A DNA stretch of 39,186 nucleotides from a virus: positions 1 through 39,186 of the IMG/VR virus record IMGVR_UViG_3300021792_000237. One strand, 5' to 3'. Positions within the stretch are counted from its first letter, which is position 1. Every line of letters starts with the position of its first letter. The notes beneath the pieces are model-generated. The model ran no database searches. It saw only the letters and a program-made list of their open reading frames with translations, and was not told the origin of the DNA. Positions 1-39,186 of this stretch are shown piece after piece. A program made the position numbers and the translations under genes.

Positions 1-389
1 GCTTTAGAATTTTATAGACATGATTTAAGTGGTTATGAACACAAAATTCAGTGTGAATGTAATGCACAATGTCTTCACCGGTAATGCGGCCACCACGTAG
101 TTCTGTGATCGTGCGCTTTATAAATTCAGACAGTTGTTCAAGTTGCCGCTGTTGCAGCCTTGATGGACGTCCTTGAATAGGCTTATTGTCTAAACCATCA
201 AGCCCATACTCTAGGTAACTAGAAACCCATTTATTCACACTACTTCTTGCAGTGTTTAGACGTTTTGCAATATCGGTTCGGCTATTACCCTCATAAAATA
301 AAGACACTGCGAGCAATCGCATGCGTTTTCGTGCGTTTGGTTCTTTTCGAGAAAGCGCTAAAAGCTGTTCAGATATGTTTGAATTCAAT
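1..389 (-). CDS. IS630-like transposase, N-terminal part (cut by window edge)
   Basis: The minus-strand frame is open from a TTG at 389-387 to the window edge (about 129 codons). An in-frame stop lies a short way upstream of the TTG and no ATG is available, so the start is TTG or the gene is broken. The visible part reads as a helix-turn-helix domain: SRTDIAKRLNTARSSVNKWV, then YLEYGLDGLDNKP and GRPSRL. This is the usual N-terminal layout of IS630/Tc1-type transposases. The DDE catalytic domain would lie outside the window, so activity cannot be judged. It is host DNA, 336 bp outside the prophage end, and has no relation to the prophage transposase. Confidence 0.75.
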
Positions 390-538
390 GTTATTAGCCG
401 GTGATTTTATATAGCCTATATTAGATCAGATATTTAAGCGGAATGGTATAAGCCGTTTAGAGATCGCCAACCAGTTAGACTAGTGGACATTTTTAAGAAG
501 TTTTAATCATGGGTTATGAAGAGGGTCACATGGATTAT

Positions 539-573
539 GTTGGGTTTCGCTTCGCTCTACCCAACCTACCTGG
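539..573. repeat. REP-like palindromic repeat, copy 1
   Basis: GTTGGGT (539-545) pairs with ACCCAAC (559-565) around a TTCGCTTCGCTCT loop, followed by CTACCTGG. A second, nearly identical copy lies at 662-696. This stem-loop with a TTCGCT loop is a common dispersed extragenic palindrome in marine gammaproteobacteria (general knowledge). It belongs to the host side. Confidence 0.7.
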
Positions 574-661
574 AGAATGAACAGGGTGAGCTTAGAATGA
601 CTCTGTACTAAACAACCACACAGTTCAACTTTACCCTTGCTAACTTGAAACTCGCTAACTC

Positions 662-696
662 GTTGGGTTTCGCTACGCTATACCCAACCTACCTGG
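662..696. repeat. REP-like palindromic repeat, copy 2
   Basis: GTTGGGT (662-668) pairs with ACCCAAC (682-688), and CTACCTGG follows. It differs from the copy at 539 by a few loop bases. Both copies are in the same orientation, 123 bp apart. This copy lies 24 bp outside the target duplication of the prophage. Confidence 0.7.
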
Positions 697-719
697 CTGA
701 AAGCTGACAGCTCCAAACG

Positions 720-725
720 CAAAAA
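720..725. repeat. Target site duplication, left copy (CAAAAA)
   Basis: CAAAAA directly abuts the TG of the left prophage end and is repeated at 39143-39148 directly after the CA of the right end. Six bases match; the seventh base on the left (g) does not match the terminal a of the prophage. Mu itself makes 5-bp duplications, so a 6-bp one is a small difference. The A-tract makes the exact length slightly less certain. Confidence 0.85.
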
Positions 726-771
726 TGATGCAAGCCGCGAAAACTCGCGGTAGAAAATCGCGAAAAATGCG
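726..771 (+). repeat. Left terminal inverted repeat of the prophage
   Basis: Starts TGATGCAAG and contains GAAAACT at 739-745 and AAAATCGCGAAAAAT at 754-768. Read inward, it matches the right end (39142 to 39097) at 32 of 46 positions with no gap: TGAT, CAAG, GAAAACT and AAAATCGCGAAAAAT are shared. Ends starting with TG are standard for Mu-type transposition (established). Confidence 0.9.
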
Positions 772-777
772 AAAACT
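736..777 (+). promoter_or_regulatory. Candidate transposase-binding boxes at the left end
   Basis: Three copies of a CGCGAAAA-type box lie here: CGCGAAAACT (736-745), CGCGAAAAAT (759-768) and TGCGAAAACT (768-777). The right end has the equivalents TAAGAAAACT and CGCGAAAAAT at the same distances from its terminus. Repeated subterminal boxes are the expected recognition sites of a MuA-like transposase. The assignment is inferred from position and repetition. Confidence 0.55.
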
Positions 778-818
778 CAGCATTTCACTATTTTGAAGGC
801 TCTTTCAGTATTCCAAAG

Positions 819-843
819 AAAAAAGCAGCTAATAAAAGCTGCT
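819..843 (-). terminator. Rho-independent terminator of the late (tail) operon
   Basis: On the minus strand AGCAGCT (843-837) and AGCTGCT (830-824) form a 7-bp stem around a 6-nt loop, followed by a run of six T (824-819). It lies 25 bp after the stop of the last tail gene (868) and before the left end. This placement fits termination of the long late transcript inside the prophage. Confidence 0.85.
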
Positions 844-867
844 CTATATAATGTATAACTTATTATG

Positions 868-3357
868 TTAAGTGGGCGCTAAACTATCATCGTCTAGATA
901 AACCCTTTCATCGTAGCGCTCAGCTGTCACTTTTACCCTATCTGTTGATGAAGGTTTAATATCTGATATAAGAACGTTGTTACACCACCGGCTAGTAATG
1001 CCAAACATAAATAAAGGTGGCTCTATTGAACCATCGAAGACAGGCTCAAAGTCTAGCGCTTCATTTATAACAACTTCATTGCTTGTTGAGCCTATTGATG
1101 CTGTATAAGGACCTGATAATGTACCGTCTGGTTTTCTAAGAGCTAATACATGTGACTGACCACTTTGCCATTTTAGTTCTACATTTACATATACTGAGTT
1201 ACCAATAATGTACTCAACAACTCCTGACTGCTCATAACCAGGTATATCATCAGCTAGTGCACAGTAGTCCAGATAACTTGAGTTAAGTGCATCCATTTCA
1301 GTTGTGAAGTTAAAAGTAGTTCGACGGTATCGGCGAGTACGTCTCTCACGCATACCATATTGATAGGCTTTATCTCTGTTTGTAATTCCAAATGCACGGA
1401 TCTTATCAGGGTTGATACCTAAGTCACCTGGTAACAAACAAAGCACTGTTTCAGACTTCCAAGTGATGGGACTGAAGTATTCGACTTCAATACCATCATG
1501 CTCATCATCATCGATTAGCTTTATATCTCTATCTAAAAGTCCGATATAGTTATCAGGCTGATACATATGTTTATGTATCGTGCGAGGTTGATCACGAACA
1601 GGTAATATCTTACCGTAATCTAATACAGGTTTTGCAAAGCCTGGCGCTAAAACTCTTTTTAAAACCGCAAATAATGTACTGCCCGTATCGAACACGGCAT
1701 TAAATTCATCACCACGGTTATGCCAAATAGTATGCAAAGCTTCTAGCTCATCTAAACCTATTTTATCTTGGCTATGTCCGGCGCTTTGAATTACGTGTGC
1801 AAAGAAAGGAGCAATATCAGTCGTTGGCCTTGGCTCACTCCACACACCATTTTCATAGACAGGTAATATTCTTGTTGGTATCACATTAAACTTGTTTTCT
1901 GCAGAACCAGCTAACGCATTTGTACCACGAATTTTTACTGCAATCGTTGTTGCCCCTGGATAACTAGTAGCACTAGTTAATTCAGCTTTTAAGCCAGTCC
2001 AATAAATATCATCATATATACGTGTATCATCTGTCGCAGCAGTCACACGCTTTACCCTGACTTCAGGTCTTATATATAGTGGCAAGTCTATTGGAACCGT
2101 AAAACCCAACTGATCATTAGTAGAATTTGAAAATACTTCGTCATCTATTGGTGTCCACTCATCATCACCAGCATTTCTATATTCAATACGTACAGTAACT
2201 GTACGAACTAAAAAGTTACCGTCATCATCTAGCTCACCTAGGCCTTGTGGAAATAAGAAATCAAGCCATAACTTGTTGGTCAATTCACCATCTGGACACG
2301 CAAAATAAGGCCCGTTAAACTGGCCATCACCACCGCCATCTTCAACTTCAACGGTTGCATTTGAGTTAATTTCAGATACGAAGTCAGTCCAACTAGGATC
2401 ATCCTGAAATTGGCCATCAACTTTATTAACCTGGTTGCCATCAACATTAAGGTTCAAGATTTCATAGTAGCCATCATTTAGGCCATCAACTGAGTTTGAT
2501 ACTGTAATTATTTCACCGACTTGAAAAGGTAAAGGTGTTTTATGTGTGAAGCTACCAATTTCAGGTTCATATTCGGTTTTGTAAACAATAATTTCATCAC
2601 CACCAAACGTATATGAATAGGTTCCATTTATACCACCAGTACTAGTTACTCGGCCTTTTAGTTCAATACCCGAACTACCCGAAGTTGAGCCTACTTCACT
2701 TGAGGTGTAAACATTTCTATGAGCTTCATGCCCTGAAACATCTTCGCCTGGTCCAAAGACTTGGCAATCTATATCACCCACATATCGGTTTATTGGTGTG
2801 TTAGCTATTAAAATATTCTCATCTAATATTTCATAACTGCCTTTACCTACGCACAACATTAAATAAAGCCATTGCTCATTATTAATGTATTCTTTGCGGG
2901 GCATAGTTAAGTAATCCGGAAACACCTTATGATGGCCAGCGTTTTCAGGAATAACCCCCATAAGCTTTGGTTTATTTCCCTGAGTATTAACATCATAAAT
3001 AGAGCTGCCATCTGGCGTAGTGCTGTTGTAATTATCAGGAATTTGGTTAGTCGCGTAAATTGCGACACCAACGGCAATAACAGCAATAATTGCATATGCG
3101 ATAGCTTCAGCGCCTTTAGCTTCAACAATTAGTTTTACGTCATCACCCGGATTAAAAGTTGTAGCCTTAAATTCATTGGGCTTAACTTCTCTACTATTAA
3201 TAAAAGCACTGAAAAGTGGAGTATCTGACTCAACATAATCAGGCACGTTTGAAACAAGCCATTGGTGCAATGTTTCGCCAGCATTACCTTTGCAAGGCTC
3301 AAATAGTGAAAGGTCTAGCTTGTTAGGATATACATTTATATCAACCTGCGTATTCAT
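868..3357 (-). CDS. Tail tip / host specificity protein, lambda J-like
   Basis: About 829 residues. The last gene of the tail module, right after an NlpC/P60-type protein, which is the lambda K-then-J arrangement. J-type proteins form the distal tail tip and contact the host receptor. The N-terminal part has a beta-grasp-like start (DINVYPNKLD) followed by a hydrophobic segment near residues 75-98 (AIAYAIIAVIAVGVAIYA), as in TipJ/J-like proteins. The long middle part is rich in Gly, Asp and Thr. I chose the ATG at 3357 (MNTQVD) because GAGG lies 9 nt upstream; an upstream Met at 3393 has no such signal. The start overlaps the preceding gene by 17 bp. It is shorter than lambda J (about 1130 residues). 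Family call is good, receptor unknown. Confidence 0.75.
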   Translation of the reverse strand: MNTQVDINVYPNKLDLSLFEPCKGNAGETLHQWLVSNVPDYVESDTPLFSAFINSREVKPNEFKATTFNPGDDVKLIVEAKGAEAIAYAIIAVIAVGVAIYATNQIPDNYNSTTPDGSSIYDVNTQGNKPKLMGVIPENAGHHKVFPDYLTMPRKEYINNEQWLYLMLCVGKGSYEILDENILIANTPINRYVGDIDCQVFGPGEDVSGHEAHRNVYTSSEVGSTSGSSGIELKGRVTSTGGINGTYSYTFGGDEIIVYKTEYEPEIGSFTHKTPLPFQVGEIITVSNSVDGLNDGYYEILNLNVDGNQVNKVDGQFQDDPSWTDFVSEINSNATVEVEDGGGDGQFNGPYFACPDGELTNKLWLDFLFPQGLGELDDDGNFLVRTVTVRIEYRNAGDDEWTPIDDEVFSNSTNDQLGFTVPIDLPLYIRPEVRVKRVTAATDDTRIYDDIYWTGLKAELTSATSYPGATTIAVKIRGTNALAGSAENKFNVIPTRILPVYENGVWSEPRPTTDIAPFFAHVIQSAGHSQDKIGLDELEALHTIWHNRGDEFNAVFDTGSTLFAVLKRVLAPGFAKPVLDYGKILPVRDQPRTIHKHMYQPDNYIGLLDRDIKLIDDDEHDGIEVEYFSPITWKSETVLCLLPGDLGINPDKIRAFGITNRDKAYQYGMRERRTRRYRRTTFNFTTEMDALNSSYLDYCALADDIPGYEQSGVVEYIIGNSVYVNVELKWQSGQSHVLALRKPDGTLSGPYTASIGSTSNEVVINEALDFEPVFDGSIEPPLFMFGITSRWCNNVLISDIKPSSTDRVKVTAERYDERVYLDDDSLAPT

Positions 3358-3736
3358 ACACTTTAACCTCACTAAAAAGCCTTTTAAAAACACTCACTCT
3401 AACAAACGACGCTCCATGTTTTTTACATGTATGTAGAACATGAATTTCGCCATCTACGTCAACACACACTCCCATATGCACGAGGTTGCCCCCTGTAAAA
3501 CCGCATATCACCGCACCTGGCTTTACAGCGCATAGCTCAAATTCTTCAGCTAACAATGAATATGCACCTGTGAATTCTGCTTTATGCTCGGAACGAACAT
3601 GGCCAAAAGATGTAAAAAGCGGGAGGTTATATATATGATGAAGAACTAGACGTGTTAAACCCCAACAATCTAATCCCTTCATCGTTCTGCCACCTTCAAC
3701 ATATGGGACAGTTTTAAAATCATTAAGATGGTTCAT
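3341..3736 (-). CDS. NlpC/P60-type tail assembly peptidase (lambda K-like)
   Basis: 131 residues. It carries the cysteine peptidase signature GLDCWGL with Cys24, and a downstream GNLVHMGVCV with His87; a further His102 lies in HVLHT. In siphophages this domain sits in a tail-tip protein that helps tail assembly or cell-wall passage. There is only the peptidase domain; the lambda K N-terminal zinc JAB domain is absent. It starts 2 bp after the DUF1833 gene stop and its 3' end overlaps the J-like gene, so the three are translated together. Confidence 0.8.
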   Translation of the reverse strand: MNHLNDFKTVPYVEGGRTMKGLDCWGLTRLVLHHIYNLPLFTSFGHVRSEHKAEFTGAYSLLAEEFELCAVKPGAVICGFTGGNLVHMGVCVDVDGEIHVLHTCKKHGASFVRVSVFKRLFSEVKVYEYAG

Positions 3737-3738
3737 AA

Positions 3739-4230
3739 TTAACTAAAGTACTTTAAACCTGGGGCAAAATCTGGTGTATATCGATCAGTTGGCCATGCTG
3801 CATTTACTAAGTCATTGAATGATGCAACAACATTAACTCTTAACGCATTAGCTTTAACACTCACTGCGGTCATTTTAAATGTTTGTTCGCCTGGTTCGTC
3901 TAAATAACTTGCTGTGTAAACACGGTAAGTTACCTTTATCTTGTCACCTGCTTCGAATGCAGTCTCAACTACCTGTAAAGACTCGCCAGTGATATTATCT
4001 AATTGAAACTGCAAGTCTTGACGGCCTTTTACTGAGCGCTCAGGTAAAGAAATCCCTAATGCGCAAGCTTCAAAGTCAACCATCTCACCGGCTTCTATCC
4101 CAGCGGTAACATCATCATAACCAGAACAAACGCGGATCACCCCAAACGAAGGGGCTTGCAATTCTAATGTATGAATCGGCAAGTCATTCGTTGGGGCGCT
4201 AGCGTATAGCCTTTGAAGTACTTCGCTCAT
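3739..4230 (-). CDS. DUF1833-family minor tail protein
   Basis: 163 residues from the ATG at 4230 (MSEVLQR), which has GAAGAG 8 nt upstream. A longer reading from 4266 would run into the tailspike gene and lacks a ribosome site. The sequence has the family look: an early LPIHTLEL, IRVCSGYDD, then DFEACALGISLPE, and PGEQTFKMTA near the middle. DUF1833 proteins are found beside NlpC/P60 and J-like genes in siphophage tail-tip modules, as here. The exact structural role (tip connector, similar in position to lambda L) is inferred from order. Confidence 0.7.
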   Translation of the reverse strand: MSEVLQRLYASAPTNDLPIHTLELQAPSFGVIRVCSGYDDVTAGIEAGEMVDFEACALGISLPERSVKGRQDLQFQLDNITGESLQVVETAFEAGDKIKVTYRVYTASYLDEPGEQTFKMTAVSVKANALRVNVVASFNDLVNAAWPTDRYTPDFAPGLKYFS

Positions 4231-4240
4231 TTTTGGCTCT

Positions 4241-7200
4241 TCAGAAATCAAATACTGGAACAACAAACTTTGCTATCACTTTGCTGCCCGTGTCATTCCA
4301 ATGGCTACCCTCATTAGTGAAGGTTTCACCATCACGGCCACTACCTAATGTTGCTGTCTTTAAGTCACCAAAAATAGCAAACCCAGCATCAACCCAGCGA
4401 GCAGCAGCATTAATAAACAATGCTTCAGGATGGTTTTCCATAACGTAGTTATACGCTTCATTATACTTATCAAGCGCTGACATCATCTTGCCATCATTTT
4501 GCTCAAGAATTTTAAGCTGACCATCATCATCAATGCCGCCAAAATTCCAGCTTATTGAACTCGTAAACATACCTATTTCTGGGTTTAAACCAAAAAAAGC
4601 TGCTCGAGTTTTTAGTGCTAGTTCATAATCTGGATTAAAAACGTAGTTCTCAGTTAAGCGCGACCAATACCCCCCCGGATAAGGATTGGCATTTGATGCG
4701 CCATCATTATGGATTGGTAATTCAAAGAACAGTAAGTCTGGCTCGAATGAAAACACTTCATTATCCGCAAAACGTGGTAAACCGCGAATAGATTCGGCTT
4801 GAGTATTATGGCTTCCACGAGCTGCATTTATGAAAGTAATCATAAATTCTCTCAAAGACCATTCACAACCCCAATACATAAATCTACCTGAGTCATCACC
4901 TGTCATTGTTACCGTTTTTGCTATATTCCGCGAATCAAAGTCTGCACCTTTACAGCGCATCTTTAAGCGTTTTTGATACGTAGTGTTGCCCTTAGATTCA
5001 ATATCTCTATTCACTACTGTGTCATCTGATGACTTAGGTACCGCAATTGTTCTAGCAACTGGAGTGGCTTCGCGCATGCTGAATATGTAATTATGAGCTT
5101 CAACCCATTGCTCAGATAACTCATCAAACACTTCAATGTGTTTCAAGCCTTCACTAACAGTTAAAGTCACAGCCTCGCATGCAACTGTGTCTGTTCTGTA
5201 AATGAAGTTAAATTGCCATGCATTTTCAGGTACAGAAAAGCTTACTGACACGTTATTGTCATTGCTGTACTTAGTGAGTCCATGACGGTATATACCATCA
5301 TCCCATTCAGGCAAGCTTGAGCTAATATAAAAGTTTCCTGTTTCGCTAAAATGCCCTGAATCATAACGACGATATTCTTGTCCTTCCCATTTCAACCTAT
5401 CCCAAAGCAATGATGCAAAGTTATTACTGTGAAAAAGCGGTGGACGCAAATGACCATCTAATTTGGTTGTGCAATGCTCAGTACTTCTAGCTGTTAATGA
5501 TGTCCCTACAGATACAACAGTTAAATCTTGCTCACGTTTAAGCCATTTCTTTCTGAACTCAGGCAATTTATCAGCATGTAAAGACTTCGCATCAAATGTA
5601 CGTGACAATAAAAAGTCAGCAACCGATGTATTGTTAACGCTAGGTTGATTAACCTGATGTATATATTTTGATTTGATTTTCGTCTGTAAACTATACTCAG
5701 CATATTCACTTGCTTGTTCACCTAATTCAATCTGTGCAGGACCATTCAAGTCAATTGAATTCGGGTTTGAGTCTTTCTTTTGGAGACTGATAACAATATA
5801 AGCAATGCCAGAATCTTCTGGTACTTTAAAAACCTTACCTTCCCCATCTACAGAGTCATAGAATGATATGTTATCTATTGCTACATCACTTTTATCTGTA
5901 AAATAACCACCTTGGGGCGACGAACCACCGTAAATTCCGCTGCCAGATACTGTGTAAAACTCACCAGGTGTTACTGCAATATGATCTGAAGATGCAATGC
6001 CTAATGTATCTTGAATTATTCTTTTCTGGCCTGTTGAGTAGCGTTTAATAAAATTGACTTTTGTTAAATCAATTAAGTTTTTACTTGATGATTCAAAAAT
6101 GAAGTTATCACCAAACAATTCCGGGGCTGGGATATACTCAGGGTTTAAAGTCCGTGTTCTTTTGTGCGGTGTATAAGGCAAGAGTGTTGCACCTTCGTTT
6201 AACTGCACGTAACTTTGCTCTGTTGTGTAAGCTAGGTCAGATGCAATATTTAACACTACATACTTAATCCCCATGCCCGTTGGGACTAAAAATTTCCAAC
6301 CTCCTTGAATCGCCGTGATTTCGATGTTTGTCACTGCATTTGTTAAGTCATCAAGAGAGAAAAAACCGCCACTTGCGCTTGTTCTGAATGCTTCACCACC
6401 AAAGCTATATGTTTTACCTTCTTCAACTAAAATATAGCCTGATGCAATAAGAAGAACGCTATCAGCTGGAACCAAAGACATACTGCCAGGGCTATAGCGT
6501 CTTGCTGTATCACGAATAGTTACATCATAGAGGTTAACTATTTTACTCGGTAAAAACTGCTCAATATCTTCATTTTTTATGAGTTTGTCAGCGTCTTTAA
6601 TGTTTTTCAGTGGTATTTTTTTATAGGGTTGCCAAGGCGTTTGTTCGATACCTTCTTCAAGCTGAACAGAAAAATCATAACTTTTATCTCCAGACCCCGT
6701 ATTGGTTATGTTTGCAACAAAATATCTAATACCTAAGCCAATAGGAACGGTAAAAGTTCTTCCGCTACTACTTTGAACATAAGAATTATCATCTTCATCA
6801 CTAAAAAATGCACCCGCTCCGGCACCCGCTTTGAAACCCGAAAGAGTGTAAGTTTTGCCTTCCTCGACTGGCACAAAACCTGTCATGCGGTAGCTAGGAC
6901 TCACAATAATTGCGCTGTTAGCTGGGCTAAAATAATAACCACTTCTAATTTTTTGCTGATCGATTAGATTAACGCCATCTATATCAAATATAGATTGATT
7001 AAAATCAACTTGATTTTGAATGTTGCTTATTTCATTACTAAGCAAATTAAAGCTATCGTAAGGTGATTTTTTCCAAGAACCTGTGCCTGATGATCCCAAT
7101 TTTCCATATAAACCATTATTGGCTTCCACATCATTCCAAACCTCAGCTAATGTGTCTTCAGGGTGAGCTAAATCAGCATTAAGATCGGCAAGCGTTTCAA

Positions 7201-7381
7201 ATGCTATTCGGCCATTAAACATTGCTTTAAGAGCTAAAAACTGGTCATTTATTGCTTTCCTGATTGACGCACGGTTTTCACCATTAATTTGAAATTCCGT
7301 ATTCTCATCACCAGTTAAAATCTTATTTAATAAGTCAACATTGGTTTCAAATTGCTCTAACAACTCAAAATAAGTAGCCAT
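4241..7381 (-). CDS. Large tailspike with C-terminal SGNH hydrolase domain
   Basis: 1046 residues. The first 115 resemble a particle-binding head domain, ending in the SGTGSWKKSPYD turn often seen in tailspikes. Residues about 140-260, 285-405 and 435-560 are three diverged copies of one beta-rich module. Each has a (N)LID/NLYD start, a GKTYT/S or GEFYT strand, an F(K)VP strand and a QLEEG/QLNEG/QIELG end. The C-terminal part (from about 620) has SVGTSLTARS, an SGNH/GDSL block-I serine motif, and near the end SHWNDTGSK with a candidate catalytic His. Such domains deacetylate surface polysaccharide in other phages. It lies between the tail-tip genes, the natural place for a receptor-binding enzyme. 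Substrate unknown. Confidence 0.7.
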   Translation of the reverse strand: MATYFELLEQFETNVDLLNKILTGDENTEFQINGENRASIRKAINDQFLALKAMFNGRIAFETLADLNADLAHPEDTLAEVWNDVEANNGLYGKLGSSGTGSWKKSPYDSFNLLSNEISNIQNQVDFNQSIFDIDGVNLIDQQKIRSGYYFSPANSAIIVSPSYRMTGFVPVEEGKTYTLSGFKAGAGAGAFFSDEDDNSYVQSSSGRTFTVPIGLGIRYFVANITNTGSGDKSYDFSVQLEEGIEQTPWQPYKKIPLKNIKDADKLIKNEDIEQFLPSKIVNLYDVTIRDTARRYSPGSMSLVPADSVLLIASGYILVEEGKTYSFGGEAFRTSASGGFFSLDDLTNAVTNIEITAIQGGWKFLVPTGMGIKYVVLNIASDLAYTTEQSYVQLNEGATLLPYTPHKRTRTLNPEYIPAPELFGDNFIFESSSKNLIDLTKVNFIKRYSTGQKRIIQDTLGIASSDHIAVTPGEFYTVSGSGIYGGSSPQGGYFTDKSDVAIDNISFYDSVDGEGKVFKVPEDSGIAYIVISLQKKDSNPNSIDLNGPAQIELGEQASEYAEYSLQTKIKSKYIHQVNQPSVNNTSVADFLLSRTFDAKSLHADKLPEFRKKWLKREQDLTVVSVGTSLTARSTEHCTTKLDGHLRPPLFHSNNFASLLWDRLKWEGQEYRRYDSGHFSETGNFYISSSLPEWDDGIYRHGLTKYSNDNNVSVSFSVPENAWQFNFIYRTDTVACEAVTLTVSEGLKHIEVFDELSEQWVEAHNYIFSMREATPVARTIAVPKSSDDTVVNRDIESKGNTTYQKRLKMRCKGADFDSRNIAKTVTMTGDDSGRFMYWGCEWSLREFMITFINAARGSHNTQAESIRGLPRFADNEVFSFEPDLLFFELPIHNDGASNANPYPGGYWSRLTENYVFNPDYELALKTRAAFFGLNPEIGMFTSSISWNFGGIDDDGQLKILEQNDGKMMSALDKYNEAYNYVMENHPEALFINAAARWVDAGFAIFGDLKTATLGSGRDGETFTNEGSHWNDTGSKVIAKFVVPVFDF

Positions 7382-7383
7382 TT

Positions 7384-7845
7384 TTATCCCCTATATAATT
7401 TGAGAGCGCTTCTAAGCCCATTCACAAACTCTTCAAACGTGTTCGGTGCTAGCGCTTTTGCAACCGCCTCTTCCTCACTCGCTGCTTTATATTCTTTCAT
7501 TTCAATCTGCGCCTGGTATTGCCATACCAAAGCGCTTATTGGTTTCATGTTCTCGAGTGGATCTTTCATAAACCGCACCTGGTGCTTAACAACGCCTCGA
7601 GGCGTTAAAATATCCATCAAAAACCAGTCAATTAAATTCACTCCATGATCAACAAAACCTTCAAACACTGTCGCTTCGCCTTTTCTTAAGCGCCAAGTTG
7701 CTTCCATAAGAGTTGGTACACTTAAATGCTTACGGCGCTGGCGTGCTCGGCCAGTGCTCATTTCTGTGCGAAGAATGTTTGGTTGACGCTTATAAGCTGC
7801 ATCTTTTAAACGTGGTAAAGGCAGCGAACTTGGGTAATTGATCAT
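7384..7845 (-). CDS. Probable minor tail protein after the tape measure
   Basis: 153 residues. It has the pattern INYPSSLPLPRLKD, then GRARQRRKH and a segment FVDHGVNLIDWFLMDILTP. This order (beta strand, Arg-rich stretch, Trp/Phe-rich strand) is seen in small distal tail proteins encoded between the tape measure and the tail-tip genes of Mu-like siphophages. I know no exact family name. It lies 1 bp from the tape measure stop and 2 bp from the tailspike start, in a tight operon. Function inferred from position only. Confidence 0.55.
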   Translation of the reverse strand: MINYPSSLPLPRLKDAAYKRQPNILRTEMSTGRARQRRKHLSVPTLMEATWRLRKGEATVFEGFVDHGVNLIDWFLMDILTPRGVVKHQVRFMKDPLENMKPISALVWQYQAQIEMKEYKAASEEEAVAKALAPNTFEEFVNGLRSALKLYRG

Positions 7846-7846
7846 C

Positions 7847-10786
7847 TTAGGTTCCCGTGCGCTGCAGATTTGGATACGTGCGTTCTAACACTTCAGACAT
7901 AGGGCCACCGCCTCGAATGTCAGAAACAAATAAGTTAATTTGTTCGTCGCCATTTTCTGAGCGTGTTTTCTCGTATGTGCCAGCACGGCTTGCATCTTCA
8001 ACAAGTCTTATCACTACATTTACGTTAGTTGCGCCTGCAGCTGTGCCGGTAACTCCTGCCGCTTTCATTTGGCTAGGGTTAAACACACGGCCACCATTAC
8101 CGCCCGCTAAATAATGTTTACCATTTAGCTCTACAAGCTCAGGCGTATTGCGCTCACCAATCTCAATCAACTTGTTACTATTGGTGTAACCGCCATATTG
8201 GAAACCAGGTGGTTTTTGATCTTTTATAGATTTAACTTGAGCCAAACCAAGGCCAGTAATTACACCCGCAGCAATTGGTCCAGCAATTGGCCCCAATTCA
8301 AGTGCCGCAGCTGCAGCTGTATAGGTACTCATTAAAGCCTTAGCAATATTCAGTGTTTGCTGAACTTTAAAAGCCTTTTTACTGTGCGTTGCATATTGGC
8401 CAGCTAGGTTCTCACCAATTTCTAAACCAATGGCAACACGGTCATTACCACTGGCACGATCAAAATCAACGAACTGCTGGACTACTTGGCCATAGTTACC
8501 TGCATATCTAAGTTGAACAGCGCGTTTACGGTCTTCATGCGCAGCCTCTTCAGCTTCAATACGGCTATGAAACCCTTGCAACTCAGCAATTTCAGTTTCA
8601 TATCTATCACGACGAATTTGGTCTTCACGTTGGCGGGCTTCATTCTGGCGCTGTATTTCACGCGCTTGCTTGTCTGATTCAAGCTTTTCTAGTGCTGCAT
8701 CTCTTTGTTGGCGTAGCTGAAGCTCAATTTCAGCATAACGTGCAGAGTCTTTGCCTTGCTCATCGAGAGCATTTCTAGCTATCTCTGTACGACGGATGTA
8801 AGACTGACGAATACGATCTTCTTCAGTCAATAGGTCTTCTGTTAACTGCGTAAAGTCTTTTTCAATATCCGCTTGCTTATTTTTCTCATCAATCAAGCTG
8901 GCAAGGTTACGCAGTTCTTGTTGTTGCTGGGGTAATAACTTGGCGTATTTACCACTGGCAATTTCATAGTTAAGCTTTTCAAGCTCAGTGTTTTTGCCAA
9001 GTAAGGCTAAGCGCTGCTGGTAAGAGGCATTCGCTTTTTGAAAAGCAGAAAGGTCACTAGAGCTTTGCTCAGGGTTTTTGTTAGGCTCCGTCGGCGCTGT
9101 AAATTTAACCTTGCCTAAATTAGCCTCAAAGTTTGCTAACTCTGAATTACTATTTAAAAGTTCAGCACGCAAAGCAGCCTGATTTTTAATATAACTTTCA
9201 AGGCTTCTAATCTGACGACTATAAGCAGATGCAGCACGGCCTGTACTTGCAGACTCCTCTTGTTTTTTAAGCTCTGCAATTTTCTCGTACGCTTCTTGGA
9301 TCTTAACTGTGTATTTATTAATTTGATTTTGATTAGAACGGATCTGAGTCGTTGCTTTCTTATTACCCAAAGAGTCAAATGCAGCGCTTAGGTCATATAC
9401 ATTATCAGCAAGGGCTTTCGTCTTTGGCGTGGCCTCTTCATTTGATTTCGCAAACTCATAAATCCCCCAAGCCGCTAACATCACTAAACCTGCTGGACCA
9501 CCGAGTAAACGCATCGTGCCACTTAAAGCCCTAAGCGCTATATTGGCATTACGTGCTGCAGCTGCGTGGGCAACCTTTGTAGCTATTGCATTTTTTTCAG
9601 CTGCTGAGTGCGCAAGCGTTGCTTTTGTAGCGTTAGCTTCAGCTGCTGTAAGAGCTATTATACTCCCCGTTAACTTAGCCGTTACCTGGGCTTTTCTCAG
9701 CGAAGCTTGAGTTGAGGCAACTTCAGCCGCAGTACGCTTCACTGTCTCTTTTGCTGAAAGTACATCAGCAGCAGTGCGCTTTACTGTCTCTTGTAATAAA
9801 CGGGCCTCAGCAATACTTGCTTGTACAAAACCCGCAGCACTGGCAGCAAGGCTTGAAGCTAAACGCCCACCAATAACAATAGCCAGTGCAGTAGCTGCAG
9901 TTGTTATGTCTTCAACAAGCTCTTGATTAGTTGTTAGCTCTTTTAAAACACTTGTCACCGTATCAATTGTTGGCACTAGTGCTGCACTAACAGGCTGCTC
10001 AATACGATTAACTAATTGCTCATAGGCTGTTTGAGTTCGATTAAGCGCTGCAGGAATAGTGCCTGCAATACGCTCTGCTGCACCTTCATAATCATCAAAA
10101 GCCTTAATAAGCGTTTCTTTAAAGAATTGGCTGCTAACTTTCCCATCAACAACCATTTGCCTAAATCCACCGGATACAAGGCCCGCCGCTTTATCTAAGC
10201 TTTGCAATAAACCAGGTAAAGGCTCAGTTACTTGGTTAAGTTCTTCTGCGCGTAAAGTGCCCGCTGTAAAGCCTTGAGCCATACCAAATAAACTCTGTGA
10301 CAATTGAGCTGTTGTTGCACCTAACTGTTTAGACACATTGCTCATTCCCTCAAGCAATTGCTTGCTCTCAGTGTCAGTCACAATTCCAGAACGTCTAAGC
10401 GCGAGTAATTTTGTATAGCTATCAGCCATAGCTGAATACACTTGGCTATGCTTATTACTTGTTGCTATCAAGTAATTCTGCACTTGGGCGTATTCTTGGC
10501 TTGAAGTGGTTAGCCCTTGCAAACGGGCATTAAGTAGTTGGATCTGACCAATATTTTGCACTTGCTGCTGTGCAAAATTAAGAGCCATAAAGCCACCAAC
10601 AGCGGTGGCAAGGCTGGTATAACTGCGGGCAACACTATTATTACTAGACTCAAGCGCACGATTTTGCGCAACTTGCTGCTGCGCTTGTCGTTGTAACGAG
10701 CGTATATCGTTTGTATTCGTACGCGTACCCTGGCTAATTGCTTTGCCATCGTACAGTACTTTTAAACTTAAGTTATATCTGCTCAT
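7847..10786 (-). CDS. Tail tape measure protein
   Basis: 979 residues, the longest helical protein of the tail module. It follows the G/GT frameshift genes, the standard position. The first 250 residues are Gln/Ala-rich with the tape-measure pattern SRQL-like repeats and KLLALRRSGI...QLLEGMSNVSKQLG. Ala-rich coiled coils occupy about 330-420, and long charged coiled coils (RRDRYETEIAELQ and similar) about 570-780. A hydrophobic stretch (AKALMSTYTAAAAALELGPIAGPIAAGVITGLGLAQ) near 820-860 is probably the membrane-active part. It sets tail length and is ejected during infection (family knowledge). The start overlaps the GT stop by 14 bp. Confidence 0.9.
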   Translation of the reverse strand: MSRYNLSLKVLYDGKAISQGTRTNTNDIRSLQRQAQQQVAQNRALESSNNSVARSYTSLATAVGGFMALNFAQQQVQNIGQIQLLNARLQGLTTSSQEYAQVQNYLIATSNKHSQVYSAMADSYTKLLALRRSGIVTDTESKQLLEGMSNVSKQLGATTAQLSQSLFGMAQGFTAGTLRAEELNQVTEPLPGLLQSLDKAAGLVSGGFRQMVVDGKVSSQFFKETLIKAFDDYEGAAERIAGTIPAALNRTQTAYEQLVNRIEQPVSAALVPTIDTVTSVLKELTTNQELVEDITTAATALAIVIGGRLASSLAASAAGFVQASIAEARLLQETVKRTAADVLSAKETVKRTAAEVASTQASLRKAQVTAKLTGSIIALTAAEANATKATLAHSAAEKNAIATKVAHAAAARNANIALRALSGTMRLLGGPAGLVMLAAWGIYEFAKSNEEATPKTKALADNVYDLSAAFDSLGNKKATTQIRSNQNQINKYTVKIQEAYEKIAELKKQEESASTGRAASAYSRQIRSLESYIKNQAALRAELLNSNSELANFEANLGKVKFTAPTEPNKNPEQSSSDLSAFQKANASYQQRLALLGKNTELEKLNYEIASGKYAKLLPQQQQELRNLASLIDEKNKQADIEKDFTQLTEDLLTEEDRIRQSYIRRTEIARNALDEQGKDSARYAEIELQLRQQRDAALEKLESDKQAREIQRQNEARQREDQIRRDRYETEIAELQGFHSRIEAEEAAHEDRKRAVQLRYAGNYGQVVQQFVDFDRASGNDRVAIGLEIGENLAGQYATHSKKAFKVQQTLNIAKALMSTYTAAAAALELGPIAGPIAAGVITGLGLAQVKSIKDQKPPGFQYGGYTNSNKLIEIGERNTPELVELNGKHYLAGGNGGRVFNPSQMKAAGVTGTAAGATNVNVVIRLVEDASRAGTYEKTRSENGDEQINLFVSDIRGGGPMSEVLERTYPNLQRTGT

Positions 10787-11434
10787 GCTGCTCTCGTGCT
10801 GCGTTTATTGCTTCTACTTCTAACACCTGAATTTTTTTAAAAATATCAGGGGTAATGTTTAACCCAGCTAGCCGCCAAGCGACTTCAGCATTGCCATAAT
10901 CAAGGCCGCGCCCTTCTCCTTGCCATTGTGTTTCAACCATTAAAAACGCATTTACTGCTTCAGCATTACAGCTGTACAAATCAAAATGTTTCTCTTTGTT
11001 TTGCGCTTTTACTTGGTCAATAACTTCCTTGGGTGCTTTTTGCTGGGTTAAAACTTCAAGTAAATGTTTAGTGTCGGGGTGTTCGTCGGCTACCCAATAG
11101 CGGGCAGCCTCTAGTAGTTTTTTCTGCCAGCCACAGCCACTGCAATAAAGTAGGCATCAAGCACAGCAGTTCGCCACCAACTCACCTTTAAACATTTAGC
11201 TAAATTGTCATCGTTAAATGGCAGTGGCTTATTGTTTTCATCAACAAAGTCATCACCCCAGTCAACGAGCACGCGCTTAATCATTTCGTGGTCTCCACTT
11301 TCGGCAAGTGCTTCGTTTGCGTCATCATCAAGTAGCTTAAATTGAGCGGTAAACTCGTGGCTGTTGCCATCAAAGGTAAACTTAACGGGCTGATGAACTT
11401 GCACGTTCTGCATTGTCACAATTGAAAAAGCCAT
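10773..11434 (-). CDS. Tail assembly chaperone GT, made by -1 frameshift (about 220 aa)
   Basis: This spans the G frame (11434 to 11117) plus the -1 frame (11117 to 10773). The -1 frame is open without a stop across the whole G end and reads LLEAARYWVADEHPDTKHLL and on to DUF1799-like residues (FLMVETQWQGEGRG, LDYGNAEVAWRLAG). There is no good start for the downstream part: the only early start is a TTG at 10979 without a ribosome site, and it leaves out the 46 upstream open codons. The shift site A AAA AAC lies 3 codons before the G stop. As in lambda G/GT, the fusion protein would recruit the tape measure while G coats it. The T part just precedes the tape measure gene. Confidence 0.85.
11111..11434 (-). 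CDS. Tail assembly chaperone G
   Basis: 107 residues, ending GRKNY at the TAG 11113-11111. It follows the tail tube gene and precedes the tape measure, the position of lambda G. The sequence is a small acidic mixed alpha/beta protein (VQVHQPVKFTFDGNSHEFTAQFKLLDDDANEAL...WGDDFVDENNKPL), like the tail chaperones next to DUF1799 proteins in B3-type phages. Most ribosomes should stop here, with a minority shifting into the GT frame. Confidence 0.75.
   Translation of the reverse strand: MAFSIVTMQNVQVHQPVKFTFDGNSHEFTAQFKLLDDDANEALAESGDHEMIKRVLVDWGDDFVDENNKPLPFNDDNLAKCLKVSWWRTAVLDAYFIAVAVAGRKNY
11117..11123 (-). promoter_or_regulatory. Programmed -1 ribosomal frameshift heptamer A AAA AAC
   Basis: In the G frame the codons are AGA AAA AAC TAC TAG. 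The A of AGA plus AAA and AAC form the slippery heptamer A AAA AAC in the right phase (X XXY YYZ). A one-base backward slip re-pairs with AAA AAA and continues CTA CTA GAG in the open GT frame. The site is 3 codons before the G stop. I did not identify a convincing downstream stimulatory hairpin. Confidence 0.85.
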
Positions 11435-11469
11435 TGTTTTCTCCTGGTGTAAAAGTGTTTTAAAACGAA

Positions 11470-12381
11470 TTAATCAAGTAACAGGCTAAACTCGTCATTG
11501 CCTGTTTGCGGTAAAATAGCTAAGGCCATTTCAAGCTCTGCCTTTTTAGTGCGCTCAACATACTTAGGCTGTTTCACTTGCACTTTAGGGCAGCTAATCG
11601 TTACACGGTGACCACCTGCAGGGCCGTGCTTAATTTGCAGATTGCCGGTTGTCGAATCTTTTGCTCGAGTAAAAAAGTCAATATCAGCGACATTAGGCGC
11701 AGCAATATTGACCGAGCCAGACATTGCGCGGTCTAAAAACTCAATCTTTGCCGTAGTAAGCGTTGGATCAAACTCCACTTCGTTGCCTGCATCGATGCTA
11801 AGTTTCGACGGCACAACTTCAAAGCCATGCAATAAAAAGTCAGTGGTGCGTCCTGCGCCAAGCGGAATAGGTTTAGGCCATGCACTAAAGTCAGCGGTTG
11901 GTAATGCGTTATCTTCAGGCGCAACATAAAGACCTTTAAAATCGAACGATAAATAAGGAATGCCTTTTTCAAGCTCAATGCTCACATTGCCTTGTGCACC
12001 TAACAAAGTGTGCTTATTGCGACCAAGCTGAAAATGCATAGCCACTGATTCAGGTGCATCAGAAATTGGTGTGTACTCAACACTGGTATCAGCCACAATA
12101 ACTTCAGCCATACCACAGGCGCGCATTAATGGCCCCCACGCTGGGGCAACGCCTAATGTGCCACTGCCTACCAGTTCAACTTTAAAACTGATACCCGCAT
12201 ATTCATTCGTAAACATGCTTTCTTCAGCGCCTAAGTAAGGCGTATTTAAACCGCGCTCAACTTCCTCACCTTCAAGTGGGCGTAGCTCAATATCTTTAGT
12301 TAGCATGGCAAGCATTGCACTAGGCAACGTGCCATACGTTTGTTCAATTGCCGCTAATAGGCTGGTTTGTGACCATTTCAT
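11470..12381 (-). CDS. Major tail (tube) protein
   Basis: 303 residues. Starts MKWSQTSLLAAIEQTYGTLP. It resembles the tail tube proteins of B3/D3112-like phages: an early LRPLEGEEVERGL strand, GAEESMFTNEYAGISFKVEL, and a central domain rich in beta strands. It polymerises into the tail tube (family role). It is placed between the connector genes and G, as expected. The ATG overlaps the stop of a 45-codon gene as ATGA. The 35-bp gap to G holds a clear ribosome site for G. Confidence 0.75.
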   Translation of the reverse strand: MKWSQTSLLAAIEQTYGTLPSAMLAMLTKDIELRPLEGEEVERGLNTPYLGAEESMFTNEYAGISFKVELVGSGTLGVAPAWGPLMRACGMAEVIVADTSVEYTPISDAPESVAMHFQLGRNKHTLLGAQGNVSIELEKGIPYLSFDFKGLYVAPEDNALPTADFSAWPKPIPLGAGRTTDFLLHGFEVVPSKLSIDAGNEVEFDPTLTTAKIEFLDRAMSGSVNIAAPNVADIDFFTRAKDSTTGNLQIKHGPAGGHRVTISCPKVQVKQPKYVERTKKAELEMALAILPQTGNDEFSLLLD

Positions 12382-12515
12382 TTGCTTGCACCTTTGTCTT
12401 CAACTTTGTTCGCTTGCTTTTTAGTTGTGCTCTCAGGCTGTGTTCTGGCCACGAGCTTCAACTTACCTTTGGCGTCTTTTATATAGCTGCCGCCTTGGCT
12501 TGGCTTTTCGTTCAT
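12378..12515 (-). CDS. Small 45-aa hydrophilic protein before the tube gene
   Basis: The reading frame runs from ATG 12515 (MNEKPSQGGSYIKD) to TGA 12378. It has a strong ribosome site (AGGAG, 7 nt upstream) and its stop overlaps the tube ATG. It is rich in Lys, Gln and Ser, with no membrane segment. Similar tiny genes before the tube gene occur in Mu-like siphophages. The function is unknown; translational coupling to the tube gene is likely. Confidence 0.65.
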   Translation of the reverse strand: MNEKPSQGGSYIKDAKGKLKLVARTQPESTTKKQANKVEDKGASK

Positions 12516-12524
12516 GCTGCTCTC

Positions 12525-12980
12525 CTAACTACTTACATTCACTGTTAAACGCATACGCGCCTGATGACACAACACACCACAGAACATCACTGGCGAGTGG
12601 TCATCTAAAATCAGCCCTGTGTCGTCGCCTTCGTCCAGGTCATCAACCAAATCATTAAGTAATGGATCACCTGCAAATGCGTCATCTAAAGATTCAATGG
12701 CATTTTCAAAGTGCTCTTGGCTATCTTCGTCATCTACAAAGCTCTTTAAAAAAACCACATCAAAGGTATAAGTAACCGTTGTTCTAGTGGCGTACGGGTT
12801 TTGGCGTTTACGGCGCTTTAATCGGATATACCCGCCACTAATGCCATCACCTTGGGCATACATGGCTTTTAGCTCTTGAGTGTTTTTGCTAAAGCGCTCT
12901 TTTTTATAAAAGGTGCCTACATTCGCACTATTGAGCACATTCAAAATCGCCGTTCTTACCTGGTTAAGCATTTGCGCCAC
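12525..12980 (-). CDS. Probable tail terminator / neck protein
   Basis: About 148-151 residues. The start is GTG at 12980 or, more likely, ATG at 12971 (MLNQVRTAIL). It begins with an amphipathic helix and continues with a basic strand (RLKRRKRQNPYATRTTVTYTFDVVF). It then has a very acidic region (DDEDSQEH, DLDEGDDTG). Order, size and the initial helix fit the tail terminator (lambda U-like) located between the gp10-like protein and the tube gene. This is by position, not by a recognised motif. Confidence 0.5.
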   Translation of the reverse strand: MAQMLNQVRTAILNVLNSANVGTFYKKERFSKNTQELKAMYAQGDGISGGYIRLKRRKRQNPYATRTTVTYTFDVVFLKSFVDDEDSQEHFENAIESLDDAFAGDPLLNDLVDDLDEGDDTGLILDDHSPVMFCGVLCHQARMRLTVNVSS

Positions 12981-13470
12981 CCAACTTATTAATCATCAAC
13001 TTCATTGCTTCGTTAAACCGTGCCTGTATATATGGCTCACTGGCTTCAAGCCCTTCTTTAAACATCAACTTGCCAGTCGTACCACGCGCATTAATTTTCA
13101 ATGCAATCAATGTCGCTACTCGTTCTGCTTCATCACCTTCAAGGCTAAGTACCGCCTCAACCCAATTCACTAAGGGTTCAATTGGTGGCATATGTGGTTT
13201 AGTGCCAAGCTCTACGGCTTCAGCGTAAAGCTTGCTAGTACCTACATAACCAATACTCACAGCTGGGTTTATTAAAACTTCACTATTAATACTGGCAGCT
13301 AAATGACCACCATCGCCGCTACCCAAAGGGGTTCTACTAACTACTTGATACTGTGCGTAAGCCACCGACTCATTCATTGCGCTCGAGAGCTGCTCTTGCA
13401 CCATTGCTGGTGAGTGCTGCCAAAGCTCAGTCAATGCATCAAAGCCCTTTGCTGTAATTAGCACAGTCAT
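12964..13470 (-). CDS. HK97 gp10-like tail completion protein
   Basis: 168 residues. It has the gp10-like pattern: an N-terminal helix, SVAYAQYQVVSRTPLGSGDGGHLAASI, then VGTSKLYAEAVELGTKPHMPP, the Tyr-Ala...E-Gly-Thr...P motif seen in many HK97 gp10-type proteins. Such proteins act at the head-tail joint. It overlaps the previous gene's stop by 1 bp and the next gene by 17 bp or less. Confidence is moderate for the family, lower for the exact role. Confidence 0.65.
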   Translation of the reverse strand: MTVLITAKGFDALTELWQHSPAMVQEQLSSAMNESVAYAQYQVVSRTPLGSGDGGHLAASINSEVLINPAVSIGYVGTSKLYAEAVELGTKPHMPPIEPLVNWVEAVLSLEGDEAERVATLIALKINARGTTGKLMFKEGLEASEPYIQARFNEAMKLMINKLGGANA

Positions 13471-13847
13471 TAGCGCAACCGCTGGCGCTTAGGCAGTTGC
13501 ACAGCCTTACCATGCGCACTGCTTTTATTGTCATTAACGACAACCGCCGCATACTGGCTGCGGTAGCCGTTGGCGATACGTCTGAAACTGTCGGCTTTAG
13601 TGCCGTGGTCAACGCTATCGCTTGAAATCGTACTGTTATCATCGTTGGCGTAATACGTGGCCAACTTATCAATGCAGCTTGCCGCTGCGAGTTTTAAACA
13701 GGCATCCACATGCTCTGCAGCAATTTCAACGTTACCCGTATCTTTTTGGTACTTCGCCAGCATATCGGCATAGGCACTGGCAATTTCATCAGCACTTAAA
13801 ATGCCTGCTTGGTCTTGTACATAAGCTGGGAGTCTGTCTGCATACAT
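13470..13847 (-). CDS. Head-tail connector (adaptor) protein
   Basis: 125 residues. Starts MYADRLPAYVQDQAGI and is mostly alpha-helical (LSADEIASAYADMLAKYQKD, AAEHVDACLKLAAASCIDKLATYYAND). It lies just after the capsid gene and before the gp10-like gene, the slot of HK97 gp6-like adaptors. The C-terminus is basic. I infer the role from helical content and gene order. The 68-bp gap upstream (13848-13915) holds no gene. Confidence 0.55.
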   Translation of the reverse strand: MYADRLPAYVQDQAGILSADEIASAYADMLAKYQKDTGNVEIAAEHVDACLKLAAASCIDKLATYYANDDNSTISSDSVDHGTKADSFRRIANGYRSQYAAVVVNDNKSSAHGKAVQLPKRQRLR

Positions 13848-13915
13848 AGTTAAAACACCTTATAAAGCGCATCCGTGCGCAACCGTGTCATCCAATCACC
13901 AGAGGAACCAAGGAA

Positions 13916-16177
13916 TTAAAGAACCAGCGCTTTAGTCGCACCACGGAAGTCAGTACACTGACCACCATAAATGTGGCGCATCTTCATTGTGGTTTGGTCG
14001 TTCGTGAACACAGTGCCCACGTTTTGCATGTCTTGCGTGAAAATCTCAGGGTTTTCCATGCCATCTAAAAAGCCCATTTCAAAGTTGGCAAGCTCACTAG
14101 GGTCGGTCATTAAGCCCCAGTCATTTGGATCAGTCGCACCAGGCACACGCAGAATTTCAAGGTTTAATTGCTGCGCAAAACCCTTGTCGTTATTTTGCAT
14201 GCGTTGGAACAAGTCAAAGGCTGCATCTACATTACCCAGCGAGCACAACAAGAACGCTGGCTCAATTTCTAGCATCTCGCCTGTATCAAGCTCTTGCTGA
14301 TTCATAATGGCGCGCCAATGCACCATTAACTCTTCCTGGCTTAGTGCATTACTAAACAAGTTGTTATGATCAGCATGAAACAGTGCTTTGCCATCTGGGG
14401 CATTGCGGTTGTTTAGGTAGAAGTCCCACGCAAACTTGCTAAGTGTGCGCGCAGCGGCACGAGCCAGCTTATTAGGAATTTGCGTAATGATGTTGCGGTC
14501 ATCATTTTTAATCATTTCCATAGTAATGGTTGCTAAACCACCTTTTTTGCTAACGCGATACTTCGCATTGCTATCGGTAGGTTTCGCAAGTTCTGGGTAA
14601 GCACCACTTTCAAGTACTTCTTGTAGGTCGCCATAGCCACCCCATTCAGTCACATTCTGATCTTTAAAATCAGTCGCAGTAGCCACACGGAATACTTTGC
14701 GCCATAGCTGGTACTTTTCTAAGCTGCCATACACTTCAACTACTCGGCGGTTTACAACATCGGCCAACACATTCGGTAAGCTATCGCTATCAAGCGCTTC
14801 GACCATTCGCGTACGGCTACAATCGCTTAAACGACCTGTACAGTGCTTATCACCCGTCAAATCAATGTAAGCTTCTTTTAAGCTCACTACGTCTTTATTA
14901 GCCGGATCAAATAGTGCGGTAAGCAGCTCTACACCGCTTGGGTTATCGGAGTATTGCGCACCTTCAGGCATGTTCACTTTGCCCGACTCAGTAAACTTAC
15001 TTAAATAGCTAATCTCACTATCAATTAGCTTTTGCACTTTATCAGTGCTTACGTCTTCGCAGCTTTGCACGCTTTCTACCAAGCGCGTTTTGGCGGCGTC
15101 TGGCAAAGTCGACTTATTAATTAACGCTACAGCACTTTGCTTTGCTTCAACCAAACGCTGGCTGTCTGCAATCACTTTGTTTACGTCTGCAAGTGTTAAA
15201 CCTGTACCTTGGCCTGCATCAGGGGCACCGTGTTTAGCCAGTGCTTCAGTTAATTGCACAATGGCTGTTTCATCATCTTCAGCTGTCACAGATGCTGCAA
15301 GCTGAGGGTTCGATTTTTTAAGCGCTTCGATTAGGCGCATTAGTTGTTCATTCATGACATTGCCTTGATTATGAGCTTCTTTAAATGACACGATCCGACC
15401 ACCTGCACCAGGTACCATGATCAAATCGACGGAATTAACTTTGAGGAACTTCTTAGCTGTGCGGCTGCCCTTTTTACCAGAGGCCGTACCGTCCACATCA
15501 ATACTTAAACCAAACAGGTCCTGCATATTGTTATCAACGGCTTCGCGCAATTTAGTGGCATAACCCGAGCTTTCAAGCACAGTTAAATCAGCCTGCAGTG
15601 CACCTTTTTTACCTGCACCAACACCTTCAACAAATTGTGCATTGCTGAACTGGCCAATCAGGTTATTAAAGTGTTGGGCAGTGCCTTTGATATGGTCGTC
15701 ATCAGACTTAACCATGCACTTAGCACCGTTAAACAAAGGGGCTGCTTCACGCAGAACGTGGGCTGGATAGTCAACACCATTTAAGCTTTTACCCACCTCA
15801 ATCAAGGTCACTAAAAACTTACTAGGTTTAACATTACTTGCTTCAATAAACTTAGTTTCGTCATACCAGGCTTCGGTTAACTTAACCACGTCAGAGGGCT
15901 TGTACTCTTTGACGACTTCAATAGCGTTTTCAAACGTCACCTGATTTAACTCACTCACCGCATAAGGGTATGCCCAGTAGCGGCCATCTTTACGAATAAC
16001 CACTTTGTCAGCATAAAAAGCAGTAATATCAACCCAGCTATCACGCGAGTTAGTTGCCAGCAACTTACGCAGCTCTGCAGTCACAAGCGTCATCACATCG
16101 TGATAATCAGATGATTTAGCCTCAACAAATGCGCGATTTCCTAAAAAGCCGGTTCCTGTTGGTAAAAGGGTCAACAT
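13916..16177 (-). CDS. Fused prohead protease - scaffold - major capsid protein
   Basis: 753 residues with three parts. Residues about 115-260 look like an HK97/U35-type prohead protease, with His162 in SDDDHIKG and Ser225 in LFGLSIDVDG. Residues about 275-400 are helical and charged, like a scaffold. From about residue 403 to the end is a Mu gpT-like capsid (QLWRKVFRVATATDFKDQNV, KYRVSKKGGLATITMEMI, LFHADHNNL). An internal ATG at 15355 (MNEQLMRL) has AAGG 7 nt upstream and may give a separate scaffold-capsid product. In Mu the protease (I), scaffold (Z) and capsid (T) are separate in part, so the fusion is notable. AGGGG precedes the main ATG. Confidence 0.8.
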   Translation of the reverse strand: MLTLLPTGTGFLGNRAFVEAKSSDYHDVMTLVTAELRKLLATNSRDSWVDITAFYADKVVIRKDGRYWAYPYAVSELNQVTFENAIEVVKEYKPSDVVKLTEAWYDETKFIEASNVKPSKFLVTLIEVGKSLNGVDYPAHVLREAAPLFNGAKCMVKSDDDHIKGTAQHFNNLIGQFSNAQFVEGVGAGKKGALQADLTVLESSGYATKLREAVDNNMQDLFGLSIDVDGTASGKKGSRTAKKFLKVNSVDLIMVPGAGGRIVSFKEAHNQGNVMNEQLMRLIEALKKSNPQLAASVTAEDDETAIVQLTEALAKHGAPDAGQGTGLTLADVNKVIADSQRLVEAKQSAVALINKSTLPDAAKTRLVESVQSCEDVSTDKVQKLIDSEISYLSKFTESGKVNMPEGAQYSDNPSGVELLTALFDPANKDVVSLKEAYIDLTGDKHCTGRLSDCSRTRMVEALDSDSLPNVLADVVNRRVVEVYGSLEKYQLWRKVFRVATATDFKDQNVTEWGGYGDLQEVLESGAYPELAKPTDSNAKYRVSKKGGLATITMEMIKNDDRNIITQIPNKLARAAARTLSKFAWDFYLNNRNAPDGKALFHADHNNLFSNALSQEELMVHWRAIMNQQELDTGEMLEIEPAFLLCSLGNVDAAFDLFQRMQNNDKGFAQQLNLEILRVPGATDPNDWGLMTDPSELANFEMGFLDGMENPEIFTQDMQNVGTVFTNDQTTMKMRHIYGGQCTDFRGATKALVL

Positions 16178-16188
16178 AATTTAGCCCC

Positions 16189-16698
16189 TTACTTAGCCGC
16201 AGCTTTAGCTGGCGCTTTTTTTGTTGCTGCAGCGTCTTTTTCAGCTTGCTCTAAAAGAGCTTTAGCTTCAGCTTTGGCCTTGGCAATAATAGCTTCTGCT
16301 TCATCAGTTGCAGCTTTTGCTTTTGCTGTCGCTTCTTGTTCTGCTTTGGCTAACAATGCTTTAGCAGCATCATCAGAGGCGTGTGCAAGCTCACTGGTAT
16401 TCTCACCATCACTGGCAAGTACCGCTTTAGCCAGGTCTGCTGTCGCAAGTACACCTTCAACACGTTGGCCTGCTTTAGTTAATGCTTTAACAACGCCTGT
16501 TTCGCGCTCAACTTTAAAGTCGAACACTTCATCTGGCTTAACTTGGCGGGTTTGTTTTTTGGTAAGCGTGTTGCCACGTTCATCGGTTTTAGGTTTATTG
16601 TCGTCGCCTAAGTCAACGACTTCTTCGTATAGCTCAAGCGCTTTAGATGCAATTTCTAAAACAGCGTGGCCTTTCGAAAGTAAAGCAAAAAGACTCAT
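16189..16698 (-). CDS. Ala/Lys-rich coiled-coil protein next to the capsid gene
   Basis: 169 residues. The first 80 are mixed (SLFALLSKGHAVLEIASKAL, KQTRQVKPDEVFDFKV), the rest is a long Ala/Lys/Glu helix (AEQEATAKAKAATDEAEAII and repeats). It ends in Lys-Ala-rich PAKAAAK. It lies directly upstream of the capsid fusion, 11 bp away, with a clear GAGGG ribosome site. It may be a head accessory or scaffold-like protein. I know no family. The repetitive C-terminus suggests DNA or capsid interior contact, which is speculation. Confidence 0.55.
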   Translation of the reverse strand: MSLFALLSKGHAVLEIASKALELYEEVVDLGDDNKPKTDERGNTLTKKQTRQVKPDEVFDFKVERETGVVKALTKAGQRVEGVLATADLAKAVLASDGENTSELAHASDDAAKALLAKAEQEATAKAKAATDEAEAIIAKAKAEAKALLEQAEKDAAATKKAPAKAAAK

Positions 16699-16761
16699 TA
16701 TGTTGCCCTCAATGGTTGTGAATATGGCTAATGAGTCTTTAAGGTAAGGGGTTTTGTTGAA

Positions 16762-16783
16762 GGGCTAAATTAAAGGGTTTTAG
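16762..16783 (-). repeat. 22-bp repeat, copy A (candidate late regulatory site)
   Basis: An exact 22-bp copy of the sequence at 23791-23812. Minus-strand read starts CTAAAACCCTTTAATTTAG, with CTAAA and TTTAG as dyad arms. It lies between the stop of the 101-aa gene (16789) and the start at 16698. See the finding. Confidence 0.6.
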
Positions 16784-16788
16784 GAAAA

Positions 16789-17094
16789 TTAAGTGAGTTC
16801 ATTTCCCCAGTCCATGGGTTTAACACCGCTTTTCTCGATTAAATCAGTAAGGTCGTTTTCAATATCGGGTATCAAAATAGGCTGATATTCATCAAACAAT
16901 GCATCGTCTTCATCTCTAAACGGGTCATCTAACTTTTCAATAATTTTTACATGGTATTGTTGAGGTTCACTTTCAAAGCGGGGTTCTTTCCACAAATACA
17001 GTAAATCGCTATGTTCATTTATAAGTGTTAGTAATGCCGCTGCCGAATCTTTATGTTTTAATACTTGTTGCCAAACGCTTTCTAATTGGTCCAT
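16789..17094 (-). CDS. 101-aa acidic protein of unknown function (probable moron)
   Basis: 101 residues, strongly acidic (EDDALFDEYQPILIPDIENDLTDLIEK). No membrane segment or signal peptide. It is inserted, together with the 78-aa membrane protein, between the gpF-like head gene and the Ala/Lys-rich head gene, where Mu-type phages have no such pair. The flanks hold a long inverted repeat (17108-17170) and the 22-bp repeat (16762-16783). ATG at 17094 lies behind a GAGTCC...AAAA leader with only a weak ribosome site. I do not recognise it. A cargo role is inferred from the flanks. Confidence 0.55.
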   Translation of the reverse strand: MDQLESVWQQVLKHKDSAAALLTLINEHSDLLYLWKEPRFESEPQQYHVKIIEKLDDPFRDEDDALFDEYQPILIPDIENDLTDLIEKSGVKPMDWGNELT

Positions 17095-17107
17095 TTTTAA
17101 CGAGTCC

Positions 17108-17170
17108 TTATGATGGCTAATTCAAAATAATAAAAGTCCCTTTAAAATAATAACGACCTTGCCATCATAA
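17108..17170. repeat. Long inverted repeat between two small cargo genes
   Basis: TTATGATGGC (17108-17117) and GCCATCATAA (17161-17170) are perfect 10-bp inverted arms around a 43-bp spacer. The spacer contains two copies of AAAATAATA. It fills the intergenic gap between the 78-aa and the 101-aa genes. It may be a hairpin, operator or small mobile remnant; nothing shows which. Confidence 0.6.
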
Positions 17171-17181
17171 TTACACATGTA

Positions 17182-17418
17182 TTAACTATTTTTTGACGAA
17201 TCCACCCAATCAATTTCAGGTATCACTTTTTTTACTTCAGCTAGGTAAATATACATGGCGCATAGAGGCCATAACAAAGCCCATATGAATACCTTTTTAA
17301 CGAAATATCTTGGAATGCATTCATTTTTTCTCACACATTCTTCTGCGGCCACTAACCAACCAGCAAGAGAAAAACCAAACCCTATAAATAAATACGCATA
17401 TAAAATTAATAGTGTCAT
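17182..17418 (-). CDS. 78-aa membrane protein, probable moron
   Basis: 78 residues with two likely membrane segments: about 3-22 (LLILYAYLFIGFGFSLAGWL) and about 46-62 (KVFIWALLWPLCAMYIYLA). A Cys-containing charged loop (EECVRKNECIPR) lies between them. The C-terminus is acidic. It follows the gpF-like gene by 9 bp with AGGAG in front of its ATG. Small phage membrane proteins often act in superinfection exclusion or as holins; position in the head module speaks against holin. Function unknown. Confidence 0.6.
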   Translation of the reverse strand: MTLLILYAYLFIGFGFSLAGWLVAAEECVRKNECIPRYFVKKVFIWALLWPLCAMYIYLAEVKKVIPEIDWVDSSKNS

Positions 17419-17427
17419 TTCTATCTC

Positions 17428-18267
17428 CTAAGTTTTTACTGTCAGATTCGGATCAACTTCCCAGTGCTTCATCACGGGCACCGTAAAGCAGCTACAATTG
17501 ACTGTTTCTTTTGCTGGCGCTTTGGGGTCATGAGGGTGCATCATCTTAATGCCCCCAATAGTAAAAGGTTCATTTGCAGCAGCGCGAGTATTGTTTGCGG
17601 CCAAGTGACTAACGCGGTGTTCTTTACGCCGACCTAAACGCCACTCTTTTTCCATGCCTGGTACTGCATCACCAATTTCGTTCATGCGCATATGGCTTGC
17701 TGTGTTATACAAGCGGCTAAGCTCAGTGTTTACAATCGCCTTAGCGCGCCACATTTTTTTCTCGCCTAAACTTTCTGCTATGGCTTTTTTAGCAGTTTCG
17801 CTATCTTGCGCCCCCATCATCACAAGACCAAGTTGCGATCGAATATAATCAGCCTTCCCGCTTAATACATCTTTAATTCGGTCAACCATAAAATTATCAA
17901 TGGCCACAAGCTGACGATGCTGTAAAAGCTGCGTCATAGCATTTACCGTTACACCACCGGCTTTAAGTGGCGCATCTATTAAATTAATGCCAGCCACCCA
18001 AGTAGTTTGTGAAAAAGCTTTAATTTGTGCAGCGCTTCGCTCACCCAGTTCAAGCATCACCTGGTTAATTTGCCCCTGCAACTTGCCATAGTGCCATTGC
18101 TGCCAATCTGTCGGCTGTCCTTGTAATATGGTTTGCGTGTTTTCTTCAGCAAGCTCAAGCAAACGCAACAGCGAATCCCAAAGCCCCTGCTTATTTTTAA
18201 GTAGCGCTTTAAGCTGTGCTGTACGGGCTTTATTAAAGGCCTTGGTGCGTTCACTCGGTGTCATCAT
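17428..18267 (-). CDS. Head morphogenesis protein, Mu gpF-like (SPP1 gp7 family)
   Basis: 279 residues. The C-terminal part has the Mu gpF/SPP1 gp7 pattern: KAIVNTELSRLYNTA, EKEWRLGRRKEHRVSHLAAN, IGGIKMMHPHDPKAP and the closing VNCSCFTVPV. These minor head proteins associate with the portal and enter the head (family knowledge). It starts inside the 3' end of the portal gene (17-bp overlap), as expected of a portal partner. The length is shorter than Mu gpF (about 420 residues). Confidence 0.85.
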   Translation of the reverse strand: MMTPSERTKAFNKARTAQLKALLKNKQGLWDSLLRLLELAEENTQTILQGQPTDWQQWHYGKLQGQINQVMLELGERSAAQIKAFSQTTWVAGINLIDAPLKAGGVTVNAMTQLLQHRQLVAIDNFMVDRIKDVLSGKADYIRSQLGLVMMGAQDSETAKKAIAESLGEKKMWRAKAIVNTELSRLYNTASHMRMNEIGDAVPGMEKEWRLGRRKEHRVSHLAANNTRAAANEPFTIGGIKMMHPHDPKAPAKETVNCSCFTVPVMKHWEVDPNLTVKT

Positions 18268-19774
18268 CTAAGCCTGCATCATCTGCGCCATCAAACTCGT
18301 TAAAGGTGTCGGCCTTTACCTGGTCTTTCGCTTTTTGGGCAATAGCAGCTTGCGCGTTTATAAGCTCTTGCTCAGGGTCAATCTCAACACCTAATCGGTC
18401 CGCAATTGATGCAATCACACTTAACCCCGTTTCTTCGGTCATAATGCCCTGCGTAATCCCTAGGTTTACCGCTACCACAACTTGCTGCAGTGCAGCAGCA
18501 TAGCGGCTTATATCTTTAGCGGTCATTTCTGGCATCACCACCTTTGACTTAAACACATCAGTTTCAACCATGCGGTCAGGCTCAATGCCCATGGTTGCTG
18601 TGTAGTACTGGCGAATAACAAAGGTCGCTATTTCGTGCAGCATATAAATAATGTAGCGCTGGCGCATAGCAAGTATTTTAAATGTCGGCTCGGCCATGGC
18701 TTCACCGTTCGCACGGTTAACATCCCCCCCATCAGCAAACCAACTTGGTGGCATAGTCGCACCACCAAGCATGTGGTTTCTAAATAATTTGGCTAAGGCT
18801 TCGGTGTCGCCAGAGCCTAGGCTGGGGCTTTCTGCTTTCCACTCTTCTGAATCGTTATGCACATTTGCTGAGCCTGGTCTTGGCGGGTTGCTTTCAATTT
18901 CTGCAGCTCGGGCATTTACTTTATTTTGGTCAGCGCCTTTTAAAGTAACATCCCACACAAACGCCCGGGAGTTTTCGGCACGATCGCCTTCACCAAAAAT
19001 AAAGTCGTCGTATAAATCTAAAAAATCACACTGCGCAGTTAAATCAGAGTTGCCCCGTCCGTGGGCGCAAAAGCTGTTAATTGAAAAATAAAAAATATCG
19101 CCATCATTAAACCCTTCACGTAATCGTTGTGTTTGTTTGGTAAACACCGACTCTGGGCCATTGATGATCACTCTATAAATGTATTGTCGGCCATTTGTCA
19201 TACGCTTGGTTTTTACACCAACCGGCTGCTCTGGATTGCGCGGGTCGTAAATAACTTCCTCAACATGTGCAGGGTCTAGGTAACTTAATTGCACTTCGCC
19301 ACTAAGCGGATTAACAAAAGCAGGGTAAAACTGCTCGCCAAATATCGACAGCTCACGCACTTTCTTTTCAAGCTTAATAGCCATGTTATTAATTGGGTGC
19401 GTCCAAAATGCATCGATGACGGCTTGATAGTCTTCATCCTCGTTCGTGACTTTTACGCCTTCCGCCAATAAATACGCGAGCGGTAACTCAATAATGCGGT
19501 TAGCAATCATGTTACTTTGCCAAAGGTAAGGCGCTATTTTGTTCATGCGTGCGCGTGTTGGCCCACTTAAGTTACGATTAGAATCACCAGAGAGCTTTGA
19601 ATATAAGTGGTCATCAGCATCAATTGAGCCAACCATAGCACCTGCTGCTTCTTTAAATGTGGTAGCTGATTCATTTGCAGCAGTGTTGCTTGCAATTGTT
19701 TCAGTAACAATTGCAGCAATTTTTGCTGCAAATTCTGCCTCTTGTTTTGCCTTGCGCTTTTTTGAACCAAACAT
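18251..19774 (-). CDS. Portal protein
   Basis: 507 residues. It follows the large terminase and precedes gpF, the Mu gp29 slot. The basic N-terminus (FGSKKRKAKQ) is followed by a portal-type core: RMNKIAPYLWQSNMIANRII, KKVRELSIFGEQFYPAF, SYLDPAHVEEVIYDP and GGATMPPSWFADGGDVNRANGEAM near residues 345-370. The C-terminal tail is very acidic (GADDAGLDDDTE). The portal ring is the DNA gate of the head and docks the terminase. The 134-bp gap upstream holds no gene. Confidence 0.85.
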   Translation of the reverse strand: MFGSKKRKAKQEAEFAAKIAAIVTETIASNTAANESATTFKEAAGAMVGSIDADDHLYSKLSGDSNRNLSGPTRARMNKIAPYLWQSNMIANRIIELPLAYLLAEGVKVTNEDEDYQAVIDAFWTHPINNMAIKLEKKVRELSIFGEQFYPAFVNPLSGEVQLSYLDPAHVEEVIYDPRNPEQPVGVKTKRMTNGRQYIYRVIINGPESVFTKQTQRLREGFNDGDIFYFSINSFCAHGRGNSDLTAQCDFLDLYDDFIFGEGDRAENSRAFVWDVTLKGADQNKVNARAAEIESNPPRPGSANVHNDSEEWKAESPSLGSGDTEALAKLFRNHMLGGATMPPSWFADGGDVNRANGEAMAEPTFKILAMRQRYIIYMLHEIATFVIRQYYTATMGIEPDRMVETDVFKSKVVMPEMTAKDISRYAAALQQVVVAVNLGITQGIMTEETGLSVIASIADRLGVEIDPEQELINAQAAIAQKAKDQVKADTFNEFDGADDAGLDDDTE

Positions 19775-19908
19775 AGCTTTTTAACCCTTTTGTAAATCTT
19801 TTACATTTGCCTAGGCGGCGCTAAATAAAATTTTCCGTGCAATGGCACTCAAAACACATTGCAAACGCTTAAAATCGCTCTGAGAGCGTCACCCTTAGTT
19901 TTTGATTT
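19775..19908 (-). other. Intergenic gap with hairpins between terminase and portal
   Basis: The largest gap in the head module. It contains a CGCTC-TGA-GAGCG hairpin (19876-19888), followed on the minus strand by ATTTTAA, so it may be a weak terminator after the terminase. A second arm pair, GCAATG and CATTGC, lies nearby. A promoter for the portal operon could lie here, but I see no clear boxes. Confidence 0.35.
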
Positions 19909-21600
19909 TTACCCAGACTTATCTGTTAGCACTTGGCCACTTTCATTTATGGTTCGATAGTTGAAGTCATCGCCACCTAAACTAATCCAAGCAAGTTGCT
20001 CATTTCTAAAGTTGCCAATAAATATCCATTCAGAGCCGTTAAAGTACTGAAGTGTTACTTTCTTAGTTGGAGCCAAATAGCCAATTGCTCGTCTAAACAA
20101 ACCGCCTGCACGTGTTCGGCCTTGCAGGCGAGATGGTCGGGTATTCATTGAGTTTTCAGCTTTGGGCACATTGACACCTGCAGCTGGCTCGCCCTCTTCC
20201 AAAGTCGCTGCATTTACAAGTACACCCGCAACGGCAGTATCGCCGTGTCGCCATTTACCATCACTGCCTTTGTCTCGGCCGTCATCCATTTTTGGCTGGC
20301 CTTTATCTAAAATAACGCGCCGATGATCAGCCACTACATCTTCACTCTCAGGCACGGTAATTAATTTGCTCTCGAGCGCAGCTTTATATTTAGGGAAAAA
20401 TTGGTTGTACCAAGGCCGCGATAACATCACGCAATCAATTCGGCTTTCGCCATAACGTTGCATAGCTTTTTCTGCCAACGATTGGCCATTACCTCGGCTA
20501 TCAAATTTGCCGTGAAAAAACAGCGGAACATTATCGAGCAGGTAAAAGGTAATTTGCTCTTGGCAATCAAACGGAATGTTTCTTAACTCAATTAAAAATG
20601 GCGTGTGGTATTTAGTAGGGCTTTCTTGCTGCATAAGCCATTGCACACTTAAGTCACCGCTTCGGCCAAAGTCTTGCCCGAACACAGTTCGTTTACCTGG
20701 CATGGCATCAATTAACGGTTTAATTGTGTCTTTCAGCCAATCATCAATTATGCGAGTACGCTCAGGGTTCGTAACAAAATCATCAGGCTTTTCTAAGCGA
20801 ACGACTTTGCTATCTGGGTGCTGGCAACGTTCAACCAGCATACGGTTAATGTAAACACCACCGCCTGCACTTGGGATCACATCAAGTTCTTCTGCCGCAC
20901 CATCACCATAAAAGTCGTATATTTCTTGCGCCCAGGCATCTTCTTTTTCTTGAGTCCACTCTAGGCCCTTCATGGCACAAATGCGTTTATACAAGCCTTG
21001 GCTTAGCGCTTCTCTAAATGTTGTGCGGTAAACCTTGTATGGTTTTTTCCCTGCGCGACATTCTTTAATAAGTAAATTAAATGGGTTTTCTTCACCATCA
21101 TGGGTGCTGATAATGCGCACCTTACCGCCCCAAATTAACAGGGCAAAAGCGGCTTTAATAAGTTCATCTAAATTATCGTGGAATGCAGCTTCATCAAGTA
21201 TCACGCGGCCTTGTTTACCACGTAAGTTTGATGGCCGAGAACTCAGCGCAATAATTCGAAAGCCACTAGCAAAGCGAATTACATAAGTAAGAATATCCTT
21301 ACCTTCATCAGTAATAATCTCTTCGCTTACGTCATCACACACTTCGTTAAAGCTTTTAGCCCAGTTCGCACAGTCACGAATAAACTCTTCGGCCATATCT
21401 TTGTTATAACCGATGTACCAGCAATCCATGCCGCCAGCTGCTTTACTTGCCGCAGCATCAAGTACACTCGCTGCAGCCTCGCCCCAACTTAAACCTATAC
21501 GGCGCGACTTTTCATAAATGATAACGGGCGACTGGTCCCAAACATATTCCGCCTGGTACGGTAATAAGATCGACGTTAACTCTTGTGTGTCCATTGCCAT
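19909..21600 (-). CDS. Terminase large subunit (Mu gp28-like)
   Basis: 563 residues. ATPase: Walker A-like EKSRRIGLSWG (30-40), Walker B GRVILDEAAF with Asp136-Glu137, and coupling motif ISTHDG near 164-169. Nuclease: FGQDFGRSGDLSVQWL with Asp310, and later acidic residues. It cuts and packages DNA from integrated copies by headful, as in Mu (family knowledge). The start overlaps the small terminase stop (TAATG). The last 75 residues are a small beta-rich tail (VTLQYFNGSEWIFIGNFRNE). All key residues look intact. Confidence 0.92.
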   Translation of the reverse strand: MAMDTQELTSILLPYQAEYVWDQSPVIIYEKSRRIGLSWGEAAASVLDAAASKAAGGMDCWYIGYNKDMAEEFIRDCANWAKSFNEVCDDVSEEIITDEGKDILTYVIRFASGFRIIALSSRPSNLRGKQGRVILDEAAFHDNLDELIKAAFALLIWGGKVRIISTHDGEENPFNLLIKECRAGKKPYKVYRTTFREALSQGLYKRICAMKGLEWTQEKEDAWAQEIYDFYGDGAAEELDVIPSAGGGVYINRMLVERCQHPDSKVVRLEKPDDFVTNPERTRIIDDWLKDTIKPLIDAMPGKRTVFGQDFGRSGDLSVQWLMQQESPTKYHTPFLIELRNIPFDCQEQITFYLLDNVPLFFHGKFDSRGNGQSLAEKAMQRYGESRIDCVMLSRPWYNQFFPKYKAALESKLITVPESEDVVADHRRVILDKGQPKMDDGRDKGSDGKWRHGDTAVAGVLVNAATLEEGEPAAGVNVPKAENSMNTRPSRLQGRTRAGGLFRRAIGYLAPTKKVTLQYFNGSEWIFIGNFRNEQLAWISLGGDDFNYRTINESGQVLTDKSG

Positions 21601-22175
21601 TACAAACGATCCCCAGCAATGGCTCGGCGTATTAAATCAATATTGCCAGAGCTTAAACCTGCCGTTTTAGCCGCACTTTCTGCTTGCTCTTGTGCCTCGG
21701 CTAACGCTTGTTTTCGGGCTTTCTCAGCAATTTGTTTTTCTAAGTCAGCGTTATAGTTTGCACTGCGTTGCAACCGGCTAATACTTAAAACCAAATCACC
21801 AAGCGTTTCAGGATCAATCGGATCTTCTTGGCTCATTAAATTAGAGGTCGTTTTAAATGCAGCGCTTTGCAACAGGTTCATTAACACTCGGCCAGTATCA
21901 CCAATACTCGATAAATCGCATTGTTTGGATAGCGCCTCAACATAAGCCTGGCTTTGTTTAATATCGTGGCTAATTTGTTCAATACGCTTTTTCTCACGCC
22001 AAACCGTATTGTCATCAATTGACTCAACATCGGTTTGCTCACCACTTATGTTTGCCAGTTCGTCGTTAATCGCATCGGCAATTTGCTGGCAAGTGTATTG
22101 CTTAGTGCCTAGCATCTCGCGCAAGTTTTCACGTATATGCTCAGGTAAGCGCTCAATCTTATTGCCGCGTGCCAT
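21600..22175 (-). CDS. Terminase small subunit, DUF3486 (Mu gp27-like)
   Basis: 191 residues from ATG 22175 (MARGNKIERLPEHIRENLREML). An upstream Met at 22310 would add 45 residues inside the gp26-like gene. The N-terminus matches DUF3486: a basic start, LPEHIRENL, then a helix-turn-helix-like part (TCQQIADAIND). The centre holds long helices (HDIKQSQAYVEALSKQ) and a Glu/Ala-rich C-terminus. It recognises DNA for packaging in Mu-type phages. The gp26-like stop lies 1 bp upstream. Confidence 0.82.
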   Translation of the reverse strand: MARGNKIERLPEHIRENLREMLGTKQYTCQQIADAINDELANISGEQTDVESIDDNTVWREKKRIEQISHDIKQSQAYVEALSKQCDLSSIGDTGRVLMNLLQSAAFKTTSNLMSQEDPIDPETLGDLVLSISRLQRSANYNADLEKQIAEKARKQALAEAQEQAESAAKTAGLSSGNIDLIRRAIAGDRL

Positions 22176-22176
22176 G

Positions 22177-22473
22177 TTAGTTGCCTCCTGGTGCTGGGCG
22201 CTTAACACCGTCAACCGACTTACGGCCAGTAGCAACATCAGCGCCTTGCTCAGTAATCCGTGCAACCAAGGTTTTATCACCCACCACATCAATAGTGAGC
22301 AAACCCACATCTTCTAAAAAGCGCATATGGGCACGCACTCTATCGCGGCTAATATTGTGGCCATAGGTTGCTAATACACAGCTCAACATACTGCAGTTAG
22401 CGCTATAGCCTGCCGCCTCGTTTAAGGCGCGCAAAATAACTAAACGCTGATCAGCATCAAATAGGTCTTTCAT
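22177..22473 (-). CDS. Mu gp26-like winged-helix protein
   Basis: 98 residues from ATG 22473 (MKDLFDADQR). A longer reading from 22512 is in the 56-aa gene's region and lacks a start signal. The sequence looks like a winged helix: RLVILRALNEAAGYSANCSM, ISRDRVRAHMRFLEDVGLL, TLVARITEQGADVATGR. In Mu this slot holds gp26, of unknown role. The ArsR-like end is common in Mu-type prophages just before DUF3486. Function inferred as a DNA-binding packaging or late factor. Confidence 0.65.
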   Translation of the reverse strand: MKDLFDADQRLVILRALNEAAGYSANCSMLSCVLATYGHNISRDRVRAHMRFLEDVGLLTIDVVGDKTLVARITEQGADVATGRKSVDGVKRPAPGGN

Positions 22474-22627
22474 TGTCCTCACCCTTAAAAAAGCGCTCAT
22501 AAATAAACGCAATAAAAAACTGGCCTAACGAATAGCCAACTCGAAAACACACGTACATGAAGAAAAAGAACCCAGCGATTAACAGGCAAAGTACAAACCA
22601 CAGCTCTAGTTCATGTTCATTTGGCAT
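22457..22627 (-). CDS. Small 56-aa membrane protein in the lysis/packaging region
   Basis: Reads MPNEHELELW, one long membrane segment (FVLCLLIAGFFFFMYVCF, about 11-28), then GYSLGQFFIAFIYERFFKGE. The ATG overlaps the DUF2730 stop (TAATG) and its 3' end overlaps the gp26-like ATG. Overlaps on both sides and a consistent frame make it real. It could be a holin-type or lysis accessory protein; that is an inference from size, membrane segment and closeness to the endolysin. Confidence 0.65.
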   Translation of the reverse strand: MPNEHELELWFVLCLLIAGFFFFMYVCFRVGYSLGQFFIAFIYERFFKGEDNERPI

Positions 22628-22980
22628 TACTGTTTACCTGAGAATTTTGATTCAACAATCAAATTAAGTGGATGCTCAATGCGTTTTAAAAGATCATGTA
22701 AATGGTTATTTTCACTCTGTAACTTGGCGACTTCTTTACTTAACGCACTAACATTTTGAGGTAAGTCTTTAACCTCAACTTCGATGCGTTGCACAGCCGC
22801 TTTGACTTCAGTAAAATCTTCATTCTTCACATACGTTTGCTCTACCGTTTGCAATCGCTTGTCTTGTGCAGACACATCATCTTTGCTAGCAAATGACTTT
22901 TTAAGTGCATACACCACCACGAAAAACACCAATAAAACTACACCTTGCACCCACGGGTACCACTTTACATATTCATCCAC
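22627..22980 (-). CDS. DUF2730 protein (Mu gp25-like), membrane-anchored coiled coil
   Basis: 117 residues from GTG 22980 (read as MDEYVKWYPWVQG). AGGAG lies 8 nt upstream, and the GTG overlaps the end of the preceding gene. A reading from 23043 would lack a ribosome site. Membrane segment about 10-30 (VVLLVFFVVVYALKKSF), then a coiled coil (VKAAVQRIEVEVKDLPQNVSALSKEVAKLQSEN). This layout is that of DUF2730 in Mu gp25. Its role is unknown. Its anchor and coiled coil also suit a spanin-like or holin-like part in lysis, but this is not established. Confidence 0.75.
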   Translation of the reverse strand: MDEYVKWYPWVQGVVLLVFFVVVYALKKSFASKDDVSAQDKRLQTVEQTYVKNEDFTEVKAAVQRIEVEVKDLPQNVSALSKEVAKLQSENNHLHDLLKRIEHPLNLIVESKFSGKQ

Positions 22981-23194
22981 GGGGATTACTCCTATTTGTT
23001 TTTGCTGTATTTGCAATGCGGGCTTCGGCTTCAAGGCGAACACCGCTAATTGAGTGCCAGCCTTTTAAAAATGCATTAACTAAAGTGGGGTCGCCCACAG
23101 GGCAAATGCTTTGTGGGTCTGGGTTGGTACCATTTTGGTAGGTGCTAATTCGCATGGCTCGGCCACGCTTAACGTATTCAGGGTAACTTTTCAT
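22973..23194 (-). CDS. 73-aa protein downstream of the endolysin, unknown
   Basis: 73 residues: MKSYPEYVKRGRAMRISTYQNGTNPDPQSICPVGDPTLVNAFLKGWHS and so on to NRSNPRG (not one continuous motif). Its start overlaps the endolysin stop by 4 bp (ATGA), and its stop overlaps the DUF2730 GTG. It holds no membrane segment. In Mu the slot is gp23/gp24, but I see no spanin-like signal or lipobox. Function unknown. Confidence 0.6.
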   Translation of the reverse strand: MKSYPEYVKRGRAMRISTYQNGTNPDPQSICPVGDPTLVNAFLKGWHSISGVRLEAEARIANTAKTNRSNPRG

Positions 23195-23763
23195 GCTGCC
23201 TCACTCATTTTAAGTTCACGAATAACGCGCTCGATGCGGTTTTCAAGCTTAAATAAGCGGCGATGCCAGCCAAATAAAAAAGCAATTTGGCTAGGATCAT
23301 TAACTACAATACGGCTGTATTTGCTGGCGCGGCGTGCAAAGTAGTCAACCATTAGGTTAGTTTGATTTGCGTTAATGGCTGCAGCAAAGGTGCGTGAACC
23401 TAATATGCCATCAACCTTTACTCGCAATACTTGCTGCAAAAGCATATTGGCCAGTGGCACGCCATGGTTAATAGCTGAATCTAGATGCAACATGGCTAAT
23501 TCATACAAACCATACTCAGCCAGTTCTTTAGCACGGCTACCGCGCCAAAAATCACGATGGTAAATGCGCATGGCTTGATGCCATGTCAAATTAGCTATAT
23601 CAACATTCGGGTAAGCAGCTTGGCTAATGCCATACCGCGTTCGCCCACCTTTGTCGGCGCTATGATCAGAGTCGCCTCCTTCTGCCTCATATATCCAGTC
23701 CATGCAAAATAAAAATGCACGGCTGTAATTCGGGGTAAGGTCGGCAAAGTTTTGTGTTTTCAT
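23191..23763 (-). CDS. Endolysin, GH108 family (Mu gp22 position)
   Basis: 190 residues. The N-terminal GH108 domain has YEAEGG with catalytic Glu28, then DHSADKGGRTRYGIS and TWHQAMRIYHRDFW. A C-terminal peptidoglycan-binding domain follows (QQVLRVKVDGILGSRTFAAAI). It hydrolyses peptidoglycan for lysis. No signal peptide is visible, so it needs a holin. It is the first gene of the late lysis/packaging run, as in Mu. Its ATG has no Shine-Dalgarno and lies at the edge of a strong hairpin. The 60-bp gap upstream has copy B of the 22-bp repeat. Confidence 0.88.
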   Translation of the reverse strand: MKTQNFADLTPNYSRAFLFCMDWIYEAEGGDSDHSADKGGRTRYGISQAAYPNVDIANLTWHQAMRIYHRDFWRGSRAKELAEYGLYELAMLHLDSAINHGVPLANMLLQQVLRVKVDGILGSRTFAAAINANQTNLMVDYFARRASKYSRIVVNDPSQIAFLFGWHRRLFKLENRIERVIRELKMSEAA

Positions 23764-23782
23764 AGCGCCAGTGTGGCGCTAT
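23762..23782 (-). promoter_or_regulatory. Hairpin enclosing the endolysin start codon
   Basis: ATAGCGCCA (minus, 23782-23774), loop CAC, then TGGCGCTAT (23770-23762): a perfect 9-bp stem. The last AT of the 3' arm are the first two bases of the endolysin ATG (23763-23761). No Shine-Dalgarno is visible upstream. It could restrict lysis gene translation until unfolded. Confidence 0.65.
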
Positions 23783-23790
23783 TTACTGAG

Positions 23791-23812
23791 GGGCTAAATT
23801 AAAGGGTTTTAG
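23791..23812 (-). repeat. 22-bp repeat, copy B (candidate late regulatory site)
   Basis: Identical to 16762-16783. It lies 12 bp after the RES-gene stop (23825) and 27 bp before the endolysin ATG. The minus strand has CTAAA and TTTAG arms separated by 9 bp. Confidence 0.6.
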
Positions 23813-23824
23813 TAAAAAATGGAG

Positions 23825-24640
23825 TTACCAAAGAATGTTGCCATTTTCTGTAAAGCCCTTACTGCTTTTTATTATGTCAAAATCAAAGATACCGTAGGAA
23901 AAAACTCTTTTGACTTTTATCAAGGCTGTTTGATCGCATTTCATTAATTCGTCAGCCTTGGCCGCAGGCAGAGCAATATTGTAACTACCTAGATCCGCAA
24001 TACTATGATAAACAATTCCATCGGGATTATTCAAATTATGCATCAATAGTTTTGTAAGTATTCTTGAATGAATATATTTTGTCTCCGAAGCATTAGGCAT
24101 TCTTAAAATCTCATCAAAAAACAGATCAGGGTATAAAAAGCAATGAATATGGGATTTACCTTTTTTCTCTAAATCATTCAATATTTCCCTTACATAACCT
24201 ATTAAGTCTTGCATGAAGCTGACATTGCCTTTTGTCACCCTTTGATATTCGCCAAGGATAATAGCTCTTGGAAGTCGATGCTTAGGTAAGAATCCACTTA
24301 GCTGTACTAAATCACCTTCCTTAGCTTTAATTTCAGCTAAAGCGGTATATGGTGTAAAACTAAGGTATAAAAAAGGAGAGCCAACCTCATTGACTCTCCC
24401 TTCTTTAACTAAATTTTTTGGAGGGTATGTTAGCTCACTAACATTAGAAAAAGGCTTTCCATTCTCAATTACTCTAGCTCTAAAATAAGGACGTGAGTAC
24501 TGGCATTCAAAGCTAATAACATCATAGGTCTCAATAATTTTTTTAAGCCCCTCTTCAATGAATTTTGGATCATTGCTACGCTTAATCTGATTAGCTAAAT
24601 CTTCAATCTGATCCAATGGCATTAAAAACTTTATCGTCAA
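23825..24640 (-). CDS. RES-domain protein (NAD-consuming toxin family), standalone
   Basis: 271 residues from TTG 24640 with AAGGAG 8 nt upstream. The RES core is clear: CQYSRPYFRARV (46-57), EGRVNEVGSPFLYLSFTPYT ALAEI (80-104), with Arg82, Tyr92 and Glu103 at the positions of the conserved Arg, Tyr and Glu. RES toxins degrade NAD+ and are usually paired with an Xre-type antitoxin (DUF2384), as in RES-Xre systems. No such gene is adjacent, and the protein is longer than a typical RES toxin (about 150-230 residues). It begins 17 bp after the sensor gene, whose stop precedes its ribosome site by 7 nt, so they share an operon. An anti-phage or growth-arrest cargo is plausible. Confidence 0.75.
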   Translation of the reverse strand: MTIKFLMPLDQIEDLANQIKRSNDPKFIEEGLKKIIETYDVISFECQYSRPYFRARVIENGKPFSNVSELTYPPKNLVKEGRVNEVGSPFLYLSFTPYTALAEIKAKEGDLVQLSGFLPKHRLPRAIILGEYQRVTKGNVSFMQDLIGYVREILNDLEKKGKSHIHCFLYPDLFFDEILRMPNASETKYIHSRILTKLLMHNLNNPDGIVYHSIADLGSYNIALPAAKADELMKCDQTALIKVKRVFSYGIFDFDIIKSSKGFTENGNILW

Positions 24641-24657
24641 AGTTTCTTCTCCTTATT

Positions 24658-27351
24658 TTAACTGACACAACTTGACGAATTTACCTTTGACTGTGTCTGT
24701 TTTAATTTCATTCCAAACTTCAACTGCACAACGGTACCATTTTTAATACCTCGGTCAATGCGAAGTTTACCGCCTAACGAACGGGCAATATCGTGCATCG
24801 ATTCAAGGCCGGTACCAAAGCGCATAAACTTATCAAAAAAGGCAATTCCTTTACCATCATCTTGTATGGTGATCACAAATTCATCTTTGCTTCGCTTACC
24901 ACTCACTTCAATGTAACGCGCCTCAGCATGTTGCAACGCATTAATAAAAGCATGATTAATAAACGCGTAAATGTCTTGGCTTAGCTTCTCAGGTAAAGCT
25001 TTGCTTCCAAGCGCTAAATTAAACTCAACCTCTGTTTGGCTATATTGCAGTGATGTATTGGCCGAGAGCATCTTAAGGCCATCTTCAAGCGAGGTATTGC
25101 CCAGCGCTCCATGGCTGTACACAACAGGTAATAAAATATCTTTCGCTTCGTCCAGCTGCAGCAGGCCATCGCTTAACTGCAAGTCATTGCCTTGGCATAA
25201 ATGCGAACCCGACACCAATTTTCTAAAGCCCTGACTTAATGCAGTTTGTTGCTTGGTATCACGCATACGTCTAAATACTTCACGCATTTGCTTATGGCGT
25301 TGCAAAAACACAAAAAATACAGCAGCAAACAATAACACCACTAGCACAGCACACACCCACGCAAAGGCATCGCTTTTATAAAAAGAACCTTGAACATTCC
25401 AAACTATGGGAGCGCTTTTAACAAAGTGGCTACCATCTAACGTAGCTCTTACAACTAAGCTATGTTCACCCTCGTTTAACTGGCTAAAGTGAACTACTGG
25501 CTCGTTTAGGTTTATCCAGGCACCGCCATTGTGGCTATATTGATAGTCGTAATATTGAGTAAGTGCATAGTCAAAATTGCTAAAGTGCAACGTCATTTGG
25601 CTAGCTTGTTGTACATCATTTAATGCATTTAAGCTGGCATCATTCACACTCATTAACGACACCAAAACAGGCTTATCGTTTTGCAAGTTCGTATTGCTCA
25701 AACCTAATAACCCATTGTTCGACACCGCATACATAGCGCCGTTATAAGCCATTAAACTATTAGCGCCAAAGTATTGTTTTTCAGTATGAGGAATGGCTAC
25801 AACCGTTTCATCCACCAGCGTAAATAAACCGTTTGTAGTTGCAATGTACAAGCTGCCATTGAACACCGCTAAGTCAGTAATGAACCGAGGGCTTACTAAC
25901 AATTTAAACCCGTTATTGGTTTGCTTATACAGGCCACCACCATAAGCGGCTACATAAACGCTATTATCAAGCATCGTCACTTTACTTACTTTGCCTGCTT
26001 GAGTTGTAAGGCTGTGGCTCATATTACCCGTTTTAACGTTGTACACACTCAAACCTTTGCTAGTACTTATATACAGTAAGTGCTCAAACTTATTGGTTGC
26101 CAGTACTTCATTAGCAGCAAGGCCGCTTTCAACATTCAGTACTTTTTCAATGACCAAGTTATCATCAATCACTATCACGCCTTGGCCACTGGTAGACACA
26201 AGCCAACAGCCAGCAATTTTTTCAATACCTAAAATATAACCATTCGCTAACTGGCTTAACTGCTCGTTTTGCCACACATATAAACCATTTGTAGTGCCAA
26301 CAAGCGTTACTTTATCACTGGCAATACTGGTAATTTCGTTGCTTTGTTCTTGGCTAAGCGCGTTATTTAACGCGTCCATTGCCACGAACTGGCGCTGCAC
26401 AAAGCGATAAACACCCGAATCGGTGCCCATTAATAAACTCTGATTATCTTTACCTAGCACGTTGTATCGACTTACCAGTGGCAGGTTAAACTGATTCAAA
26501 TCTTGAGAAATAATCTCGTATTCATTATCAGCTACAGCCCAAAGGTTTGATTGTGAGTCCGCATAAACACTATTAAAAAACAGCTTACTTTTATTCAAAA
26601 CACCCGATACAAATTGTTTATCGAGCGTTGAATACAAACGCACTTCACCCGCCATAGCCATCGCTAAGTAACTATTTTTGTAAATGGTCATAGCGCTAGG
26701 GGTGGTGTTAAGTGAGGTTTTATGAACTTGTTCTGTGATGAGGTCGTAACTATAAAGCGTTTGTTCGTGGGCTATATATAATCTATCGCCAACAGCGGCA
26801 ATTAACCCTGAATGTATGGGCATTTTTATCAGCTGACGCTGATGGTTTAAATTCAAATGCCAAAGCCCTGTATTGGTTAGTGCGTATACTTGGCCATCGT
26901 GCGATAGCACCTTTAACACAGTTTGCCCAACCAGCGCTTGCAGGTTCCCAGCGCTTTTTTTGCTTAACACCTCAACCCCTTTAGAGGTAGCGGCGTAAAC
27001 ATGCTGGCCATTTACAGCCATATCTTTACTGGTTACTTCGGCAAATTGCTTAACATTGCCTGTTAAAACATCGTAAGCATAAATATGACCATTACTTGCA
27101 GCATACAACATGCTTTTATCTGCATTCGTTGTAAGTGCATATACCCACTGTGCTGGCAGCGCCTCAATTAATGCAAAGTGATAACCATCATATTTATACA
27201 AACCTTCATGGCTAGCAAAATACATAAAGCCATTCTTGCCCTGTACCACTTCAGTCATGTTGTTAGGTGTACTATGCGCACTTGCCCCTGTTGAAAATAG
27301 GCAAAGCACAATGAAAAGTAATCCACCGTATAAACGTGCTTTAACAGACAT
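24658..27351 (-). CDS. Transmembrane sensor with two-component propeller, Y_Y_Y and HATPase domains
   Basis: 897 residues from ATG 27351. Signal peptide ARLYGGLLFIVLCLFSTGASA, a long beta-propeller-type sensor (about 30-570, repeats ending GLY/GLW/GVY), a Y_Y_Y-like domain (about 585-655), one membrane segment (AWVCAVLVVLLFAAVFFVF, about 664-682) and a C-terminal HATPase. The N-box is HAFINALQHA (about 800-809), G1 is DDGKG (831-835) and G2 is GTGLESM (846-852). It should sense a periplasmic signal and signal inward. No normal H-box (E-x-x-R...LHD) is seen in the dimerisation segment (690-785), so it may not be a standard histidine kinase. No response regulator gene is near. An ATG-extended start (27396) would read an Arg-rich palindrome, and TTG at 27357 is a possible alternative. 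Confidence 0.8.
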   Translation of the reverse strand: MSVKARLYGGLLFIVLCLFSTGASAHSTPNNMTEVVQGKNGFMYFASHEGLYKYDGYHFALIEALPAQWVYALTTNADKSMLYAASNGHIYAYDVLTGNVKQFAEVTSKDMAVNGQHVYAATSKGVEVLSKKSAGNLQALVGQTVLKVLSHDGQVYALTNTGLWHLNLNHQRQLIKMPIHSGLIAAVGDRLYIAHEQTLYSYDLITEQVHKTSLNTTPSAMTIYKNSYLAMAMAGEVRLYSTLDKQFVSGVLNKSKLFFNSVYADSQSNLWAVADNEYEIISQDLNQFNLPLVSRYNVLGKDNQSLLMGTDSGVYRFVQRQFVAMDALNNALSQEQSNEITSIASDKVTLVGTTNGLYVWQNEQLSQLANGYILGIEKIAGCWLVSTSGQGVIVIDDNLVIEKVLNVESGLAANEVLATNKFEHLLYISTSKGLSVYNVKTGNMSHSLTTQAGKVSKVTMLDNSVYVAAYGGGLYKQTNNGFKLLVSPRFITDLAVFNGSLYIATTNGLFTLVDETVVAIPHTEKQYFGANSLMAYNGAMYAVSNNGLLGLSNTNLQNDKPVLVSLMSVNDASLNALNDVQQASQMTLHFSNFDYALTQYYDYQYSHNGGAWINLNEPVVHFSQLNEGEHSLVVRATLDGSHFVKSAPIVWNVQGSFYKSDAFAWVCAVLVVLLFAAVFFVFLQRHKQMREVFRRMRDTKQQTALSQGFRKLVSGSHLCQGNDLQLSDGLLQLDEAKDILLPVVYSHGALGNTSLEDGLKMLSANTSLQYSQTEVEFNLALGSKALPEKLSQDIYAFINHAFINALQHAEARYIEVSGKRSKDEFVITIQDDGKGIAFFDKFMRFGTGLESMHDIARSLGGKLRIDRGIKNGTVVQLKFGMKLKQTQSKVNSSSCVS

Positions 27352-27374
27352 AATCAATGCCCCTCTCCTTGGTC

Positions 27375-27394
27375 GGCGCAGCTTAAGCCGCGCC
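27375..27394 (-). promoter_or_regulatory. 20-bp near-perfect palindrome in the sensor gene leader
   Basis: Minus strand GGCGCGGCTTAAGCTGCGCC: arms GGCGC/GCGCC and GCTTAAGC in the centre, with one mismatch pair. It lies between the stop of the secreted-protein gene and AGGAGAGGGG before the sensor start. It is not followed by T, so it is not a terminator. A regulator-binding site or an mRNA hairpin is likely. Confidence 0.5.
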
Positions 27395-27419
27395 ATTTAT
27401 TATTATAAGAGCCTAATTA

Positions 27420-27923
27420 TTAATATTGTACGTGGTTGCGCGTACCACAGAACGACTCAACCGTTGCCTGGTAATCGGGGGTTGCATCGTCACTACTCAC
27501 ACTTTGAGCATCAAGTGTTCGCGCTTGTAACAAGCTTGTTTTAGCCGTTGCTGGTTTTTCCCAATTAATATTTTGGTTGGGTTTAACAATAAGAAAGGTC
27601 GGTTTACGCGGGTCATCAGGGTGTTTTTTTGTGTACCACTGTTGCATCACAAATTCACCGGCTTCCTGTCCGTACATATGCGTGTATGCAGCAGCTAAAA
27701 GCTGAGCGCCACGCTCGTTTGTAATAATCATCCCTGTTGACTCAAACGCTGAGCCACAATCAAAGTTCATATCTACACTTAAGCTACTGCTGTCTGGCAA
27801 CAGTAGCTGAGCTTGCATAGATGAAACACGCGCTCTATCAGGCAAAGGCTCCAAAGCCTGAGTCGCACTCGTAAAGGTAAAAGCGGCTAATGTTAGGGCT
27901 GAAAGTACAATACTTTTTAACAT
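27420..27923 (-). CDS. Secreted protein of the lysogeny operon, unknown family
   Basis: 167 residues from ATG 27923 (MLKSIVLSALTLAAFTFTSA), with GGAG 9 nt upstream; an in-frame ATG at 27938 is less likely. The signal peptide ends near ATQA. Mature part: DRARVSSMQAQLLLPDSS, NFDCGSAFEST and a C-terminal ESFCGTRN, so two cysteines could form a disulfide bond. It lies 15 bp after the repressor stop and before the sensor gene, and is probably co-transcribed with both. A periplasmic partner or ligand-sensor for the propeller domain is my inference; I know no family. Confidence 0.7.
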   Translation of the reverse strand: MLKSIVLSALTLAAFTFTSATQALEPLPDRARVSSMQAQLLLPDSSSLSVDMNFDCGSAFESTGMIITNERGAQLLAAAYTHMYGQEAGEFVMQQWYTKKHPDDPRKPTFLIVKPNQNINWEKPATAKTSLLQARTLDAQSVSSDDATPDYQATVESFCGTRNHVQY

Positions 27924-27938
27924 TGGGTAAAACTCCAT

Positions 27939-28397
27939 TTATGCCAACGTTAGCGCCCCCTTTGCCATAGTTTCAACAAGTGGTTCGCAAAAATCATTTT
28001 CAAAGCAGGCCTTTATTAACACTGGGCGTAACTTGTTGGCCACTGTTAATAATCTATCCGCTGGCAAATTTCTACTATACAACTCCCGTTCTAATATCTT
28101 TTCGACCATATCTAATGCTCGCAAAGCATCATCACTTGTGGGGGCTGCGGCTTTTTGTTTTGTTGAGTCTGCGCTCTTTCCATAAATTAACTCATCTACC
28201 GAGTAACCATATTGAACATACGTCTCAACAATATGGTTAAAAGGCAAATTACCAGAGCGACGACTCGCACTGATACCAGAAGGCGACAAGCCAATCTTAA
28301 TGGACAGTTGCCGATCACTTCCTTCGGTGCCTAATTTTTTATGCAACCTAGAAATAATCGCATCAAATTCAACACGGTTAACTTTATCTGAAATCAT
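27939..28397 (-). CDS. Prophage repressor, CI-type helix-turn-helix, no peptidase domain
   Basis: 152 residues. The DNA-binding part is about 7-60: FDAIISRLHKKLGTEGSDRQ, LSIKIGLSPSGISASRRSGN and YGYSVDELIYG, as in the phage CI repressor HTH family (PF07022). The rest is a helical oligomerisation-like region (DALRALDMVEKILERELY). There is no S24 Ser/Lys peptidase, so RecA-type self-cleavage is not expected, in contrast to lambda. It is divergent from the early regulator gene, over the operator region, and starts the minus-strand operon with the secreted protein, sensor and RES genes. AGG lies 5 nt before its ATG. Confidence 0.8.
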   Translation of the reverse strand: MISDKVNRVEFDAIISRLHKKLGTEGSDRQLSIKIGLSPSGISASRRSGNLPFNHIVETYVQYGYSVDELIYGKSADSTKQKAAAPTSDDALRALDMVEKILERELYSRNLPADRLLTVANKLRPVLIKACFENDFCEPLVETMAKGALTLA

Positions 28398-28536
28398 AAT
28401 ACCTAGTCAATAGATTAAATTTAATATATTTAATTTTAAAATTTAGCTTGACGAATTAAATTTAATTCACTTACATTAAAAAGCGAAGCGCAAGAACTCA
28501 AATTTAATTCACTAAACATTTTAAGGTTAACTTTTT
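28398..28536. promoter_or_regulatory. Immunity/control region between repressor and early genes
   Basis: A 139-bp AT-rich gap between divergent repressor and early regulator genes. Three dyad-like boxes share the core ATTAAATTTAAT (or its right half): 28414-28425, 28455-28466 and 28500-28510 (AAATTTAATTC). Their centres are 41 and 42 bp apart, about four helical turns. A further AATTTTAAAATT palindrome is at 28432-28443. The central box is a perfect 16-bp palindrome, GAATTAAATTTAATTC (28453-28468). Confidence 0.75.
28448..28476 (+). promoter_or_regulatory. Early promoter, plus strand, operator in its spacer
   Basis: TTGACG (28448-28453) and TTACAT (28471-28476) are 17 bp apart, good sigma70 boxes, leading to the plus-strand early regulator at 28537. 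The spacer is the palindrome GAATTAAATTTAATTC, so a bound repressor would block RNA polymerase directly. Confidence 0.7.
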
Positions 28537-28869
28537 ATGATTAAGAAAGCCATTCCCCACGAAGAGATAAAGCAACTTTTAGATCAGAAGGATATAAAGT
28601 TTGCTGATATTGCGAAGGCCAAAAAGGTCAGTGTTTCACTTGTTTCTATGGTTAGCCAACGCAAAAGCCAATCAAAGCCAATTGCACAGGCTATAAGCCA
28701 TTGCTTAAGCCACCCCCTTGAAGAAGTATTTGGTGATGTAGAAGCCTACTTCACTCCGAATAAAAGAGGCCCTAAAGATCGCTCTAAAAGGACCTCTCAA
28801 ATTATTACCGCGTTACGCAAGGGACAGCCCATCCCTCCTGCACACAACTCATTATCGGTCGCCAGTTAA
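28537..28869 (+). CDS. Ner/Cro-like early regulator (small HTH protein)
   Basis: 110 residues. Helix-turn-helix at about 20-45: FADIAKAKKVSVSLVSMVSQ, then KPIAQAISHCLSHPLEEVF, as in Ner-type proteins (Mu Ner, Nlp). The C-terminus is basic (PNKRGPKDRSKR). First gene of the early operon, right after the early promoter, divergent from the repressor. In Mu, Ner turns down both early and repressor transcription (family role). AAGG is 10 nt before the ATG. Confidence 0.75.
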   Translation: MIKKAIPHEEIKQLLDQKDIKFADIAKAKKVSVSLVSMVSQRKSQSKPIAQAISHCLSHPLEEVFGDVEAYFTPNKRGPKDRSKRTSQIITALRKGQPIPPAHNSLSVAS

Positions 28870-28945
28870 AAAAGAACAGGGAAAGGTTTAGGTAATTTTA
28901 ACCCTAAAAATTTCTTTATTTTCAAAACACAGAGGAAAACAAACC

Positions 28946-29368
28946 ATGAACTCAAACAGCATATTAAACGCAGAAGAAGCACCAAATTGTGATGTACGGT
29001 ACTTGTATTTAGCAGCACTAAACAAAGCCATTCAAGATTCTGGCTATTCACGCCCACGCATCGCTGATCGTATGAACGATGCCCTCGCAGGTGATGCCGT
29101 CATTAATGCGGGTAAATTAAATAAGTGGTTAGCGCCTAGTTCAGAGCAGTCAATGCCTATGGAATACCTTTCAGCATTCTGCTGGGCTGTGGGCAATGTC
29201 AGTATTGCCAATGAATTATTAAAACCAATTTTGCATCGTGTATTTGATGAACGCGGCCAAATGCTAGAACAAGCAGCCCGTTACCAACTCGAAGCCGAAG
29301 AACTGCAAAGCAAAGCCAAAAACCTCCTAACCCAAGCCAAAGCTGATCACCCTTCAGCGGTTAACTAA
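28946..29368 (+). CDS. Early protein with HTH-like N-terminal half
   Basis: 140 residues. YLYLAALNKAIQDSGYSRPR, IADRMNDALAGDAVINAGKL and NKWLAPSSEQSMPMEYLSAF (18-84) resemble a helix-turn-helix with a recognition-like loop; the C-terminal half is a coiled coil (EAEELQSKAKNLLTQAK). Similar proteins occur near the transposase of B3-type phages. Its function is not known to me. It is followed by a run of tightly linked small early genes. Confidence 0.6.
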   Translation: MNSNSILNAEEAPNCDVRYLYLAALNKAIQDSGYSRPRIADRMNDALAGDAVINAGKLNKWLAPSSEQSMPMEYLSAFCWAVGNVSIANELLKPILHRVFDERGQMLEQAARYQLEAEELQSKAKNLLTQAKADHPSAVN

Positions 29369-29383
29369 CACAGAGTAAATGCC

Positions 29384-29506
29384 ATGAAAACTGCCCCTAT
29401 CAAAGACCAAAAACCGCCTAAATTTCGCCCGCAAAGCACTAAGACGGTGTTTTTGATGACGATGGAGCAGCTAAAGGCCATAGCCCAAAAGGAATACAGA
29501 TCATGA
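29384..29506 (+). CDS. Small 40-aa early protein
   Basis: Reads MKTAPIKDQKPPKFRPQSTK, TVFLMTMEQLKAIAQKEYRS, then a TGA that overlaps the next ATG (ATGA). Basic, no membrane segment. The ribosome site GAGTAA is about 8 nt upstream. No family is recognised; the overlap makes it likely to be translated. Confidence 0.6.
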   Translation: MKTAPIKDQKPPKFRPQSTKTVFLMTMEQLKAIAQKEYRS

Positions 29507-29748
29507 ATTTACTAACTCAGCCTATTACCACTGAGCAGCTTGATATAAAGGTGTCAACGTTCACTTTGCAGTGCAACTGCTGTAAGCGCACTGAGCACGG
29601 CACCATACCTAGTAAATCCTTTATAGCAGCGGCTAACTATATGGGTTGGCGACAAGTTAAAACCAGCCATATCGACATAGATAGCGCCTGTCCAAGCTGT
29701 GTAAGAGAGCTAAAAGAGTTTTATCAAACTCAGCAGGTGCCAGCATGA
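29503..29748 (+). CDS. Small zinc-ribbon-like early protein
   Basis: 81 residues. CNCCKRTEHG (about 24-33) and CPSCVREL (about 63-70) form two CxxC-type pairs, so it is likely a zinc-bound fold. It overlaps the next gene by 4 bp (ATGA). A nucleic acid or protein contact role is plausible. No named family. Confidence 0.6.
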   Translation: MNLLTQPITTEQLDIKVSTFTLQCNCCKRTEHGTIPSKSFIAAANYMGWRQVKTSHIDIDSACPSCVRELKEFYQTQQVPA

Positions 29749-30053
29749 GCGAACAATACCTATCAACCACCATGCAACGTGGTTTGAACGCTATTAAGGC
29801 GTTAAGTGGTCATGAAGCAGATGGTATGCGCCCTGGCGAACTAGCCAAGCGTATGGGTATCAGCCAACCACAAGCAACGTCAGTTATTAAAAATCTGATC
29901 CATGCAGGTTTTGCTGAGCACTGCCCATGGGACCAAAACAAAGTACGTTTGGGGCCTGCCCTTATCACCATCGCCAACAGCGCACAACTAGCGATTAATC
30001 AGCGTGCTATGCAACTTGAGCAAGATCGTAAAAATTACGGAGCAATCGTATGA
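29745..30053 (+). CDS. IclR-type winged-helix early protein
   Basis: 102 residues. TMQRGLNAIKALSGHEADGM (9-28), RPGELAKRMGISQPQATSVI (29-48), then KNLIHAGFAEHCPW (49-62) and KVRLGPALITIA is the IclR N-terminal winged helix-turn-helix. There is no IclR ligand domain, so it is DNA-binding only. It lies in the early operon, overlapping both neighbours by 4 bp, and may regulate transposition or host genes. Confidence 0.7.
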   Translation: MSEQYLSTTMQRGLNAIKALSGHEADGMRPGELAKRMGISQPQATSVIKNLIHAGFAEHCPWDQNKVRLGPALITIANSAQLAINQRAMQLEQDRKNYGAIV

Positions 30054-30973
30054 CAACCGAATTATCACCCCAAGAACAACAAATCACAGTTGAAACAACA
30101 CAAGTGCTTGCCTCAAAGCAAGATGCGTTAATGCAACTTGGACAAATTCAAGCATTCAATTTTATTGGAAAACTGGTAACGGTTTCCGAATTAAAGATCT
30201 TGCAACAAGTTAAAGACTCTAAGAATTACAAGGGCTTAACTTATAAAGGTGAATCAGGAAAACTGGAAACCGTTTCCACTTGGGATCAATGTTGCGAAAA
30301 GATCTTAGGGATGAGTCGTAAGAGTGTTGATGAACGTCTATTAAACCTTTCTCAATTTGGTGAGGCGTTCTTTGAGCAAGCACAAGCTATGCGTTTAGGC
30401 TATCGCGATTTAAAAGCTCTGCGCCAACTGCCATCAGATGAACAAGCGCTAGTTATCGAATCTGAGGCGGTAGAAACCGGTGATAAAGAGGCGGTAAAAG
30501 ACTTAATTGATGACCTAAAAGCGCAGCACAAAAAAGAGTTAGATGCCGAGAAGCTAAAAACCAAAGAGTTAGACTCACAGCGCCAAGTGGCTATTCGTAT
30601 GCGCGACGAGTACCAAATGAAAGCCATGGACTATCAAACAGAACTTGAAAGCACCAAGTTCAAAGCCGATGCCTGGAAAGACCAAACAAAACACCTGCTA
30701 TTTGAAGCCACTAAGTATGAAAGCAATGCTGTTGAATCACTTAGCCGTTTAATAGCCTTACGAGATCACTTTTTAGATAACGACGATTTATCGCCACACG
30801 TTGTTGAGCACCTTGCTGCTGGTTTACTGCATAGCTTTAAGACCTTAGCAGAAGACTTTGCGCAATCTTGGCTTGAAACATCAAGCATTCTTGAGGGCTA
30901 CCTACCAAAAATGCGCCCAAGCCTTGATGTATTGCAAGAGCTAAACGACAGCGCCATGAGTAACGAGGAGTAA
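30050..30973 (+). CDS. Early coiled-coil protein before the transposase gene, unknown
   Basis: 307 residues. The N-terminal 130 have a DNA-binding-like look (VSTWDQCCEKILGMSRKSVD, ERLLNLSQFGEAFF). Residues about 140-215 form a long charged coiled coil (AQHKKELDAEKLKTKELDSQ). The C-terminus is helical. Proteins of this type precede the transposase gene in B3-like phages. Function unknown. It is separated from the transposase by 5 bp and a ribosome site. Confidence 0.6.
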   Translation: MTTELSPQEQQITVETTQVLASKQDALMQLGQIQAFNFIGKLVTVSELKILQQVKDSKNYKGLTYKGESGKLETVSTWDQCCEKILGMSRKSVDERLLNLSQFGEAFFEQAQAMRLGYRDLKALRQLPSDEQALVIESEAVETGDKEAVKDLIDDLKAQHKKELDAEKLKTKELDSQRQVAIRMRDEYQMKAMDYQTELESTKFKADAWKDQTKHLLFEATKYESNAVESLSRLIALRDHFLDNDDLSPHVVEHLAAGLLHSFKTLAEDFAQSWLETSSILEGYLPKMRPSLDVLQELNDSAMSNEE

Positions 30974-30978
30974 GCATC

Positions 30979-32736
30979 ATGGCTGACGATATTTTACTTG
31001 GTTTTAAACAGCGAATCGAAAACGCAAAGCACGGCGAAAAAGGCAAGATTTTAGCTGAAGCTAAAGAGCGCCTAGGGCTAAGTAAAGATGCCTTCTACCG
31101 TGAGTTAGCAAAACTCGGTTACAGCAGTGGCCGTAAAGCGCGAGCTGACAAAGGCCAAAGCAGCCAAGACCCTGAAAGCCTCGATAAACTAAAAGCCATG
31201 CTGGCTGTAGGCAGCCGTAAAAATGGCAAGCAAATCGTAGAAACGCCAAATGCTATGAGCATTTTAGCGGCCAATGGCTGTGAGTTTAAAAGCGCAAGCA
31301 CAGTGCGTAAGTTATTACGTGAGCAAAACGCCACAGCAAGAATGCTTAACCAAAGCACAGCACATGTGCAGTTACGTAGCCTTTATCCAAACCACGTACA
31401 CCAAGTAGATCCGAGCTTATGCTTAATTTACTACCCGCCTGGTGGCAAAAAAGGCCGTGTTCAGCGCTTTATGAGCGATGACGAGTTTTATAAAAACAAG
31501 CCAGAGAACCTTGAAAAGATAAAGAACCTACGTGTTTGGCGCTATGTTCTTACCGATCATTACTCTGGTGCAGTGCGTGTTCGTTATTACGAAAGCGCGG
31601 GTGAAACCATGGCAAACCTATATGACTTTTTGCTTTGGTGCTGGGGCTTACACAATGATGAAAAGTGCCCAATGCGTGGTTTACCCGACATTTTAGTAAT
31701 GGATAAAGGCTCAGCAAACACCGCTGGGGCTGTTATTCGCGCACTTGATGCACTGAGTGTTGATGTAATTGATCATGAAGTGGGCCGCGCTCGCGCTAAA
31801 GGCCAAGTAGAAAACGCGAATAACTTAGTTGAGAAGCTATTTGAATCACGTTTGATGTTTGAACCTGTAAACAGCGTAGCAGAACTAAACGAACGTGTTA
31901 TTGCATGGCAAAACGCATACAACGCCGACCAAATACCTAACTATTCAGCAAAACATAGCCGCCACGGTAAAGGCCGCTATGAGTTTTGGATGAAACGTAT
32001 GGCACACGGCAAAGTACGTGACCTACCAAGCGAAGACATTTGTCGTTGGTTGCTTACTCATAAAGAAGAAACCCGCACGGTTAAACCAGACCTATCGATC
32101 ACCTTTGTACACCCTACGATTAAACGCAGCCAAAAATATGCGCTTGATGGTTTGGTTGGTATTTACAAAGGCCTAAAAGTACTTGTGCTGCCTATGGCGC
32201 TCTCTGAGCGTGGCGAAATTTTAGTGTACTGCAAGTATCAAGGCGAGCAGCAAATACACACTGTTGCACCAATAGAAGTTGATGATGCGGGCTTTGATAT
32301 TACTGGCGCGGTGATTGGTGAACAAATGAAAGCGCCTAAAGACACCGCCATTGATACTGCTCGTAAACAAGCTGAGCGTGATGCTTACCCTGGCATGAGC
32401 GATGAGCAAATAGCAAAAGCCAAACGCGGCAAAAAAGCGGTGCCTTTTGGTGGTGCACTCGATGCGCATAGCCATTTAAACGAACTGCAAACACCAGACT
32501 TTATGCGTGTTCGTGGTGAGCAAGTTGATACAGGCCTGCAGCAACCAACTAACCGATTAAGCGGTGTTGCTTTACGCAAAGCCATTGTGGCCAAGCGCGG
32601 CACACCAATTACACCCGAAGAAAAAACATACCTTGCTGATCGCAGTATCGAGGCAAGCCAATTACCTAGCTTACTTGACGAGCTAGCAACCTTAGACAAA
32701 CCAAACCACTTAAACGTGGTTAATTTTACCCGTTAG
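30979..32736 (+). CDS. DDE transposase (MuA-like)
   Basis: 585 residues. DDE triad: Asp144 in HQVDPS, Asp242 in LVMDKGSAN and Glu278 in KGQVENANNLVE, with 35 residues between the last two (DDX35E). The N-terminal part (about 1-130) is helical and basic and should bind the end boxes. The region after 330 is a MuA-type barrel and a C-terminal tail. It transposes the prophage for replication and integration. It has the length of a compact B3-type transposase; MuA has 663 residues. All three acidic residues are intact. Confidence 0.93.
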   Translation: MADDILLGFKQRIENAKHGEKGKILAEAKERLGLSKDAFYRELAKLGYSSGRKARADKGQSSQDPESLDKLKAMLAVGSRKNGKQIVETPNAMSILAANGCEFKSASTVRKLLREQNATARMLNQSTAHVQLRSLYPNHVHQVDPSLCLIYYPPGGKKGRVQRFMSDDEFYKNKPENLEKIKNLRVWRYVLTDHYSGAVRVRYYESAGETMANLYDFLLWCWGLHNDEKCPMRGLPDILVMDKGSANTAGAVIRALDALSVDVIDHEVGRARAKGQVENANNLVEKLFESRLMFEPVNSVAELNERVIAWQNAYNADQIPNYSAKHSRHGKGRYEFWMKRMAHGKVRDLPSEDICRWLLTHKEETRTVKPDLSITFVHPTIKRSQKYALDGLVGIYKGLKVLVLPMALSERGEILVYCKYQGEQQIHTVAPIEVDDAGFDITGAVIGEQMKAPKDTAIDTARKQAERDAYPGMSDEQIAKAKRGKKAVPFGGALDAHSHLNELQTPDFMRVRGEQVDTGLQQPTNRLSGVALRKAIVAKRGTPITPEEKTYLADRSIEASQLPSLLDELATLDKPNHLNVVNFTR

Positions 32737-32746
32737 GAGAACCACC

Positions 32747-32980
32747 ATGGGATGCAGTAAAAAACATCAACTACGCAAAGCAGAGCGCGCACCGTTTAAC
32801 GTTGTATCTGGCCGTACACGCACAGTGTACATGGTGCATGTAAAGCTTATTGATGCAAAGCGCTGGACTGAACTTGCCGACGAAAAAGGCCAGTACATTT
32901 TCAATGACGAAAAAGAACGCGACGAGTTTTTTGAGCGCGTACTTGCCACTTATCCAGACCAATACAGGAAGGTTGCCTAA
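32747..32980 (+). CDS. Small 77-aa early protein
   Basis: 77 residues, basic start (MGCSKKHQLRKAERAP), then RTRTVYMVHVKLIDAKRWTEL, DEKERDEFFERVLATYPDQY. It reads as a small alpha/beta protein. It has GGAG before ATG and its stop touches the next ATG (TAATG). Between A and B genes; unknown. Confidence 0.55.
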   Translation: MGCSKKHQLRKAERAPFNVVSGRTRTVYMVHVKLIDAKRWTELADEKGQYIFNDEKERDEFFERVLATYPDQYRKVA

Positions 32981-33252
32981 TGAAAGAACTAACCCTATCA
33001 ACCAAGCAAATCATATCGATTTGTAATTTTGCAGGGATCCGTGTGCAAAACCCGATCTTTATTGGAACTGGTGCATTTACTAGTACTGCTGAAGCGGACT
33101 TCTTAGCAACTGAACACACCCTCACAGTTGATAAACAGGTGCAACTAGAAAACGGTGAGGTTTACCAAGGCTTGACTGTTCACTGCACTGAATATCCTGA
33201 AGAAGGTTATATGCCATTAGAAGAGGTTAATAGTCCGCATGAACGAACCTAA
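32980..33252 (+). CDS. Small 90-aa early protein
   Basis: 90 residues, beta-rich: FAGIRVQNPIFIGTGAFTST, LTVDKQVQLENGEVYQGLTV, then YMPLEEVNSPHERT. No Cys pairs, no membrane segment. It overlaps the transposition ATPase gene by 14 bp. No family recognised; its place between transposase and its ATPase suggests an accessory role only by neighbourhood. Confidence 0.5.
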   Translation: MKELTLSTKQIISICNFAGIRVQNPIFIGTGAFTSTAEADFLATEHTLTVDKQVQLENGEVYQGLTVHCTEYPEEGYMPLEEVNSPHERT

Positions 33253-34522
33253 TGAGCACAAAAAGAAGATCAGCCAAAAGACCTGGAAGATAAAACTAGG
33301 CCGCATGATGGCGAACCGCAATATCACTTACAAGCAATTAGTGCAGTGGTTAGACCTACATGCAGATGTAAAAACCAGCGAAGCAACGCTGAACAAAATT
33401 GTGACTAAGTCTGAATTTCCTAAACGCGAAAAAACCCGCGAAGCAGTTAAACGCGGCCTTGAGCGCTACGCAATTGAGAATGGTTTAGTAACCGAAAGCA
33501 ACGTTTACCAAATCTATTTGGATGATCCACACAGCAATGCAGTAACCACTGGCAGCCAGTGGAAGCATAGCAATAAAACCAGACGCCTGATCATTGGTCA
33601 TGAAGATTCAATTAACGGGCACATTGTATTTGAAACACCGGAGGCAAAAATGCTTACACCACGAGCAAGACAACATTTTAAGGTTCTTAGCGACCCATGG
33701 GATAACGAGATTTACAGCATTGATCACGTTTACTTAGGCACACAGCAACGTTATGTGATTGAGTCAATTATCAACTGTGCAAAAGTTGGTACCTTAATGG
33801 CGATTGTCGGTGAGTGCGGCAGCGGTAAAACAGTGATGATGAACTTTACCATTGAAGAGATACGCGCAAAGCATCCAAACATTCGCGTTATTCGTCCTGC
33901 CCGTATCGATAAAAAACAAATAGCGTCAAACACCATAAGTGAGGCTATTTGTCGTGAGCTGAACATTTCTAAGTTGCCACGTAGTAGCGAAGACCGTGAT
34001 GCAATTATTCGTGAAGAACTAACGCGCAGCTGTAACGCTGGCAACCGCCACATTTTGCTTATTGATGAAGGCCACCGCTTAGATGAAGAAACCATTAAGC
34101 AATTAAAAGTGCTGTGGGAGCTGAGCGAAGGTTTCACTAAGTTAATTGGCATTTGCATCATCGGCCAAACCGAACTCGACAAAGTACTTAACTCAATGAA
34201 CGTGCGCGAATTTGCATACCGTGTAAATAAGCTACAAGTGCCGCCACTTGGCACCGAGTTAAAAGAGTACATCGACCACAAACTTAAAGCCGCCAATCTG
34301 GTACCAGAAAAAGTGATAGAGCCTGCCGCTATCGAAAAGATGCAACAAGCGCTGCGAGGTATTCGCAAGTTTGGCCGCACAACAGGCCGACCGGATGAAA
34401 TGGTTGATATGAGTTATCCACTCAACGTTAACACGCTAATGAAAAACCTAATGAACGAAGCCGCTGATGTAGGTGAAGAGCGTATTACGGCTGAGTTAGC
34501 TGAAGAATACGTGAGGGTTTAG
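33239..34522 (+). CDS. AAA+ transposition ATPase (MuB-like)
   Basis: 427 residues. Walker A GECGSGKT (191-198) and Walker B HILLIDEGH (Asp276, Glu277), in an AAA_22-like domain. The first 120 residues are basic with an HTH-like part (NRNITYKQLVQWLDLHADVK, about 27-46), as in MuB. It binds target DNA and delivers it to the transposase, and it directs immunity from self-insertion (family role). It is longer than MuB (312 residues). The ATG overlaps the 90-aa gene. Confidence 0.9.
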   Translation: MNEPNEHKKKISQKTWKIKLGRMMANRNITYKQLVQWLDLHADVKTSEATLNKIVTKSEFPKREKTREAVKRGLERYAIENGLVTESNVYQIYLDDPHSNAVTTGSQWKHSNKTRRLIIGHEDSINGHIVFETPEAKMLTPRARQHFKVLSDPWDNEIYSIDHVYLGTQQRYVIESIINCAKVGTLMAIVGECGSGKTVMMNFTIEEIRAKHPNIRVIRPARIDKKQIASNTISEAICRELNISKLPRSSEDRDAIIREELTRSCNAGNRHILLIDEGHRLDEETIKQLKVLWELSEGFTKLIGICIIGQTELDKVLNSMNVREFAYRVNKLQVPPLGTELKEYIDHKLKAANLVPEKVIEPAAIEKMQQALRGIRKFGRTTGRPDEMVDMSYPLNVNTLMKNLMNEAADVGEERITAELAEEYVRV

Positions 34523-34524
34523 TC

Positions 34525-35211
34525 ATGGATTCTCGCATTGTTAAAAAAGTTCGTCAGTGTTTAGCGCTTGCCAAACAGGCAACCAATGAGCACGAAGCAG
34601 CTGCGGCTATGCGCCAAGCACAAAACTTAATGCGCAAACATAAGATTAGCGAAAGCGACATTGATTTTAGCTATGTACAGCATGAGCGCGTTGAAACGGA
34701 TTGCAAAAAAGTAGTGAGCTACCACGCTGCTTTATTGCATTTAATCAAGCGTGTATTTGGTGTGCGCTTTGTAATGTCGTCAAGTTTGTTTAGCAATTCT
34801 GAAGTCTCATTTATTGGCATTAACCCGCAACCAGAACTAGCCAAATACTGCTACGAGGTACTTTGGAGCAAGTTAAAACAAACTCGCCAAGAGTATGTAA
34901 AGCAGCAACCTAAACAATGTAAGCGTGCAACAAAAGTAGCGCGAGGCGACCGCTTTGCCGAAGGCTGGGTGTTTGGTATTGCTCGCACGGTTGAAGAATT
35001 CGCCCTTAGCGAAAAAGAAACCAGCATTATTGAGCGCTATATGGCGCAAGAGTTCCCCGACCTAACCAGTTCAGCAACTTTAAAGCGTGGCAAGAAAGCT
35101 AATACCAAAAAAGCTGTACTCGACGGCATAGCTGCAGGCCGTCAAGAGTCTTTGCATCGCCCTGTTAACGGACAAGAGCACCAGAAACTAAACCACAACT
35201 TAGGAGCTTAA
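34525..35211 (+). CDS. DUF2786-family early protein
   Basis: 228 residues. N-terminal DUF2786 pattern: VKKVRQCLALAKQATNEHEA, AAAMRQAQNLMRKHKISESD (positions about 5-45). The middle is a mixed alpha/beta part (LLHLIKRVFGVRFVM...SFIGINPQPELAKYCYEVLW), and the C-terminal part is basic. DUF2786 proteins are common in phages; the function is unknown. Two bp after the ATPase stop. Confidence 0.75.
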   Translation: MDSRIVKKVRQCLALAKQATNEHEAAAAMRQAQNLMRKHKISESDIDFSYVQHERVETDCKKVVSYHAALLHLIKRVFGVRFVMSSSLFSNSEVSFIGINPQPELAKYCYEVLWSKLKQTRQEYVKQQPKQCKRATKVARGDRFAEGWVFGIARTVEEFALSEKETSIIERYMAQEFPDLTSSATLKRGKKANTKKAVLDGIAAGRQESLHRPVNGQEHQKLNHNLGA

Positions 35212-35212
35212 C

Positions 35213-35455
35213 ATGGCCTATTTATCAATTTCTGAGCTTAACAAAGCACTACTAAGCCAGTTAGAAACAGAGAAAGAACGTGCAAAGTACTTGCTTCAGT
35301 TTGAAGTGACTACCCGAAAGGTTGGTATTGAGACTTTGACCCTAAAGCCAATTTTACGAGCCCTTATAGGTGATATTTATTTGCCAGTAACAGGCAATGA
35401 CGCGCAACAAGTTATAAAAGATGCGCGTGCCTGGCTTCAAGAAAAAGCAGCTTGA
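35213..35455 (+). CDS. Small 80-aa early protein
   Basis: 80 residues, helical: LSISELNKALLSQLETEKER, LLQFEVTTRKVGIETLTLKP, then GDIYLPVTGNDAQQVIKDAR. It starts 1 bp after the DUF2786 stop. No family. Acidic and basic residues are balanced, no membrane segment. Confidence 0.55.
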   Translation: MAYLSISELNKALLSQLETEKERAKYLLQFEVTTRKVGIETLTLKPILRALIGDIYLPVTGNDAQQVIKDARAWLQEKAA

Positions 35456-35465
35456 GGAAGTAACC

Positions 35466-35678
35466 ATGAATAGTGCAACAGCCCAAATAAGCACTCAACG
35501 TTTTACCCATTCTACCGCGCCAACAATTTATACCATTGCACAACTTACTGAGCTGGTTAATGGCGAGATTTTATCGGGCCGTAAGCAAGATGCGCTTAAT
35601 ACCTTAGCGCAATTGCAAGATGCGACCCACAAACTTGAAAACCAAATCCATAATATGAAGGATGAAAGCCATGGCTAA
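35466..35678 (+). CDS. Small 70-aa early protein before Gam
   Basis: 70 residues from ATG 35466 (MNSATAQIS), GAGGAAG in front; an in-frame ATG at 35421 lies inside the previous gene and lacks a signal. The end is a helix (ALNTLAQLQDATHKLENQIH). It overlaps the Gam start by 8 bp. Unknown. Confidence 0.55.
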   Translation: MNSATAQISTQRFTHSTAPTIYTIAQLTELVNGEILSGRKQDALNTLAQLQDATHKLENQIHNMKDESHG

Positions 35679-36225
35679 ACAACCAAACCGCCGCGTAAAG
35701 TCAGACGATATGCTGTCTGTGAGCAGCTCAGAAGAACTCGAGCAAACGATTTTTCGGATTGGCCAATTGCAAACCGAACTAGAAATTGCCACAGCTCACA
35801 CGAACCAAACTATTGAAGATGCCAAAGCGTCTTTAAAAGATAAAACAACGGCGATCAACAACGAAATTAAAGTACTGAGTAAATCAGCACAAATTTTCTT
35901 TACCGCAAACCAGCAAGACATAGTACCTGCAGGTAAAAAGTCGCGTGTATTTGATGTAGGCGAAATTGGCACTCGTACACCACCGTTATCAGTAACAGTG
36001 AAGAACGGGCAAGATGTGATTGACGCTCTTAAAAAGCTACAAGAACAACTTAAGCTATCAGATCTACTAAGCGTTAAAACATCCGTTAATAAACCTGGTC
36101 TTATCAAGCACCGTGAAAAAATTAAAGATATTCCAGGCATCACATTTAACCAAAAAGAACAGTTCTTTATTAAACCTGTTCATGTGCCTATTGAGCATCT
36201 AACTGAAACGGAGCAACCAGCATGA
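35671..36225 (+). CDS. gam: Gam-like DNA end-protecting protein
   Basis: 184 residues from ATG 35671 (MAKQPNRRVK), with AAGGA 8 nt upstream; an ATG at 35662 is a poorer choice. The Gam-family pattern is visible: a long N-terminal coiled coil (LEQTIFRIGQLQTELEIATA), then KSRVFDVGEIGTRTPPLSVT, VIDALKKLQ, and a C-terminal SVNKPGLIKHREKIKDIPGI. Mu Gam binds DNA ends and blocks host exonucleases (RecBCD). Length near Mu Gam (174 residues). It has the Mu early-operon position. Confidence 0.85.
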   Translation: MAKQPNRRVKSDDMLSVSSSEELEQTIFRIGQLQTELEIATAHTNQTIEDAKASLKDKTTAINNEIKVLSKSAQIFFTANQQDIVPAGKKSRVFDVGEIGTRTPPLSVTVKNGQDVIDALKKLQEQLKLSDLLSVKTSVNKPGLIKHREKIKDIPGITFNQKEQFFIKPVHVPIEHLTETEQPA

Positions 36226-36398
36226 GTACTGAAACATTTAAAGTGCGTGTGAATGGTGGAGCTATGTTTTCGTCTCCCTCATATAAAAAATCGCTTAAGA
36301 GTTTCAACAAAGCAAAAATCAATAATGCAGGATCAAAGGTTGAGTTTATTAAAGAGGAAACCTTAGCAGTGCATCAACCCATTAGCCAATCTGCTTAA
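36222..36398 (+). CDS. Small 58-aa early protein
   Basis: MSTETFKVRVNGGAMFSSPS, then YKKSLKSFNKAKINNAGSKV, ending HQPISQSA. Start overlaps the Gam stop (ATGA) with GGAG in front. Basic, no motif. Unknown, but likely translated as part of the early operon. Confidence 0.6.
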   Translation: MSTETFKVRVNGGAMFSSPSYKKSLKSFNKAKINNAGSKVEFIKEETLAVHQPISQSA

Positions 36399-36404
36399 CG
36401 ATTA

Positions 36405-36420
36405 GCCGCCTTCGGGCGGC
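36405..36420 (+). promoter_or_regulatory. Stable GCCGCC-TTCG-GGCGGC hairpin inside the early operon
   Basis: A perfect 6-bp GC stem with a TTCG (UUCG) tetraloop in the gap after the 58-aa gene. It is followed by CTTGGAGGACC and ATG 36433, not by a T-run, so it is not a full terminator. It may stabilise an mRNA end or tune the next gene. Confidence 0.65.
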
Positions 36421-36432
36421 CTTGGAGGACCA

Positions 36433-36627
36433 ATGAATACTATAAATAAAGGCGACAAGGTTTCATTCGTTACGAGTAGACAAACTGGTCGTAGTTATCA
36501 CATATCCAAAAAAGAAGGCAAAGTCCTGCAGATAGATGAAGTTAAAGGCACTTGCTATATCGAATATAGAAAACGCTTATATGTTAGGAATCTAGATGCA
36601 GTTGCACTAGTAAGGTCTGCATCATGA
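36433..36627 (+). CDS. Small 64-aa early protein, SH3-like
   Basis: 64 residues, beta-rich and basic: INKGDKVSFVTSRQTGRSYH, SKKEGKVLQIDEVKGTCYIE, YRKRLYVRNLDAVAL. The strand pattern resembles a KOW/SH3-type fold, a weak impression. GGAGG lies 7 nt before ATG. It overlaps the next ATG (ATGA). Confidence 0.6.
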   Translation: MNTINKGDKVSFVTSRQTGRSYHISKKEGKVLQIDEVKGTCYIEYRKRLYVRNLDAVALVRSAS

Positions 36628-37307
36628 AAAAGTTAATTCAATTAATCCAAATTGCTAAGCGTGATCTGAATATGGAAGACGATGTTTATCGCGCCAACTT
36701 AAAAGCTTGGGCTGGTTGTGACAGCACCACTCAAATGGATAAAAAGCAGTTAGACAAAGTAATCAAAGGCATGGAAAAGCTCGGCTTTAAAAAGCAAAAA
36801 CCTGTTCGCCGTAAAGTTGACCAGGCATTACTTGATAAAGAGCCATTACTTAAAAAGCTTGGTCAAGTTTGGACAGTAATGAAAGCCCATAAGTTGATCG
36901 AGAACGGGAGTTACATTGCTCTTGAAAAGTGGGCTGCTAAGCAATCAAAAGGCTTAAATGATGGCAAAGAGATTGAGCGACTAGATTGGATGGTACCAAT
37001 AGCTAACCAGTTAATTGAGCGCCTTAAACGCTACCACTTACGCTTAATGAAACAAGCAATGATGGTTAAGATCCCCGCTGTTTTACGCTACTACAAAGAG
37101 CTAAAAACAGATGAGCTTGATGAACCTAGCGAAATGTTTGCTATTCAAACCAAGTTACAAGCTAGCCGTTTAAATATGCCTATACACATGCAACGTGTTC
37201 GCTATTTAGACTTACTACAAGCTTATGAAGACTGCAACGAGTTTATTCGCCGCTTTGGTAAGTCTTCAGATGACATAAAGGGAGTTAGTAATGCAAAAGC
37301 TCGCTAA
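36624..37307 (+). CDS. Mu gp16/GemA-like protein (DUF1018)
   Basis: 227 residues. LIQIAKRDLNMEDDVYRANL, then KAWAGCDSTTQMDKKQLDKV and IKGMEKLGFKK is the DUF1018 signature. The middle has WTVMKAHKLIENGSYIALEK. Mu gp16/GemA modulates host gene expression. The C-terminus is basic. The gene before Mor in Mu-type phages, as here, 2 genes upstream. Overlap with both neighbours. Confidence 0.8.
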   Translation: MKKLIQLIQIAKRDLNMEDDVYRANLKAWAGCDSTTQMDKKQLDKVIKGMEKLGFKKQKPVRRKVDQALLDKEPLLKKLGQVWTVMKAHKLIENGSYIALEKWAAKQSKGLNDGKEIERLDWMVPIANQLIERLKRYHLRLMKQAMMVKIPAVLRYYKELKTDELDEPSEMFAIQTKLQASRLNMPIHMQRVRYLDLLQAYEDCNEFIRRFGKSSDDIKGVSNAKAR

Positions 37308-37785
37308 ATGCCCGCATTGTCGTGGTCTATTAGATATATCTGCAGTAGCTATTAATAAAGCATCTGACGAGCTGCTTTGCATTTATACAGCATTACCAGG
37401 TCAAGCAAGTGCTGCGCTTGCTAATTATGTTCAATTGTTTACGCCTGATAAGTCAGACCTATCGAGCGCTAGACAATTAAAAATTAGCAAAGATGTTATT
37501 GAGCTAACCAAAGAGTTTGATTTAGCAGTATTCACCCAGTCATTAAACATTACCGTTACGAGTATTCGTGATCATTGGCAACGCCATGGCTATCGACGTA
37601 TGGGTGATGATCATGCCTACCTTAAAAAGGTGCTTGAGACTGAGCAGCAAAAGTTTATTAAAAGCCACCCTCAGCAAACCGTTGTATCTGCTAACAAGTC
37701 AATCGAAGTAAGAACCGAACGACCAGAAACGTTAGAAGAGTCAACCCGCAAGTGGCAAGAGAATATAGCAAAATACCGGAGGTAA
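37291..37785 (+). CDS. Zinc-ribbon early protein of unknown function
   Basis: 164 residues. Starts MQKLAKCPHCRGLLD, a CxxC knuckle; a second Cys lies near 30 (LLCIYTALPGQASAAL). The middle has FTQSLNITVTSIRDHWQRHG, a helix-turn-helix-like segment (about 78-100), and a helical charged C-terminus. Overlaps gp16-like by 17 bp, and ends 1 bp before the Mor-family gene. Unknown. Confidence 0.55.
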   Translation: MQKLAKCPHCRGLLDISAVAINKASDELLCIYTALPGQASAALANYVQLFTPDKSDLSSARQLKISKDVIELTKEFDLAVFTQSLNITVTSIRDHWQRHGYRRMGDDHAYLKKVLETEQQKFIKSHPQQTVVSANKSIEVRTERPETLEESTRKWQENIAKYRR

Positions 37786-37786
37786 C

Positions 37787-38125
37787 ATGAGTGGCAAAGC
37801 GCAAACAGCTGAAACTCTATTAGTACTCCTTGACTCGATAGAACGTAAGCTTTTAGAGAATAAAGTCGATGAAGAACAAGCTACAAAATTGGCAACGTTA
37901 ATAGTCGATGACTTTCGCCACCAGTGTGGTGGTATGAGTGTTTATATCCCTAAAGGTGTTGGGCTTGATGCCATACTTAAGCACAACCAAATTTACCAAG
38001 ACTTTCGCGGTAATAATCACACAGAGCTTGCTAAGAAATATGGATATTCTGAACAACGCATCTATCAAATTGTTCGGGCCATACATGCAGCTGAATCCAA
38101 GCGCATACAACCTGAGCTGTTCTAA
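37787..38125 (+). CDS. mor: Mor-family late transcription activator
   Basis: 112 residues. The C-terminal helix-turn-helix: LAKKYGYSEQRIYQIVRAIH (about 83-102), and the N-terminal dimerisation part (LVLLDSIERKLLENKVDEEQ). GVGLDAILKHNQIYQDFRGN is the family's middle motif. Mor (and the related C) activates the middle/late promoters in Mu; here only one such gene is present, so it should act on late promoters itself. Last gene of the early operon, followed 10 bp later by a terminator. Size fits Mu Mor (129 residues). Confidence 0.85.
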   Translation: MSGKAQTAETLLVLLDSIERKLLENKVDEEQATKLATLIVDDFRHQCGGMSVYIPKGVGLDAILKHNQIYQDFRGNNHTELAKKYGYSEQRIYQIVRAIHAAESKRIQPELF

Positions 38126-38135
38126 CCAACCAATT

Positions 38136-38156
38136 AGCCCCGCAAGGGGCTTTTTT
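38136..38156 (+). terminator. Rho-independent terminator after the early operon
   Basis: AGCCCC (38136-38141), loop GCAA, GGGGCT (38146-38151), then TTTTTT. It ends the early transcript 11 bp after the Mor gene. Confidence 0.9.
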
Positions 38157-38239
38157 ATGGCAAAAATTAACCTGAATTTTCCCTGTTGTTTTTTTATTCA
38201 AGTGATAATTTACTTTAAATATCTTAAACTAAGTGCAGC

Positions 38240-38254
38240 TGTACAATATGTACA
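38240..38254. promoter_or_regulatory. TGTACA-ATA-TGTACA dyad upstream of the lipoprotein gene
   Basis: Two TGTACA palindromes separated by ATA, in the promoter region of the lipoprotein gene (ATG 38286). This is a common form of operator; the regulator is not identified. A separate promoter is needed here because the early terminator is upstream. Confidence 0.45.
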
Positions 38255-38285
38255 ACTACATTAACTACAATAAATGGAACTATAT

Positions 38286-38987
38286 ATGTTTTTGTCAAAA
38301 TCAAATTGGAAACCAACTTTAGCCATTGCATGTGCAGCTGTTCTTAGTGGATGCGCCTCCCCAGATTACAACTATATCCCAGTGTCGACTCAAATTAGTG
38401 AGCCTGCAATTGACAGTGTAAACATTGCGTATGTCGGCGATGTCATGCTCAGACAGGGGAAATACTCAGAACATGATGCTATATATTTACCTTATAAAGT
38501 AGAAGTTAGTTGGGCGTATGACCTACATGCTGGCTATTACATTAAGAAGGGAGAAGATAAAGACACTGAAACCTACATGCCGAGTAATGACAACGAAGGT
38601 GGTATGGTAGATAAAGCCGCTATTGCAGATCCTTGGAGAGCAGTAATGGCTTATAAAGGCACACAAGAACTTTGTGTGATAACTGCTTTTAACGCAGCTT
38701 CATGTACAGATAATGCAAACTTTGAGAGACGTAAAAAACCTATCTTGACGCATGACTCTTTTCAGCAGACATTAATTTATAGCGGTAAGGTTGGTAGTAA
38801 AGTAAACATCGGCTATCGTGAGTTTTCAAATAGTCACGCAAGACCTGCGTTTAATAACGATGTGGAATACGATCTAGACTCTTCAAAAGTGATTGGCTAC
38901 AAAGGTGCGAGAATTGAGATCATCGAAGCAACAAACGAACATATAAAGTATAAGGTAATACAAAACTTCAATAAGGCTGCAATTTAG
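38286..38987 (+). CDS. Outer-membrane or periplasmic lipoprotein, probable moron
   Basis: 233 residues from ATG 38286 (MFLSKSNWK). Signal peptide with lipobox LSGC (AVLSGCASP, Cys about 23), so it is processed by signal peptidase II. The mature part is mixed, with VSWAYDLHAGYYIKKGEDKD, KGTQELCVITAFN and GYREFSNSHARPAFNN. It lies after the early terminator, between it and the right end, so it has its own promoter and can act in lysogeny. Phage lipoproteins at such places often block superinfection; that is an inference. Unknown family. An upstream in-frame ATG at 38274 is possible. Confidence 0.7.
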   Translation: MFLSKSNWKPTLAIACAAVLSGCASPDYNYIPVSTQISEPAIDSVNIAYVGDVMLRQGKYSEHDAIYLPYKVEVSWAYDLHAGYYIKKGEDKDTETYMPSNDNEGGMVDKAAIADPWRAVMAYKGTQELCVITAFNAASCTDNANFERRKKPILTHDSFQQTLIYSGKVGSKVNIGYREFSNSHARPAFNNDVEYDLDSSKVIGYKGARIEIIEATNEHIKYKVIQNFNKAAI

Positions 38988-38996
38988 ATTTTATTC

Positions 38997-39022
38997 GGTG
39001 GGCATTAGCAATATTGCCCGCC
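38997..39022. other. GC-rich hairpin after the lipoprotein gene
   Basis: GGTGGGCA (38997-39004) and TGCCCGCC (39015-39022) form an 8-bp stem with one wobble pair. It starts 9 bp after the stop codon. No T-run follows, so it may act as a weak terminator or an mRNA end protector. Confidence 0.45.
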
Positions 39023-39030
39023 TCTCCAAA

Positions 39031-39047
39031 CTTTCAATATTTGAAAG
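39031..39047. repeat. 17-bp palindrome near the right end
   Basis: CTTTCAA-TAT-TTGAAAG, perfect arms of 7 bp. It lies 50 bp inside the right terminal repeat and beside the ATCCC boxes. Possible binding site; no partner is known. Confidence 0.5.
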
Positions 39048-39062
39048 ACTGTTTAAAATGTT

Positions 39063-39097
39063 ATCCCACTAAATCCCAAGTCATCCCAGCCTATCCC
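39063..39097 (+). repeat. Four ATCCC boxes with exact 10-bp period
   Basis: ATCCC starts at 39063, 39073, 39083 and 39093, each followed by A, A, A and G. All four lie on the same face of the helix, just inside the right terminal repeat. No such array is seen at the left end. Confidence 0.8.
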
Positions 39098-39142
39098 GTA
39101 TTTTTCGCGATTTTTATTATTTAGTTTTCTTAACTTGGATCA
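39097..39142 (-). repeat. Right terminal inverted repeat of the prophage
   Basis: Read inward from 39142 it starts TGATCCAAG and has GAAAACT and AAAATCGCGAAAAAT at the same distances as the left end. 32 of 46 positions match. Ends with CA on the plus strand. Confidence 0.9.
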
Positions 39143-39148
39143 CAAAAA
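39143..39148. repeat. Target site duplication, right copy (CAAAAA)
   Basis: CAAAAA directly after the terminal CA of the prophage, the same as 720-725. It merges with the A-run of the host terminator. Confidence 0.85.
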
Positions 39149-39180
39149 AGCCCGACTCTTTCGAATCGGGCTTTCTTTAA
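39144..39180 (+). terminator. Host rho-independent terminator split from its upstream DNA by the prophage
   Basis: AAGCCCGA (39148-39155) pairs with TCGGGCTT (39166-39173), loop CTCTTTCGAA, followed by TCTTTAA; the A-run before it also makes it work on the other strand. The prophage is inserted exactly in the A-run. Without the prophage the upstream sequence would be that ending at 725. Confidence 0.8.
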
Positions 39181-39186
39181 TTTGGA

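Follow-up and report, generated by a model that had tools for sequence, protein, structure and literature searches.

Predicted Mor/C-type late promoters nested in start-site hairpins before the lysis and capsid genes of a Mu-like phage

An exact 22-bp repeat stands before the lysis and capsid genes of a Mu-like phage (IMG/VR record IMGVR_UViG_3300021792_000237; the whole stretch analysed, positions 1 to 39,186, is referred to below as the window). It is very probably a Mor/C-type activator box. The fuller explanation that we favor, and consider likely, is that these boxes belong to late promoters nested in hairpins that cover the translation starts of the first late genes. The predicted boxes would be the upstream halves of σ70-type late promoters lacking a -35 element, equivalents of Plys and PI of phage Mu. 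A dimer of a Mor-family activator, bound near -42, would recruit RNA polymerase to a weak -10 element whose first base lies 37 bp past that of the box. A hairpin hiding the start codon or Shine-Dalgarno sequence of the first late gene would enclose each promoter. RNA read through from upstream (from a repressor-cargo gene run into lys, and from the cargo/late operon into I) would carry both arms of the hairpin and be shut; in some relatives these read-through hairpins also resemble terminators. RNA made at the activated promoter would have its first base in the 5' arm or at its end, would be unable to close the full hairpin and would be translated. The lysis and capsid genes would stay off until the activator is made.

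The two copies of the repeat, GGGCTAAATTAAAGGGTTTTAG, lie at 16762-16783 (copy 1, the I site) and 23791-23812 (copy 2, the lys site), exactly where the original prediction had placed them. A search of the whole window allowing up to three mismatches returned these two matches and no third copy that might correspond to Mu PP or Pmom. None of 100 dinucleotide shuffles yielded a match, which rules out a chance origin, as the prediction had maintained. Around the two copies similarity reaches approximately 36 bp, at 89% identity. The minus-strand form, which is the coding-strand form, reads CTAAAACCCTTTAATTTAGCCC, and a T-rich tract adjoins each box on its upstream side (16784-16791 and 23813-23820, both on the minus strand). 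At the I site this tract is UP-element-like, and beyond it, where unrelated cargo begins, even partial conservation ends.

The predicted gene context was also right. On the minus strand, copy 2 leads into the endolysin gene (23191-23763; GH108/PG_binding_3, phrog_315), and copy 1 into a 169-aa Ala/Lys-rich ORF (16189-16698), the first gene of the head operon, which is followed by a head maturation protease/major capsid fusion (13916-16177; phrog_29592, phrog_4523, PF25209). Directly upstream of copy 1, and on the same strand, are two cargo ORFs without a family match, one of 101 aa (16789-17094), whose stop codon lies 5 nt ahead of the box, and one of 78 aa (17182-17418), apparently a membrane protein; upstream of these lies a core gene, assigned by family match to a MuF-like head morphogenesis protein (17428-18267). 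The minus-strand genes upstream of copy 2 are a RES-domain cargo gene (23825-24640; stop 12 nt ahead of the box), a cargo gene with family matches to beta-propeller and histidine-kinase-ATPase domains (24658-27396), a 172-aa ORF (27420-27938) and a probable repressor gene (27939-28397), so designated for the DNA-binding appearance of its N-terminus and its position, divergent from the early genes. This probable repressor gene is the first of a same-strand run that leads, in the order repressor, 172-aa ORF, propeller/kinase, RES, to lys without large gaps. The cargo of the window matches no defence family in PADLOC. A terminator scan of the window found none between RES and lys and none between cargo and I; given the same-strand gene run, transcripts can therefore be expected to read through into the lysis and capsid genes. 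A gate keyed to the origin of the transcript would solve this problem, and would let cargo sit directly upstream without a terminator. The proposed ligand of the boxes, a late activator of the Mor/C family, is encoded on the plus strand at 37787-38125 (PF08765, E 2.5e-27; phrog_532).

The dyad arms CTAAA...TTTAG that the original prediction had singled out as a possible binding site are present in the minus-strand repeat, but their outer bases vary among relatives (CTAAA...TTTAA, TTAAA...TTTAA). The outer dyad CTAAA...N9...TTTAG was rejected as a candidate, with 44 matches against 38 expected (up to two mismatches) and outer bases that are not conserved. The better dyad on the minus strand is YTAAA-ACCC-TTTAA (generalized as YTAAA-N4-TTTAA, at 16770-16783 in copy 1), and the arms as first drawn were probably mis-registered. 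Support for the inner dyad over the outer one comes from Pasteurella phage AFS-2018a, which has TCTTTAAAGCGCTTTAAAA twice before its tail genes and variants of it before lys and I.

A -10 element was sought at 40 offsets in six site types, with positions numbered from the first base of the box. The best common σ70-like -10 (TACCTT, CACACT, TAAGCT) occupies positions 38-43, the top offset of the 40, with a mean score of 2.7 against a null of -0.48 (sd 0.57) and none of 1000 shuffles doing as well; in a subset limited to four flanks unrelated to one another, P is 0.0025. Downstream of the box no columns are invariant except A39 and T43, the -11 and -7 bases. The shared form, YANNYT, is weak and stands at a single fixed offset from the box. 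In the window the predicted -10 elements are TACCTT at 16741-16746 (I site; predicted +1 at 16734) and CACACT at 23770-23775 (lys site; predicted +1 on the A of the lys ATG, at 23763), both on the minus strand; neither site has a σ70-like hexamer pair, leaving a -10 without a -35. With +1 at position 50 the dyad YTAAA-N4-TTTAA is centred at -42.5, to be compared with the two 5-bp inverted repeats bound by Mor at Mu Pm, whose centre is at -43.5 (PMC4390567).

The sites thus combine a location before lys and I, a Mor/C-family gene in the same genome, an inverted repeat near -43 and a -10 without a -35, all features of Mu-type late promoters. Phages HS6 and MuM16-1 have in common the recognition-helix motif TERRI and the box CCCGAAAC, whereas the subgroups of the window's own family are alike in their S-x-x-x-[IV]-YQ helix and TTAAA box. 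The late-promoter part of the original interpretation is well supported by the Plys/PI positions, the Mor-family gene, the identity of the box across phages, the fixed-offset -10 and the near-Pm geometry; occupation of the box by the activator is what we infer from these. The part of that interpretation that offered recombination scars as the alternative fared less well, as is set out below.

The hairpins that cover the late-gene starts are a new observation, missed in the original prediction. In the family of the window, such a hairpin lies over the start codon or Shine-Dalgarno sequence of the first late gene at 12 of 12 sites; the stems are unrelated in sequence between site types and identically placed, and the predicted +1 falls within the 5' arm or at its end. 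At the I site of the window the predicted fold pairs AAAGACTCATTA (16729-16740) with TAATGAGTCTTT (16689-16700), a 3' arm that holds the start codon of the 169-aa gene and is followed by a T-run; at the lys site it pairs ATAGCGCCA (23774-23782) with TGGCGCTAT (23762-23770), which spans the lys start codon (all arms on the minus strand).

Computed minimum free energies of the 12 read-through RNAs range from -12.8 to -24.9 kcal, against 0 to -9.4 for RNAs beginning at +1 (position 50). At six representative sites the read-through RNAs have z scores of -3.6 to -5.3, and most of the RNAs from +1 are near zero. Of the 44 genes of the window, the two with gates are the highest in start-site occlusion. 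Passing from read-through RNA to RNA from +1 lowers occlusion from 14.2 to 0.1 kcal for lys and from 16.5 to 7.7 kcal for I, where six pairs of the stem remain available to the late RNA (opening them costs the 7.7 kcal). Covariation is small, amounting to two double-change pairs in one set of stems and one in the other. With its predicted +1 on the first base of the start codon, the late lys message may be leaderless, and its translation may be inefficient. On balance we think it probable that the hairpin is a functional gate whose state depends on the origin of the transcript, with the translational effect deduced from the folds.

The simplest competing account, to which we assign a minor share of the probability, is that these are plain Mor-activated late promoters, the hairpins being incidental or a by-product of symmetric promoter DNA. 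Box, -10 and geometry are indeed enough for a promoter. What this account does not anticipate is the presence of hairpins at all family sites, unrelated in sequence, in the same placement and with the z scores given above, nor their recurrence in other Mu-like phages. Repeated boxes of their own, with an AACC-like core, stand at lys and I in HS6, MuM16-1 and D3112. From this core downstream to the best -10 the distance is 34 nt in HS6, MuM16-1 and at AFS-2018a lys, 35 nt in D3112 and 33 nt in the window. Gates are strong at MuM16-1 lys, HS6 I, AFS-2018a lys (a phage with its own box as well as a gate) and ZX4290 lys, and moderate at HS6 lys and MuM16-1 I. The absence of a strong gate from D3112 and B3 favors the plain-promoter account. 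In D3112 the hairpin is weak and short, folding no better than shuffles, and the annotated starts rank low in occlusion; ATGs adjoining the hairpins score 15.8 and 11.6 kcal. B3 has no hairpin at its annotated starts. (Between the lys and I regions of B3, ZX4290 and the relative G011, no useful exact repeats of at least 14 bp were found.) For the lys and I genes of eight phages, which were chosen by hand with weak cases included, the mean normalized occlusion rank is 0.15, and none of 100000 draws was as low. In the wider capsid family a strict stem occurs at 16 of 104 starts near I and at 30 of 502 elsewhere (P 0.002), an enrichment that also speaks against incidental hairpins.

Mu itself belongs with these phages. 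Its Plys and PI starts have been mapped experimentally; they were placed here from the 92-mers of PMC4461284, 20 nt from the oligonucleotide end. The mapped lys start is at the 5'-arm end of CTGCCATCA/TGATGGCGG, with the fold going from -13.9 to -1.5 (in one folding window the z score is only -1.1), and the mapped I start is within CTGCTCAC, opposite TGAGCAG, with the fold going from -14.7 to -1.5. The stems show no variation among Mu relatives. No description of a gate at the Mu late promoters was found in the papers searched, and there may be an earlier mention. Whether Mu-like transposable phages at large, Mu included, share a gate of this kind (a start-codon or terminator hairpin acting according to transcript origin, with the adjoining spots serving as safe harbours for cargo) is a proposition for which we hold the chances to be even.

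Alternatively, the stems might be chiefly intrinsic terminators that stop transcription arriving from upstream and are inactive in RNA begun at the promoter, and not locks on start codons. T-runs follow the stem in MuM16-1 (T7, T6), in AFS-2018a (T6) and at the I site of the window, as a terminator would require. The lys stem of the window and the group-2 stems have none, and the 3' arms hold the AUG or Shine-Dalgarno sequence; we regard this reading as improbable, on a par with that of plain promoters.

A 19-mer of the box is present in IMG/VR phages and in Rheinheimera and Alishewanella prophages, and a 17-mer recovered a third subgroup of relatives. (A one-mismatch search of 297 genomes of the family of another relative, G013, gave mostly background matches.) Wherever the record of a relative spans both loci, the box occurs exactly twice, at a distance of about 7 kb, once before lys (or the gene in the lysis position) and once before the I head-protease operon, whatever the cargo upstream; these are the positions of Plys and PI in Mu. 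Between subgroups the box is identical over 17-18 bp, differing at most in outer bases, while Mor is 46-49% identical, the transposase approximately 55%, and flanking phage proteins down to approximately 45-55%. In G003, G006, G007, G013 and G014 the stop codon of a cargo gene lies inside the box.

It had been proposed that the repeats are scars left by cargo insertion, and they might equally be its target. That cargo varies between phages and that homology ends about 8 bp upstream of the box fit such an origin: in phages with different cargo, identity is 0.30-0.34 upstream, 0.78-0.82 in the last 8 bp before the box, and 1.00 in the box. This sharp edge is also what constraint on a promoter would produce. 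There are always two copies, at two fixed loci, with none on the far side of cargo, and the comparison with a cargo-free relative that the prediction had itself called for goes the same way: the I locus of G008 keeps its box without cargo (34 nt from the MuF match), and copy number does not follow cargo. A scar or insertion target is therefore very unlikely; the constant two copies, the homology edge and the G008 locus identify the box as a core element, common to a family of Mu-like phages, that bounds cargo. Least probable by far is that the box, although it sits in transcribed intergenic DNA, is an RNA element (a processing site or terminator) and not a DNA site: the repeat region has no Rfam match, the box itself forms only a weak 5-bp A/T stem, and what is conserved is primary sequence at a fixed distance from the -10.

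If the gate is real, it would explain how Mu-like prophages can transcribe repressor and cargo genes toward a lysis gene without dying, and why anti-CRISPR and similar cargo gathers at one spot before the head protease; the late promoters of Mu, on which much work has been done, would also gain a level of control in translation. Were it shared, the spots upstream would be safe harbours for genes that are freely exchanged, among them those for anti-CRISPR proteins and lysogenic conversion. For uncharacterized Mu-like phages a rule for finding late promoters follows: a repeated box, a -10 approximately 34 nt from the AACC core, and a hairpin.

The closest known systems are the C-activated Plys and PI and the Mor-activated Pm of Mu, which the window resembles in gene positions, in having a Mor/C-family activator and in a weak -10 without a -35 (by our own reading of the mapped promoters, TAGACT and CTGACT in Mu, compared with TACCTT and CACACT here). 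In Mu, as found here, the 5' arm of a hairpin ends at the mapped start; in the window the predicted start would fall in that arm or at its end. The box sequence differs from that of Mu, the two boxes of the window are identical and cargo lies directly upstream of them; one Mor-family gene was found in the window where Mu has Mor and C, and no equivalent of the P or mom promoter was found there. Mu, unlike the window, has predicted terminators upstream.

The mechanism has a precedent in the lysozyme gene e of phage T4: read-through RNA hides its start, whereas late RNA, which begins within the 5' arm, is translated (PMC3014915); T4 soc, 49 and I-TevI have start-site-dependent hairpins of the same class. 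The likeness is that the hairpin of the read-through RNA in the window likewise covers the Shine-Dalgarno sequence or AUG, with a comparable effect on translation presumed. The hairpins share no sequence, and the T4 late promoters are read with the gp55 σ, whereas those of the window would be σ70-type and activator-dependent, and would serve capsid as well as lysis genes.

The arrangement of cargo has its counterpart in the accessory/anti-CRISPR locus of the Pseudomonas phages D3112 and JBD30, where late genes farther downstream are reported to suffer interference when acr is strongly transcribed (PMC9410906). The window differs in that its cargo has no known defence match, and the D3112 hairpin is only short; in those phages cargo lies, as it does here, between a neck gene and the head protease, immediately ahead of the I promoter.

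The cargo upstream of the endolysin gene in the window is a pair of genes, the first encoding a beta-propeller protein that also carries an ATPase domain of histidine-kinase type (24658-27396) and the second a RES-domain protein (23825-24640). This pair adjoins the repressor in some relatives also. At the I locus, the site preceding the head-protease operon, the cargo of relatives G001, G002, G007, G009 and G014 is a family of ~297-aa proteins whose N-terminal halves (membrane/coiled-coil) are alike and whose C-termini are swapped; it has the look of a modular gene for lysogenic conversion or defence. In the window, a single 753-aa ORF (13916-16177; phrog_29592) encodes the head protease fused to the major capsid protein.

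The window's left end carries two near-identical copies (539-573 and 662-696) of a 35-bp repeat, GTTGGGTTTCGCT.CGCT.TACCCAACCTACCTGG, which looks palindromic and REP/BIME-like. Host DNA or an end repeat may be included here.

In the Mu-like Pasteurella phage AFS-2018a, the Mor-type palindrome TCTTTAAAGCGCTTTAAAA lies upstream of two tail/baseplate operons (at 22248 and 28200), predicting what are probably additional late promoters. In Pseudomonas phage D3112, the ATGs adjoining the short hairpins (10749 and 19793) differ from the annotated starts. They open an ORF of 115 aa that is absent from the annotation and a frame of 57 aa, possibly frameshifted, whose N-terminus resembles that of Mu I. 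The cargo of MuM16-1 (20281-21970), a reverse transcriptase with regulators, lies between neck gene and head protease, the position that is taken by the cargo in the window and by AcrF2 in D3112.

Follow-up and report, generated by a model that had tools for sequence, protein, structure and literature searches.

Why would a transposable phage carry a row of evenly spaced sequence boxes at one of its ends? We addressed this question in a 39,186-nucleotide stretch of viral DNA (the window; IMG/VR record IMGVR_UViG_3300021792_000237) that holds a complete phage inserted in host DNA. The element (726..39142, with TGAT...ATCA ends) is a Mu-like transposable phage: it encodes a DDE transposase (phrog_310; 30979..32736, plus strand), a MuB-like transposition ATPase (phrog_296/AAA_22; 33239..34522, plus strand), a Mor-family late activator (37787..38125, plus strand), Gam, GemA and a portal protein, and it has TG...CA ends and a target-site duplication. 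We placed the right terminus at 39142 (...GGATCA) because six close relatives diverge right after this sequence, and the left terminus at 726, beginning TGATGCAAG, because the left end of one relative (G010) likewise starts with TGATGCAAG. The duplication, CAAAAA, occupies 720..725 and 39143..39148. It is 6 bp long, as in G010 (CTTATT on either side), whereas that of Mu is 5 bp. Read from the outside inward, both termini start with TGAT and share the site AAAATCGCGAAAAAT at nt 29-43 (754..768, plus strand, at the left end; 39100..39114, minus strand, at the right end), a candidate transposase-binding site.

The host DNA around the element has features of its own. Several close relatives, as the right ends of L038, L080 and L195 show, are inserted at points no more than about 10 bp apart in the same host sequence (CCAAACGCAAAAAAGCCCGACTC...; 39143-39177 in the window), which marks an insertion hot spot directly before a terminator hairpin. 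The left host flank contains a 35-nt direct repeat (539-573 and 662-696; 94% identical).

The original prediction described four ATCCC boxes with an exact 10-bp period near the right end, and the boxes indeed start on the plus strand at exactly 39063, 39073, 39083 and 39093. Read on the minus strand, this putative pac-like array (39063..39097) consists of four GGGAT boxes in exact 10-bp steps, with GGGAT reading inward, at nt 46-80 from the right terminus. It adjoins the inner side of the 15-nt shared site AAAATCGCGAAAAAT at this end only. A search for three boxes in 10-bp steps with at most one mismatch returned two overlapping places in the window, both within the array, and a mean of 0.00 places in 100 shuffles. 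The window as a whole contains 23 ATCCC and ten GGGAT motifs. None of either occurs at the left end (726-1125), which agrees with the earlier statement that nothing similar exists there.

The array is intergenic, lying 3' of the stop codon of the last plus-strand ORF (38274-38987), the spacers between its boxes are not identical, and an Rfam search of the region returned no RNA match. It belongs to no coding sequence and to no host repeat, either of which the original prediction had named as grounds against a binding array. The 17-bp palindrome reported beside the boxes is present just inside the array (39031..39047; CTTTCAATATTTGAAAG), but it is imperfect, with three positions mismatched against its own reverse complement. 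Many relatives carry a similar, loosely palindromic flank (about TTcAC....TGnAA....TTTnCA; 39031-39062 in the window), and this conserved flank may belong to the array site.

The same arrangement was found at the ends of isolate phages. At the left end of Mu (NC_000929, nt 33-67), the boxes GGGAG, TGGAT, GGGAT and GGGAT start at nt 33, 43, 53 and 63, with 18 of 20 letters matching. As in the window, there are four boxes in 10-bp steps near the terminus of one end, with GGGAT reading inward, in a phage that has a gp27-family small terminase and a phrog_310 transposase. Unlike those of the window, the Mu boxes are imperfect and begin at nt 33 rather than nt 46, and the transposase genes point in different directions, away from the array in Mu and toward it in the window. 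Arrays were likewise present in SfMu (18/20, nt 33), Vibrio phage 1.028.O (17/20, nt 40) and the Pseudomonas phages B3 (17/20) and JBD25 (18/20). The B3 and JBD25 left-end arrays start at nt 45, have Mor and GemA genes adjoining and, as in the window, have the transposase reading toward them, although the JBD25 transposase is only about 32% identical to that of the window.

We built a unit profile from 28 arrays, including those of Mu, B3, JBD25 and 1.028.O; its information was concentrated at TCCC. Among phages outside the training set, the profile scored 29.5 in Faecalibacterium phage Mushu (left end, starting at nt 30), 23.8 in Komp_PAO1_1, 20.7 in POA1180 (scanned except for 1.7 kb at 20001-21655), 14.4 in Bise (from nt 46) and, weakly, 10.8 in PhiKM. 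Mushu differs from the window phage in its Firmicute host and in two of its boxes, which are TTCCC and CTCCC. PMC5883640 describes Mushu virions as carrying host DNA at both ends. A separate scan of Vibrio phage martha gave a best value of 13 and no array; we excluded this phage from the counts because its record ends inside an annotated gene and may not reach the phage end.

Which protein accompanies the array? The window phage encodes a small terminase (21600..22310, minus strand; phrog_426, Pfam Phage_Mu_Gp27), which we propose as the reader of the array, and a large terminase (19909..21600, minus strand; phrog_2). phrog_426 was found in 16 of the 21 isolate phages checked. A clear array was present in 9 of these 16, and an end array in none of the five without phrog_426, namely D3112, RcapMu, SuMu, KS10 and hankyphage (the hankyphage scan covered its leftmost 700 bp). 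D3112 gave a single internal profile match, of 16.5 bits at 28606. D3112, RcapMu and SuMu all carry the full phrog_310 transposase. Some phages had no clear array in the profile scan despite having phrog_426: AFS-2018a scored 1.7 and YPCBV-1 scored -5.3, and BalMu-1, RhkS_P1, ThpS-P1 and StopSmel had no array exceeding the control steps.

The comparison of related ends that the original prediction had suggested thus showed the array to be conserved in related phages. Loss of the array from related active phages, which the prediction had said would count against it, was seen only in phages lacking the gp27-family terminase and in some distant ones, namely the six array-less phages with phrog_426 named above.

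Searches of solved structures with the small terminase gave a best E value of 0.43. Its AlphaFold model was of modest quality (pLDDT 67), and Foldseek returned nothing significant with it; the top row, a telomere-repeat-binding protein at E 1.4, is not evidence.

We also assembled prophages found by their transposase alone, comprising 49 loci (among them L195, a second occurrence of the phage in the window) and 25 more. The latter came from 35 transposase places in 321 genomes of one class, after two duplicates and eight weaker places had been dropped. The search zone was the one predicted by terminase orientation, and seven step lengths were compared. Steps of 10 bp came out strictly ahead of the six others in 32 of 51 loci with a gp27-family terminase (p=2.6e-15); among the 23 loci without a detected one, they did so in 7 (p=0.037). 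For the latter group the scan covered both sides and retained the better, which biases the figures in its favour. Scores of at least 16.5 were reached at the 10-bp step in 23/51 and 5/23 loci, respectively; the best of the six control steps reached this score in 1/51 and 1/23. For three of the five high-scoring loci without a detected terminase (L235, L243 and G361), the genome does hold phrog_426, in G361 on another contig. In the other two, L225 and L238, both from metagenome-assembled genomes (MAGs), no phrog_426 was found despite the array. The L238 genome, a Desulfovibrio MAG with a strong array (16427-16461) and a Mu-type transposase, had no detectable large terminase (phrog_2) either; it could be an incomplete MAG, a remnant or a satellite.

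When viral contigs were scanned for four exact boxes, 104 stretches were returned, many of which were simple head-to-tail 10-mers. On visual inspection we picked 50 records whose arrays looked non-repetitive or were located close to an end, and the Mu-type transposase phrog_310 was found in 42 of them. From the other 54 records, 50 (mostly simple 10-mer repeats) were tested and five had phrog_310, four being close relatives of the window. Overall, phrog_310 was present in 47 of the 100 pattern-bearing records tested, a set that leaves out L099, L102, L103 and L105. Some arrays lie near tRNA genes, which raised the idea that the boxes are arm sites of a tyrosine integrase. We rejected this idea because a tyrosine-recombinase match (PF00589) was found in 9 of the 50 picked records, against 42 with the Mu transposase. 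Two records, L059 (59-93) and L095 (442-476), have four-box arrays about 60 nt from an apparent tRNA 3' end and no detected phrog_310; we regard these as a different kind of element.

We compared gene positions around the array among the array-bearing viral records with a transposase. The transposase lay on the inward side of the array in 41 of 42 records; in 23 its gene points away from the array, and in 18 the gene points toward it. The large terminase read away from the array at 35 of 40 places. Of the exceptions, G001, G027 and G044 have their late genes ordered differently, G030 has no phrog_310 match, and in G018 a second, far-away terminase is involved. These positions and orientations tie the array to the terminus rather than to a gene. 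When 27 opposite ends were scanned with the profile, none reached 14 bits, so the one-sidedness noted in the window extends to other phages. We examined the distance to the contig end as a proxy for the virion flank and then dropped it because assemblies mix prophages and virions. Nor do we take the 44-bp right host flank of the record as proof of packaging from the array end.

What, then, does the array do? We consider it likely that packaging of this Mu-type transposable phage is initiated at the four boxes, which would form its pac site, and the "right" end of the window is best read as the counterpart of the Mu left end. The array is confined to one terminus, no more than about 100 bp away from it, and carries the motif of the Mu left end, and the phage encodes both a gp27-family small terminase and a large terminase. 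The Mu boxes also coincide with what we take to be the Mu pac interval, about nt 32-58 of the left end. According to PMC5977238, the left side is where Mu packaging begins, taking along 50-150 bp of the adjoining host DNA, and the Pseudomonas aeruginosa phages studied there have 31-36 bp of host DNA at the left end; the corresponding flank of hankyphage is given as 29-31 bp in PMC12135933. The position of the Mu boxes and the packaging of Mu from the left support the pac reading. So do the same end array in SfMu, B3, JBD25, 1.028.O, Mushu, Komp_PAO1_1, POA1180 and Bise, the one-end-only placement, the inward location of the transposase in 41 of 42 records whichever way its gene points, the presence of a different site shared by both window ends, the 10-bp preference in prophages with a gp27-family terminase, and the lack of an end array in phages without phrog_426.

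Under the pac reading, the four boxes, placed turn by turn on the same side of the double helix, would be the docking place for an oligomer of the gp27-family small terminase (21600-22310). The docked protein would position the large terminase for a cut in the adjoining host DNA, immediately beyond the array end. Packaging would then proceed from that end across the entire phage genome and stop at a full head, and the opposite end would therefore carry a longer, variable host tail. PMC4737164 describes small terminases as ring-shaped assemblies of helix-turn-helix domains with a selectivity for bent DNA, and a spacing of one box per helical turn would fit such an assembly.

The original prediction had suggested an end-specific array bound by the transposase, its ATPase or a host factor, giving the two ends different roles. 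The end-specificity of the array and its conservation in relatives are borne out, and an array that sets the two ends apart fits the pac reading; the choice of binder is probably wrong. We think it unlikely that the array is an end-specific transposition element of the Mu-left type, in which extra contacts of transposase, MuB or HU between the first and second transposase sites would assign the ends distinct roles within the transpososome. Its place directly inside AAAATCGCGAAAAAT, its occurrence at one end only and the position of the Mu boxes, presumably between left-end transposase sites, would all suit such an element. However, Mu transposase end sites of the L1-L3 and R1-R3 type need inverted copies at both ends, and the array has no such copy; AAAATCGCGAAAAAT, which is present at both ends, is the better candidate, leaving no need for the transposase to use the array. 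D3112, RcapMu and SuMu have a Mu-family transposase and yet no array at their ends, the array is kept with very divergent transposases in two gene orientations, and the small terminase tracks it better. The array also coincides with the presumed Mu pac interval. The ATPase and a host factor are not favoured as binders either.

A host-factor array that marks or bends the end (through HU, IHF or another nucleoid protein) seems very improbable to us: G tracts phased with the helix could bend DNA, but the same core occurs in phages of Proteobacteria and of Faecalibacterium, and within one host species the array is present in B3 and missing from D3112. We give just as little credence to a transcriptional element serving the early operon that ends at 38987, whether as operator, anti-terminator or terminator region. 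The array does lie between genes, 3' of the last early-strand gene, but the split of transposase directions (23 away, 18 toward) means that its position is conserved relative to the terminus and not to transcription, and no Rfam family matched it. Chance or a simple tandem repeat, which the many head-to-tail 10-mers among the 104 pattern matches might suggest, can be dismissed almost entirely. The box spacers differ, 0.00 places are expected per window, the array recurs at the same place across phages, and its conservation at phage ends was seen in transposase-found prophages; the shuffles and the prophage test rule out a microsatellite.

Several observations count against the pac reading. Phages with phrog_426 and no clear array exist, as do the L238 and L225 arrays without detected phrog_426. 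Phages of the D3112 group and hankyphage package a short left host flank without such an array, and the terminase and the array could simply be co-inherited. In SPP1/SF6, as in the model proposed here, a helix-turn-helix ring reads a pac region with direct repeats, and bent DNA has been proposed (PMC4737164). Unlike the array, that pac region spans the start of the small-terminase gene and three repeat sets, and the same paper reports that repeat boxes did not drive binding by the isolated small-terminase domain and were not needed for it.

More broadly, these phages might share one pac code in phase with the helix, (A/G/T)TCCC repeated four times at one copy per turn, read by gp27-family small terminases from Proteobacteria to Firmicutes. 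Such a code would fix the first-packaged end whatever the gene layout, and elements that bear it without a terminase, such as L238, may be satellites packaged in trans; we hold the chances for and against this proposal to be even. The phased boxes were not described in the titles and abstract openings of the literature searched, a set without subscription papers on Mu packaging. The Mu pac site itself is already known, and as far as the searched literature shows, the novelty lies in the sequence code that these phages have in common and in how far it extends. The array would offer a minimal 35-bp target for studying how a small-terminase oligomer recognises DNA. A Mu-type pac site defined by sequence would allow us to predict which end of a prophage is packaged first, and knowing that end would in turn indicate which side's host genes enter the long tail.
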